Program-made: the position numbers and the translations under genes | In this document: piece after piece, positions 1 through 64,000 of the stretch | Layout: each line of letters opens with the position of its first letter | How positions within the stretch are numbered: the first letter of the stretch is position 1 | Notes under the pieces: generated by a model | Seen by the model: the letters and a program-made list of their open reading frames with translations, nothing else | What the model was told of the DNA's origin: nothing | Databases searched by the model: none | Assembly: GCA_903813345.2 (NCBI GenBank) | Contig: CAIIXF020000010.1 | Span: forward strand, 32,328,425 to 32,392,424 | Direction of reading: 5' to 3' | DNA length: 64,000 bases | DNA from: Owenia fusiformis | Taxonomy: Eukaryota; Annelida; Polychaeta; Sabellida; Oweniidae

Positions 1-327
1 ACCGTTTTTACTTCAAACTTGTTCCATTCAAAGCATAACAAAAATCCCTTTCTAATGGTACATTATTCTCTTAATAAGAGACCCTACTTTTAGCGGCATT
101 TTGGTCCCAAGTTGTAAGAAGGCCTTCCAACAGCTGGAGACCAAAACGCTGCGTGAACGAGGGACTCTTTACAATAAAGTGATGCACCGACAGAAAGGCA
201 ATCTTGTTTTGCTTTTAATGGTATAAGTTTGAAGAAAAACGGTGCAGTATGAAACTCGCAATCCTTGATTTTCAAGCAACTGGTAGGTCAAAAAATCAAA
301 TTAACGGTCGAAGTTAGTACCGCGTGA
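1..327. repeat. Truncated copy of a long foldback (palindromic) element
   Basis: This stretch matches the element at 57742-58143 over its whole length and is cut by the window start. It ends with the same arm (ACGGTCGAAGTTAG then ACCGCGTGA) as the complete copy. The central hairpin around TAAGAAGGCC is also shared. It codes for nothing; the 61-codon ORF on the minus strand here is part of the palindrome. Confidence 0.8.
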
Positions 328-2570
328 TGTGTAGTATTAGGTTTTTGAGTGCATTTTATACAGTACCACATAATAAGCGAGGAATATACTATACTGAAGA
401 AGTTACGATTTATATGTGAGGTATTCGTGTTTGTGAGTATATTCATGAGGCTATTATATTTTTGATTTTTCATGTGAGATGTTACTTTTTTTGCGAATGC
501 ATTATGTTAGGCACTATTACCTGTGATTTATAAACGAGTTATTAGTTCTATATAAGAGCTTTCATGAGAGGATTGGTTCATGCGAGTGAATCCAAATGCT
601 ATAGTCACTGATTTTTATTTGAGGTATTTTGTTTTGTTTAATGAACAGTGTTCCTTTTTTAAAAATAATTTCTGGATTTTGCGAACGTTTAAGTTTATGT
701 ACTCGAGATGCTGAATGATGTGGGGATTATTTTAGGCAGTGTCAATTTAATTGCTAAAACTGAAGGCTTTAGGTTTGCAGTGGGATGCTGACCCTTTTAA
801 ACGTTAAACGAATTATATCTCAAAGCATTAAGACCAAATTCTAAATATTGTATATCTAATATACTATTAATATTGTTATGAGTATTGGCTCTGAATTTGT
901 ATTTTTATTCAATTTGTGTTGTAATGACTCGAGTATAATGAGGTGTTACTTGGTGTAATGGTCTGGGAATGATGTTTATACTTAGCTCGTGGGTCGGGAG
1001 GGGTTGATAGACGTTTGACTTTGGGATTGCTAGGGTTTCTTATGTCACCACCAAAAGTGGTATGACATATTGTTAAAGTTTTCAACATAAAGTCCATTGA
1101 CAGTACATATTCGGCGTTCGGTGTATGTAACAAATATGCGTTGGCATTTTGCATGTTAATGCTTTGATATTCCCTTATATTAGTATACTCTTGAACACAT
1201 TCCATTTGTTGCTGTGCCTTTTCCATTTCCACTTGATTGTGCGTTCATGTTTTGTTACTTCAGAATTCTGATTTTTTATTAATGTGTAACAAACAGTATA
1301 ATATAACAATTATATTTGTCACTGCGATGCATTACATCGATTCATTTTTACATGATTACCGACATTTCTCAAAGATCCATGTAGTCAATCAAATGTTGAT
1401 GATATGGTCCTGTTATATTGATTGCTTCACCAATATCTCCAAAACGACATAAAATGTTGAAACATTGATTTTTTATATATAAGGTATTTTAAGGAACACA
1501 TACCGCAAAATTATAGCCAATAAACTTGATGTATATATTAAAAATATTTTCATGTGATTTTCTTTTAATGTTTGTACTTTAAATTATGAAAAAATACGAA
1601 AAACTTTTTACACGTTTTTTGACCCCTGATAATGACATGCATTATTCGGCCTAAAAGCCCGCCGCATTTATCGCGGCTATACAAAAATAAAACGCAGGAC
1701 ACATGTAGGTATCTAAATATAAGCTCAAATATCGTTATGCATATATGGTGCCACCAACTCCTTAATTAGACGTCCTGGAAATTGCATACCATGGACTATA
1801 TACTAAAAATGAATGTTATAATCGAAAATGATACAGGTATAATCCTGTTAAAGCTGAGGTGATACTAAATTATATCAACTGATATTGGAATATATTTTGG
1901 TATAGTTTAGTACCAGACTCTTGTCTATATTATTTTCTTTCCGTATCAGATGTTTAATTTTGAATGATATTTTTGTGATACTGGATTAAACAATAGATTA
2001 AACATTGATATAAGGATTTTACACAGGGTTAGGTGAAATAAAGTGGCATAAATTGGCATCATCTTTCAATTTTGAGCCTATATTTTAAAAATTTGGCCAA
2101 GATTGTAAGATATTTGGGCCCAAGATATTATTTCGCAAACTGATCGGCCCCCTCATTTTAGTTTTCAGATCCGTCCCTGAATTATATATCAAGTGATATA
2201 TAAATTCAATCAATGTCATAACTTTAAGTATATAATGGTGTTAATTACTTCTGAGAAAAATGTCATAGTTTTGGTGCATGATGTTACCAATTACATAATC
2301 TACAGCCATATTTTTGGTATATAAATTCTGAACAGGAACATAAGGGAAAGCCCATTTAAAAATTGGATTGTAATATGTAAGAAACATGTAAACCCCTTGA
2401 GGCAATAAACTTCTCTTTATAATTCAAAAGTGTTTGCTTTTGTGAAAAAATCAACTGAGCTAGGACGCTTTCTTTTGAGCGTTCGTTTTGACATAAAGTT
2501 GATCAAATATTAGCAGCGTATAACGGAACAGTCTGAAAAAACATGTTAAGTAGGTTAAGTATATTGAATA
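328..2570. other. Gene-free AT-rich stretch with repeat fragments
   Basis: No coding exon is visible. At about 1038-1072 a hairpin-like piece (ATGTCACCACCAAAAGTGG) matches, in reverse, the tail of the satellite element ending near 42630. At about 1540-1800 a piece ending in GCATACCATGGACTA matches, in reverse, the left end of the nested element at 37329. Near 2060-2175 a degenerate fragment resembles the GGCGGATCC-ended MITE at 32108. Confidence 0.6.
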
Positions 2571-2962
2571 AAGGACGATTCTCGGTTTGGAGAACGAAGT
2601 TCATCAATCTAAATGAGCATTATCCCTGCTTCGGACAAATTTGATTTTTTTACATAATATAGATTTGAATGTCTTCTTTTGAATAGTCATAATTTAATTT
2701 GGGTAATATTTCTAGATTTTTCGCAAAAAAATATTAGCGCAGTACACTTATGAACTTCTTTCCCCAAATCGAGACTTGTATTTTATTGAATCGGTCAAAT
2801 TGAGCCTTATCCCTGCTTCAGACCAATTTGTTATTTTTACATCTTGTAGATTTAAATGTCCTTTTTTGAATATTCATAGTTTAATTTGGGTAATATTTAT
2901 ATATTTTTCATTAAAAAGATTATTAGCCCAGGAGACTGTTCTCCAAACCGAGAATCGTCCTT
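2571..2962. mobile_element. 392-bp TA-flanked MITE with inverted ends
   Basis: The left end AAGGACGATTCTCGGTTTGG is repeated inverted at 2936-2962, and both ends abut TA, as expected for a Tc1/mariner-type target duplication. Inside, two roughly 100-bp blocks (GAGCATTATCCCTGCTTC and GAGCCTTATCCCTGCTTC) are direct repeats, so the element grew by an internal duplication. There is no transposase, so it is non-autonomous. Confidence 0.75.
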
Positions 2963-3648
2963 TATCGTTATCAACTATACAAGCTAGTCTTTTGAAATAG
3001 CAGTTAAAGATGAACTTTGATTCAATATAGTGGACTAGTAAATAATGATCCAACCAATAATTCAATTGAAATAATATGGAATTATATTTCAAATTGAAGA
3101 ATGTAATTAGCAGGTTATAGCTACATGTATATAAGAAGAGGAAGTTAAACTTGAAAGTAAGTATTTCATGGAGAAGGTATCGAACAGCATCGTGTGTGAA
3201 CAGCCAGTACCACCACCAAAATTAACTAAAATAGCTCGCTCAGTTTTCAAAAGTGCTGGCTGTCACTCATGGCATACTAGCCCTTGTGCTATATAGCTCG
3301 ATTTTTGTCTTCAAAACGTTTCTCTCGGACTGTTTAAAGTGGTTTCGATTAATCTTTTTCTAGCATTGTACATGCTAATTAGGTGGCCTCAAAACTAGAC
3401 ATTTTTCTCAAATGAACTCGGGATTCAGTTTTTCACAGTTTGTATACTCATGGTAAGAAATGGTCAATTATACAAAATAAAATTGCATTATACTTTCATA
3501 ATAACAAGACTTTAGCAAAATGCTACACATACACAAAAAATGAAACAAAATTCTGGGTCACACGACCATTCAAAATGGCCGCTTTTCGATAAAAATAACA
3601 AATTCAAATTAAAAACCGTTAAGTGAATTTCAACCTAAATACAATGTA

Positions 3649-4047
3649 ATAGACTAGATGCGAGTAGAAATAAATCTTGAGTTATGTCATTAACTATTCA
3701 AATTTTAGTCATATTTGAAATTTACTTGTAAAAGTACATCTAGAAATATGGTTTCGAAAATTGTTCATCAACTTTGAAAATTTAAAAAATGTGACTGCTA
3801 GTTCGGGTTGATTTCCCATAGACCCCATGTTACAAATCACAAAAAGTGAAATATGTTTTATTGTATTGGTCAGATAACATTTTTTACCTGAACATGTTTC
3901 AATTTGCATATCTATAAGATACATGAGGGTTATATGAAAATTGAACCTCTAAAACAGATATAATTTAAGTTAAGGGGAACTTTCTACTATACCCGCCATG
4001 CTATCTGACCCGAACAAGCCACCTGGTGGTGAAACTGGTGAAACGTG
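3649..4047 (+). repeat. Dispersed repeat, copy 1 (also at 11862-12268)
   Basis: The roughly 400-bp block starting GATGCGAGTAGAAATAA and ending near TCTGACCCGAA is repeated in the same orientation at 11862-12268. A more decayed copy lies in reverse near 34390-34660. It has no ORF longer than about 70 codons and lies just upstream of the channel-STAND gene, so it may fall in that gene's promoter or 5' UTR region. The type of element is not recognisable. Confidence 0.75.
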
Positions 4048-4365
4048 AAACTTGTGATGCCAGGTAATGAGAAGTGATATAGATATTGAAATGCCAACCA
4101 GGAATCATAAGAAAGGTCGAGATGTTAAAATACTCGAGGCTGTTTGATAAATGAATTATGTATTAAAATAACCTGATCTCCCCTTTTGAATCCCTATGAC
4201 CTTTTGGTATCTTAAATCATCAGTAACTTCCACGTTTATATGTAAGATATCTTATACTTCAGAAGTTATGTCAAATGTAATGTATATATTTTCAGAATTT
4301 ACATCCTGGTACTTCAATGGCCTTGAACTGGAAGTAAGGTCAAGACAGTGAATATCAACACAGTC

Positions 4366-7300
4366 ATGGAATGTTTGACGACCATTACTGATAAGTTACA
4401 ACCAAATTTCTTCTCGGTCTGTGGATTTCTTCTAAACATTTTGATCATTCCACGAATCGGGATCACGGTTGTTGCTCACACTCTACTTTTCAACGAGGGG
4501 AACTTTCTTTGCTTCTTGAACATCACATCTGGTCAGTACTCAGACGACGCCCAAACAAACTTCAACCAACGCTGTCATAATGCATTTGCTTCAAAATGGC
4601 CGCCATATGTTCATTGGTACACACAATTAGTGTTGACAATTTTCATTTTGAGTTGCTTCTATTTTCCATGTTGGTGGACTGTAGAGCATAAAAAGCCATT
4701 AGACAAACTGCAAGCAAATCGTGACAAGTATAATAGATCAATAGGAAAAGTTCCTTGGATATATCTTGCCCAGACCGCTGCACGAACAGCTGTTGAATTT
4801 ATCTTTACCGTTTCCCAGGTTGCCTTATATGGCTTCCAGATCCCAAGTAGATATGTTTGTTCAGTTGACAATGACACAATACCATGTGATAATCTCAAGG
4901 TAACTGGAAAAGTTGGCCTTTTTGTTGCTATGTTTCTCCTGTCTCTACTCGTGATAGGCTTGCTGATTGCTGATTTATACAGAACAATTCAAAAGTTTTT
5001 GAAAGGCAGTGAACTATCGCTCTTACCAGTGCTTTGTAACGAAGGTAAGAAATTATGTATTATGCAGAAGCATTCAAATTCTCGTAGTTTCATTTCCCTT
5101 TCTAGTATTTATAATATTGTAAGGTTGTATCATGATTTCTGTATTTTCTAAATGTTATTATATATATTGATCGTTCCTCTATTGCAAATCAGCCTCATTA
5201 TTTATTCTACCAAAAGTAAGCTTAATTATTCATTTTGTTTCACTAAAAAAAATAATATAAAAACATATACAAATATTTCTCAAATTAAGTTGTTACCTGA
5301 TTCAAACGATGTGTAATTTTTTCAGATTTTTTCGTAAACAGGTTTAAAAGAAAACAATGTTGAATATAGTTTACCAAATCATAATAGTACCAATCCAAAT
5401 GTTATAGTAATTAATAAATAATCTGACTTATTGGTTCTTTAAGTGGATCATTATAAAACGATTTGTAATATTACTTCAGGCCAAAAATACAGCCCTATAT
5501 CCACAAGCGCACCTGAACCTGTAGCAGATTTCTTCAAATGTGAAAACTACACAAAGTTGGAAAAGAAACTAGGTGATCAAGACTTGGTTGTCTTAACAGG
5601 TGAGTGAACAAGAAAATGACAATTCTAAAGAGTATAAAACCAGATTAAACAAAATAAGTTTTTTCATGTTTATATACATGTACATGTAATTGAAATTATA
5701 ATTACCACAATCTGACATATGGAGAGCATTATAATTACCATATATCCCAGATGAACATTTTGCTTAATACAAAGGAAATTTTGCAAGATAGACAACTCTT
5801 AACAATCGTCTGGGATGAAACAATAACTTTTTAATTTTGACAAAGATACCATATTTTAACATATCTTGTTTATATTAAAGGGACAATGACGGATATAGCT
5901 ATGAGGAAAGCTTTCTGAATTACATTACAGTCGTACTACAATATTTTTGCTCAAAACAATCTATTCGATACCTGTTATCTGAAATGCCTAAAAGTTCAGG
6001 TTTTATTTCATGATCAATTCTTTGTTTTGTAATGTTACCTGGCAAGGATGTTGAAATGTACATCCTTTCTCCTATTTCATTGAATTGGACATTTATACAA
6101 TCTGAAATATTCAGTAACGTCCATATTTGATAAGTTGTTTCTTTTTAGATTGCTTACCTCAAGGTTATGTCCCGTGCTTTGCAATAGTGCAATTCCCCGT
6201 CATCTGTGTACCGTTTTAAATGTTGTAATTAAAACGCTGAATAATATTTTATTTTAAATACTCTTTGTTAACGCAAATAACTTCTCTGGAAAGAAGCTTT
6301 AGACCACAGACAAGAGAAACTAGTTAGTATATGTATTTAAAACCATTTTCCTGGGTAAGTAAATACGAAAAAGAATGCCAAGAATTCTCGACTGAAAACA
6401 AAGATGGTTTGATAAGTATATATTTGTATTTTTGAACAGTCCCTTGGTTCAGGAAAATACAATTATGCCTTATCCTATGGCAGGAATTCTTAACTGAAAC
6501 AAATGGGATTTTAATATACTGTATAAGTGGTATTTAATCCGAGTGGTTAATTTTCCGAATGGTCAAATTTCATCATTTTCCTAATTTTAATTTTCCTAAT
6601 GAGATGAAACCTCCCATTGGATAACATTATAAAGACAATATTTCCGACATTAAATTTCCGAACCAGGCAAAAAGTAGGAAATAGGCAAATTAAATGATTA
6701 GGCAAAATTACCACTTATACAGTATTTGTGTATGTATATATATTTTAACACCCATTCCCCTTGTTTAGTCAACTTTATGACGTGAGTTCTTGACCGAAAA
6801 GAAAGGGGGTTTGTTTAGAATCCATGTGTATTTTTGAACAGCCTCTATTAGTCTAGGAAAATCTCAATGAGCCTTACTCTATACAAATAATTCTTGACTG
6901 AAAACAAATGGGGTTCGTTAAGTATTTATTCGTATTTTTGAATAGGCCCATTTGGCTCAGAAAAAACGCAGATAGCCTTTCTCTGTACTAAGGGGTTCAA
7001 GGCTGAAACTAAAACTAATTTTCAAACAGGTCCCTTACAGAATACCCTACTTATTTTTAGCAGAGAATTTCCTAACCAAAAACTAATGGAGTACTTTCAT
7101 TTAATATGGTATTGTATATATTTTGAAACAGGTCCACCTGGTTCAGGAAAAACGCAGATTACCTATTACTATGCCAAGAAGTTCCAGACTGAAAACGTAG
7201 GGACGATGTATTTCAAACTCAAATCAGCATCCCCGGAAGATATCATAGTTGATTGTAAGAAGGTAATTAAATTCCTTGCTTTGGACATTGATATTCCGGA

Positions 7301-9668
7301 CAGTGACATTGATGGTGAAGACATTGCACATAACAAGATCACAGCCAAAAGATTCCTTCGGCATATTTGTGAAAAGCTCGGCCAAAAAACACTGTTGATT
7401 TTTGACGGAGGAATATTCAATACAGCTTGTCTTATCAAAGAGGTATTCGAAGGTTCTGAATTTATCAATATCAAAGTTATTATAATCTTAACTGACCAAA
7501 AGAATATGAGAGGTTTTGAAAGTTCAAAAATTGAAGTCAATGGGTATACTGAACAAGATATTCTGGTCCTCGCCAAAGATTCTCCATACAATGAAGAATT
7601 CGAACTTGAAGATTTGGAGAAATTAGCTCGGAAGCTAGATTATTCTCCACTTGGTATACATGCCGCATGTCAATACATAATTGATTCTCCTGGTTATGAG
7701 ATAAAGGATTTTCTAAACCGAATGGATGAAGGTAAGAAGCCTATGACGGATAAAGTAAAGGATATAGTGATAGAGAAAAACTATCCAATACCCTTAATTG
7801 ATTTGTTTGAATTAAGGTACAAAACGGTTTGTGAGAAATACAAAAATGATGACGTACTTAAAATATTGAATATTGTGGCTATGCTAAGCTCCGGCCCAAT
7901 AGACTTTGATATCCTTGATTGGATTGTAAGGGCTAGCTGCCCAGAGAAAAACAAACCTATTTCTGATCATGATGAAAAGTTTATAAAGAATCAGTTGATT
8001 GAGGTAATAAAAGAGCACTACTTGGGCAATGTGGAAGAGATCTCAACCACTGGAAAAGATGACAAAATGCATAAAATACTAAATATGCATAATGTACCAA
8101 AATTCGCAATAACGTCAAGCTGGACAGAAGATGAAAGAATCAAATACTTCTTACAGGTGCTTCTCATCCTTGATGACCAGGTTGATAAAGACACGCGTCG
8201 TAACAAAGATGTCACATTGATCCTCAACCAGATCCCACATGTGAAACATGCACTGGAAACGGACTTGTTATCCCTTTCCAGAGATCAACATCAACAAGTC
8301 GGTATCCAAATTTTACAAATCGGACTACAAGATAGACTGCATCACATGTACACACAAACTGGGCTTATACAGTACTTCAAACAGAGCAAGTCAAAAGCAA
8401 AACAACAATTCTATAATCTTCTATCTAACAACAGCTACAACATCTATTCTGATGAGGCTGAACATAATATCAATGAAGAAGTGAGAAAACTGTTGGATCC
8501 ACAGCTGCAGAACGACATTGTCAGTGATGCATTTATCAAGAAGAAAGCCTATGTAATCAATAGTATGGTGCAAAAGCTAGAGGTACCTAAAGAGCCAGTT
8601 GACTTTGTGAATGAACTTATTTGTACAAGACGTCTGAATAGAGACGATGTAAAACTGTTCCAGAGAAAAGTGTCTTTATCCAATAATTATCTTACAGAAG
8701 CCGCATACAATACCCTAGTGGGAAAAGGTGCAGCAATTGAATTAGAGACGATGAGGAAAGTGTTTTCATTGGAGTTGTTGGTCTCTATCCTCTATACGCA
8801 TGGTCGTATGTACTTCTATCAGAACAACAGAGATAAGGATGAGGCAGATGAGGTTTATGAACATGACCTACGCCTTGCATATGAGATTTCTGACATAATA
8901 CATAAAGAGCATGGCATCAAAATAACTACCCTACTTCTTGCTGAGCGCAATGGTTTTCTATATATAGATGTAGATAGCGGCAATGAGGAAAGGATGAACA
9001 ACGCCAGGGGAAGATACACTGCCATGTTGGCTGATGAGAGCGAATATTATGAGAAGGGACTGCGAAAGATAGTGCCAAAGAACGATCGGTACCATCAGAT
9101 GATATGCCAAAAACAGTTGGTGAATTATTACACTTTAGCAGTGGAACAAGAACAAGAGAGAGGCAATGATCATGAGGCGAAAAAATTATATGAGAAGGGA
9201 TGTGAAGAAGCTACATTGCTACTTGAGTACATCGGGAAGGAGGATTATCATAACAAAGCAGAGGTCTTCATCAAAATTGGCAAGCTTAAAATGACACAGC
9301 TGAATGGAAAAATCCTTTGTGATGGAGATGAAGTTGACTCAAAATCGTTCAATGGCACTAAAACTAACTATTTGGAGGAAGCCATTGACACTTTCAAAAA
9401 TGCTCTTGAATTAGAGAAAGACAAAAGCCAGGATCACCAACGATTTGACCTTGTTGTCGATGCACATGCTGGACTTGCGTGGGCCTTGTATAAACGTGAC
9501 AACAAAAAGAACAATTGGAAAAATGCAAGAAGACATGCACGTGAAGCAATTAAAATTTGTAAAGGCAAAAATATAAGGAGGAATATTGAAGAGAAACTTC
9601 AAAGAGAATTATTGTCAAAGGGAAGTAATCGACTGGATTCCGTAACATCAGTAGACTCAAATGTGTGA
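4366..9668 (+). CDS. Four-TM large-pore-channel-like / NB-ARC (STAND) ATPase / TPR-like fusion protein
   Basis: Three exons (4366-5044, 5480-5599, 7132-9668) join at GT-AG sites, both junctions in phase 1, to give 1111 residues and a TGA stop. The first ATG is at 4366; an in-frame TGA at 4324 excludes a longer unspliced start, though an upstream exon is possible. Residues about 19-42, 82-104, 133-158 and 182-205 are hydrophobic helices. The two outer loops each hold two cysteines (49/70 and 165/174). The spacing of RCHNAF..W....HWYTQ before helix 2 and of YGF.....YVC after helix 3 resembles connexins, while two cysteines per loop is the innexin/pannexin pattern. Exon 2 is a linker. The ATPase follows: Walker A GPPGSGKT (267-274), Walker B LLIFDG (about 354-359), a sensor strand VIIILTD (about 382-388) and a GxP-like SPLG (438-441), then a winged-helix-like stretch. 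The last 250 residues are charged amphipathic helices resembling TPRs. No LRR, TIR, death or CARD domain is seen. Channel assignment is by motif and topology only; the exon join and the P-loop are firm. LRRC8 is a known analogue of a 4-TM pore fused to a repeat domain. Confidence 0.82.
6345..7131 (+). repeat. Decayed tandem copies of the P-loop exon start inside intron 2
   Basis: At least five blocks resemble the acceptor and first ~70 bases of exon 3. At about 6434, 6835, 6933 and 7023 a T-rich tract with a CAG or TAG is followed by a variant of GGTTCAGGAAAA and then, about 50 bases on, a variant of TTCTTGACTGAAAACAAA. Partial copies begin near 6345 and 6755. With the MITE at 6519-6722 removed, spacing is about 95 bases. 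All copies have mutated Walker A sequences and frame breaks, so they are relics, although some keep an acceptor-like AG. Confidence 0.65.
6519..6722. mobile_element. 204-bp TA-flanked MITE in intron 2
   Basis: The end CTGTATAAGTGG is repeated inverted as CCACTTATACAG, with TA on both sides. It sits inside the array of degenerate exon copies and splits one of them, so it inserted after that array formed. It has no coding capacity. Confidence 0.75.
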
Positions 9669-9964
9669 CGCTCTCACTTCATACATACAACTCATACATG
9701 ATACTGTACTCTCATACATAAATCTGCGATCAAATGACACGTGACTAATTGTTACAAATAGTTATATTTCACTTAATATCAATAGTACCAAGGAAATGTA
9801 GATTTTATAGTGCTGTTTATATCCCACTTATCTTATAGCATGAAGTTTAACCTAGGGTATGATATATATTGCACTATTTGAATATTTGAGGTTTTACCGA
9901 TTTATATATTGTTTGAGATTTTTATGTAATATATGTTATGTTTTTATTTTGAATAAGTGATTAT

Positions 9965-9970
9965 AATAAA
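9965..9970 (+). promoter_or_regulatory. Candidate polyadenylation signal of the channel-STAND gene
   Basis: AATAAA lies about 300 bases after the stop codon at 9668 and is the first clear hexamer downstream. No other gene starts in between. Confidence 0.45.
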
Positions 9971-10206
9971 AAAATACCACGATAATTCTCAGTTATAAGT
10001 ATTTTAAAATTGTCATTCAAGCTCATGATGCTTTATATGCCTCTTTGGTAGCTCATAGTATTAAGTGGGTGGGTTGGAATATGGGCTTAATTGGTATCAA
10101 GACATTTCACCCCCTGGACGTTTCACCCCTAGACAGTTCACCCCTCAGACGTTTCACCCCCTGGACGTTTCACCCCCTAGACACTTCACCCCCTAGACGT
10201 TTCATC

Positions 10207-11048
10207 TAGAGGTGTCAAGTATTAACCGGTTAACCGCCGATAATGCCTTGACCGGTCTGTGTTTTTATGGGTGGTTAGTTGACCGTGTATAATTCTGTTT
10301 ATTATATTGCATGCTAATCTGTTTGGTTTTAAGGTGTCAGTTTCACGTAAGCTACTCATACATGTCATAAGTCCGATAACTCCTTACATAGATCCAATCA
10401 GCAACTTTAATCCCTGCCACATTGCTTTCTCGCACTTACTTTGCATGTTAATCTGTTTGTTTTTCAAGCGTCAGTTTCGTGTGAGCTACTCATACATGTG
10501 ATAGGTCCAATTACTCCTTACAAACATCCAATCAGCAACTTTAATCCCTGCCACATTGCTTTCCCGCGCTTACTTTGCATGTTAATCTGTTTGTTTTTCA
10601 AGTGTCAGCCATGTGTAATCAACTCATAGGCCAGATAATTCCTTACACTCATGTAAACATCCAATATTGTTATCTATCAACGTCGCCAAAATGTCAAAGG
10701 TCAAAGCCTTGCATTGGTAGTGAGAAAATTAAAATTAAAATAAACACTTATCAGCTGCAATTCTCGTTGTTATGGTGCGTTCGTGGAGATTCCAAGGGTA
10801 AACCATCGTGGTAAATAATTAAGAGGTACCGGTAGTCAGATAGTGTATGAATAGAATAAAGTAAAGCTTGACGAACGTAAAAAATAAACGTCGATATATC
10901 ATTTTTCCAATGTTTTTCAACTTTCCAGATCGAAGATGAAGATTTCATTTGAAATTATCAGTTCAAATTTCCCGCCGGTTAACCGATTTTAACCGGTAAA
11001 AACACCCGGTTAACCGGTTAATGCTCAAGCAGTTAATTGACACCACTA
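10207..11048. mobile_element. 842-bp non-autonomous hAT element
   Basis: The ends TAGAGGTGTCAA and (inverted) TAGTGGTGTCAA are hAT-like. A perfect 8-bp duplication GTTTCATC flanks it (10199-10206 and 11049-11056). The target is a unit of the minisatellite arm. Both ends carry CCGGTTAACCGG-type subterminal palindromes. No hAT transposase is encoded. Confidence 0.88.
10306..10650 (+). repeat. Tandem 134-bp repeat inside the hAT element
   Basis: About two and a half copies of a 134-bp unit starting near GCATGTTAATCTGTTTG; the copies begin at about 10307, 10441 and 10575. Each contains an ORF-like frame, which explains three overlapping similar small ORFs that are not genes. Confidence 0.8.
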
Positions 11049-11861
11049 GTTTCATCCCCTGGATGCTTCACCCCCTGGACGTTTCACCCCCTAGACATTT
11101 CACCCCTAGACTTTTCATCCCTTAGACGTTTCACCCCTAGACGTTTCACCCCTTAGACGTTTCACCCCTTAGACATTTCATCCCCTAGACACTTCACCCA
11201 CTATACATTTCACCCCTTAGACGTTTCACCCCCATATATAGTTTGTGTACATGTACAACGTCATGGGTTGGGTATTTAGTGAATTTTGACTGAATTTACA
11301 TGAGTATACTTATTTCTTTCAAGTAACATTGACTGGAAAATGTCATAGTGTATAAAACCATAACAATATTGGTACAAATAAGTTTTAAAAAAAGGTTTAC
11401 ACTTTGTACTGATTAAATATGCGTTCCTCTAATTACCTAGACAATCCCTTCCCTTGTTATCAAATGCATTATTAAAAAGCAACAGACTGATGCATTATCA
11501 TTTTTTAGATTTAGAAAATTAATCCAATTGTTTTTTTTCTTGTACATTTTTAAGTGCAACATGTTCAATAGAAACAATATATATATATATATGTATATGA
11601 AATCTTAATATTTAAAATTCTTTGTACCTATGCTTTTGAATCCAAATTTTCTGAAAATTGATGCATATGTTTTTTGCTTGTAATGTTAATAAGGCCAGTA
11701 ATAAATAACAGTGCTAGAATGGCCAAAAATGTTGTTTTTTGTATTAATAGCAGAGTTGTTCTTCATTAACCAATTTCTTGAAGAGCTGCAATAGAAAGTT
11801 ATTAATTAACTGGATCTCACTTCAAAACCCAGAAAACTGAATATGGAAAAACAAGTGAATA

Positions 11862-12268
11862 GACTCGATGCGAGTAGAAATAATGATTTACGCCATTAAA
11901 TAATCAAAATTCAGTCAAAGTGATGTCATATTTGAAATCTACATGTAAAGTTTCTAGAAATATGGTTTAGAAAATTATTTTTCAACTTTGAAAATTTAAT
12001 TATTTTTGAAAATGTGACTTCTAGTTCGAGTTGATTTCCCATGAACCCCATGTTACAAAATCACAAAAAGTGAAATATATTTTCTTGTGTCGGGCAGATA
12101 ACATTTTCTTTTACTGGATATATTTTGATTTGCATAACTATTAGCTACATATAAGGGTTATATGAAAACTGAACCACTAAAACAGATGTAATTTAAGTTC
12201 AAGGGAACTTTCTATTATAACCACCATGTTATCTGACCCGAATGGGACACCTGGTGCTGAAACTGGTA
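11862..12268 (+). repeat. Dispersed repeat, copy 2 (also at 3649-4047)
   Basis: Same-orientation copy of the 3649-4047 repeat, with a small insertion and scattered changes. It lies in the centre of the minisatellite foldback element. Confidence 0.75.
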
Positions 12269-12774
12269 ACTACCTGCTTGCCTCTGCCTTATAACTGGTG
12301 ACTTACAATACTTGTTATTTGATTATGCTATTTGAAACACTTGGTAATTAAATTCTGATTTTAATTAATTAAGACCACGCTAAACCAGATTACATAAAAT
12401 CATCTAACTTAAATTCACTGAGCAAAATGTGTCAATGGAATATGTACAATAATATATGCCATTTATACCTAAGGTATTCAGTTCTAAAATACTTGAATGA
12501 AATATTGAGGAGTAAAATATTGAGGCTAAAATGTCTAGTGGGTGAAACGTCTAAGGGATGAAATGTCTAGGGGATGAAATATCTAAGGGGTGAAACGTCT
12601 AAGGGGTGAAGTGTCCAGGGGGTGAAATATCTAAGGGATGAAATGTCTAAGGGTGAAACGTCCAGGGGGTGAAATGTCTAGGGAGTGAAATGTCTAAGGG
12701 ATGAAACGTCCAGGGGGTGAAACGTCTAAGGGGTGAACAGTCTAGGGGTGAAACGTCCAGGGGGTGAAATGTCT

Positions 12775-13483
12775 AGAAAGCGCTTAATTTCGAGTTAAAA
12801 TATGATATTGTCATGACAAAAATATCATATTGACCGAAGTTGTTAACCCTCGAGTGTCAGTATGATATTTTGCGAGGCCAATATCATATTTTCCCAAGTT
12901 TGAAATCGAATTCTAAGGGAAAAAATGCATATTCCATAACGACCATTGAACCTATTTATTCAGAGGTTGCGTATCTAGACATATCTGTCACGGTACTGGA
13001 CCCTACAGGATGTTCCATATGTTTCAGGAATGATGCTGTATTTTAGTTGTTTTCTTTTCAATCTAGCTGAATTTTTGACAAAATGTGTCCATGTTAGTTG
13101 TAAATGAATTGGGAAAGTTTTATATCACGAAAGTCAGTAGACCTAATAATATGGTTGCTATGGTAACCCAGGGGTGTGGTAGGTGGAGCAGGTGTAACAA
13201 CCGGCAAAATATATGTTATATTTGTAAAAATAGTAGTTTTTGTATGAAGTGTGGGTTAGTATTAGGTTGTCATAGTTGCATCAAAGCAAAAATGAAAGTG
13301 AATTCCTGGAAATTAAAAAGAATAGTCATCATTGATGATATATTACAAAATATAGGACTTCAATGACTCGTGTTTTTCACAAAGTTTAGCCTTTTTTATC
13401 ATGATGGATCGCCAAAAACGGCATGTACCTTTCAATGAGATGATATGTTTTTAAAAGAGTGGTATCGGTATGGTGAACTTTTT
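12775..13483. other. No clear gene; cysteine-rich ORF of unknown status
   Basis: A 93-codon frame at 13085-13366 on + encodes a cysteine-rich tail (CYICKNSSFCMKCG then GCHSC) that could form a zinc finger, loosely like the ends of some transposases. It has no recognised family, lacks a convincing ATG context and lies amid repeats. I do not call it a gene. Confidence 0.35.
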
Positions 13484-14062
13484 GAACACGCGTTTCTCTT
13501 AAACCAGTCATCATAACATTCTGAAAATTTACCACATCGTCAATTTAATAGTCATCTTTTGGATGGTAACATTATAATTTGAAATATATTTATGTATTTT
13601 TCTCTGTATTGTTTTAGAAAACACATAAGACACTTCTTTTGTTCTTGGTATCATATGTTCGGAATGAAATGAAACATCTATCCGAACCTCATTGGCACAA
13701 AACGACATAAACACAACATGTTTAGGTCTCTCAATATTGTAAACAAAGGAAAGTTTGGTTGAAATAAAAGGTTTATCTTAATTTCTATCTATTTTAGGGG
13801 GGTTTGTTTTAAGTTTTTGCATAATTTTTGTTAAATCAACCAAAATTTCCTTTGTACAACTATACTATTGAGAGGTCTAAGAAAATGTTGTATATGCTAT
13901 TTTGTTAACTATGCTATTTTGCTAAAATGTTAACAAAATCAGTTATATAAAATAAATATAAATAATTTTTGCATTAAATTGTTGCCAATCAGTCAACATT
14001 ACATAAAGGAGCGTGTTTTTTACAGAATGTTTTCAATAATTGGTTTAAGAGAAAAACATTGT
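13484..14062. repeat. Foldback element with concentric inverted repeats
   Basis: The outer arms (GTTTCTCTTAAACCAG then CATTCTGAAAA at 13491-13530, inverted at about 14022-14058) enclose inner arms (GTCTCTCAATATTGTA at about 13724, inverted at about 13862-13880). The nesting of two hairpins marks a palindromic transposon relic. No coding region was found. A fragment similar to its right arm lies in intron 1 of the channel-STAND gene near 5337. Confidence 0.55.
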
Positions 14063-14720
14063 TGAATTCAGTTCACAATATCGATACCTATCCTTTAAGC
14101 TGTAAACTCAAACAAAAAGTCAAACTACCCGCTATTATTTTGATTGCACAAGACGAAATTTTCATTCCCGGAGAACTTTGGTAGCTCTTTGAAGGAGGAA
14201 AAATCGTTTTGATGATTTGAGTTAAACTGTGGATATGTATATAAATGTAAGTTTTATGTATTCGACAGTTAATGTGCACATATGATGTATGCATCAACGT
14301 GTGACCTAGATATCAATTCGTGACCATCATATTTGGTTACATCCTATATGGTCATACAAACCTTATATGGATCTATCACATGATATTCAAAATGGCGGAC
14401 AACGGTCGGTTGGATTCCTATATGGTCATGTAAGCCTTATATGGATCTAGCACGTGAGTACCACGTGAAGGCTGAACTTTGGGAGATCTCCCCCCTGATA
14501 CTATGGCGAACTAAGGTGGACTAAGGTCATGTGATCATTTATATCCAATCGGGATGTATTTCTACCACATAGTGATATCATAGTGATCTAAAGATAAACC
14601 AAGCTGTAGGAAGGGTTTATTATTAGAAGGGGTGCTCTTCTCTGATTCGCTATGGTTGACAAGCATGTTTGTGAACGTACAATACTGACATCCTAACAAA
14701 ACAAAAACCTACACTAGTAC
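14063..14720. other. Gene-free stretch with a short direct duplication
   Basis: No gene is seen. A roughly 45-bp block (TCCTATATGGTCAT...CCTTATATGGATCTA) occurs twice, at about 14340 and 14418. Confidence 0.5.
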
Positions 14721-15190
14721 AATAACGTCATTTCTAAGGGCAATATAGTGCAATATTGGACCGAGGGCTAAGGGCAATATTTAGCAGTTATGTCCCTATC
14801 ATTGAATGTATGCCTAAGGTCTGTCACCAATATAGCCCGAGCTTGCGAGGGTTTTATTACGACAGACTGAAGGCATATATTCAATGATACGGACATAACT
14901 GTTGTATTACATACTTTTATATCATGGCTACGTTATATCAATGACGCCACGTGTCTGTGTGCGAGTGAAATTAGGAAGAAATGAAACATGACGTCCCGAT
15001 GACGTCATAAGATTGTCATGGTAAAAGGTTTGGCGGCTATACAGGAATATATAGCCGACCTTCAGCTCCATTGACATCAATACAAATGCTTCGCTGGGTA
15101 TGTAATACAGTGAAATATTGGACCGAGGGCCTGCCTTCGGCTCTCGGTCCAATATTTCACTATATTGCTCGCAGAAATGACGTTATTAGT
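14721..15190. mobile_element. Foldback MITE with internal hairpin, copy 1
   Basis: The outer inverted ends contain AATAACGTCATTTCT and AATATTGGACCGAGGGC (14721-14779, inverted at about 15111-15187). An inner hairpin at about 14786-14901 has arms beginning GTTATGTCCCTATCATTG. The block ending ACAAATGCTTCGCTGGGTAT is shared with the related element at 43760. It is non-coding. Confidence 0.7.
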
Positions 15191-16015
15191 ATTATTACCA
15201 CCGTTAACGACCAGGACTGAAACAGCAAGAAAATCTTACGCATTGAACGATATCTAATTTCCTGGGGAAAATTTCCGGTCCAGAATATATTCTAGACCGG
15301 TCCATATGGACCACCACTATGACGTCACATATTTCTCAGGTCGATATAGTAAAATGAATGCCTTCTTAACTAAAAGAGGACTATTTACTCTGCTTCTGAT
15401 GTGACAGATATGGTTGTCTCCTCAGTGTGAATCGCCCATGTGGCAATATATAAAACAAGCAATGGGTACTGGGATTAAAGGTCTTATCACTGTGTTTTGA
15501 CAATTGTCCCCCCTGGACCAATATCCTCAGAAACTCCGGTCTCAATAATTTTATATGTGCGTAGTTCTAAGTGGAGTTCCTAGGGGAAAGGGTTCGGGGG
15601 ATAATCATCCCTAGAGTAGGGGACCATCATTTCTATACACCGGCCCTTAGTTTTGCGCAATGAGGCGCGAAGATTTCAGAACAAAGTCTTTCATCTAGTA
15701 TCCGTCTCATCCTTATGGAAAGAAGTGAAATACTCTTGGACCAAGGATGTATCCGTCTCAGAAATCTCATGTTCTCCGAGCCATGGTTGCCTAAAAGGTA
15801 TTGAATGATATTTATTGACTCGGTTGCCCTAGTTAACAGTAGCGTTTCAAATCTGTTCCTAAGGATTTATGTTCTTAGAAATCATACGATTAATTAACTA
15901 ATAGTCTATGAGCGCCCATAATATGGTTCAACAATCTGCCATAAATTGGCATTTTTGCATCAATTGGACATAATATAGATCAGTACGTTTTTGCAGCTTC
16001 AGTGTGGTGTTTTTG
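15191..16015. other. No feature recognised
   Basis: No ORF of note, repeat partner or RNA gene was found in this stretch. Confidence 0.4.
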
Positions 16016-16879
16016 CAGTCGAAATGTTGAGGCATGCGCAGACCTTTATTTAGTGATATTTTCATTTCAAATATGGCGGCCAATCCGATGTCTGACGACC
16101 CTTACAAAGAATCTAGGCAGTTTGCATTTTTACCTCCTGTGAAATAACAAGTGGAATTTAGTAGTTGTTTTGTGTTTTATTATCATTCTGCATCGTAATT
16201 CTATGTGATGTGGTGTTGAACTGTCAGCAGAAATACATATCCATACGATAATCGAGTGAATTAGATAACAGATTTTTCGAAAACCCGTCTCGTGCTAAGA
16301 GTGTAAAAACTTGTATTAACATGCTCAAAAGTGCCAATGTGCACATCAATGTCAAGCTAAATCAATGTTGTATCTAAAACAGGTACCCGATCTACTCAAA
16401 ACAGCTTGTCATTCACGTATACACGCTTAGCAAACACGGCGAAATGACATGAATCTTGGAATTTCGTTCAAGAGCTAGTAATGTTTGCTCCGGTCTTCGT
16501 CATAAGTGTTCATCAGACTTCACGCATGCGCAGGAGAAAAACCATCAACCAATAAGGTTTATAAATCAATTTTGCGCATGCGCCTTACAACGGTAAACAA
16601 ATTCGTATTTATAAACGAACCAGTTTGAGATAACCCGATATCAGTCGGAGAAATCTGACGATCTACGAAACTCACTTCAAAAAATCAAATGCGGACTGAC
16701 GGCGTATTCTACTATGTTTGGATCTAAGATTTTCAGTATAGATAAAGTCTTTTATGATCTTTCGAATGAGGTAAGTCTCTAGTTCGAAAGACAATCGTAT
16801 CAACTTGAACAAAAGTTGAGTTTTGACGAAAAATTTTAACATGCGCAGAAGTTCCATTTTCGTTGTACCATATTGACTG
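16016..16879. mobile_element. 864-bp short-TIR element, copy A
   Basis: This matches 53616-54479 in the same orientation with only scattered differences and exactly the same length. It starts CAGTCGAAATG and ends in the complement of CAGTCAATATGG. TTTG is duplicated at the edges (16012-16015 and 16880-16883), a 4-bp target site. The 61-codon minus-strand ORF is present in both copies but short and without known domains. Non-autonomous DNA transposon; superfamily not identified. Confidence 0.82.
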
Positions 16880-17110
16880 TTTGCATCAAAAGCGAGGAAC
16901 TAAAACCGTAAATTTCTCGCTTCTCGATGATGCTAGATGAATACTGAGAACATTTTTCAAAATTATAGATCGTGTCTTAAGTGCACGTATACGATTATTG
17001 AGAAACTCGTCCAAGAAATGGGTTTAAATGGGGAAAACAAAATATCTTTCGAAAATCTATCACCGGAAGTCTGGCCATCTTGATGCAAAAACACGGTGTG
17101 ATCATTTTAT
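16880..17110 (+). repeat. Diverged end of the 2.9-kb element family
   Basis: From GAGGAACTAAAACCGT to TCACCGGAAGTCTGGCCATC this matches the inverted ends of the element at 28603-31491. Only one end is present, so it is a fragment or solo arm. It directly abuts copy A of the 864-bp element. Confidence 0.7.
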
Positions 17111-17559
17111 AGTAATCTCACTTTATTCAGACAAATCTTTAGATATTATTAATTATTGGAACCTGTCACAGATCTATTTTGGTATTAATTCTAAAGCCCC
17201 GTACAGTAGGTTTAACATTCACCTCCTATCAGATGCATTAGACTAATACTTTAGTTCTCAGTTGGATTTGTCAGGTAATTATATTTAGCTATTAGATCCA
17301 TGCCAGTAAAATTTTAGTTCCATGCTCAGTTCGAACCAATTGTCTCTTCTGCGTGGATTTTGCAAAGACAAGATGTCGTTTTTAGTTATCTCTTTTTATC
17401 TTAATTTTATTGATTAAATGACATTAATTGGATATAATTCGGATATTATTTGGATAAATCATTGTTTTGGTAAGCCAATCACCTTTCAATTCATTCCAGT
17501 ACATGTTATTTCATACTAAATTTCATGTTTGAAAGAGAAATGATTTCTTAAATGTAAAA

Positions 17560-18255
17560 ATCACCAAATTATTTCAACAATTCAGATGTAATATCCTGGA
17601 CTGAGCATCTACATATAGTATCCTTTATCAAATGATCAGTATGATTTACATTTTGTAAGTCATGGCTGGCATTGGAATGTTGCTGTCGTTCTGTGCTGCC
17701 CCCTCCCGCTTGGCCAAGCGTTGGGAATGCAGCCGCACTGGGAGCGATCATCCAACCTAGCAGCGCTGACAGTTCTCCCCCGGGAGAACATGACATTACA
17801 TTTATCTGCACTCCTTCAGCCTTCTCACCTATTAGTGCAGCTGTAATTCTCCGTGATCTGTATTACATTTCATATTAATTCTTGGAATTTATTTCATTAT
17901 TTGCATGTCGCATTAAAGCGCCATCAAAGCGCCGTTGGTGTGAACTTGGCTTTATCAAATTGGAAGAATGGCATTTGTGATATTATACTGTGCTATTCTC
18001 TCGACAAACTAAGGAATTTGATTGAAATACTATGTTTTAATCTTAAATTAGGTGCCATGTCGCTTTTCTACTGGCGCGCATCGCCACGTGCTATCTCAAA
18101 TTAACAAACAAGATGACGCGCAGAAACATCGCTCCATAAAGCTAAGTTCACACCAACGGCGCTTTAATGCGACGTGCAAATAATGAAATAAATTCCAAGA
18201 ATTAATATGAAATGTAATACAGATCAAGGAGAATTACAGATGCGCTAATAGGTGA
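17560..18255. repeat. Foldback repeat, target of the LTR retrotransposon
   Basis: The sequence at about 17786-17945 is repeated inverted at about 18140-18255, continuing after the retrotransposon at 26088-26130. The arms carry CACCAACGGCGCTTTAATGCG. The left arm keeps the uninterrupted sequence TAATAGGTGAGAAGG (in reverse), which is the empty form of the site where the retrotransposon landed. ORFs on both strands near 17569-17878 arise from this palindrome. Confidence 0.7.
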
Positions 18256-18443
18256 TGTGGTGTTATTTAGTATATTACTCCCTGTCTACCTTAACACGTC
18301 ATCCACCTTAAAGTTACCCGGATGTTGTTGCAAAGTCGCCATCTTGGATGAAATTTATGTTTAGTTCCAAGTCTGAATAAAGTTGATAATATTACCACAT
18401 ACGTGAATATTTTAGTTAAATGCTTATATGCCAGAACACTACA
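18256..18443 (+). repeat. 5' LTR
   Basis: It starts TGTGGTG and ends ACTACA, and I see no difference from the 3' LTR by eye. It contains AATAAA for polyadenylation. Confidence 0.95.
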
Positions 18444-18461
18444 TGGTGTCTAGATGTGAAA
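18444..18461 (+). promoter_or_regulatory. Putative primer binding site
   Basis: TGGTGTCTAGATGTG begins immediately after the LTR, the standard place for a tRNA primer site, with the usual TGG start. The tRNA cannot be assigned from this window. Confidence 0.5.
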
Positions 18462-18629
18462 ATTATTAAAAACTGGAGTTATTTCTGTAAAGTGACTGAA
18501 AAATACGCATTCTAAGGAAAACCACGTGACAATTTTCCTCGAAAAATTGGATTTTTCTGAACACTTGTTGACTGTGGAACTATTATACAAACATATTATT
18601 ATCGGGATTATACCTTCTCATCATAATAT

Positions 18630-19921
18630 ATGGCTGACGACGGTGAACATAGTGATGTGGCGGCAGAGGAAGTGCAACACCATTAACCACTTGCCACTTC
18701 CACAACCTACCATCTAAATCCGCCGGCACCTCTTAACTTCAAAGATGGAGCTAAGGAGTGGCCGAAATGGATCAGGAGATTCGAGAGATTTAGAATGGCG
18801 TCGGGACTAGACCGTGACCCTCAGGAGAGGCAGGTAAACATGCTCATATTTTCCATGGGTGAGACAGCCGAAGATATATTCCTGTCTTTCACATTTGAAA
18901 ATGAGGCCTCAAAGAATGAATATAAAACTGTCAAAACTGCGTTTGAGAAACATTTTGAGGTCAGAAAAAACGTCATTTATGAAAGAGCACAATTTAACAG
19001 ACGCTCACAACTTGAATCTGAATCTGTGAACACATTCATCACCGATTTATATAAACTATCGGAGCACTGCTCCTACGGTACTTTAAAGGAGGAACTCATC
19101 AGAGACAGAATCGTTGTTGGCATTCGTGATACTCGACTTAGTGAGAAACTACAATTAGATGCAGCTCTGACTCTGCAAACATGCATCACGAAAGTTCGTC
19201 AAAATGAGGCGGTAAAACAGGAACAGACTTTACTACGTGATATGCCAGCCGCTACTCCACAAAACTTGGATGAGGTACGCAAAAAGTTTAATAAATCTCA
19301 TCGCAAATCATCTGGATTTAAATCAGAATCACATGGATTAAAATCTTGCTATCGCTGCGGGAAGGCACCACACCCAAAGGATAGGTGCCCAGCCATTAAA
19401 GTGACCTGTAAACGATGTAAGATCAAAGGACATTTCACAGAGTACTGTAAGACTAAAAATGTACATGAAGTTGCGTGTGACTCTGATGATTCTGATACAA
19501 ACTCGTATTATCTTGGCGAAGTCATTCTTGACATACCAAATAAGTCTAACATGTGGACAACCTATGGAACATTAAATGAAGGCCGTGTTTGCTTCAAAAT
19601 AGACACGGGTGCGGACGTGACATGCATATCCCGCCAAGTTGCGGAGGAGTGTAATATTCTCAACGACCTGCACGATACCGATGTGACATTATCGGGTCCC
19701 TGTCATCAACCTCTACAAAACGTCTTAGGTGTCTACGATGGTTCGCTGAAAATTAACAATACTACAATCCAAGATGAAATCTACGTTCTACAGGACCTCC
19801 AAGTTCCACTGCTGTCCAGACCTGCAATTGAAAAAGCCAATATTTTGCAGCGTTCTGCCTCTGTGGACTCTGTAAATTGTAACATGAGTGATAAATCATA
19901 TGAGAATAAATATAACCATAT
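18630..19921 (+). pseudogene. gag-protease region of the Ty3/gypsy element
   Basis: The frame opens at ATG 18630 and has an in-frame TAA at 18684. A second ATG at 18795 could start a shorter product but would drop the conserved WPKWIRRFERF segment just upstream. The capsid-like region is followed by two CCHC zinc knuckles (CYRCGKAPHPKDRC and CKRCKIKGHFTEYC, both C-X2-C-X4-H-X4-C). A retropepsin domain follows with the active-site motif DTGAD at about 19602-19616. The frame runs into the insertion at 19922. Confidence 0.9.
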
Positions 19922-20219
19922 TGTAACGAATTTTTCATTTTTCAAAATTTTATTTTTGGAGTCCAGTGCCGTTTTTTAGCACTTTAGACAGTTTTGACAG
20001 TAGGAAAGTGTTTCCCAGTCACAGTTGACAGCTTATATAGTTATATTTATGAATAGAACACTTTAGGTGTACTGGGAATAGTGTAAACTACTCTTTTCTG
20101 GGAGATTTATTTTGCTTTCGTTCGTGTGCAAAACACATGTTACATACATGTTGGGGTATAAATACAGTGGCGGACGTGACTCGGGGGCTTTCTGCGCATT
20201 GACTTTTGACGAACGGGAC

Positions 20220-22480
20220 TATGTGGCTCGGGTTTATGGAATCTTTGGAACTATGAAACTTTGTCGTTTTTGCTAACTGCAAAACTTAGACGATTCTTGG
20301 AACTACAAAACTTAGGAAATTTTCTGCTAACTGAAGGATGGCATGGGATGATTGACTTGCCTAATTGAACTTCATTAGCCTGAGGTAGTAACCATAGATG
20401 ATTATAAGCCACTGGTGTTGGATTCTAGGTGAATTAACTGGCTTATTGAGGAAAGTTATTGAACTACAAAACTTTGGAAGTTTTTCTGGAACTACAAAAC
20501 TTAGGAAGTTTTTCGCTGACTATTAGCCCGATAGTCCTAGATGATTATAAGCCACTGATGTTGGAGCAGATAGCACATTGACTTTTGACGAACGGGACTA
20601 TGTGGCTCTGATTTACGGAATTTTTGGAACTACAAAACTTAGGCAGTTTTCTGGAACTATAAAACTTTGTCATTTTTGCTATCTGCAAAACTTAGTCGTT
20701 TTCTGCTATCTGAAGAACATAGTCGATCTGCTACATGGGATGACTGACCATTGACTGTTGACTATTGACTTCACTTAGCCTGATGAAGTAGCCATTGATG
20801 ATTATAAGCCATTGCTGAGACAATCTGGATGAATTTATTGGCTTATTAGAGGAATTTTTGGAACTACAAAACTTAGGCAGTTTTCTGGAACTATAAAACT
20901 TTGTCATTTTTGCTATCTGCAAAACTTAGTCGTTTTCTGCTATCTGAAGAACATAGTCGATCTGCTACATGGGATGACTGACCATTGACTGTTGACTATT
21001 GACTTCACTTAGCCTGATGAAGTAGCCATTGATGATTATAAGCCATTGCTGAGACAACCTGGATGAATTTATTGGCTTATTAGAGGAATTTTTGGAACTA
21101 CAAAACTTAGGCAGTTTTCTGGAACTATAAAACTTAGTCATTTTCTGCTACCTGGGGAACATAGTCGATTGACCATTGACTATTGACTTCACTTAGCCTG
21201 ATGAAGTAGCCACTGATGATTATAAGCCATTGATGTGAAAACCTGGATGAATTTATTGGCTTATTAGAGGAATTTTTGGAACTACAAAACTTAGTCGTTT
21301 TTGCTAACTGCAAAACTTAGCTGATATTTTGGATCTACAAAACTTTAGTCGATCTGCTACATGGGATGACTGACCATTGACTATTGACTATTGACTTCTC
21401 TTAGCCTGATGAAGTAGCCATTGATGATTATAAGCCATTGATGTGACAACCTGGATGAATTTATTGGCTTATTAGAGGAATTTTTGGAACTACAAAACTT
21501 AGTTGTTTTTGCTAACTGCAAAACTTAGCTGATATTTTGGATCTACAAAACTTAGAAGTTTTCTGCTATCTGAAGAACTTAGTCGATCTGCTACATGGAA
21601 TGACTGACCATTGACTATTGACTTCTCTTAGCCTGATGAAGTAGCCATTGATGATTATAAGCCATTGCTGAGACAACCTGGATGAATTTATTGGCTTATT
21701 AGAGGAATTTTTGGAACTACAAAACTTAGTCATTTTTGTTATCTACAAAACTTAGAAGTTTTCTTCTATCTGAAGAACTTAGTCGATCTGCTACATGGGA
21801 TGACTGACTATTGACTTTTGACTTCTCTTAGCCTGATGAAGTAACCATAGATGATTATAAGCCATTTATGTGAGAACCTGGATGAATTTATTGGCTTATT
21901 AGAGGAATTTTTGGAACTAAAGAACTTAGTCGTTTTGCTAACTGCAAAACTTAGCTGATATTTTGGATCTACAAAACTTAGAAGTTTTCTGCTATCTGAA
22001 GAACATAGTCGATCTGCTACATGGGATGACTGACCATTGACTATTGACTTCTTTAGCCTGATGAAGTAGCCATTGATGTGAGAACCTGGATGAATTTATT
22101 GGCTTATTAGAGGAATTTTTGGAACTACAAAACTTAGTCGTTTTTGCTAACTGCAAAACTTAGCTGATATTTTGGATCTACAAAACTTAGAAGTTTTCTG
22201 CTATCTGAAGAACATAGTCGATCTGCTACATGGGATGACTAACCATTGACTATTGACTATTGACTTCTCTTAGCCTGCTGAAGTAGCCATTGATGATTAT
22301 AAGCCATTGATGTGAGAACCTGGATGAATTTATTGGCTTATTAGAGGAATTTTTGGAACTACAAAACTTAGTCATTTTTGCTATCTGCAAAACTTAGTCG
22401 TTTTTGCTAACTGCAAAACTTAGCTGATATTTTGGATCTACAAAACTTAGAAGTTTTCTGCTATCTGAAGAACTTAGTCG
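20220..22480 (+). repeat. Satellite array, about 215-240 bp units, within the nested insertion
   Basis: Around nine units contain GGAACTACAAAACTTAG, GATCTGCTACATGGGATGAC, TTGACTATTGACTT and GATGATTATAAGCCATTG. The first part (20220-20600) is more diverged. Smaller internal repetition of CTGCAAAACTTAG and CTACAAAACTTAG shows a hierarchical origin. The small ORFs inside it are not genes. Confidence 0.88.
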
Positions 22481-22586
22481 ATTTGTTGCGTGGGAATCTA
22501 CAGGACTGGACAGCACTTCAAGAGGGTGAAGCTATCCCCAGCATAGAGCTTACAGAAGTGGTGTCCAGCCTTCATAGACCTAATTC

Positions 22587-22790
22587 ATGGAATTGGATGT
22601 TCCTTTCTTCGCCTTGGTCCTAGTCAGTGTTTTATTCATAGTGACCTGTTTGATCGCGATTATATGCATTCGTGTGTGTATGAGGACTGAAAGGGATTCT
22701 ACTAACCAGGAACCTCAAGTAACCCTTGCACCTAGGCCAGCATTACAGTCATCATTGGGATTCAGTTTGGCCACTGTGAACTTTGAATAG
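22587..22790 (+). CDS. Small single-pass membrane protein ORF (unknown)
   Basis: A 67-codon frame with an ATG start encodes about ten residues, then a long hydrophobic helix (VLVSVLFIVTCLIAIICI) and a polar tail of about 35 residues. It lies between the satellite and the right end of the nested insertion. It might be a remnant of an envelope-like or host-derived membrane protein carried by the insert, or a chance ORF. No family is recognised. Confidence 0.3.
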   Translation: MELDVPFFALVLVSVLFIVTCLIAIICIRVCMRTERDSTNQEPQVTLAPRPALQSSLGFSLATVNFE

Positions 22791-23028
22791 AATCCTACTG
22801 TGCACTATTATTGTACCAGAGAGTGGGTGCATATAATTAACAACAACAAGTTTATTTGGACATTTTGAATTTATTTGTGTATAATTAATGTTATAATATA
22901 TGTGAAATAAACCTATATTGTTTGTCGTGTTGTAATTGCTGTAAACACAAGTACATTTAACGTGTACCCAGAAATCCCAAAAGTAACCTAGCCCTCACAC
23001 TACCACAAATCGGCTAGTTTGTTACAAT

Positions 23029-25609
23029 ATGTTCAGAGGTCTTGGTAAACTCAAGGGTGAATATTCAATTAAATTAGCCCAAAATGCTGAGCCTTTTGCT
23101 TTAGCAACTCCCCGTCATGTTTCACTCCCTCTGTACGATAAGGTCAAAATTGAGTTGGAACGAATGTTAAAAATTGGGGTAATTTGGTCAAATTTCAGGT
23201 GCGCATGTTTATACAAAATTAGATGCAAATTCGGTGTTTTGGCAAGTGGAGTTAGCGGAAGATTCGAAATTGCTCACGACATTTATTACGCCATTCGGAC
23301 GGTATGCATTTAACCGCCTTCCTTTTGGCATCAACTCTGCTCCAGAACATTTCCAGCGTCGCATGCATCAAATATTAGATGGTCTTGATGGTGTCGCAAA
23401 TATCGCAGATGATATTCTTGTGCATGGCAAGAATAAAAATGAACATGACATCCGTCTTGATAAAGTCATGGCGCGACTCAAGGAACATGGTGTTACACTG
23501 AACAAGAAAAAATGTAAATTTGCTGTGACACAAGTTTCGTATGTAGGATTTCAAATTGGTCCAAACTCAATTCGTGTCGATCCGGAAAAAGTAGATGCGA
23601 TAATGAAATATCCGGAACCAACAAATATTACCGAGTTACGCTCATTTCTCGGGATGGTAAACCAAGCGGGACGGTTCATTGACCACCTTGCGGAAATTAC
23701 TAAACCGCTGCGCGATCTTCTTAGCAAGAAAAATGCATGGTTATGATCACAAAGCCAAAGTGACGCGTTTCGGAAGATAAAAAATGAGCTCACCAAATCA
23801 CCAACATTAGCACTTTATGACGCGAATGCGGAAACGCTTATTTCAGCTGACGCTTCATCTTACGAAATCGGAGCTTGCATGAAACAGAAACAGTCAGATG
23901 AATCCATATGCGTTGTAATGTATGCTTTTAGATCCCTCAGTGAAACTGAATCAAGATACGCCCAAGTTGAAAAAGAAGCCTTAGCCTCTTGTTGGGCTTG
24001 TGAAAAATTTTCAGATTTCCTATATGGTATGCCTGAATTTCAAATTGAAACAGATCACAAACCCTTGATTCAGCTTTTGGGGTCAAAAGCACTCATTGAT
24101 GTGCCTCCGCGTATTCAAAGATTTCGCATGCGTATGGCGCGTTTCAAATACACTATAAAACATGTTCCCGGCAAAGATTTATCAATTGCAGACGCATTAT
24201 CGCGTGCGCCGGTGCGTAACACTCAATCTGAAGACGAAATTGATCTTGAAAATGAAACAGAAATGTTTGTTCATTCAGTCAAAATATCTCTACCAGCTTC
24301 TGAGAAAAGACTTGCCCAAATTATTGAAGAGCAAAATTCTGATCACACTTGTTCATTAGCAAAGAAATACTGTCTCATAGGCTGGCCAGAGAAATCTAAG
24401 CTCAATGGTGAATTGAAAGTACTATGGAGTATCAGAGGTCATTTATCTATCATGAATGATATTCTTGTCAAAGATTCAAGAATTTTTATTCCCCAGTCTC
24501 TACGTTCTGACATTCTTGAAAAACTCCACAATGGTCATCAAGGTATCACTAAAACTCGTGAGAGAGCCAAAGCCTCTGTATATTGGCCAGGTTTGAGTAA
24601 GGAATTAGAGAGTTATATCACAAAATGTGAAAAATGCACAAAATTCAGGAAAAATCCAACTGAGCCTATGATTGCAACAAAACTTCCTGAGCACCCATGG
24701 CAAAAATTGGCATTAGATCTCTTTTATCTTGAAAGCAAATGGTATCTCTTGATCATTGATTATTTCTCAAGATATGTGGAAGTTGTCAAATTGTCAACAA
24801 TGACTGCAAAAGAGACCATTACACATCTTAAATCTATATTTGCTCGCCATGGTTGCCCAGCAGTAGTTAGGCCTGATAATGGCACTCAGTTTACCAGTGG
24901 TGAATTCATAGATTTTGCAAATGATTATGGATTTACAATAGATACATCTAGTCCTCTATATAGTCAATCTAACGGAGAGGCAGAACGAGCCGTGCAAACT
25001 ATTAAAAACATTCTCCGTAAAAGTGAGGACATATACAAGGCAATATTATCCTATAGGGCAACACCATTAGAGAACGGCTTTAGCCCAGCTGAACTATTAT
25101 TTGGACGAAAATTTCGTACTCCATTACCAATGTTGACATCAGAACTTGTACCCAGTTGGCCTTATATGAAGCAATTTAAATCTAATGACTTTAAGTTAAA
25201 GGCCAGACAAAGGCAGAACTATAATAAAAGACACAAAGTTCGTGATTTACCCGAATTATCTCCAGGAGATCAAGTGTTCATTTCTGAGCCAGGAAAAACT
25301 AGTGTTACTTCAGGAGTAATTGATAAGCCACATTATGCTCCTAGATCATACATTGTAAAAACTGAGAAAGCAGGACTATTGCGCAGAAATCGCAAACATC
25401 TCATATCTTCACATGATAAAAACAGTGTTAAACAGTGTGAGGAGCCAATATTAAGTGACAATAGTGACAGTGAAAATTCTCATCAGTTGAATTTATCTAC
25501 TTCTCAACAGGCAGAGAATGATAGTGAATTTCAAGTTTCTACATCTCCCATGTTAAGGAGATCTACAAGGTCTAGTAAAGCACCTCAGAGACTCATAGAA
25601 GAAATGTGA
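23029..25609 (+). pseudogene. pol region (RT, RNase H, integrase) of the Ty3/gypsy element
   Basis: Reverse transcriptase begins right after the nested insertion. A deletion near 23198 removes part of the palm and shifts the frame; the remainder continues from about 23200 with PFG.....LPFG and the catalytic ADDILVHG near 23405. An in-frame TGA sits at 23744-23746. RNase H follows (SADASSYEIG near 23845 and TDHKPL near 24052). Integrase is intact in the last frame: an HHCC zinc module (about 24520-24640, with CEKCTKF), then the DDE core (LALDLFY, RPDNGTQF, SNGEAERAV) between about 24700 and 25010. It ends at TGA 25607-25609 without an obvious chromodomain. Confidence 0.92.
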
Positions 25610-25888
25610 GGTTATAAACTGTGTTTTGCATAAGTGAAAAGTGATGACATATTTTATCATGCAGTCATGATGTAAACATTGTTTAGCATAACCATTTTAT
25701 ATAACATTAAAACTACATGACATGTCAGACATTGTGCTATGTATTCAGTTACATTAAGGTAGTTGATCACTTTTGAAACTTTTGAAGTATTACATATTTT
25801 GTGTAAAAATCCTTATGTTACATTTAAAGGAACACTGTTCTTTATTCACTACAATGTCATTGCATGTTATTACATTATGTTATTATCT

Positions 25889-25899
25889 GGAAATGGGGA
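25889..25899 (+). promoter_or_regulatory. Polypurine tract
   Basis: GGAAATGGGGA directly precedes the 3' LTR, the expected position for plus-strand priming. Confidence 0.7.
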
Positions 25900-26087
25900 T
25901 GTGGTGTTATTTAGTATATTACTCCCTGTCTACCTTAACACGTCATCCACCTTAAAGTTACCCGGATGTTGTTGCAAAGTCGCCATCTTGGATGAAATTT
26001 ATGTTTAGTTCCAAGTCTGAATAAAGTTGATAATATTACCACATACGTGAATATTTTAGTTAAATGCTTATATGCCAGAACACTACA
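25900..26087 (+). repeat. 3' LTR
   Basis: 188 bp, with no difference from the 5' LTR that I could see. It is followed by the target duplication GGTGA. The small overlapping ORFs here are LTR sequence. Confidence 0.95.
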
Positions 26088-26092
26088 GGTGA

Positions 26093-26812
26093 GAAGGCTG
26101 AAGGAGCGCAGATAAATGTAATGTCATGTTGCGACCTCAAAGCGCAGTTGGTGCGAACTTAGCTTAACAGTTTTGAATCTAAACTGAGCTACTTATAAGT
26201 GGCTTGCAATTTTCATCTGGCGCGTATCGCCACGTGGTATCTCAAATTACTAAACCAGATGAGACAAGGAAACTTCGCTTCATGACATTTCCGGTCTCTA
26301 TATACGACGTTCCCCTATCGAAAACACACTATTTCAATACGAAAACTTAAAGGCAGAATCAGATCTATGGGGGTGAAAATTACAAGCAATGTGTACAATT
26401 GACCTACCAATCTATTCTTTACAATTTCAAATACAATATCACCCAAAAGATTCAAGCTATGTTATAAATTGGTGAAGTTATATTGGATTCAAAGTGCAAA
26501 AATGAGTGAAAAATGTTTAAATTCTCCCAAATAATACGAATGGTAACCATTCTTATAGAAAAATAATACGTTATTGTAAATATCTGAATAAAGTATGCAC
26601 TTTGTTGATTTTAAGAAAATAGACATGAAAAGGAATGACATGAGCCAGAAATATTCTAAAATCGAAACAATTTTTTTGTTGGACTGCTCGTTAGATCTGA
26701 TTCTCTCTAAAAATGAGTGCAAACAAAGTTATTAATTATAGAACACAAATATAAACCATCTTAAACGCCACAAATAAAACGAGTTCGATTTTATTGATTC
26801 TATTCCATAGTA
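26093..26812. other. Rest of the foldback repeat and gene-free sequence
   Basis: 26093-26130 continues the right arm of the foldback repeat at 17560-18255. CGCAGTTGGTGCGAACTTAGC near 26140 is the same TIR-type motif seen at 17930, 18140 and 48280. The remainder holds no recognised gene. Confidence 0.5.
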
Positions 26813-27780
26813 CAAGGGTTGTTCAAAAAGTTTTGCACAAATATGTTTAATTGTGAGAATAATGGACCAATCTTGTTCATAGTTGGTCTGTATGTGCCCA
26901 TACCTTATTCCCTTACACTGTCAAAGTTTCATTTATATACGCTAACTACTTGACATTTTACGGTTGCTATAGTAACCACGGTGATGACGCTATGGTACAT
27001 ATCATTTTGTAAAATATAATTAGTAACTAGTAGTAATTAGTAGCATGCTAAATTAACTTTCATAAACTGTCAATTTAGATTTAAACAATTTTTAGTTTAG
27101 TTCTCATGGAAAATGTGAGTCTTATCTCAATATTTCACATCTTGTTTTCTATGGTTATGTCAAAGAATGACCATAAACATACTCTTCAAACATCTTGAAC
27201 AAATTACCTGATTTTGTGACGTTATCAAAGTTCTCATGAATTCAGGAAAAATTGGAGAATATGGCTCGGAATAATAAAGTTGGAGCAGAAAACATTGATA
27301 GTATTCCAAGATGGAATAAGAGAAGGGAAATGTATTGAGGGTAGCTGTAGTTATGAGAGGGCTTGATATCCTATAGGTACTGATTGTTCAGACATTTGCT
27401 TATGGACTGGACGTAATGCTACAAGTATAATGCATTACTGAAAAGGAAGATCAGATGTTAAGTACTGTATATTTAGATTAAATATAAATTAGTTATAATA
27501 TAGCCTGACTAACAGCTGAAAGAACAAAGATTGACGGAATCATTTCAGTCTATAAAGGCATTCACAAAATCAATTCAATCTAATGACGTCATATGTACCA
27601 TGGGGCCATTGGTTCAATTTTTTAAGTCAATGTATCTCAGTAATTATATTGCTTATGGTCCTGAAATTTCATATAAGCTTGTAAGAAGGGTAATACTATG
27701 TCTGTATGAAATTTCACATTAAAATGATAAAATCTCTTCTCTTTAGAAGCTGTTGTGCAAGACTTTTCGAACGACCCTTG
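26813..27780. mobile_element. 968-bp non-autonomous mariner-like element
   Basis: The end CAAGGGTTGTTCAAAAAGT is repeated inverted as CGAAAAG / CGAACGACCCTTG at 27760-27780, with TA on both sides (26811-26812 and 27781-27782). This is the typical end structure of mariner elements. No transposase frame survives. Confidence 0.82.
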
Positions 27781-28597
27781 TATTAATTTATGAGAAATTA
27801 TGCAATTAAATGGGTTATAGCTATATATTAATTAATTCTCATACAGGCTGGTCAAAAAATGGAAACCCTGTATTTTCTTTGTCATTTGTCTTAAAATTAC
27901 TCCCTGATATTTCACATATTTATACATCATTCAATTTCCTATCACCCTGCCATATTTCATGACCTTCAGAGTGATATTCACAATTTAACAGTACTTTGAA
28001 TAACATGCGTCAGGTTTTGCTCTGATCGCACTGTAGGCAAACCTGCACAGTTGTCAATGACCTAAGCAGGTATGGCCTGAATGACATGGATGAATTCACT
28101 TTTTATGTAATTGTAATTGTCCTAATTGGTCATTCCTATTCTACCTCTACCATATCCCCACAGGTAGAGACATAAGAATGACGAGTGCAGGTTTCCCGCC
28201 TGCGCAAACTGAGTCTGGTATTTTAGAGAATGAGATTGTAACTTTGTGGTATTTGAAGCTGTGTAAATGTGAACTTGTCTTCTCAACAGATGGGCGTGAC
28301 AACATCTACAGTATCTAAAAGAACACGTATTTTCATCTAGCTCGGGAAATAATTATCACCATCCAGTTTTCGAATTTCTCAAGTCTTTTTTGTATTAATT
28401 CCTGTCTCATTCGAAAAGTTCTCGTATTCTGGTCGACGTGGAGCGAACGTGTACCGCTAAACGGCAGTCAGTTCATTGTCCATAAGCAAAAATGCCTTTC
28501 ATCTATCATACATGAAAAGGGAAGAAATACTGGTACTTAAATTGGGTGTGATGCGATATAAAAACATTATAATAATACACATTCTACTTTAGGCCCC
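27781..28597. other. No gene recognised
   Basis: A short imperfect palindrome starting ACAGGCTGGTC near 27845 could be a solo MITE end. Nothing else is supported. Confidence 0.4.
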
Positions 28598-28602
28598 AGT
28601 CT

Positions 28603-31491
28603 CACTGGGGAGTATCGTGATGCAACAACACCGTGTTGTTGCATCAAGATGGCCAGACTTCCGGTGATAGATTTTCGTACGATATTTTGTTTCCCCAATT
28701 AAAACCATTTCTAGGACAAGTTGCTCAATAACCATACACGTACAGTTAGCGCACGATCTATATTTAAAGAAACTGTCATTAATATACATATACCATCACC
28801 AAGAAGCAATAAGTTCACGGTTTTAGTTCCTCACTATTGATGCAACAACACCACTCTGTTTCTTATCGATGATGCAACAACACCAATGTGCTGATGCAAA
28901 AACGCCAATATAATGTATCATTGAACAACAAGAGAAACTGTTTTATGTTCTGTTTACAGGTGTAGGTCGGGACATGAATAAAACGCGTGAGTCAGTGGTC
29001 CATGAACGAAACATATTTTGTTTGGTTTCTTTGTCTATATCAAAGTTAAAAGGATATACAAGGCAAACTAAATAAAGTACAGAATCCCCGGGAGGCAATC
29101 TCATTGATATTGTATCTGAAAAATAAAGATTATACATTTTCTAAATTAAATGCCCTTGATTTACTGTATGGAAATTGCTTACAAATAACTAATATAATTT
29201 TGGAAAGACAACAGATATCAGTCATTTTGTGTTGTTAGTACCTCAATTGAAATACTCAATTCTGATTGGTTGATGAGCGGGCAACAAAATGTATTGTTAG
29301 TACCTCAACTGAAATACTCGATTCTGATTGGGTGATTAGCGGTCAAAATTATGTACTGTTGACCGCTACTTCTGAAAAAAAGTTTCATGACGTCACAAAA
29401 AAACATGGAAGACGGACATTTTGTAAATGTTGAGGAAAATGACTTTACTAGGCGACAAGTATAGCAAAAATACAAATAGAAACTTAAAATTAACATTAAT
29501 TCACTAACGAGTACGCCGTGATGTGCCAAATACAGAGTTAAGCTTCTTGCACTGTCTCCATATTTTCTAAAAAAAATATTGCTAACGTGGTTCGGAGAAA
29601 AGGTTGTGAAATGAAGCCATGCCGATTGATGATCGTCGTCTATATGTGTATTATTAGTTTACTCGGACTAACAAAACAATTGTAGACCTCTCCATTCGAT
29701 CAACCGTCAAAATCATATACCTCGACTGTAAACCTTGAAACTACTGTTGACCTCGACCTTCGGTCTCTGTCAACAGTATTTTTTCGGTTTACAGTCTCGG
29801 TATACAATTTTGCCGGTTGGCCTCTGGGGAGGTCAACAATTGTAAACTGTTGACCACTACTAGGTACTGTTGACCCCTATTTTTGAAAAATTGTTTTCTT
29901 AATGTTGAAATTATTTTAATTTTGAAAAAATAAGTTGTGTAAAAAATTACAAGTATTCGACGGTTTGGGGATTTTTTGCTAAAATATGATACCTTTACTT
30001 ATCAAATATGTTCACGTGATATTCGATTATATATTCGTCCAATTATTATATTATTTGGACTAACAGAACAATTGTTAACCTCTCTTTTCGGTCAACTGGC
30101 AAAAGTGTCCTCGGCCTCTTGTCTTGATCAACAGTACTTTCAAGGTTTACAGTATCGGTATACAATTTTGCCAGTTGACCTCAAGAGGGGTCTACAATTG
30201 TATATTGTATATTATGAGGTTATCCCACCCAAAGTATGATGTCATATATCAAGTTGAAGAGTTGTATACGCTGCTCAGGAGTTTACGCTATCCAGGAGTT
30301 GTACATCGTTCTCAAGAGTTGTATAGGATGAGCGTTGGTTTAATGATATTGCAGTTATACAATGCTATTATATAAAAGTTATTTACTGAGAGGGATTCAA
30401 TATTGGTTTTATTTCGAGAGACAATATGATATTTCCCGAGGGCCCGGGATATCTGGGATAACTGTACCCCTATCAATTTACCTTTTTGGGCCCTTAATCT
30501 TATCACTTTTGTTTACCTTTTTACTCAGTCGGAGAGAAGGAATCCAAAGAGAGCAATAATTCTACATGTGCGTCGTGCAAGATTTCCATTAAACGTGTAA
30601 CTAAACGGGCTCTCTAATAAAGTCAATTAGACGTTTTTACACGTTGGCTCTCCAAATTGTAGGAAATAAAGAATCATGTCATATTATATCATAGATGAAG
30701 CAATCATCCCATCAACATAAGCTCACGAATGTCACAGTTAAACTGTTTTAGTTATAATTTGATAAACAGTGGTAGCGTACATCTACTAGTTTATCTCTGT
30801 TCCACAGAAGGATGACAGATAATATCATGATAATATCCAATAGCTCATCATGTTTACCGAGAACGAAAGATATTTGTCCACCATTTTGAATGATACTAAC
30901 TGGAGTCAGGGTCATCAAGCTATGGAACAGTGGTTTATGAAAATAGATTGGGTTACTAAAGCTTGCCATGTTAAAAGCGATTGAACTATGTTATAGAATA
31001 ACGTCCAGTACATTATAATATGTAAAAGTATAAATTTTTGAAAATACATATAAAGATCTTCGCCCGCAGGACGTGTATTTTGAATGCCTTGAGAAGAACG
31101 CAAATATGGGTAGGCTAATTGGTAACGGTATTGCAATAGTAGCATTTAAAAATCTGTTCCACTCGAGATGAAATTATACTATTAATTGGTGTTGCTGCAT
31201 CATTGCTCAAATCTAGAGGAGTGTTGTTGCATCTTCGGTTTGGTGTTGTTGCATCAATAGTGAGGAACTAAAACCGTGAACTTATTGCTTCTTGGTGATG
31301 GTATATGTATATTAATGACAGTTTCTTTAAATATAGATCGTGCGCTAACTGTACGTGTATGGTTATTGAGCAACTTGTCCTAGAAATGGTTTTAATTGGG
31401 GAAACAAAATATCGTACGAAAATCTATCACCGGAAGTCTGGCCATCTTGATGCAACAACACGGTGTTGTTGCATCACGATACTCCCCAGTG
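28603..31491. mobile_element. 2.9-kb DNA element with ~260-bp inverted ends
   Basis: The left end CACTGGGGAGTATCGTGATG is mirrored at 31491. The arms match inverted over roughly 260 bases (28603-28860 and 31232-31491), and AGTCT is duplicated at the edges (28598-28602 and 31492-31496). The arms contain a GATGCAACAACACC/GGTGTTGTTGCATC palindrome. Two near-identical small ORFs are just the two arms. No transposase is seen, so the element is non-autonomous. Confidence 0.85.
29230..30240. repeat. Hairpin-rich core of the 2.9-kb element
   Basis: Two direct blocks (TTAGTACCTCAA.TGAAATACTC at about 29236 and 29296) are followed by several inverted pairs built on TGTTGACC and GGTCAACA (29700-29880 and 30060-30200), for example AATTGTAGACCTCTCC and GAGGTCAACAATTGTA. 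This suggests a second hairpin element nested inside. Confidence 0.55.
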
Positions 31492-31541
31492 AGTCTGTTT
31501 GTTCTCCATTGAAGAATATAGCCACGGCGATTGGTAATCAA

Positions 31542-31799
31542 TTAAGCGGCTTGTTCCTGATAAACCTCTATTGTATCACTTTCAACCATGTGTAGCTGCT
31601 TAGGTGACTCGTCATCTTGAATTCTCTGTCCGTCAAACAAAAATCGTAAACTGTTTAATGCAACGCCCTGTCGATCAGCGTATGCTTGTTTTAATTTTTT
31701 CAACTGTGTTGTCTTTTTTATTTTAAAATGTACCTCTGAATTGTCCGATCCAACGACTTTCAGGTTGATATGTTTGTCAACGGCAGCGGTTCCCTCCAT
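31542..31799 (-). CDS. SUMO-like protein, intronless, Ala-Ala C-terminus
   Basis: An 85-residue frame with ATG covers the whole ubiquitin-like fold of SUMO. It has a short polar N-tail, [16 protein letters not shown], the SUMO hallmark [10 protein letters not shown] and the acidic tail [16 protein letters not shown] is attached to lysines on target proteins through a C-terminal Gly-Gly exposed by SENP proteases. Here the frame ends ...QEQAA then TAA (codons GCC GCT), so both glycines are replaced and normal E1 activation should fail. Lack of introns suggests a retrocopy; no poly-A tract is left, and the 3' side meets the 2.9-kb transposon at 31496. It could be a young pseudogene or a non-conjugating SUMO that still binds SUMO-interacting motifs. 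Confidence 0.85.
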
Positions 31800-32107
31800 T
31801 TTTAAGTCGACTAAAATTTAATAATTTTATTTCCTTCAAAAGTTTGGTTTCATAACCATCTATTTTGTAGTTTGAATCTGAACTAAGGTTACACCTGGCT
31901 TGCGCTTTTCATCTGCCACGTATCGCCATGTGACATCTAAAACGAACCCTGTTGTGACGTTTAAACATCGCTACATAGCATTTTTGAGTCTAACCTGAGG
32001 TATCATGTGGCTAGATCTCTTCATCAATCGCGCATCGCCACGTGATACCTGAAAATTACGTGACCAGATTAGATGAGGAGACGTTACTCAATAACACAGT
32101 CATAGTC
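31800..32107. other. 5' flank of the SUMO-like gene
   Basis: AT-rich with no recognisable promoter. Two ATCGCCACGTG or similar blocks (about 31920 and 32033) resemble those near 18080 and 26225, pointing to a shared repeat. Confidence 0.4.
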
Positions 32108-32437
32108 CACTGGCGGATTAGGGGGGGGCCTGGGGGCCCGGCCCCCCCCCCCCTTGGGTGGGCCCAGAAAAAAAAAATTGGGCCCAAAAAATTTTTTGGG
32201 CCAAACAAGGCCTTCAGGCCCCAAAAAGTCGGCCTTTTTGGTCATTACTGGGCCTTTTAAGGCCTTATTTTTTAATTTCAGGCCAAATTTTGAAGAAAAT
32301 GGGCCTCAAAATTTCAAAATTTGGGCCCACTTTTGGATTTTAGGGGCCCAAAAATTTTTTTCGCGCAAGCGCGGACGTTATTTTCTCTGACCTGAAATTT
32401 GGGCCCCCCCCCTTGTTGGTTCCTGGATCCGCCCCTG
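32108..32437. mobile_element. 330-bp MITE rich in G/C homopolymers
   Basis: The ends CACTGGCGGAT and (inverted) CAGGGGCGGAT are flanked by TAGTC (32103-32107 and 32438-32442). The interior is built of GGGCC runs, A and T runs and poly-C tracts. ORFs in all three frames are low complexity and not genes. A fragment of the same family is at 56786. Confidence 0.8.
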
Positions 32438-32442
32438 TAGTC

Positions 32443-34389
32443 AGTGGCCAGCTTTTGCTAGGCAAATTATTTAGAAACGTTTTAGCGAGTACGTATCAAT
32501 CTTCAACTAACAGCTAGGATATGTCGATCCTTTTGTCTATTAACAACTAAATATTTTCCCCTACGGAACCTCGACTACTCACATACAATTCATCGACTTA
32601 CACACGTCTATCCTTATATTTGCTACAAATATACTTCAATATTTATACTCGTTTTATCCAGTGCGATCCAGTTTACTTTGGCTTATGCTAGGATTTTAAA
32701 AACAAAAACCTGAAAACGTGCCAAGTACACCACGTATATACACACTACCCTACCACGTGACCACGTTTAAAAGGGAAACAGGTTACAACTAAGTTGCAAA
32801 TGGAGGACGTGGGTTAAATTCCATATTTCTGAACGTAAAATACATTTTACATTTATTTCTAGTGTTCTACCGGACATAGAATTGATTCATCAAGCAGTTT
32901 GTAGAATATTGTTGGCAAAGAACCGCTATAGGCAAAGATAGACAATAGTGGGCGCAGTGAAGCAAAACTCAATGCAATACACGATACATTTCAGTTAATC
33001 TATCAACGTACAGGAAGCATGTAAGTTTCCATTCGAAAATGTTACATTGATATGAAACAAAAAAAACAGTTAACTGTTATTCAAACTGCGTGTCATCGTG
33101 TTATATTTGGATATTTTCCCAGTACGTTATTCAACAATATTTTGTGAATTAATTGTTTTTCTAAAATCTTAAGATGCAAAAAGTCGTCCCAGAAATTTAT
33201 CTTTACTTTGCCGTAAGGCATAACATATTGTAAAACATTTTTCCTCTTGTCACAAAGAGGAGAATGTTTGTTTCTAGGTGTCTTAACTTGTGATGAGCAT
33301 TTCATGATTAAATGCAAAATCACTGGAGCAGATACCATCCAAAAACATCGGACATTTAACACGTCGTGAGACTTCATCGATCTGGTATTAATTTTTTTAC
33401 AATTATAGAGAAATACGACGTCATATCAGCGCTACAGCAAATCGTGAAGAACAAAATGCTCTCAAGTCGTGGCATGATGGTATTTTGAACAAAATATTTT
33501 AAATGATCGGTTTTGAGGACGGTAGTGAATTAGACCATTCAAGGGGTTATATAGAAAGATTCTTTACATGTAGTTTAGGCAATTTTAATTTTTCTGAATA
33601 TCGGATAGTCATTATCCTGATATCGGATAGTCATTTTCGTTATTTCATTTCAATTTGATACCCTAGTAACACGTATAATCTAGCGTTCTTGTTAATTTAA
33701 TGACTAAAATGCATATACGACCTGAAAGTCCGTGTCTAAATCTACAAAGAAATGTTTACTTTCTTTGGATTAAATAACAATTGATGACACCTCAAAGCAT
33801 TGACAGGCGGCCTTTTTAGCATTATTTCTAGTTTGCAACGTATATATACATGAGATCGGGACATAGTATGTCTGTATAATCAGCTTACTTTCTCGCTCCC
33901 TGTACTATTGAACAATTTACATTCCTTGTACCCTGTATTGATCAACTTTTGCAACTGTGTACCGTGTACTATGACATATCAAATATTTTAAAATTTAAAA
34001 CGATATTATTTACATTCTTTCTTCAACTATCATATAACTTGGAACATGGACTTCACTATTGCACCACTGAAGTTCAGCGAATAGCAATATTGACTCACTC
34101 CGAGCACCAAACGTATTAACCTTTTGACTAAGCAGTCGATATACTCAAAAGCGACCTGGTTGAAAGCAAAAAAAATTCGCGCATGCGCTATCGAGGTAGA
34201 GTAGTGTGTATATGAAACAAACTTGGCAACGATGTGCGTTCACATGAACAAAATGACGTGACCCGATAAAGCCTAAACACAGAGAATATAACGGGACTTC
34301 AAAATCCCGTAATTGTACTCTAAAACAAAGTAGTTATAATTACCAAGATGCGAGGAGGTAGCCAACAGGTGATTCTGTTCAATTCCTAA
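32443..34389. other. Gene-free stretch
   Basis: No exon or repeat end can be supported. A 94-codon minus-strand ORF (33093-33377) has no recognised family. Confidence 0.4.
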
Positions 34390-34654
34390 GTTCCCTTAAA
34401 CTTGAATATTATCAGTTTTAGTGGATCAATTTTCAAATAATCCCTTTCAAACGAAAATATGTCCAGTTAAGGAAATATCATCTGCCCATTAGAAGAAAAA
34501 AATTATTCACTTTTTGTAATTTTGTAGGGGTTAATGGGAAATCTTCCCGACCCGGAATTCACATTTTCAAAGAAAAACGAATTATTTTTTAAAGTTTCTT
34601 ATCTTTTAAAACAACATTTCTAGATGCAATTTTACATGTGAGGACGATTAAGGA
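34390..34654 (-). repeat. Decayed inverted copy of the 3649/11862 repeat
   Basis: Read in reverse it shows CATCTAGAAATG, CTTTGAAAATGTGA, a CCGGGTCGGGA variant and GATTTCCCATTAACCCC in the same order as the other two copies. Confidence 0.55.
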
Positions 34655-36110
34655 CGTACTAAAGACTGCTTATGAACAAGTTAGCAAAAATATAGCCATC
34701 ACACCAAAGTAGTTGCCACTACGTTCTTAAAAACGTTGCCAAACTGGTTTCAAACTGTGTGCAAACGGAATGAACGTAGCTGCAAGTTCCTACCGTCTAT
34801 TTACGAACTTAACCCCCCTATCACACCAAACTACTAGTATAGTAGTTCTTACCCGTTCTTGCCAGTCCTACGAAAACGTCGTAAAACGGGCTCAATCTGG
34901 CTGTGGTCTAAATTAATTAGCTACTTCAAGACGTGCATCTCATTCGCAGTTCGTTCAGGTCGCATCACGTCGGTGTGCAACGTCATATAACGCGTCCCCT
35001 AGTCTAGAAGGTCATCATGACCTGATTACAGAACGGTATGGTCGCCATCGAATTTTGAATCGATTCAAAATTCTTAATCACATTCCCTGTCCAGGAAAGT
35101 CCAGGAAGTTCGTAAACAGACCGTATTCTAACGTTGTAGCTACGTTCATTCAGTTCGCACACAGTTTAAAATCGATTCGGCAACGTTTTGAAGGACGCAG
35201 TGACAACTGGTTCTGGTGTGATAGCTATTTTTGTTAATTTGTTCATAAGCAGTTTTTAATACGTTCATCTCGTCTTTATTCCGTCTGCAGTACGTTGGTA
35301 TCAAGTTTAGATCGGGTTAAATTGTGCGTTCGTCTCGTCTACACAACGTATCCAAGCAGTTCAATTACGTCCTTTATCAGTTTAAACCAGTTGACAATTA
35401 GTTGTACCTCGTTCTCAATACGTCCTAATATGTTACTGAATTGTTGCATCTTATTGCGAATGGAGAGGGCGTATTAATGACTGTGTGAGAACTACACGGA
35501 CGTTCTTAGAACTTTATGAGAACCTACTGTGAACCTTTATAAACGGAAAGGACGTTATTCGGTCGAGTTGTCTACGAATAGAATGAACGAGCTACAAACG
35601 GACTAGATTCGGGTACCCACGGCTGCAATTTACGCCTGACTACACAACATCGTAATACGTCCCTAGTAGGATTGAAGTACGGCACTTCCGTTCGTTGTGT
35701 CCCCAGTGCGTCCAGGTAGTCTTAAGTACGTTGTCACTCGTTCTGATCACCAAAAAATTTTGAGCATGCTCTAAGTTCTGGAGGACCTTCTCGTTCGAGT
35801 AGTTTCATGAAGTTTGTAAACAGATCCCAAACGGTTCTTAGTGGGTTCTTAGTACGTCAAATCCGTTCGTGCACAGTTTAAGCCCGTTTCCGAGAACGTA
35901 GTTTCAAACTGTGTGCAAACGAAATTAACGTAGCTGCAACTTCCTACCGTCTATTTACGAACTTTATGGAAATTCTTGGACGGGAAGGTGATTTAAATTT
36001 TGAATCATTTCATAATTCAATGGCGACCATGCGGCCATGCCGTTCTGTAATTAGATAATGTGACAACGTATTTCAAACGAGATGACCTACTAGACTAGGA
36101 ATTCCACTAA
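34655..36110. mobile_element. CpG-rich nested foldback elements
   Basis: ACTGCTTATGAACAAGTTAGC near 34670 is mirrored near 35245, giving inverted ends around 34655-35262. ATTTTGAATCGATTC with GGTCGCCAT (about 35040-35065) is mirrored at about 35975-36030. CAAACTGTGTGCAAACG..AT.AACGTAGCTGCAA occurs directly at about 34752 and 35908. The many ACGT and CGTTC words differ from surrounding DNA. No transposase is found. Confidence 0.6.
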
Positions 36111-36531
36111 CTGAAAAGTCAGCTGAGGGAACGTTCAAATATACCGTTTTGGGTAGTGGTTTTCTCTAACTTCAAGCCGGCGCGCTGGGGTAAGTAACGG
36201 TATGTAGGAAGATAATTGAATGTAGCTTGCCTTTTTCGTGACGCATGGTGACAATAACTCCTACTTGGTGTGTAATTTGAAGATAAAGTGGAGAAATTTC
36301 AAATTTCACGCGCACCATTTTAAATTTTTGCGCATGCGTGCACATGTGCATTGTAATTTACATGCGCAGTGGCATTGCCGTTCAAAGATCATGTGACTAT
36401 TCATATTTAGCTAACGCGAGTTATTTTGTAGCAAATGTTTTCTTTCGAAAGTGACGAAATCTCGCGAGACCTAAAAATGGCTGCAATTGAATTTCAAAAG
36501 TTTTTTTGTCTAATAGAACATTAATTTACTA

Positions 36532-38918
36532 CAGGGCGTATCAAAAAAACGCAACACATAGTTATCTCGTAAAATCACAAAACTAGTGATGACTACATCA
36601 ATTTTATTTAATGTACCATAAAGCCATGTCTTTCCTCTTTGCAATGATATGTCATTCATTCACATGTGGTAATGGTTGGGTGAGAAAACTTTCCAATTGC
36701 ACAGTGGGTCAAAATCGGCTCTGCACCAAGTTTTAGATATTGAAAAAAGCAGTGCAAGGGCTAAGTGCCAATGGAAGTTCCCCTGACTTGAATTGTTGTG
36801 ACTTTTTCTTTTGAAGCTATCTCAGGAGCATCTGTGCTCACAATTCCTCCACCAGATATTGCAAAACCTTGAGAAAGATTTGCCCATGGGGTGCTTTTCT
36901 TTGCTTTAACCCACACATGATTCAGGGCTGAACCATGCATGACGTGGACAGATGAGCGCATCTTTATGTGCTAGGAAGTGGTTGCAATGTGGAGGGGTAT
37001 AGGATGTATTCTTGCATGAGTATGAGTATGAACACTTTACTGTCTATGCCATACCTGTCACACCTTCTTCCAATAGCCCCTATGCCCCTTGTACTGACTT
37101 TTGCAGTGTTTTAAACTTGGGTCCGAGTTGAATTTTGCCCCACTTTGCAAAATTAATGATTATTCGGCCAGAGATGACTCCCTGTGAATGAATGATATTT
37201 CATTGCAAAGAGGAGTAATTTGGCTTTTTGGTACATTGACTGAAAAGGATGCAGTCAGTATTGGTTTTATGTTTTCTTCAAATTTTGCATCGGGCTCTGT
37301 GCACTGACTTTTGCAATGTTTATCACTTTAGTCCATGGTATGAAATCTCTAGGACGTCTAATAAAGGAGTTGGTAGCACACTATAGCGCAGCGATATTTG
37401 ACCTTACATTAACATACCTACATATGTCCCCTAATAATTTTTATTATAACCATTAAATATACTTCCGGCTTTTAGGCTGAATTATGCCTGCCATTAACAG
37501 AGGTAAAAAAAATCACCCAAAAATAAAATCCAAACTTTTCACAATTTGGAGTACACAATGCAACAGAAAATAATAAAAAATAATAAAAAAATGATTTTAA
37601 ATATATGTTTTAGGTTTCTAAGCTATAAATTTGAGGTTATTTTTCTTATCAATACCAAAAAATATGTAATCAGTGTATCAAAGTTTTGTATTGTTTCTCA
37701 GGTATTTATATGATAAATGCTACAAATGAATCACTTTTATATTGGAATGACAAATGTTTAAATTATGCTAGATTTTTACAAAAGGGGTCTCAATACGTTT
37801 TGAGATATGGATTTTTATTCAGCGGTGAAAATTATCAATAAAGGCGGGCCTATTGCTCTTCCTTGACTAATTGGGACTACAACTAAATTCTATTTCCCGT
37901 AGTTAGATATAGCTCAGTTGCTTATAAAACAACCATCAAGACTTGATCGAATTCATGAATAATTTAGAAAAATCGTTATCATTATCTTCCTAAAATTTGA
38001 TTGTATCCAGCGGTAAGGTCAAAAAACAAACAGCCATCAGGAAACTTGATGATAGCCACAAGTAACGTCGAGGAAGAATTTCAGGGCGTTCGATTGCATA
38101 TGACTCTAAGTGATTATTAGACATGCCCTTGGAATATATGAACATTCCAATACCTCTGTAACATTTAATTTGATATAAATCTTACCTATTTGTTATTGTA
38201 TTATGTTTTGTAAAACATGAACAATAATTTGTTGTTAGACCCCTTGCGATTATATGGAAAAATTCTGGTAATAAAATGTTTTAAATGGTAAGAAAACTAA
38301 TATGTTCCCAATCATAAATAACCTAAATATTCCACATAATTTTGTTGAATCGGCTTGGCTCATATTTGAAAAATCAAACAAAATCTGAAAAACACACTTG
38401 CATAATTACACTAATTAAACACCGACATCTACGGTAAAATTAAATAGAATATTTTTAAATTATGATAATTTATTTTTGTTCGTACGCTTAGATTAACGGT
38501 CTGTGTCTTATAAAATGTATAACAGTTCGATTCAAAATATTTACGTTTTTTGACCCCTTGTGATGAAAGACATTTTTCGACCCGAAAGCCGGAAGTTTTT
38601 AGAGCAAATGGTATTTTAAAAGAATCAAGACATGTGCACCTTCATAAATATTGCTTCAAATGTTGCTGCGCTAGAGTGTGCTACGGATCCTTCATATTCG
38701 GAAGTCATACCATGGACTACTTGGCCCAAAGCTAATTTTGGCCCACTTTGCAAATGGAATGATTACTCACCCAACCATGACCAAATATCAATGAATGATA
38801 TATCATTGTAAAGAGGACACACATGGCTTTATGGTGCATTGAATGAAATCAATGCTGTTATCACTGGTTTTGTGCTTTTCCAGGATAACAATCTCATGCG
38901 TTTTTTTGATACGCACTG
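36532..38918. mobile_element. 2.4-kb Tc1/mariner-type element, interrupted
   Basis: The end CAGGGCGTATCAAAAAAACG is mirrored at 38899-38918, with TA on both sides. Subterminal sequence (AAAGCCATG, GCAATGATAT) is also mirrored near 38790-38840. No intact transposase remains; the 66-codon minus frame at 36761 is the longest. The centre is replaced by another element (37329-38716). Confidence 0.82.
37329..38716. mobile_element. Element nested in the mariner-type transposon
   Basis: The ends AGTCCATGGTATGA and TCATACCATGGACT are exact inverses. The interior has subterminal copies of a GGCTTTTAGGC / GCCCGAAAGCC-type block. A fragment of the same family lies at about 1540-1800. It is non-coding. 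Confidence 0.65.
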
Positions 38919-39059
38919 TACAACAGCGGACTGTTGAAGGAACAAACTAAGGTAACAACAAATAAATTATATATTGATTCAAATATATTAGGGTATTATT
39001 AACGCTACTCAGCACAGCGTTTAGTCGAACTGGGCTCGATTTTTCCCTTCAAGAATTTT

Positions 39060-40020
39060 CAATTTAACTTCCCAGAGCAAAGCCTCTAAAACTATTTTTT
39101 CTTGATATTGCGGTTGCGTTTGACTGTGTTCCGCAAAATAAAATATTAATTTACTTCCACACAAACTAAGAGCCTATGGTATTCATGGCCAACTTCTAAA
39201 CTTATTGAATTCATATCTGATAAATAGACGATTTTTTCTAAACATTTCTGGTGAGTCATCAGTAACAACTGAAGCAGGCTTCCTAAACTGTGGTGCGCCA
39301 CAGGGATCAGTTCTAGGTCCCCTTCTATTTATTTTATATATCAACGATCTCCCAGATAATGTAAATTCCAAATACTACATCTACGCAGATTACACTTTAT
39401 TTTTGACCCCAAAAAGCCCCAAGAAATTGATGAAATAGTAAAATCTGATCTATCTGAGGTAGAATATTGGTCCACACTGTGAAAATTACAATTTAAACCA
39501 GAAAAGAGCTGTGAAGTTATTTTCTATGTAATTAGAGCTAATCCTCAATATGTAAGCAAATCCTATCTTAGTGACTCTGAAACTGAAAGAACAAATGTAC
39601 ATAAACAAATTGGATATACTTTTGATCATAATCTAACGAATCAAAACCACGTTAAACTCTAGAGATCTGGGAACGCGTTAACTCCTTTATAAGACCTCAT
39701 TTCGACTATGGAACTACTCTTGTTAACAATGCGTCATAGATTTGACTTTATTTTACCCACTTGGTGCTCAGAGATGTTTTTAAATTCATCAATACCATCT
39801 ACAATATCAAACTGGTCACAATTACCTAAAATATTACGTAATATGAAAACGTTTCAATCATGTAAAAAACACCAAAATATCTTGTTTAAAAATCAAGAAA
39901 GTTTTATTTGCACTTCCAAACTCAATCTGAAAAGATCTCATGAAATTCTAATGAAAATGTTTCCCTTAATTTAAATTCAAAACTCCAAACCCTAATTGCT
40001 GAATTCATTAAAACAAACCC
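39060..40020 (+). pseudogene. LINE (non-LTR) reverse transcriptase relic
   Basis: From about 39095 the + strand encodes a decayed palm domain: FLDIAVAFDCVPQ (region A), then CGAPQGSVLGPLLFILYINDLP (39290-39350), then YIYADYT, where the family has YADDT. The aspartate-to-tyrosine change removes a catalytic residue. The following frame fragments (to about 40020) resemble the thumb region but have stops and frameshifts. Typical of a jockey/CR1-like LINE; the rest of the element is missing. Confidence 0.85.
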
Positions 40021-41037
40021 TTCCCCCTCCTTAACAGTACTTTAAATAATTTTGTCCACATTAAATATGTCCACCCCATTGTCAACCTGTGAGATTTATG
40101 GTTTCACATCACGTGCGATATACTGTAGCGGGAGCACAATTTTTATTATTGATTTATATTCGTTCATTAATTACACATTGATACATTTTACTTTTAATAT
40201 AACATTTATATGCGTTAAAATGAAAAGAGTGTCCTCTTTTTAAGGATATACCAGTGTAACCTCCGAAAAAATCGACCATTTTCAATCTCAACGAAACTAG
40301 GTTTTTATTATAGACCTAGATGTAGCGATTCGAAAAATGTAATAAAAAAGGTGGGTCAACGGATTAGTTTTTACATGAGAATCTTCTGAAAATAGGTGTG
40401 ACGTTATCATCATTTGAACATTTGAGGCGCCATTGATTCCAAAGCAAAAAAACATATTTTCCTATATTTCGTCGATAAAATGATGATTTAGGGAGTATTG
40501 ACGATTTTTTTCGAGCCTAGATAAACTTCCTTTATACATAATTACATTGGTTCGAATATTGGTACACTCAGGACATTTCTTCTTACTTTTTTCACTTAAA
40601 GTGTTACCCCTACCCCACCAATATTTGTGAATTTTTGTAACGTTTTTCCATTAAAAACATGTCTTTTTCATTTTCGAATTTTGACACGTTTTGAATCGAA
40701 AATTACGCAAATTTCCAATGGATTGTGGTATTTTTTTTATTTGCTTATTCCAAAAAAGGTGTTCTCATGTTTATTTTGATATAAAAAAAAAAAATATAGG
40801 GTCAACGGTCTGTTTTACGCTTGAAAATGGCGTTGAAGATTACAAAAGCCACTGGTCAATTCGCGTCATAATTTAAATAAATATATGACGTCTTTCTCAA
40901 GAATTAACAAAATCGACTGCTCACAAAAACATAAACTAGCTAAGTCCACATGATAAACATCATTCCAAAATATTATAAATTATAAATAAATTGAGGGTTA
41001 GATGCCCCAGTAAGACATTCATTCAACAAGGCATTAA
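40021..41037. other. Gene-free AT-rich stretch
   Basis: No exon, RNA gene or repeat boundary is recognised. A 61-codon + ORF near 40691 shows no domain. Confidence 0.4.
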
Positions 41038-42632
41038 CATGACAAAATGTCACCACCTAAAACAATTTGGTCAATTTAAAGCAAGTTGAAAAAATACCTC
41101 TTTGACTTTTTTGACATTGAGAAGGTCATTGAAGGTCAAATGTCAAATGTAAAGTCAGATTTGAACTTCTGAGAACATGTAGATGATTTTGAAAAAAATT
41201 AAGTAAATTTGAAGCAAGTTGAAAAAAGACCTTTTTGACCTTGAAAAGGTCATTGAAGGTCAAATGTCAAATCTAAAGTCAGATTTGAACTTCTGAGAAC
41301 ATGTAGATGATTTTGAAAAAAAAATTAAGTAAATTTGAAGCAAGTTGAAAAAAGACCTTTTTGACCTTGAAAAGGTCATTGAAGGTCAAATCTTAAGTCA
41401 GATTTGAACTTCTGAGAACTTATAAAGTCAAATTTGAACTTCTGAAAAGATGTAGATGATTTTGAAAAAAAAAATTGGTCAATCTGAAGCAAGTTGAAAA
41501 CAGACCTTTTTGACCTTTTTTGACCTTGAGAAGGTCATTAAAGGTCAAATGTCAAATCTAAAGCCAGATTTGAATTTCTGAGTACATGTAGATGATTTTG
41601 AAAAAAAAATTAGTCAATTTGAAGCAAGTTGGAAAAAGACCTTTTTGACCTTTTTTGACCTTGAGAAGGTCATTGAAGGTCAAATGTCAAATCTAAAGTC
41701 AAATCTAAAGTCATATTTGAATTTCTGAGAACATGTAGATGATTTTGAAAAAAAAATTTAGTCAATTTGAAGCAAGATGAAAAAAATACCTTTTTGACCT
41801 TTTTTGACATTGAGAAGGTCATTGAAGGTCAAAAGTCAAATCTAAAGTCAGATTTGAATTTCTGAGAACATGTAGATGATTTTGAAAAAAAAATTTAGTC
41901 AATTTAAAGCAAGTTGAAAAAAGACCTTTTTGACCTTTTTTGACTTTGAGAAGGTCATTGAAGGTCAAATGTCAAATCTTAAGTCAAATCTAAAGTCAGA
42001 TTTGAATTTCTGAGAACACGTAGATGATTTTGAAAATTTTTTTTAGTCAATTTGAAGCAAGTTGAAAACATACCTTTTTGACCTTTTTTGACCTTGAGAA
42101 GGTCATTGAAGGTCAAATGTCAAATCTTAAGTCAAATCTTAAGTCAGATTTGAATTTCTGAAAACACGTAGATGATTTTGAAAAAAAAATGTTGTCAATT
42201 TGAAGCAAGTTGAAAACAGACCTTTTTGACCTTTTTTGACCTTGAGAAGGTCATTGAAGGTCAAATGTCAAATCTAAAGTCAGATTTGAAGGTCAAATGT
42301 CAAATCTAAAGTCAAATCTAAAGTCAGATTTGAATTTCTGAGAACATGTAGATGATTTTGAAAAAAAATTAAGTAAATTTGAAGCAAGTTGAAAAAAGAC
42401 CTTCTTGACCTTGAGAAGGTCATTGAAGGTCAAATGTCAAATCTAAAGTCAGATTTGAACTTCTGAGAACATGTAGATGATTTACAAAAAAATTGAAGTC
42501 AATCTAAACAGTATTTGTTAAGTTATAGGAAGTTGTAAGAAATTGTTACAGACGCCGGACGCCAACCGCCGGACGCCGTCGCAAAAAAACGGAGACCATA
42601 ACAATATGTCACCACTTTTGGTGGTGACATAA
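41038..42632 (+). repeat. Satellite-bearing element rich in AGGTCA words
   Basis: About nine to ten units of roughly 125-150 bp contain AAGCAAGTTGAAAA, CTTTTTGACC, GAGAAGGTCATTGAAGGTCA and CATGTAGATGATTTTGAAAA. The array starts near ATGTCACCACC (41048) and ends with a GCCGGACGCC-rich block (42551-42580) and the hairpin GTCACCACTTTTGGTGGTGAC (42609-42629). These non-satellite ends suggest that a mobile element carries the array; a fragment of its tail lies at 1038. Confidence 0.85.
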
Positions 42633-43759
42633 TAAACGATGATTTAAAATGGCTAATAATAGCCATATTTGACTCCTATTCTAATATGCTAATATTTCTG
42701 TTTATTTTTCGGGAAAGGATAACGTTACATTTGAGGTTAACAATTGTGAAAACTCAACATGTCTAATGAACTGCCTTCACAAGTATAACCTCACAGATCA
42801 GGCATGAATGATTTCACTCGTGATATATAGCATGCATGCTTTCTGATGATTTTCGGTTGGGGCTGTACATTCCCTGTGCATTCCTTACCCCGAGGTCCCC
42901 AATTATGTAAAGTTGTCGGATTTGAGCAAGATACGTCTACTGAATGTAGTACACGAATAATGAGTAAATTGAGAATATTTCGTTTTGTCGGCACTGCCGT
43001 AATAGTTGTTGATTTTCTTTCTCAGAGATATTTCTTTTGTTTTTTGACGTTTCGTAGGATGTCCATCCTACTTCTTCAGAAATAAAATTATATTTGAATC
43101 AAACTGAAATAATTAATTATTTCATAACAATGAGACAAATAGCAACCGTTACTATAGAAAACTTCATTGATGTTACAATTAAAAAATTATTGAGAAAAAT
43201 GTTACCATAAAAAGCTTCAATGATGTAATATACAATTAAAAACGTTACTAAGGTATAACACAACATACCACCTAGAAACGACACTAAGACATTATGAATA
43301 TGAATATATAAACTATAACATCTTAAAATAGACGGGATCCAGTGTGTAACCCTGATCCCTGTTTAAATTTTTTAAAAAATTATTGTTCATAAATTTAAAT
43401 CATATATTCTGTTCAGTTATTCATAGCTTGTAAAGTAATTTACTACATCCATTTGAGCTTGTTGAGATCCATACAAATTAGTTCCACACATAAGATGCAT
43501 CCACATCACTTTCCAATGCCTTTGATTATTTAAAACGGGGTTTCCGCTCGGCCCAGTTCATTCTTTCCAGTATTTATTTTTCTGCAACTTGATTCCATAC
43601 TGGGGAAAATTATTCAAACCAATATAACTCCCGCCACAATACATACTCCAATATTAACACAGGCTTTACTCAGGCCTTTAATTCACAACTGTCATAATAA
43701 GCTTCATGTCCTCTATTCTTTCGTCCTCAATCTGAAAAAAATTATCGGAAATATTTAGA
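42633..43759. other. Gene-free stretch
   Basis: No exon is supported. A 79-codon + ORF at 42846 overlaps a 67-codon minus ORF and neither has a domain. Confidence 0.4.
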
Positions 43760-44080
43760 GGTTATGTCACTATGACGTGAAATATGCCCGAGTTCTCCCA
43801 ATATAGGCCGACCTTGGGAGGCTCTATATTTGGGCAAGAACGAAGGCATATTTCACGTCATAGTGACATAACTGATGTATTACATGCCTTTGTTCCCATG
43901 GTTACTTTGTATCAATGACGTGACGTCATGATATTATCATGGTTATTAAAGAAATCTAATATCAAAACGAGGTAAATAAAGCGGGCTATATCGGGGTAAT
44001 CGGGCAATATCGGTGGATATAGCTCGCTAACTTTCCCATTGACTTCCATACAAATGCTTCGCTAGGTATGTAATACATCA
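43760..44080. mobile_element. Foldback MITE with internal hairpin, copy 2
   Basis: The hairpin arms starting GTTATGTCACTATGACGTG (43763) and their complement (43845-43872) enclose a loop. The downstream part (GATGTATTACATGCCTTTG..., ACAAATGCTTCGCTAGGTATG) matches the element at 14721-15190. The middle of each arm differs between the two copies, yet pairing is preserved. Confidence 0.65.
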
Positions 44081-44384
44081 AATTAATTCATTAAGTACTA
44101 ATTATAATCATAGATGTTGACATAACGTTAGCGGACGTGTCAGTTTGTTGGACTTTGGATGTATGGTTAATAATGTAATATCCGACTCTATTAACATTAA
44201 CAGGGCGTTCAATAAGTACTGATAAAAAATTGCAAAATGGCCTACTTAAAATGTGGATATTGCTCCTCGATCTATTGCTTGGGCACTAACTTGTCACACA
44301 TCAATGCAATTTCTAAACCATTATGAATCACATGTTGTGTGAGACCAACACTTGAATCAATCATATCTGTAATTTTTCTAGAGA

Positions 44385-44605
44385 CGCGTTGAACGACGTT
44401 GTGCAATACCTGTGCACACCGACATGGTGCGATCTGAACGAACTGCGAATGAGATGGACGTATTGGAGACTGTTTCCGAAATAGCTATTTAGCTAATTAT
44501 TTTAGACATATTTCACGACTACAACCAGATTAAGCCTACATTACAGCTTTTTCGTAGATATGGAGAGAACGGTTGAAAACTAATTTGGTGTGATAGGGGG
44601 ATAAG
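44385..44605 (-). repeat. Inverted fragment of the 34.8-kb CpG-rich element
   Basis: Read in reverse it matches 34815-35000: CCCCCTATCACACCAAA, CTAAATAATTAGCTA-like sequence, CATCTCATTCGCAGTTCGTTC and CGATGTCGGTGTGC-like sequence in order. Confidence 0.6.
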
Positions 44606-44689
44606 ATTTGCTCTCTGATTTCATCAATAGGTGTTGCCAAAGTATCTTAGTACCAGTGTTTACTAATGCCTTGGTCATGCCTTGGTCAC

Positions 44690-44960
44690 ATAGGCTCCGA
44701 TTTTCACTACGGCGCCCGGCCGATGAGTATTTTGTTCAAAATCGGCCGGCGAGCCCAGGCATCGTACGGGCGCCGGGCGATGATCGAGCACCATCGGCCG
44801 ATTTTTAGACATCGCCCGTGCGCCGGCAGAGTTTTATCGCGGAGATGAAAGTTGCCGATGTGTTGGCGATTTTTTCTCAACCAAACTCATCGGTACCTAC
44901 CCGGCCGTGTCCCGTACGTTCATCGCACGATTATCTTACGACCCTGGTGGCATCGTAAGG
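44690..44960. other. GC-rich, CpG-rich island in AT-rich DNA
   Basis: Words such as GGCGCCCGGCCGATGAG, ATCGGCCGGCG and GGGCGCCGGGCGATG recur with several near-palindromes around ATCGGCCG. Composition differs sharply from the flanks. Two overlapping 60-66 codon ORFs are by-products of the low stop frequency. It could be a mobile-element core rather than a host CpG island, since no gene is adjacent. Confidence 0.55.
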
Positions 44961-45107
44961 TCATCTAGGGATTTCATTTAACTTAACACACTGATTTGTA
45001 CGATAATTCTCAATTATAATTACTATTCTAACATGATATGTGATGTCACAATGACGAGAACAATTGATTTATTGGTCTATATTGGGGTATGTATGACCTG
45101 TAGAAGT

Positions 45108-46300
45108 ATGAGTACCGTACTCCAACACCAAATTCGAAAATTCATATCAATACTTTGCACATATGGCGTTCATGATCAACTTTAAAACGTTTACCCCCCA
45201 AAGTGTTAGATATCAAAATGTACCTGTTCATATAGGGGTTTGATTGATCTACAACAAATTATAGGGGGTCAGGTTACTTTCTGAGATATCAGCGTCCATT
45301 TATTGTAACTCGCGTTTGCTACCATTTCCTCAATTCTGAGATGATGGACAAACGCGTAGTAAACATGCATAGCCACGTCGGAACTGGCTGAATATGTGAA
45401 AAATTTATCCATACAGGCTAGAAAGGGTTAATTTGCCCTACCCCAAATACGTGTAAATATGCTTGTCTAACTTTGCCACTGTGACGTCACAAATCTAACC
45501 TGACTATCTCTGAGTTTATTGAAGAAAATGATACGTCTGACAAACAGCTTTCATTCCCTATATGGCACACCTTCTACTAAGAGTTGCTTCATTGACTTAA
45601 TCTTCGACAAAGGCCCTATGTCCCGAGGATTTTGACTGAAATTTGGCCATTTTCGCCCAAATCTAAGTAAATAGCAGTTTCCCCCACAGCTGTATTTTGA
45701 CCTGACACGTGTATCTAGCCTGTAAAAATGAAAAATCGCTACATTGTAGCAATTTCAGTGAGATATGAGCCCTCGAAATCATGTAATTTTAGCAAAAAAT
45801 GAAGAAATAACCTGCAATTTTGACAGAATTTCAGAGGGCTCTCTTTCATTCATGACCCTCCACGGGCCTCTTATGACCATTCTTATACTCACAGAAGGGT
45901 TGGAAGTGATTTGAAATCATTATTTGGCCTACGCAGAACGAAAAAATCGATTCTGTTCTCAAATTCTGCTGAGATATTGGTCTCTGGCCAACTAGCAGAC
46001 AATTTTAGGCCTCATATTAAGGTATGAGTACCGTAATCCAACACCAAATTCGAAAATTTATATCAATACTTTGCACATGTGGCGTTCATGATCAACTTTA
46101 AAACGCTTACCCCCCCCCCCCATAGTGTTAGATATCAAAATGTACCTGTTCATATAGGGGTTCGATTGATCTACAACAAATTATAGAGAGTCAGGTTACT
46201 TTTTGAGATATCAGCGTCCATTTATTGTAACTCGCGTTTGCTACCATTTCCTCAATTCTGAGATGATGGACAAACGCGTAGTAAACATGCTCACGTCGGA
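45108..46300 (+). repeat. Direct duplication of a ~260-bp block
   Basis: 45108-45372 (GAGTACCGTACTCCAACACC to GTAAACATGC) recurs at 46025-46290 with few changes and a longer C run. About 650 bases separate the two. Neither copy codes. Confidence 0.75.
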
Positions 46301-46744
46301 ACTATTTTTGACCTACATCGCTATTTTCGTAATTCAAATGAAAGTTGAACTTCTCCTCTTTATTTTGATACCAAATAGTGGCATACTAGGTACCCGGCTA
46401 GAAGCCAACTATGGTGTTATTTAGAACAATACTACAGGTTTTTAAATGGACTATATATAGTCATACCTTTTGGCGGATGGATATGGAACCTCATACCTTA
46501 ATATAGACCAAAAAATGTAATGACTATTACAATTTGCATACTCACCCCATCTGAACCAATTTAGTCACAATATAGACATCACGTACATATGTCAATATGT
46601 CAATATGTGTGACGTCAGTTTCATTATTTAGCTAGGAGGAAATCCGGTAAATAGAATGTCCGAAACATTAGAATTTTTCAGATTGAAAATAATCAAATCG
46701 GAAGAAAATTAGGTTTTATCATGTTAGAATCGTAACAAAGACCT

Positions 46745-46880
46745 CGATTCTATGATTTATGGCAATTTTATTCTGCACATTTCCTTATTTTGCGATTTCG
46801 GTCTTTTAACAATGAACAGAATAAAATTGTCGGTCATATGTTGCGCCATAAATCATAGAATCTCGGTCTTTATTCCTTAA
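46745..46880. repeat. Palindromic MITE (family also at 55930)
   Basis: GACCTCGATTCTATGATTTATGGC at 46740 is mirrored at about 46850-46880 (GCCATAAATCATAGAATC then TCGGTCTTT). The core GGTCTTTTAACAATGAACAGAATAAA matches, inverted, the copy at 55930-56085. Confidence 0.7.
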
Positions 46881-48149
46881 AGTGCCTGATAAACTATAAA
46901 ATGCGCATGCGTCCAGGTATTGATAAACTATAAATAGCGAAAACCCAGGGTTTGTCATCACAAGGTAAGCCAGGACGTTGAGCAAACATCTAGTGTTGAT
47001 ATTGAATTTACATGTAGCCAGATAAGTTTCCTTATTGAAATTACATATAGTTATTAGCAATACTTTGTAGGTGGTAATTAATAAAATATGAGTATACAAA
47101 TATGAGAGAAATTGGCCATTTCGAACCTGTTGAAGGTTTGTGGCTCTCGGCTACACCGGGGAATTTACTTCCATGAGTACAGACACACATGTGGGGCTCC
47201 CCAAGAGGTACGCGAGAAGGTGACCTGGCCTCAAATGTACGACTAAATGCTTCTATCGAGTAGATAAAAGAACGAATACGACAATAAGTTATTGCAAACG
47301 ACAATTCCGAGCATTCATCTCAATGAAGTATTTTGAAGTGAAGAAAATATGATTTTTGTTTTGAAACATGGATTCAGATGAACGTAACTTCATTCTGACA
47401 ACTAATCAAAACTGAACAAAATTGATTATACGTAACAGGCGATTTATTGTTTTACAATGTTTTGATCGGCTGAACGAATGAAACCAAGAAATTATGACAT
47501 GTAAAATGGCAATTTTGAAATGTAAAATTTAAAAGTGACAAACACAACCTCCCTATCCACTCTTTATGAGCCCTGATATGTACATGCAGCAGTGGTAGTG
47601 TACAGCTTATTATCACACTACTGGGCTTTGTATTCTAAAGCTTGTTGTTTTTAATAACACTGTTTTACTCGACGTAAATGTTTTGTGTGTGCGCAGTCAA
47701 CGATAATCATTGTTTTATCCCGGTTATATGACCTCGGCAATTATAACAAAACCGTACTAAACGAAAAAAACGCAAATAAGATAAAGCTTTCACACACATA
47801 TAAAAAATGAACTAGTCTAATCCGCCAGTATAAACTCTGTTATATACGTAGCCAGGTCGGGCGCACACTTTAAATATAATATAAACCTTTTAAATATGAT
47901 AAGTTTAGGAAATATAATTGCCATGAACTCTTTTCTAAAATACAAAAGAACGAATTGTATAACGAAATAATATTGTAAAAAAATAACACATTTGGGTCGG
48001 TGGATGGATCTTTTCGTCCATTATTAGCTGCTTGTCAGTCTTGGCATTAAATCCTGATGAACAGGATGATACCTTTTTATCCGTATATTCGATTCAATCA
48101 TGCATATGCCATTAAAAATCATTTGAAAATGTTGTCGCTCTTCCCGAAC
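46881..48149. other. Gene-free stretch left of the last discoidin exon
   Basis: No further exon of the minus-strand discoidin gene is convincing here. An 87-codon minus ORF at 47041 has no F5/8C or PAN features and does not splice in the phase required. Confidence 0.4.
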
Positions 48150-48300
48150 ATCCCGCTTTACGACCCCGACGCTTTAATCAAGCTTTGTTACGCTTTGGTG
48201 CCGCATTACAAGTCGCTTTAAAGCGCCATGCTTTGGTGCCACTTTGCTCGCCGATTCAAAGCGTGGCATTCGCCGTTGGTGTGAACTTAGCTTACAATAT
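48150..48300. repeat. Fragment with CGCCGTTGGTGTGAACTTAGC end
   Basis: The end motif is the same as in the foldback repeat at 17930 and 18140, preceded by repeated GCTTTGGTGCC and CGCTTTAAAGCG words. It lies just before the discoidin exon at 48317. Confidence 0.55.
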
Positions 48301-48316
48301 TCACATGGATTCTCAC

Positions 48317-51300
48317 CTATTGGACATCCAATGACATCAAACCTTAAGCCTATCCAAAGATTCCAAGTTCGAGGATTGAGACGAACAATCTTTGCTTGCA
48401 CGGGTGGTTCAATCAAGTTTGTTACACTGCTGGTGTGGTCCGTATTCCCTGTTAGAATCTAAATAGAAAATGAAGATAATCGTTGAAACTGGGAAGTTTG
48501 TCATAGCCCAGCGTCATTTTCGTCACGTGACTGTATGTAAATATGAGTCTTCAAGTTGTTCTCAAAGTAACCAATAGAGGTCGACACTTATTTTGCTTGT
48601 CTATAATCAACACTGATGAGGTTGGAGCCTCCAGAAGAGTTTCCAATTGATGGCCAATATAACATTTTACCCCGTATCTTATTAACGACTAGTATCCAAG
48701 CCTAGTGCAACATACTACAGTGTTCGGGAGAGACTCGCATAGCCTGCTATAACAATCTTACCATGGGTTGTACACCGAATTTTTGAGATAGATAAACTTG
48801 AAGACACTAACCCCCTCTATCGTCAGATTTCTAAGAGAATTCTGGTAAAATCACCAAGGTCATAATCACTCCGCCGCCAGCTTAAAATGAGATTTCCCAC
48901 TGAACTTTGACATGTTTTCAGATAAATTAGGACCTACATTATAAATATTTGGTCCCGATTCACTTCCCAAACGCCAGATGGCGCTCCAATGGGGTAGGGA
49001 AGGAGAAAAATGACTTTTTTATACAGAAAATCAAATCGCTAGTGTCCTTACACAGGACTATATCCTGAATACTTTACTTATGGTCAACTATGGTACATTA
49101 TCTCGATGGATGAAATCCGATCAACTTTTTATCAAGGTAAAGATAAAAAATCGTTGTCAAATCTTGTATGTTCGACATTTTGACAATTAGTTTAAAGTAC
49201 CTCTTGAATATTTCCCCGGCCCTTAATCGTATATAACCAGGAAAGAGAGACCCTTGACATATTCAATCATAGTTCTATATATATATAGTCATATACCAAT
49301 TGAGTTGAATCCAATTTAGAATAATTGTTTAATGTTGGAGTTAAGTGACTTTCTTAGTTTTTACATAAAACGATTAACTAGAATAAATTAAATAGATTTA
49401 CTATTGTAGAACCTACATTTTCACATAAAACCTAACTCGAACCCTCATATGAATTACGTAGAGGACCATAGACACACCTGGTCATGGAAAGTGACACAAA
49501 TATACAGGGTGGTCCAAAAATGGGACACTCGTATTTCAATAATAAACATTGATTTTATTGAGAAAAACATGTCATATAATATACCAGTGAATTTAATTAT
49601 CTTTAATTTGGTATATCATAAGTTAAAATTTATTATAATGCATATCAATCAGCGTTCATAATACAAATGACGTCATTTTTTGTTCCAAAACGGGTTTTCA
49701 AAAACTTGTAAAAACCAAGTGTTTTGTCAACTTAAACAAATGTTCAATATATCCACCATTTTGAGTGGATGCGCTAACCCATCTACATAATGTACGAAGG
49801 CGAAACCTGAGTGCATTATCAGAATGGGTTTACACATACATGAATGCTTTTATATTTCCAATATAGATTGATACATGAGTTTATTATTAGAAATACTAAA
49901 TAGGGTTGTTAGGTTACAATTGATATTCGTTTGAAAACTGTTGAGAAGGTTTTGTTTGTCAAAATGTTATAGGAAATGTAATAATTAATTTGATGCATAA
50001 AAATTATGAAAACTTAGTGGGAAAATAATTGCATTGACTAAAATGAACACATGGATGATATACTGTCACCCCTTTTTAAAGAATAGTACTGCTCAGTCCG
50101 TGCATTATCAAAAATTAATTGCACAGTCATTTCCCTGCATATATCAATAAATAAACACACTGGAATGCTTTAAGCTGATTGGCTGAGGCACACTTGGCAT
50201 TTTTGAATTATCATTAAGGAGAGCTCTTTGAGGTTCTATTTTGCACAGGTAAATGTGTATCAATACACGAGATGCTTCATATCATGTTATATTTTTGATC
50301 ACATGTTGCTGAATCAGCCAATCAAATCACGCGATTCCGAGCAATAATATAATAAATAATATTACCTCTGCGTACTCTTCCAAATTGCCCTCAGTTGTGC
50401 CATAGAAAAACGCGTATGATGTAACCCATTCGATATGTTTTGCTTCTCCTTGGGTGACAATCCCCTTTACTAACATAACCGCGCCAAGGTCAGCTTGGAT
50501 CCACTGATTTGAATTAGGGATAAGGGGAGCCCAACCCCCGTCCGATACACCTGGACTGGAAGTAAAATATGGATCATGATCTTAATTACGGAGGTCAACT
50601 ACAGGAGTGATTTGACCGATTGCTTTGATTCTGCCATAAGGTTTAATATTTACATTAACTAAGGGAGTTTATGACATACTTACATAAAATTTGCGTATAG
50701 TCTAAAGTTGGTGTGATACTGATCAAATGTCGTAGATGTCGTAATGTTTGCATCCGTTACGTTGTAAGTATCTCCGGATATTAGTTGTTCCGTACATCGA
50801 GCTAAGTCGTAAAATAAAAAAGTATTAGGTGTAAAAGACGAATGTTAAGGACGAATAAAACAACTTCCCATGGAAAGGAGAGGGAATGGACATGCTAGGT
50901 TTCTTTGTACATATCTATTTGAGATATGGTTTGGTCTTCATGATCAATTGTACTCTTATGTTTTACAATGTAATATTTTTCCTGAAGAAAATCACTGTTG
51001 GATCAGTGATAACTTCTTAATACGTAACAGCCGGGTAGCCTTAATAGCTCAGTTGGTAGAGCACCAGTCTTTGGATCCAAGGGTCCTAGATTCGATTCCC
51101 ACACGGGGCATCGAATTTAGCACACTTTCTTCCAATTTCTTTATCTGGCTTGATATACTATGCTCGTTAGTTAGTCATTCCCCTGGGGCGCCCTCGGATC
51201 ATAACATATGCATGGGACCCAAACATGATCTCACCATCAATCAGGAACAAAATCATATCACAACAACATAACAAATCATTACATAATATGTTGAAGACGA

Positions 51301-54300
51301 TGAAGTAGCGGTAGGTGATAAGTATTCATTAGGGAGGTTAAGATTAGAGAGTGTGGTGTAGTTACTGTAGTTGGGAGGGGGTGTTACCTGTGGGCCCGCT
51401 AATGGGGCAGTTTCTTAAGGCAAAATGTTAAATTTCTAGCATGGCCCAGCAATGAGAGTGACTAAATAGTAAATTACACAATTAAAACCCCATGATAATA
51501 GCTAATTTTATACATTTTCAATAAACAAAACTAATAAAGAATGTGTATATTCAACAATTTCATGCATCATCACATGGCATCGTTTATCTCATTAATGAAT
51601 GTGTTCGACCACTTAATCTCTATGCAGATCGAATGAGAAATGCTTGTTGTTACTATTTTAAAGTTTTATGCATGATATTTGATCTTCAAATGACATAATT
51701 CGTTGGATAAAAATATACGTTCGAAATACATATCTTCGGCCATTTATAGATAATTACGTATCGCAAACCCTGTAACTTAGGTTAAATACCGCTTAGTGTA
51801 ATTACAAACTACGTATAGGTATAGGTAAATGGGTTATTTACGTTAATCATAAACTCCCTATACGTATATTTTTACGCTCATCTTAACCTCCCTATTATAG
51901 TGCTCATGAAAATTCAAAAACTATTTGATTCTGGACATGACATTAGACGTTTGATTCTGAGTGCCCTTGGTGCTCTTTTTTCAGGAGAACGGCAGACAAT
52001 GTTGAAGCAAATAATTAATACTAGATTAAAATGGTTTCTGTTAAATAATTCATTTGGCTGATAATTGCTTGTCTCAATTCTCTATCAAAAACGTTCATAA
52101 TCAATCATAAAATGCTTCGTTTAACAACAATCGATCCAGGACTAATTCTACGCGATAAAAATAACAAAATATTGCTTCTAGGACAAGATCAAACGACTTT
52201 GACATACACGTATTCTTTACTCTACCTATTTTGTAATTTAATAATCAATACAAAGTCTACGAAACCGTATGCTACAATTTATGATAGAAATTACATCCTA
52301 ACTATAGAATGAAAACCATGGGATGGCTTATATGGCATATACAGTACATGTCACCTCCAAGAACTGTTATATACTTCAGAGAGTGTGGTGTAGCTACTGT
52401 AGTTGGGAGAGGGTGCTACCTGTGGGCCCGCTAATGGGGCAGTTTCTTAAGGCGAAATGTTAAATTTCTAGCATGGCCCAGCAATGAGAGTGACTAAATA
52501 GTAAAATTACACAATTAAAACCCCGAGATAATGGCTAATTTTATACATTTTCAATAAACAAAACTGATGAAGAATGTGTAAATTCAACAATTTCATGCAT
52601 CATCACATGGCATCGTTTATCTCATCAATGAATGTGTTCGACCACTTAATCTCTATGCAGATCGAATGAGAAATGCTTGTTGTTACTATTTTAAAGTTTT
52701 ATGAATGATATTTGATCTTCAAATGACATAATTCGTTGGATAAAAATATACGTTCGAAATACATATCTTCGGCCATTTATAGATAATTACGTATCGCAAA
52801 CCCTGTAACTTAGGTTAAATACCGCTTAGTGTAATTACAAACTCCGTATAGGTATAGGTAAATAGGTTATTTACGTTAATCATAAACTCCCTATACGTAT
52901 ATTTTTACGCTCATCTTAACCTCCCTATTATAGTGCTCATGAAAATTCAAAAACTATTTGATTCTGGACATGACATTAGACGTTTGATTCTGAGTGCCCT
53001 TGGTGCTCTTTTTTCAGCAGAACGGCAGACAATGTTAAAGCAAATAATTAATACTACATTAAAATGGTTTCTGTTAAATAATTCATTTGGCTGATAATCG
53101 CTTGTCTCAATTCTCTAACAAAAACGTTCATAATCAATCATAAAATGCTTCGTTCAACAACAATCGATCCAGGACTAATTCTACGCGATAAAAATAACAA
53201 AATATTGCTTCTAGGACAAGATCAAACGACTTTGACATACACACTCTTAAAAATTATTACTTGGATTTCCTTATATTGAGAAATTGTACTACTCATTTTA
53301 AGTCAAAAATTACTTAAATAATCTTGAACTACTGAATAATTTTTAAGTAATTTTTAAGTAATTCATTTATGGTGAATTTACTAATGCAAGGAGAGAAATT
53401 GAAATACTTACTGTAGTAATTGTAATACTCATTTACATAATTAAGCAATTAAAAAACTCAAAATGACAATATAAGTTAAACCTAAGTAAAATGAAGTAAA
53501 ACTAAGTATTTAAGTAATTTTTATATTTAGGAAATTCTCAAGTAATTCATTTTTAAGAGTGCATGTATTCTTTACCCTACATATTTTGTAATTTAACAAT
53601 CAACACAAGTATACACAGTCGAAATGTTGATACATGCGCAGACCTCTATTTAGTGATATTTTCATTTCAAATATGGCGGCCAATCCGATATCTGACGACC
53701 CTTACAAAGAATCTAGGCAGTTTGCATTTTTACCTCCTGTGAAATAACAAGTGGAATTTAGTAGTTGTTTTGTGTTTTATTATCATTCTGTATCGTTATT
53801 CTATGTGATGTGGTGTTGAAATGTCAGCAGAAATACATATCCATATGATAATCGAATGAATCAGATAACAGATTTTTCGAAAACCCGTCTCGTGCTAAGA
53901 GTGTAAAAACTTGTATTAACATGCTCAAAAGTGCCAATGTGCACATCAATGTCAAGCTAAATCAATGTTGTGTCTAAAACAGGTACCTGATCTACTCAAA
54001 ACAGCTTGTCATTCACGTGTACACGCTTAGCAAACACGGCGAAATGACCTGAATCTTGGAATTTCGTTCGAGAGCTAGTAATGTTTGCTCCGGTCTTCGT
54101 CATAAGTGTTCATCAGACTTCACGCATGCGCAGGAGAAAAAGCATCAACCAATAACGTTTATAAATCAATCTTGCGCATGCGCCTTACAACGGTACAGAA
54201 ATTCGTATTTATAAACGAACCAATTTGAGATAACCCGATATCAGTCGGAGAAATCTGACGATCTACGAAACCCACTTCAAAAAATCAAATGCGGACTGAC

Positions 54301-57300
54301 GGCGTATTCTACTATGTTTGGATCTAAGATTTTCAGTATAGATAAAGTCTTTTATGATCTTTCGAATGAGGTAAGCCTCTAGTTCGAAAGACAATCGTAT
54401 CAACTTGAACAAAAGTTGAGTTTTGACGAAAAATTTTAACATGCGCAGAAGTCCCATTTTCGTTGTACCATATTGACTGTACATGTCATGTTTCAGCAGA
54501 TATCAAAAAATTCATAAAAATATTTTTTGATCGATAAAATCATGGATTATAAAACCGGAAGTGTTCTCTGAGGTCCATGTGGAATATTTTAATTATCTTA
54601 GATTTTACCGTGGTTTCGATTTAAAGTGCTTCTTAATGATCTTCACGTGCTTACTATGATTTCTATTTGTAATGTTTTGACTTCCCCGCTTCAAAAAACA
54701 ACATTGTCACCATTTACTCGACTCAAAGATTCACTTCCGATCTATCGTAATAAAATTGAGCTGAAAGTTGTCGTGAACACCTTTCAATCCTCACTCTAAA
54801 TATGGCCTTTCAAGGTTCAATAGACGACTTTGAATCGACATGCATGCATACACTGTGTAGTTCGAAAATAGAATCATCAGAGAAGGTTTTAAACCATGAA
54901 ATCGACTCTAAAGCCTGAAAAGATTGTTGAACCATTTTGTCGGCCTTTAACATATTAACATATTGACACATGGATACTCACCTATTGGATACGGACATCC
55001 AATGACATCGAACCTCAAGCCTATCCAAATATTCCAAGTTCGAGGATTGAGACGAACAAACCTTGCTTGTACGGGCGGTTCGATCATATTAGTAACGCTG
55101 CTTGTATGGTCCGTATTCCCTGATAGAATCTAGATAGAAAATTAAAATCGTTCGTGCGTACAAGTGAGAAATGTTTCATAGCTTGGAGTCATTTTGGTGA
55201 AACTTGAATCGTGCTCAGATTCTTATTATAAAAAGGTCCGTTTCTTCTTAATTTTACAGGTAATATCAAGCAAATATTTCATTTTATGGAGGGCATACCT
55301 GCATACCTGTTCATCTTTCAAAATATATTGAAAGTGCAAAAGGTATTGCCCGAGCATAGAATTAAACATTTGTTTTATTAACATTTATTTATCATTTTTA
55401 GTCTCAGAATTGAGACTTGGGTCTCTTTTGCTATTTTCTTATTTTTCCTCGTTATATTGCCATGCAACTTTTTTTTCTCGATAAACGTCGGGTATTCAAC
55501 ACAGATATATATGCTGATAATTAGGCATGTTATCTTGACTTTATTCAACATATTTCGTTTGGAAAGATAGAATTTTATGACTTTTTATGACGTTTAAATT
55601 AAAAAGTTCCAATTTTTTAAATTTCAATTTAAAGTCAAAATGGCTATTTAAGAGAACGAATTCAATTAAAAATTAAAGGTCGAAGTGAAAATCCAGGTCA
55701 GGTTAGTATTTTTACGTTTTTACCATAGTCATATTTAAAATTTGGTAAAGTTGAAATCAAGAGGATGTTAGTAGGCTATTAGGCTGAGCTTTTTGCCGTC
55801 TAGGGAAGTTCAGATCCACGTTGGTGTCAAAAAGTAGGCAACCGTAAACGTTTTCCAGATTCACGAGAGGCCTGTCAAACTAATTAAAAATTTCTCATGA
55901 TTACAAATTTGACGTCCGAAGTTTTGATTTTATGATTTATGGCGTAATATATGACCGAAAGATTTATTCTGTCCATTGTTAAAAGACCGAAATCGTGTAG
56001 CGATTGAGGTCTTTGGTAATGGCCAGAATAAAATGTGAGGTCATATATTTGACATAAATCATAAACTCGAGGTCTTTGTTACGATTCTAATATGATAAAC
56101 AGACAAGTAACACAACTTTTGCATTTATGACAATTAGCGGTCATACATACTCCAATATAGACCAGTAAGTCAATTGTTCTAGCTATTGTGACGTCACATA
56201 TTATATTAGAATACCCATATTATTGCATTTATACATCATGTTATGGGACAAAGTGCGTCCATAGTCAGTCATTTTTCCATGATAATAAGTTAAAAACAAA
56301 ATCAATATTCCCATTTAGGACTTGTCAGAAAGTTAACGTTTACAAAAGGTTATACTCGTCTTCAGTAGATTTGTACATTAACGTCTGTTAGGTACGTCTT
56401 AAAAATAACCCGTTTCAAAATTATGGCCAACAATTAAACAATGTATGTTCCATGGGATGTATATTACCTCTTTGTATTCTTCCAAACTGCCCCCATGAAG
56501 GCCATAGAAGAATGCGTATGATTTCACCCATTCAATATTTCGGGCTTCTCCCTGGGTAACAACTCCTCTCACGAGCATTACTGCACCTAGGTCAGCTTGT
56601 ATCCATTGATTTTTGTCAGGAATAAAGGGAGCCCATCCCCCGTCCGATACACCCAGACTGTAAGCGAAAATAGAGCAAAACAAGTAGGCATTTTTGGTTT
56701 AAATGTTCATGCCATAGTGGATGTGAAGTTGGTCGGTCGTGTGATAGCTTTTTAAATGTTGATCCGTTTTCAGCCAAGATCACTGGCGGATCCAGAAGGT
56801 AACAAGGAGAGCCCACATTTCAAGTAAGAAAAAAATGTTGGGCCCCTAAAACCTAAAATTTTTGGGCCAAAAAACAATTTCTGGGCCCATCCAAGGGGAG
56901 GGGTGGACCCGGACATTTGTCATGTTTTACATTTCGTTAATTACAATCATTCGCTGTAACATTGATATCATAGACAGTTTCTTTTCATGTTAGATTTTGA
57001 TATGGGACAGATGGGGTTTGTTTTCCTTATGACCGGTGTGCTCTAATGTTGTTGTTTTTCATTTTGAGCTCTCTCACAGGCTTATGTTACAAATAAATTG
57101 ACACGTCATATAGTTAACATGATTTTATTTTAATTATTTCATGTTCCACCTCTTCCCTGAAACCATGTTGACCAGTGACCACTACAAGTGCAGTTTGGAA
57201 AGTTTAAAATAGCACTAAGGTACAAAATAGAAAGACTCTTTTAAGTATTATTCGGATGTATATATACATTTTTAAATATAGGTCAAACGGGGACAGGTTT

Positions 57301-60300
57301 TGTTTCTATGGTGTTTTCCTCTGTAACGTTAATTTGCTTAACCACAATGGGTCATTTGACTAATCCCCTTTCCCCCCCTCCATCCCCAGTTTAAGTTAAC
57401 ATACACGTTTATAAGAGTATGAAACATACTTACATAACAGGAGCATTAAGCCTTGAGTTATTATGAAGCAGATCAAATTTCGTAGATGTCGTAATTTTTA
57501 TATCTTCCACAAAGAAAATATCTCCGGATATTAGTTGTTCTGTACATTGACCTACAAGTCATAAAATATATTGTATAAATTCTGTCACTATTTAAGAAGA
57601 GTTAATTTCAACTACTACCTTTAAGAGGAGTAATATACTAAGTTATTGGATCTTTGTTAATTGATCTTTCTTGGGGAACTTCGGGTTTTTGATCATTTCA
57701 ACTCTGTAAATATATTTTAAATAGCTCCGATACTTGCATTTTCACGCGGTACTAACTTCGACCGTTAATTTGAATTTTTGACCGACCGGATGTTTGAAAA
57801 TCAAAGATTGATACTGCACCGTTTTTCTTCAAACTTGTTCCATTCAAAGCATAACAAAAATCCCTTTCTGTTGGTACATTATTCTCTTAAACAGAGTCCC
57901 TACTTCCAGGGGCATTTTGGTCCCCAGCTGTAAGAAGGCCTTCTAACAGCTGGGGACCAAAACGCTGCTAGAACGAGGGACTCTTTACAATAAAATAATG
58001 CACCGCCAGAAAGGCAATTTTGTTTTGCTTTTAATGGTATAAGTTTGAAGAAAAACGATGCAGTGTGAGACTTACAATCCTTGATTTTCGAGCATCTGGT
58101 AGGTCAAAAATTCAAATTAACGGTCGAAGTTAGAACCGCGTGATTTCAGTTTCCATTACAACATATCAATTTCCATTACAGCATTACAACATAAAATGTC
58201 TTCTCCAGAAGTAATACCTCTTAATCGTCACTGTGCTTAACATACGTATCGCATTTAAATATGTAGACACAAGTTACATAAGAGGAACTACGGAACATCG
58301 TATGAAGAGAGAGAGCAACGGGACATAAGGACGAATCAGTTGGGACATTTTACATAACAAAAATTGTTAGAGTCGAATAATGCTTTTCGTATACCATTGG
58401 CATCAAATAGGAACAATTTTATGTACCCATAATTCAATCTCGAATGATATTTTGGTACAGAAAAATAATGTTCATATAAGGGAAGTTTTAATGGTTCAGT
58501 TTTAAAAGCTAGAAATCGCATTGGACAAAATCGGAACTACGGTACATGACCATAATGAACTATCCACCTTTCTTTATTTTTGTTTGTTTGTTTGTTTTTA
58601 TTGATCATTGAAAGTTATACATACATCTTTTATACTTATGCAAAGTTGGTATGTACACGTATGTGAAAACAATAAAATAGAAAATAAGATTCTGATTCAA
58701 CCTGATTCTGTAATAAAGTATAGAGCAAATCATATCCTAAACATGTTTACCTCATTACGAAGGGGTAAGATTCTTAATTTGAATTGTGTGCAGTTGTTTT
58801 ATTACTTGTTAATTAATAATTTATTAGGAATGAGCTTAAATGTATTTTGATAGGCTTCTGATTGATGCATGTGGCTGCAATGCCCTCCTTTGGTTAAACG
58901 AGCACACAATGTTCGAGCAATTACTCGATAGATTAAATTGTGTTATTATAAATTATTTATATTAACACCGGCTTTTAATCGTTTGTCTCTATGTTATATC
59001 AATTAACTTTTACAATTAATCCATAAATGTTTTGTTCAATACAATAATAATCCCCTTAAATACTGGGTGTCCATAAAGTATCTTAACATTTTGGACATAA
59101 TAAATTGTATTGTAATTGTAGAGACTTTATGGGTACCCTGTAAATCCTGAATATAGGCCCACAAATTAATAAGTGTGTATGATTAAAATGACAAATAAAC
59201 ATTCAGGAAAACCTAAACAGTTTGAAAACATTTAAAACGACAACGGGTGTTAAAAACAAACCCCGGTATTTTAGCCAATAATTTCATTTCCAAAAAGGGC
59301 CCAAAGTATATTCTTATCATGTTTGCATACCGCATGGTTTTGGAATATCTCATATCAGGCCACAACAATAAGCCATTTCTCAAAATAAAAGGAGATGGTA
59401 TGTCCCAGGTATGTCAAATATTTACCTGGAGTAGATTTAGAAAATGAGTTTGAAAAATGGGTGTAATCACGATTGCATGCGGTTTTACAAAAGCGCTTTT
59501 CCAAAACTCTTAGAACCCTAGTCACTAGAAAACGCCTTAAATCATTAGGCGCTTTTGGAGTGTAATACCGACTAGTTTTTGTAAAGTTCAATTTGGCGCG
59601 TTATTTATGATGTTCAAAGTACATCCTTACATTGAAAGGTTAAACTTAGCTCATGAGTATGTTTCAATGGGACATAGTATGTGATGTGCTCCAAGTTCAT
59701 CAGTATATTAAAAAGTTCAATTTGGCGCATTATTATAGTTCAATTTGGCGCGTTATTTATGATGTTCAAAGTACATCCTTACATTGAAAGGTTAAACTTG
59801 GCTCATGAGTATGTTTCAATGGGACATAGTATGTGATGTGCTCCAAGTTCATCAGTATATTAAAAAGTTCAATTTGGCGCATTATTATAGTTCAATTTGG
59901 CGCATTTTTTATGATGTTCAAAGTACATCCTTACATTGAAAGGTTAAACTTAGCTCATGAGTATGTTTCAATGGGACATAGTATGTGATGTGCTGTAAGT
60001 TCATCAGTATATTAAAAAGTTCAATTTGGCGCATTATTATAGTTCAATTTGGCGCATTTTTTATGATGTTCAAAGTACATCCTTACATTGAAAGGTTAAA
60101 CTTGGCTCATGAGTATGTTTCAATTTGGGACATAGTAGTGATGTGCTGTAAGTTCATCAGTATATTAAAAAGTTCAATTTGGCGCATTAGTATAGTTCAA
60201 TTTGGCGCATTATTTATGATGTTCAAAGTACATCATTATATTGAAAGGTTAAACTTGGCTCATGAGTATGTTTCAATCTGGGACATAGTATGTGATGTGC

Positions 60301-62640
60301 TCCAAGTACATCAGTATATTAAAAAGTTCAATTTGGCGCATTAGTATAGTTCAATTTGGCGCATTATTTATGATTTCAAAGTACATCCTTACAATGAAAG
60401 GTTAAACTTGGCTCATGAGTATGTTTCAATTTGGTATGTAGTATGTGATGTGCTTCAAGTACATCAGTATATTAAAAAGTTCAATTTGGCGCATTAGTAT
60501 CGTTCACATAGTATGTAATGTGCTCTAACTTCATCAATATATTAAAAAGTTCAATTTGGCGCATTAGTGTAGTTCAATCTGGCGCATTATTTATGATGTT
60601 CAAAGTACTTCCTTACATTGAAAGGTTAAACTTGGCTCATGAGTATGTTTCAAATTGGATTTTGGGACATAGTATGTGATGTGCTCAAACTTCATCAATA
60701 TATTAAAAAGCTCAATTTGGCGCATTAGTGTAGTTCAATTTGGCGCATTATTTATGATGTTCAAAGTAAATCCTTACATTGAAAGGTTGAACTTGACTCA
60801 TGAGAGTATGTTTAAATTTTGGACATAGTATGTGTTGTGCTCAAACTTCATCAATATATTAAAAAGCTCAATTTGGCGCATTAGTGTAGTTCAATTTGGC
60901 GCATTATTTATGATGTTCAAATTAAATCCTTACATTGAAAGGTTATTTTACTCAAAACGGAGAATAAATAATTTACTGATTTATATTTGAAATGTACCCA
61001 TATTTTTCATTCCACTTTTTGTATTGACTTACATTTTTAAAATTCATTTAAAGTTCATTTAAAATCATATACTTCAACATCATAAAATTTTAAATGAGAT
61101 CTCAGACATTAAGTTTGATCAAGCTTTCTTAAGTGAAATGCATGATTTTATTTGTTTACATTAGCGCTTAATTGAAAAATAAAATAGGATTAACTCCAAG
61201 CAAATTAAGGCACATCAAAGAATATATAGCCTCGTGTATAAGAGGCGTATAGTTTGTTTTTGGATTACGTAATACATACTATACTCATCTTTTCTATGTA
61301 CTTATATCCTACTTTTCCTGGCTCTTAAGAATAATCGGAGAATAGTTCAAACGATATTTAGTATCGTAGAGTATATACCACCAATACTAAATGTTCCGCT
61401 TCTGAGGCAAGAATAGTTTGTTTTCCATACCAAATACAGTATAGTGAGGACATACTGAACTATATTCACAAATAGTTTGCCACTTATATGCTACTATATT
61501 TAGCTTTTTGCACAGTGAAAACGCCTTATTCAGGTCTTAACAATTTGCCACAAACGAAATAAGACGTATTTCGAATGCTACACATTTGGGCCATCGCAAA
61601 AATAAGGAAATGATGGATGGGAGCCAAAAGATGCATTAGGTCATCAAATCATATTGCAAAAATTGAAAGTAGGTTCACATGACTGGCAAAAGTATCGGTT
61701 ATGGTTTCTCTTCGATGCTAAAGGAATACATTTATTGTATATGTACGCATCTGCTGTTTATTCTCTCTATCTACATAGTTAAAAGTGTACGAAAGGCGTT
61801 TTAAAAATGGCAGGTGTAATTCCAAAGTAAAATTCCTAAGGCGCTTTAGAATTGTTGGTGTAATCAGGTTGGTGATTTTGTAAAGCGCTTAGGGTTTTTT
61901 CTGGTGTAATTCCAGCAACTGATAACTTTCACATATCACCGTTCTAAATAGCGAGAACGATCGATCGAACAAAATATTAATGATTTCATTGCGTAAGATA
62001 AAAGGGAGGTTGAATTCTTGATTAATATAAGATACTTCCTCAGATTGAGTATTCTGATTTTGCAACCAGGGGAATAACAACATTCCAACAATTGATGTTA
62101 ATTCTTAAATTTACGAATAATCTCTAAAATGAACTAAAGCCCATATGAATGGTCAAGTATTTGATTTGTTCATTAATAGTAAAACCAATAATGAAAACCT
62201 ATTATTGAAAATGTATATTTTAAAACGTATTAACAAATTGCGTCTCTCATCATTTCTATTATTTGACCGAATTAAGATTTATACCTGTCCGTATGTAGTA
62301 ATCAACATCGTCGTTTGTAGCTCTGGGTAGATGTTCTGCCAGATATGGACCGTTCAACTCACATACATTCGTGAATGGTTTTTCTCCTTCAAGTTTACGG
62401 AGGTTGTACGACGTACATCTGTCAGTCACAGAACATGTAGCCTCACATCTTGAATTCGCACCAACCTTAAACGACTTCAAGGGATTGCCTAGTGTCAGCT
62501 GAGCGTGCGGCAATTTAATATATTTCTCATTAGTAATTTGATATTTGGAAAGTGATATTCCAATCTTAGTCGCATGAGATTGTACCAAAGTAACGCAAAT
62601 AATGACTTGGATGAATATTGTTGCGTACGCCGAAGATATA
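48317..62640 (-). CDS. PAN/Apple plus two F5/8 type C (discoidin) domain protein
   Basis: Minus-strand exons, in transcript order: 62285-about 62640 (PAN), 57434-57551, 56468-56657, 54982-55129 (first F5/8C), then 50684-50801, 50366-50555, 48317-48458 (second F5/8C). All visible boundaries are GT-AG. Phases run 1, 2, 0, 1, 2, 0, 1, so the seven exons join in one frame. The PAN exon opens with a signal-like hydrophobic run (IFIQVIICVTLVQS) and has the cysteine pattern SRCEATC...DRCTSY...NVCELN. Each F5/8C shows C.EQLISGD, DGGWAPFIP or its variant, QWIQADLGAV, GNTDHTSSVTN.IEPPVQA and RLNPRTWN.WIGLRFDVIGC. Such proteins are secreted or surface lectin-like binders of glycans or lipids. No in-frame ATG is visible in the first exon, so a short upstream exon or a sequence error is needed. 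The last exon ends in phase 1 with no stop, so the 3' end is not found. Two separate tandem genes is the alternative. Confidence 0.82.
49502..49840 (-). pseudogene. Mariner-like transposase C-terminal fragment
   Basis: The end TACAGGGTGGTCCAAAAATGG at 49503 looks like a Tc1/mariner terminal repeat. On the minus strand at about 49735-49840 the frame NALRFRLRTLCRW..ASTQNGGYIEHLF matches the usual C-terminal tail of such transposases. The rest of the gene and the other end are missing, so it is a truncated copy inside an intron of the discoidin gene. Confidence 0.65.
51036..51112 (+). repeat. tRNA-derived SINE head with Pol III boxes
   Basis: TAGCTCAGTTGGTAGAGC is a canonical A box and D arm, and GATTCGATTCC is a B box. 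The anticodon arm (CCAGTCTTTGGATCC) does not pair properly, so this is not a working tRNA gene. The downstream unrelated sequence is expected for a SINE body, whose end I cannot place. Confidence 0.65.
51346..53610 (+). repeat. Tandem duplication of a ~910-bp block
   Basis: 51346-52255 (starting AGAGAGTGTGGTGTAG) recurs at 52378-53610, separated by 122 bases. The second copy is longer only because of the MITE at 53242-53561. Remaining differences are scattered substitutions. No gene is contained; the 66-codon ORF at 52112 is in the duplicated block and is broken by the MITE in the second copy. Confidence 0.88.
53242..53561. mobile_element. 320-bp MITE in the second duplication copy
   Basis: The ends CACTCTTAAAAAT and (inverted) CACTCTTAAAAATGAAT bound the segment absent from the first copy at about 52208. 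The interior is made of AAGTAATTTTTAAG-like words. It inserted after the tandem duplication. Confidence 0.85.
53616..54479. mobile_element. 864-bp short-TIR element, copy B
   Basis: Same length and ends as 16016-16879. TACA is duplicated at its edges (53612-53615 and 54480-54483). Scattered substitutions separate the two copies. It lies right at the end of the second duplication copy. Confidence 0.82.
55930..56085. repeat. Palindromic MITE (family also at 46745)
   Basis: TATGATTTATGGCGTAATATATGACC is mirrored near 56040-56065 as GGTCATATATTTGACATAAATCATA. The core with CCATTGTTAAAAGACCGAAATCG matches the 46745 copy inverted. Confidence 0.7.
56786..56910. repeat. Fragment of the GGCGGATCC-ended MITE
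   Basis: CACTGGCGGATCCAG followed by GGGCCC-type runs matches the left part of the element at 32108-32437. It is internally deleted. Confidence 0.6.
57742..58143. mobile_element. 402-bp foldback element, complete copy
   Basis: The ends TCACGCGGT and ACCGCGTGA are exact inverses. The two halves are inverse over nearly the whole length, with a hairpin tip near CAGCTGTAAGAAGGCCTTCTAACAGCTG at 57927-57955. The copy at 1-327 is the same element cut by the window edge. Confidence 0.85.
59063..59140. mobile_element. 78-bp mini-MITE
   Basis: CTGGGTGTCCATAAAGT at the left is mirrored by ACTTTATGGGTACCCTG at the right, with TA on both sides. It is unusually short for a transposon-like unit. Confidence 0.6.
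59584..60950 (+). repeat. Satellite with ~153-bp units carrying TTTGGCGC pairs
   Basis: About nine units contain AAGTTCAATTTGGCGCATTA twice, TTATGATGTTCAAAGTACAT, GAAAGGTTAAACTTGGCTCATG and GACATAGTATGTGATGTGC. The first units are nearly identical and the last ones more diverged. One unit near 60490 has lost its middle. The 119-codon ORF at 59985 is satellite read-through. It lies in an intron of the discoidin gene. Confidence 0.9.
60951..62284. other. Intron sequence, no other feature
   Basis: Only short AGGCGCTTT..GTGTAAT words (about 61790-61905), similar to those at 59460-59565 before the satellite, stand out. They could be edges of a larger element holding the satellite, but both lie in direct orientation. 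Confidence 0.4.
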
Positions 62641-64000
62641 CATTTTTATGATTCTCTTAAATCTCACTGCAGATGAGATTCGTGTATCATTCTAGATTTC
62701 CATAATGTTGTGGATTATTCACAACACATAAGTTTATCAAACTATTTGCTACCGCAAACAATAACATGCTAACCGTTTTACATAAATTATTTACTATAAT
62801 TCAGTGCTGTGTGTTTGTTGCACTCTTTTGTTCATTTATTGTCACGTGAACCACTTAAAAGCATTGTAAAATACCCTGGACAATATTCTGTTTCTAGAGT
62901 TGATGTGTTTTTTCAAAAATTAATTGCATGCGGTTGTTAAGATACAATACGTTAATTCAGACCAATCCCTATCAATAATGTGTTCATTTACTGCATTAAA
63001 AAAGCTCCAAAAATCGAATTTTATCATTTATCAAAAGTCGGTTATCGTCGTCCATTGGGGCTAGATTTATGCATCAATTTTACTGCATCCTGGATAGTAC
63101 ATGTTCTAGTATATATGAAGCTTGGTATCCTATTATATATCATGATGTAACATGTATATATGTAGTTTCCATGGAATTATTACAACGACACATATTATGA
63201 TGACAGGGATGAGCAAAATGCGTAATAGTTCATATGTGTTACTTTTAAACATCAGTCAACTCTTCAAATACAATGAACATTTAGTACTTTTACTACTGGA
63301 GTTATCATGCAATCTGATGTGACAAACATTCTTCACTTCAGTAATATAATGCTCTATTATAATACATTATTTATAGGACACAGGGTAAGACCTATCGTGA
63401 CGAGGAATTGAATCACGGGATTGTTTTAGGAACACAGATTATGTTTTGTTATGTGTGGGGTGGGTCGATACCTACTCGGACCACTATTTTGCTATTGATT
63501 CCAATTAACTAAATGTCGAAACTGGCAAAGAATGAAAATGCTATGGTTTCAAGTCCAATTTTTAAGGTTTCTGTTCATCACTCCCCGGAATAGATGTACT
63601 TTTCTCTTAACCTATTATTGGGAAGATGATGATCGATTTAAAAACACGATTGAAAACTTAGGATTCGTTTCTGAGAAAAAGTCCCAAGATCCATAAGGTA
63701 GACTTTGATCCAAATATTGACAGGCTTTGAAAGTTTATCCAATGATAACTTACTGTTTACAAATTTATGAAGAGAATTGTTAGTTGTTAAAATGATATCA
63801 CGCATGGACCAAATGACACCGGGCGTGCCTAGAAAATATGGTTAGCATGCGAATGGGATTAATGGGTGCATGTAGACTTCTTGAACCATCAAAGTATTAC
63901 ATATGACTGAAGGAACATACTGGTTTAACTGTATTTCTCGTAGTTTGGATATAGATAACTTAAAAAATATTAGATGAGTAAAAAATACCAAGATTCCAGA
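62641..64000. other. Upstream flank of the PAN/discoidin gene
   Basis: AT-rich with no recognisable exon. A short first exon with the start codon for the minus-strand gene should lie here if the gene model is right, but I could not identify it. Confidence 0.4.

Follow-up and report, generated by a model that had tools for sequence, protein, structure and literature searches.

The DNA analysed here (the window) is a 64,000-nucleotide stretch of the genome of the annelid Owenia fusiformis. It carries, on the forward strand, a gene of three exons, at positions 4366–5044, 5480–5599 and 7132–9668, which are separated by GT–AG introns and fit together in phase into one frame of 1111 residues. The exon lengths of 679, 120 and 2537 nt make up 1111 codons and a stop codon; coordinates, splice sites and phase all agree with the three-exon frame of the original prediction. 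Exon 1 contains a complete connexin-homology domain (residues 1–226) comprising an N-terminal segment, TM1, outer loop E1, TM2, a cytosolic loop, TM3, outer loop E2 and TM4, recognised with PF00029 and phmmer. Given the base composition of the region, an open frame of 226 codons would arise by chance with a probability of about 3e-8 per frame. Exon 2 encodes a linker and the start of a STAND domain, its last base being the first one of the P-loop, and exon 3 encodes an NB-ARC-like ATPase, a winged-helix region and a TPR-like helical C-terminus, followed by the stop codon. Within intron 2, at 6375–7008 of the same strand, the junction of this intron with exon 3 and the start of the P-loop are repeated in tandem, in decayed copies. 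No tRNA was found in the window, no Rfam family reached its threshold there, and a search of viral contigs gave no match.

The only deposited product found for this gene is a partial Owenia protein, P0001. It covers exon 1 from its start up to about 4531, exon 2, and the greater part of exon 3, as far as 9617. Each piece is 100% identical to the window, and the exon 2/exon 3 junction is present. This form uses an internal 5′ splice site at 4531–4532 (forward strand), which has the same phase as that of the full exon and drops TM2–TM4. Unlike P0001, the paralogue P0002 retains the entire four-helix exon.

The membrane domain was predicted to have four hydrophobic helices. Hydropathy analysis finds TM1 (residues 22–41, 4429–4488, also placed by alignments), TM2 (residues 83–104, 4612–4677) and TM4 (residues 179–204, 4900–4977); TM3 (residues 131–157, 4756–4836) falls below the threshold and was placed through the connexin alignment; it carries R-x3-E and YGF and is the core of the match. 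In the alignment with Cx36, R30 of TM1 corresponds to the arginine of that helix. Outer loop E1 (residues 42–82, 4489–4611) contains C49, C70 and, just after the first cysteine, an N-glycosylation sequon, NIT, at residue 52 (4519–4527). Outer loop E2 (residues 158–178, 4837–4899) contains C165 and C174, so that the two cysteines claimed for each outer loop are present. The cytosolic loop (residues 105–130, 4678–4755) has seven lysine or arginine residues and three aspartate or glutamate residues. All these features lie on the forward strand.

Its sequence identifies the four-helix module as a homologue of connexins, which narrows the original assignment to a large-pore-channel-like module. Exon 1 matches PF00029 with 43.4 bits against a Pfam cut-off of 31.3, and a phmmer search of the PDB up to E 10 gives 18 matches, all of them connexins, the best being Cx36 (1.2e-5). 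At least 13 paralogous connexin exons, all without an internal stop codon, were found in the Owenia genome; at 13 of 13 loci PF00029 scores above its cut-off, and all 13 exons match at E up to 0.001. The 34 distinct PDB sequences that a 13-row Owenia profile retrieves up to E 10 are all connexins (best E-value 7.4e-21), with a single continuous match from TM1 to TM4 in Cx43, Cx46, Cx50 and Cx26; the match covers positions 21–195 of the 213 profile positions in Cx43 and 14–199 in Cx46. Most of the connexin signal comes from TM3, E2 and TM4, and the first half of P0002, used alone as a query, found no connexin. In the deposited proteins, PF00029 scores above the cut-off in P0002 and P0003 and below it in P0006 (24.6 bits), and is unlisted for P0004. 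Both connexin PROSITE patterns are missing from seven of seven family sequences searched, some of which are partial. Hydrophobic bias was rejected as the source of the signal, since a search with the reversed exon 1 against 177,635 distinct PDB sequences gave no match up to E 10. The other large-pore channels considered, innexins/pannexins, CALHM and LRRC8, are absent from the two Pfam families listed for exon 1 and from the 34 PDB matches of the 13-row profile, both up to E 10; kinship with them at the level of fold may exist. The AlphaFold2 models are poor, and the pore fold therefore rests on sequence. Mean pLDDT is 49.4 for exon 1 (four sequences) and 50.1 for P0002 (five sequences), whose residues 1–229 are under 50; a further look at the exon 1 model gave low Z-scores and is at most consistent.

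In agreement with the original proposal, exons 2 and 3 encode a STAND ATPase of NB-ARC-like type followed by a helical C-terminus, which resembles TPR repeats. The Walker A motif GPPGSGKT (residues 267–274; 7134–7154, with the codon of its first glycine split between 5599 and 7132–7133) and the Walker B motif LLIFDG (residues 354–359; 7392–7409) are those originally described. They are followed by LDYSPLGIHA (7635–7664), which we take to be a GLPL-like GxP motif, and LNMHN (8079–8093), presumably an MHD-like motif, so that the four occur in STAND order, all on the forward strand. At the MHD position the window has MHN, P0005 MHD, P0002 MHS and P0003 LHN. The TPR-like stretch (residues 1011–1086; 9363–9590, forward strand) matches MalT-TPR weakly, with 16.3 bits, below the cut-off of 45. 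Profile scores for the ATPase are likewise under their cut-offs: nSTAND3 (24.4 against 27.2 bits) and NPHP3_N (24.7 against 24.8) fall just short in the window, NB-ARC (PF00931) reaches 13.7 of 23.5 bits in P0003 and is unlisted for P0002 at E 0.1, and the NCBIfam model FxSxx_TPR, which spans the nucleotide-binding to winged-helix region of P0002 with an E-value of 1.5e-13, is far under its cut-off (50.1 of 300 bits). The motifs of the ATPase are of NB-ARC type, and so are its nearest folds. In a Foldseek search with the P0002 model, STAND proteins make up 12 of the 15 matches at E up to 0.001, led by 6mfv (8.8e-7), but TM-scores to the query are 0.14–0.21 and the model is of fair quality in the nucleotide-binding part and C-terminus only. 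PADLOC gave weak partial matches only, the best being mad8 in P0003 (5.3e-6).

The paralogues combine the connexin exon with several kinds of downstream module. At eight of the 13 loci (the window and seven others) it precedes the STAND chassis in the same order and with the same linker exon, an exon like exon 2 being found at all seven other STAND-linked loci. In P0002 both parts are contained in a single deposited protein, whose three exons follow one another in the genome over about 15 kb, and in P0003, P0004 and P0006 a partial connexin exon is joined to STAND. Deposited models thus join the connexin and STAND parts, in keeping with the claim that the four-helix and P-loop exons belong to one product; such joining is seen at five loci, and the annotation pipeline used RNA-seq. 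Neither separate mRNAs for the two parts nor a predicted fold foreign to large-pore channels, the two findings that would have spoken against the original reading, was encountered. At two further loci, L009 and L010, exons of a STING ligand-binding domain (LBD) lie 3′ of the connexin exon, 3.4–3.8 kb apart on one strand. A phase-1 donor and acceptor fit a candidate connexin–STING splice there. The joined LBD exons of L010 match PF15009 with 60.1 bits (cut-off 27), and the best 60 of 69 PDB matches of the STING-LBD are all STING or TIR-STING, including entries named transmembrane protein 173 and fusion constructs. Three connexin exons have RHIM or Death-like frames downstream, within tentative gene limits.

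The aligned cysteines, two in each outer loop, the sequon beside the first E1 cysteine and the TM3 glutamate occur in all 13 exons, down to 27% identity with the window, and the TM1 arginine occurs in 12; spacing of the E1 cysteines varies from x15 to x20. The connexin exon is under purifying selection, three closely related pairs giving dN/dS values of 0.09, 0.17 and 0.31; for the STAND exon, values of 0.37 and 0.57 were obtained in two of these pairs. In a family tree the STAND-linked rows are set apart by a branch in 2% of 200 bootstrap replicates, the STING pair lies among them, and long branches meet, leaving the position of the window unsure. No firm family history is therefore drawn.

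The best reading, which we hold to be on balance probable, is that these genes encode hemichannels of connexin type that are gated by immune or stress signals and have interchangeable sensors in the cytosol, with pore, gating and immune role all presumptive. The location of paralogous connexin exons before STING-LBD exons and RHIM and Death-like frames lends indirect support to the immune part. The cysteine set and the E1 sequon favour unpaired hemichannels, judging by the conservation of both in 13 of 13 exons. True intercellular gap junctions, which the STAND tail would close or open upon infection, agree with the connexin homology, and such junctions have been reported for the four-cysteine Cx23 of zebrafish (PMC10598745 and PMC3920103, in their available text). 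Glycosylation is also compatible with gap junctions in seven innexins that carry such sites, according to the accessible part of PMC8769644. The smaller cysteine set and the sequon that every exon has beside its first E1 cysteine argue against docking, and gap junctions appear quite improbable.

That the connexin domain is a non-conducting membrane anchor and oligomerisation scaffold, with STAND signalling by recruitment of other proteins, would fit the loss of the canonical connexin motifs and the P0001 form, which would keep TM1 and STAND without TM2–TM4. The retained outer cysteines, TM3 glutamate and TM1 arginine, together with purifying selection in close pairs, are more than an anchor requires, and we regard this explanation as unlikely, if less so than docking into gap junctions. 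Least credible is an annotation artefact bringing together separate, adjacent connexin and STAND genes: the window's own deposited model does omit TM2–TM4, but exon order and linker are alike at the eight loci, phase and splice sites fit, and the RNA-seq-assisted models unite both parts repeatedly, making such an error very improbable.

In the hemichannel reading, the gene product would be a connexin-type channel subunit with an NLR-like STAND switch as its cytosolic tail. The two ends of each membrane-embedded subunit would face the cytosol, the subunits would assemble as a connexin-type ring, and the glycosylated, four-cysteine outer face would block docking to a neighbouring cell, leaving a hemichannel. 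At rest, nucleotide-bound STAND domains and the C-terminal repeats would keep the ring shut or unassembled. A microbial or stress ligand sensed by the repeats would cause nucleotide exchange and formation of a STAND ring under the pore, which would then open; this would be the pore formation upon assembly of the ATPase ring that was originally suggested. Ions would flow through it and small molecules, for example ATP, would escape, leading to alarm or cell death, and paralogues would couple the common pore to other sensor or death modules. If this is true, a connexin-type pore covalently attached to an NLR- or STING-type sensor would couple the detection of danger directly to the opening of the membrane, with no separate executioner.

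Connexins are absent outside chordates in two surveys, so far as their available text goes (PMC8769644, PMC6391747); the former has them arising de novo in chordates and the latter describes a late acquisition. The Owenia exons belong to an annelid and lie outside this chordate-only distribution; with a family of connexin homologues in a protostome, the origin of connexins has to be reconsidered. Protein searches for relatives returned Owenia proteins only (5 of 7999 candidates scored and 6 of 8000; six distinct proteins). A domain-only profile matched none of 3216 candidates; it missed chordate connexins too, and so this negative says little. Neither the architecture nor annelid connexins appear in a title or abstract opening among the matches listed from open-licence journal literature. 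It is conceivable, and we propose it tentatively, that chordates did not invent connexin-type pores: in Owenia these might be the shared membrane effector of an innate immune receptor family with NB-ARC–TPR, STING-LBD and RHIM/Death modules, each opening a glycosylated hemichannel on danger, and chordate gap-junction connexins might share ancestry with these proteins or descend from them.

Among known systems, the chordate connexins, of which Cx36 (GJD2) is nearest, show significant and collinear homology from TM1 to TM4. The Owenia domain lies in one exon, as is said of most connexins in the available part of PMC10598745. In each loop the two Owenia cysteines correspond to the first and third cysteines of connexins, and the three-cysteine loops (C-x6-C-x3-C and C-x4/5-C-x5-C) are not found in the Owenia exons. 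Unlike chordate connexins, the Owenia domain has an annelid host, two rather than three cysteines per loop and an E1 sequon, and is fused to STAND or precedes STING-LBD exons. Cx23 (GJE1) has four outer cysteines, as in Owenia, and the mouse protein forms hemichannels and not gap junctions, according to the accessible text of PMC10598745 and PMC3920103; it is a vertebrate protein without a cytosolic sensor domain, and its E1 spacing, C-x10-C as given in the part of PMC6858305 available, differs from the x15 to x20 of Owenia.

The plant CC-NLR resistosomes NRC2/3/4 and Sr35 and animal Dark have an NB-ARC-type switch, and the STAND part finds some of its nearest folds in them. They carry CC or CARD domains at the N-terminus and LRR or WD40 sensors; the four-helix channel and TPR-like repeats of the Owenia protein are absent from them. 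The STAND protein with a TPR sensor (6mfv), which is the best fold match of the ATPase chassis, and the bacterial FxSxx-system TPR protein, which is the best NCBIfam match at a score far below its cut-off, both lack a connexin domain. STING, including metazoan TIR-STING, has its own four helices preceding the LBD. L009 and L010 likewise place an LBD behind a four-helix membrane exon; in these loci, which are distinct from the window's gene and whose connexin–STING splice is putative, that exon is connexin-like.

The gene lies on the plus strand and consists of three exons with GT–AG borders, 4366–5044, 5480–5599 and 7132–9668 (window C10:32328425–32392424; assembly of 498 Mb, 525 contigs). As the original prediction had proposed, they join in phase, giving 1111 codons and a stop. 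With the local base composition, the chance of open frames of 226 and 845 codons is about 3e-8 and 8e-29 per frame, respectively. The predicted two cysteines per outer loop are present in exon 1 (C49/C70 and C165/C174); of the four hydrophobic helices claimed, TM1, TM2 and TM4 were marked by hydropathy, whereas TM3 fell below the threshold used. The observation on this gene is confirmed. A deposited Owenia fusiformis protein, P0001, matches three pieces of the window, each at 100%, which identifies the host as this annelid. Within intron 2, the intron 2/exon 3 junction recurs as decayed tandem copies (6375–7008, unit of about 104 bp), among them a second P-loop-like frame, GPFGSEKT. Tandem arrays are located at 10100–10204, 11049–11233, 12529–12775 and 59581–60945; a 16-base unit (AGACGTTTCACCCCCT-like) is found at three places close to the gene and a 76/152-base array close to the window's end. 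LTR-retrotransposon-like frames occupy 18687–25609, with reverse transcriptase, RNase H and integrase above cut-off and gag-protease below, and long tandem arrays lie between them at 20.4–22.5 kb. A minus-strand frame at 62262–62645 has a weak PAN/apple match (19.4 bits, cut-off 21.4).

The four-helix module, which had been likened to large-pore channels, is a connexin homologue by sequence. Exon 1 scores 43.4 bits against the Pfam connexin model PF00029 (cut-off 31.3), and all 18 phmmer matches in the PDB at E up to 10 are connexins, the best being Cx36 (1.2e-5); the reversed exon, used as a control, gave no matches. Profiles built from four Owenia rows and from 13 genomic exons each retrieved connexins in 34 of 34 matches (best 4.1e-14 and 7.4e-21), and single TM1-to-TM4 matches to Cx43, Cx46, Cx50 and Cx26 appear with the latter. 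The signal comes mostly from TM3–E2–TM4, which is the weak point of the homology case, and a separate search with the first half of P0002, a paralogue carrying the full fusion, found no connexin. P0002 is already named ‘connexin cysteine-rich domain-containing protein’ in UniRef.

The remainder of the protein is STAND-like. The predicted Walker A (GPPGSGKT) and Walker B (LLIFDG) are followed by LDYSPLGIHA and LNMHN; these are NB-ARC-type motifs, and they stand in NB-ARC order. Pfam matches lie slightly below the cut-offs (nSTAND3, 24.4 against 27.2; NPHP3_N, 24.7 against 24.8). The NCBIfam model FxSxx_TPR matches P0002 from NB to winged helix (1.5e-13) and the deposited protein P0003 (8.2e-16), both far below its 300-bit cut-off. 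The predicted structure of P0002 is poor overall (pLDDT 50.1), though the NB part and the C-terminus are of fair quality. In a Foldseek search with this model, STAND proteins made up 12 of the 15 matches at E up to 0.001, with low TM-scores; they comprised a STAND-TPR protein (first), NRC1 NB-ARC, Avs3, plant resistosomes and Dark, and the other three were Ctr9/Paf1 (rank 2), Cdc6/Orc1 and an archaeal Walker ATPase.

That the four-helix and P-loop exons belong to one product is supported by P0002 (1099 aa), which contains both parts and whose three ordered exons span about 15 kb, and partly by P0003, P0004 and P0006, in which a partial connexin exon is joined to STAND. In the window's own model, P0001, splicing from a donor at 4531/4532 leaves only TM1 ahead of the ATPase. 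The Owenia annotation is described as using RNA-seq assemblies, splice junctions, Augustus and PASA (PMC9977687); if the deposited models come from this pipeline, they are partly read-based. C10 has 37,456,424 bases in the present assembly versus 37,473,021 for P0001, P0002 and P0004–P0006, perhaps reflecting two versions of the chromosome.

Exon 1 as a query found at least 14 places in the Owenia genome, 13 of them near full length and without internal stops. The Pfam connexin model places the same 13 above cut-off, one match covering positions 23–222 of 225; scanned singly, each of the 13 had Connexin as its sole family match at E 0.001. The four loop cysteines, a TM3 glutamate and YGF before E2 are kept throughout the alignment, as is an N-x-S/T sequon shortly after the first E1 cysteine (13/13); the TM1 arginine is present in 12, and the TM3 motif is R-x3-E in 10 and Q-x3-E in three. 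A STAND chassis follows eight of the 13 (the window's and seven others). A further locus, L021 (C10:32.26 Mb), is probably a decayed copy: its connexin fragment is only TM1-sized, and a gap of about 4.8 kb separates the STAND pieces that follow. Connexin-exon dN/dS is 0.31 for L009/L010, 0.09 for L012/L013 and 0.17 for L015/L016; the value of about 0.3 for the window versus L009/L010 is less exact, since dS is near 1.1. STAND-exon values for L012/L013 and L015/L016 are 0.37 and 0.57, as if the pore were conserved while the sensor drifts, with few changes behind these ratios (for L015/L016, eight in the connexin exon and 33 in the STAND exon). A published survey reports connexins from chordates only and holds that they arose there de novo (PMC8769644), and another annelid, Capitella, is listed without connexins by Slivko-Koltchik and colleagues (PMC6391747).

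The connexin exons closest to the window's (53–55% identity), L009 (C10:36.57 Mb, minus strand) and L010 (C10:32.31 Mb, plus strand), are each followed by two exons of a STING ligand-binding domain (LBD). The first LBD exons score 32.0 and 33.7 bits and the joined LBD of L010 60.1 bits (cut-off 27); the best 60 of 69 PDB rows are all STING or STING fusions. The LBD model gave 16 matches in the genome, exon by exon at E up to 0.01, 14 of them above cut-off. Those on C10 are these two, 3.4 and 3.8 kb downstream of the connexin exons on the same strand, and the chance of such closeness is below 1% by a rough hand estimate. Several further LBD exons on C7 (10.96–12.83 Mb) and C5 (30.33 Mb) make up a small STING expansion. 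By eye, the phase-1 donor of the connexin exon fits the phase-1 acceptor of the first LBD exon, and none of the open frames that reach 40 codons in the 3.3-kb gap of L010 resembles a second four-helix module. L009 and L010 count as one event because they are near-copies (95% over 860 bases including the connexin exon). It is possible that they encode a connexin–STING receptor, which would add another kind of fusion to the one in the window.

Three other connexin exons form their own group in the family tree, with no STAND found nearby: C3:19.3 Mb (L019, L023), C8:17.4 Mb (L018, L022) and C12:3.5 Mb (L020, L024). The C8 exon has a Death frame downstream of it (23.7 bits, cut-off 22.6), and the C12 exon is followed by Death-like frames that score 17.3 and 20.6, below that cut-off. 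Downstream of the C3 exon are one RHIM above its cut-off (24.8 bits, cut-off 20), another below it (16.0) and, at a distance of about 13.5 kb, a Death domain (46.4 bits, cut-off 22.6). These frames are leads to candidate modules of the connexin genes; other genes may intervene.

No report of a connexin–STAND fusion was found in the literature searched (open-licence papers, no preprints), and we are not aware of any receptor on record that combines a connexin-type pore with a cytosolic sensor of its own; the two halves of the architecture are of known kinds. The simplest joint working of the parts, with activation, gating and outcome as we infer them, would place a STAND ring beneath a connexin ring. 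Positive charge in the TM2–TM3 loop and after TM4 of exon 1 fits a topology in which both ends of the connexin domain would be cytosolic. The docking-face sequon and four-cysteine loops would likewise fit an undocked hemichannel. In pannexins, docking is blocked by glycans, although seven innexins with glycosylation sites form gap junctions (PMC8769644). Four loop cysteines are common to the Owenia connexin exons and Cx23, the mouse form of which is described as releasing ATP without coupling, and for the zebrafish form both ATP release and coupling are reported (PMC10598745, PMC3920103).
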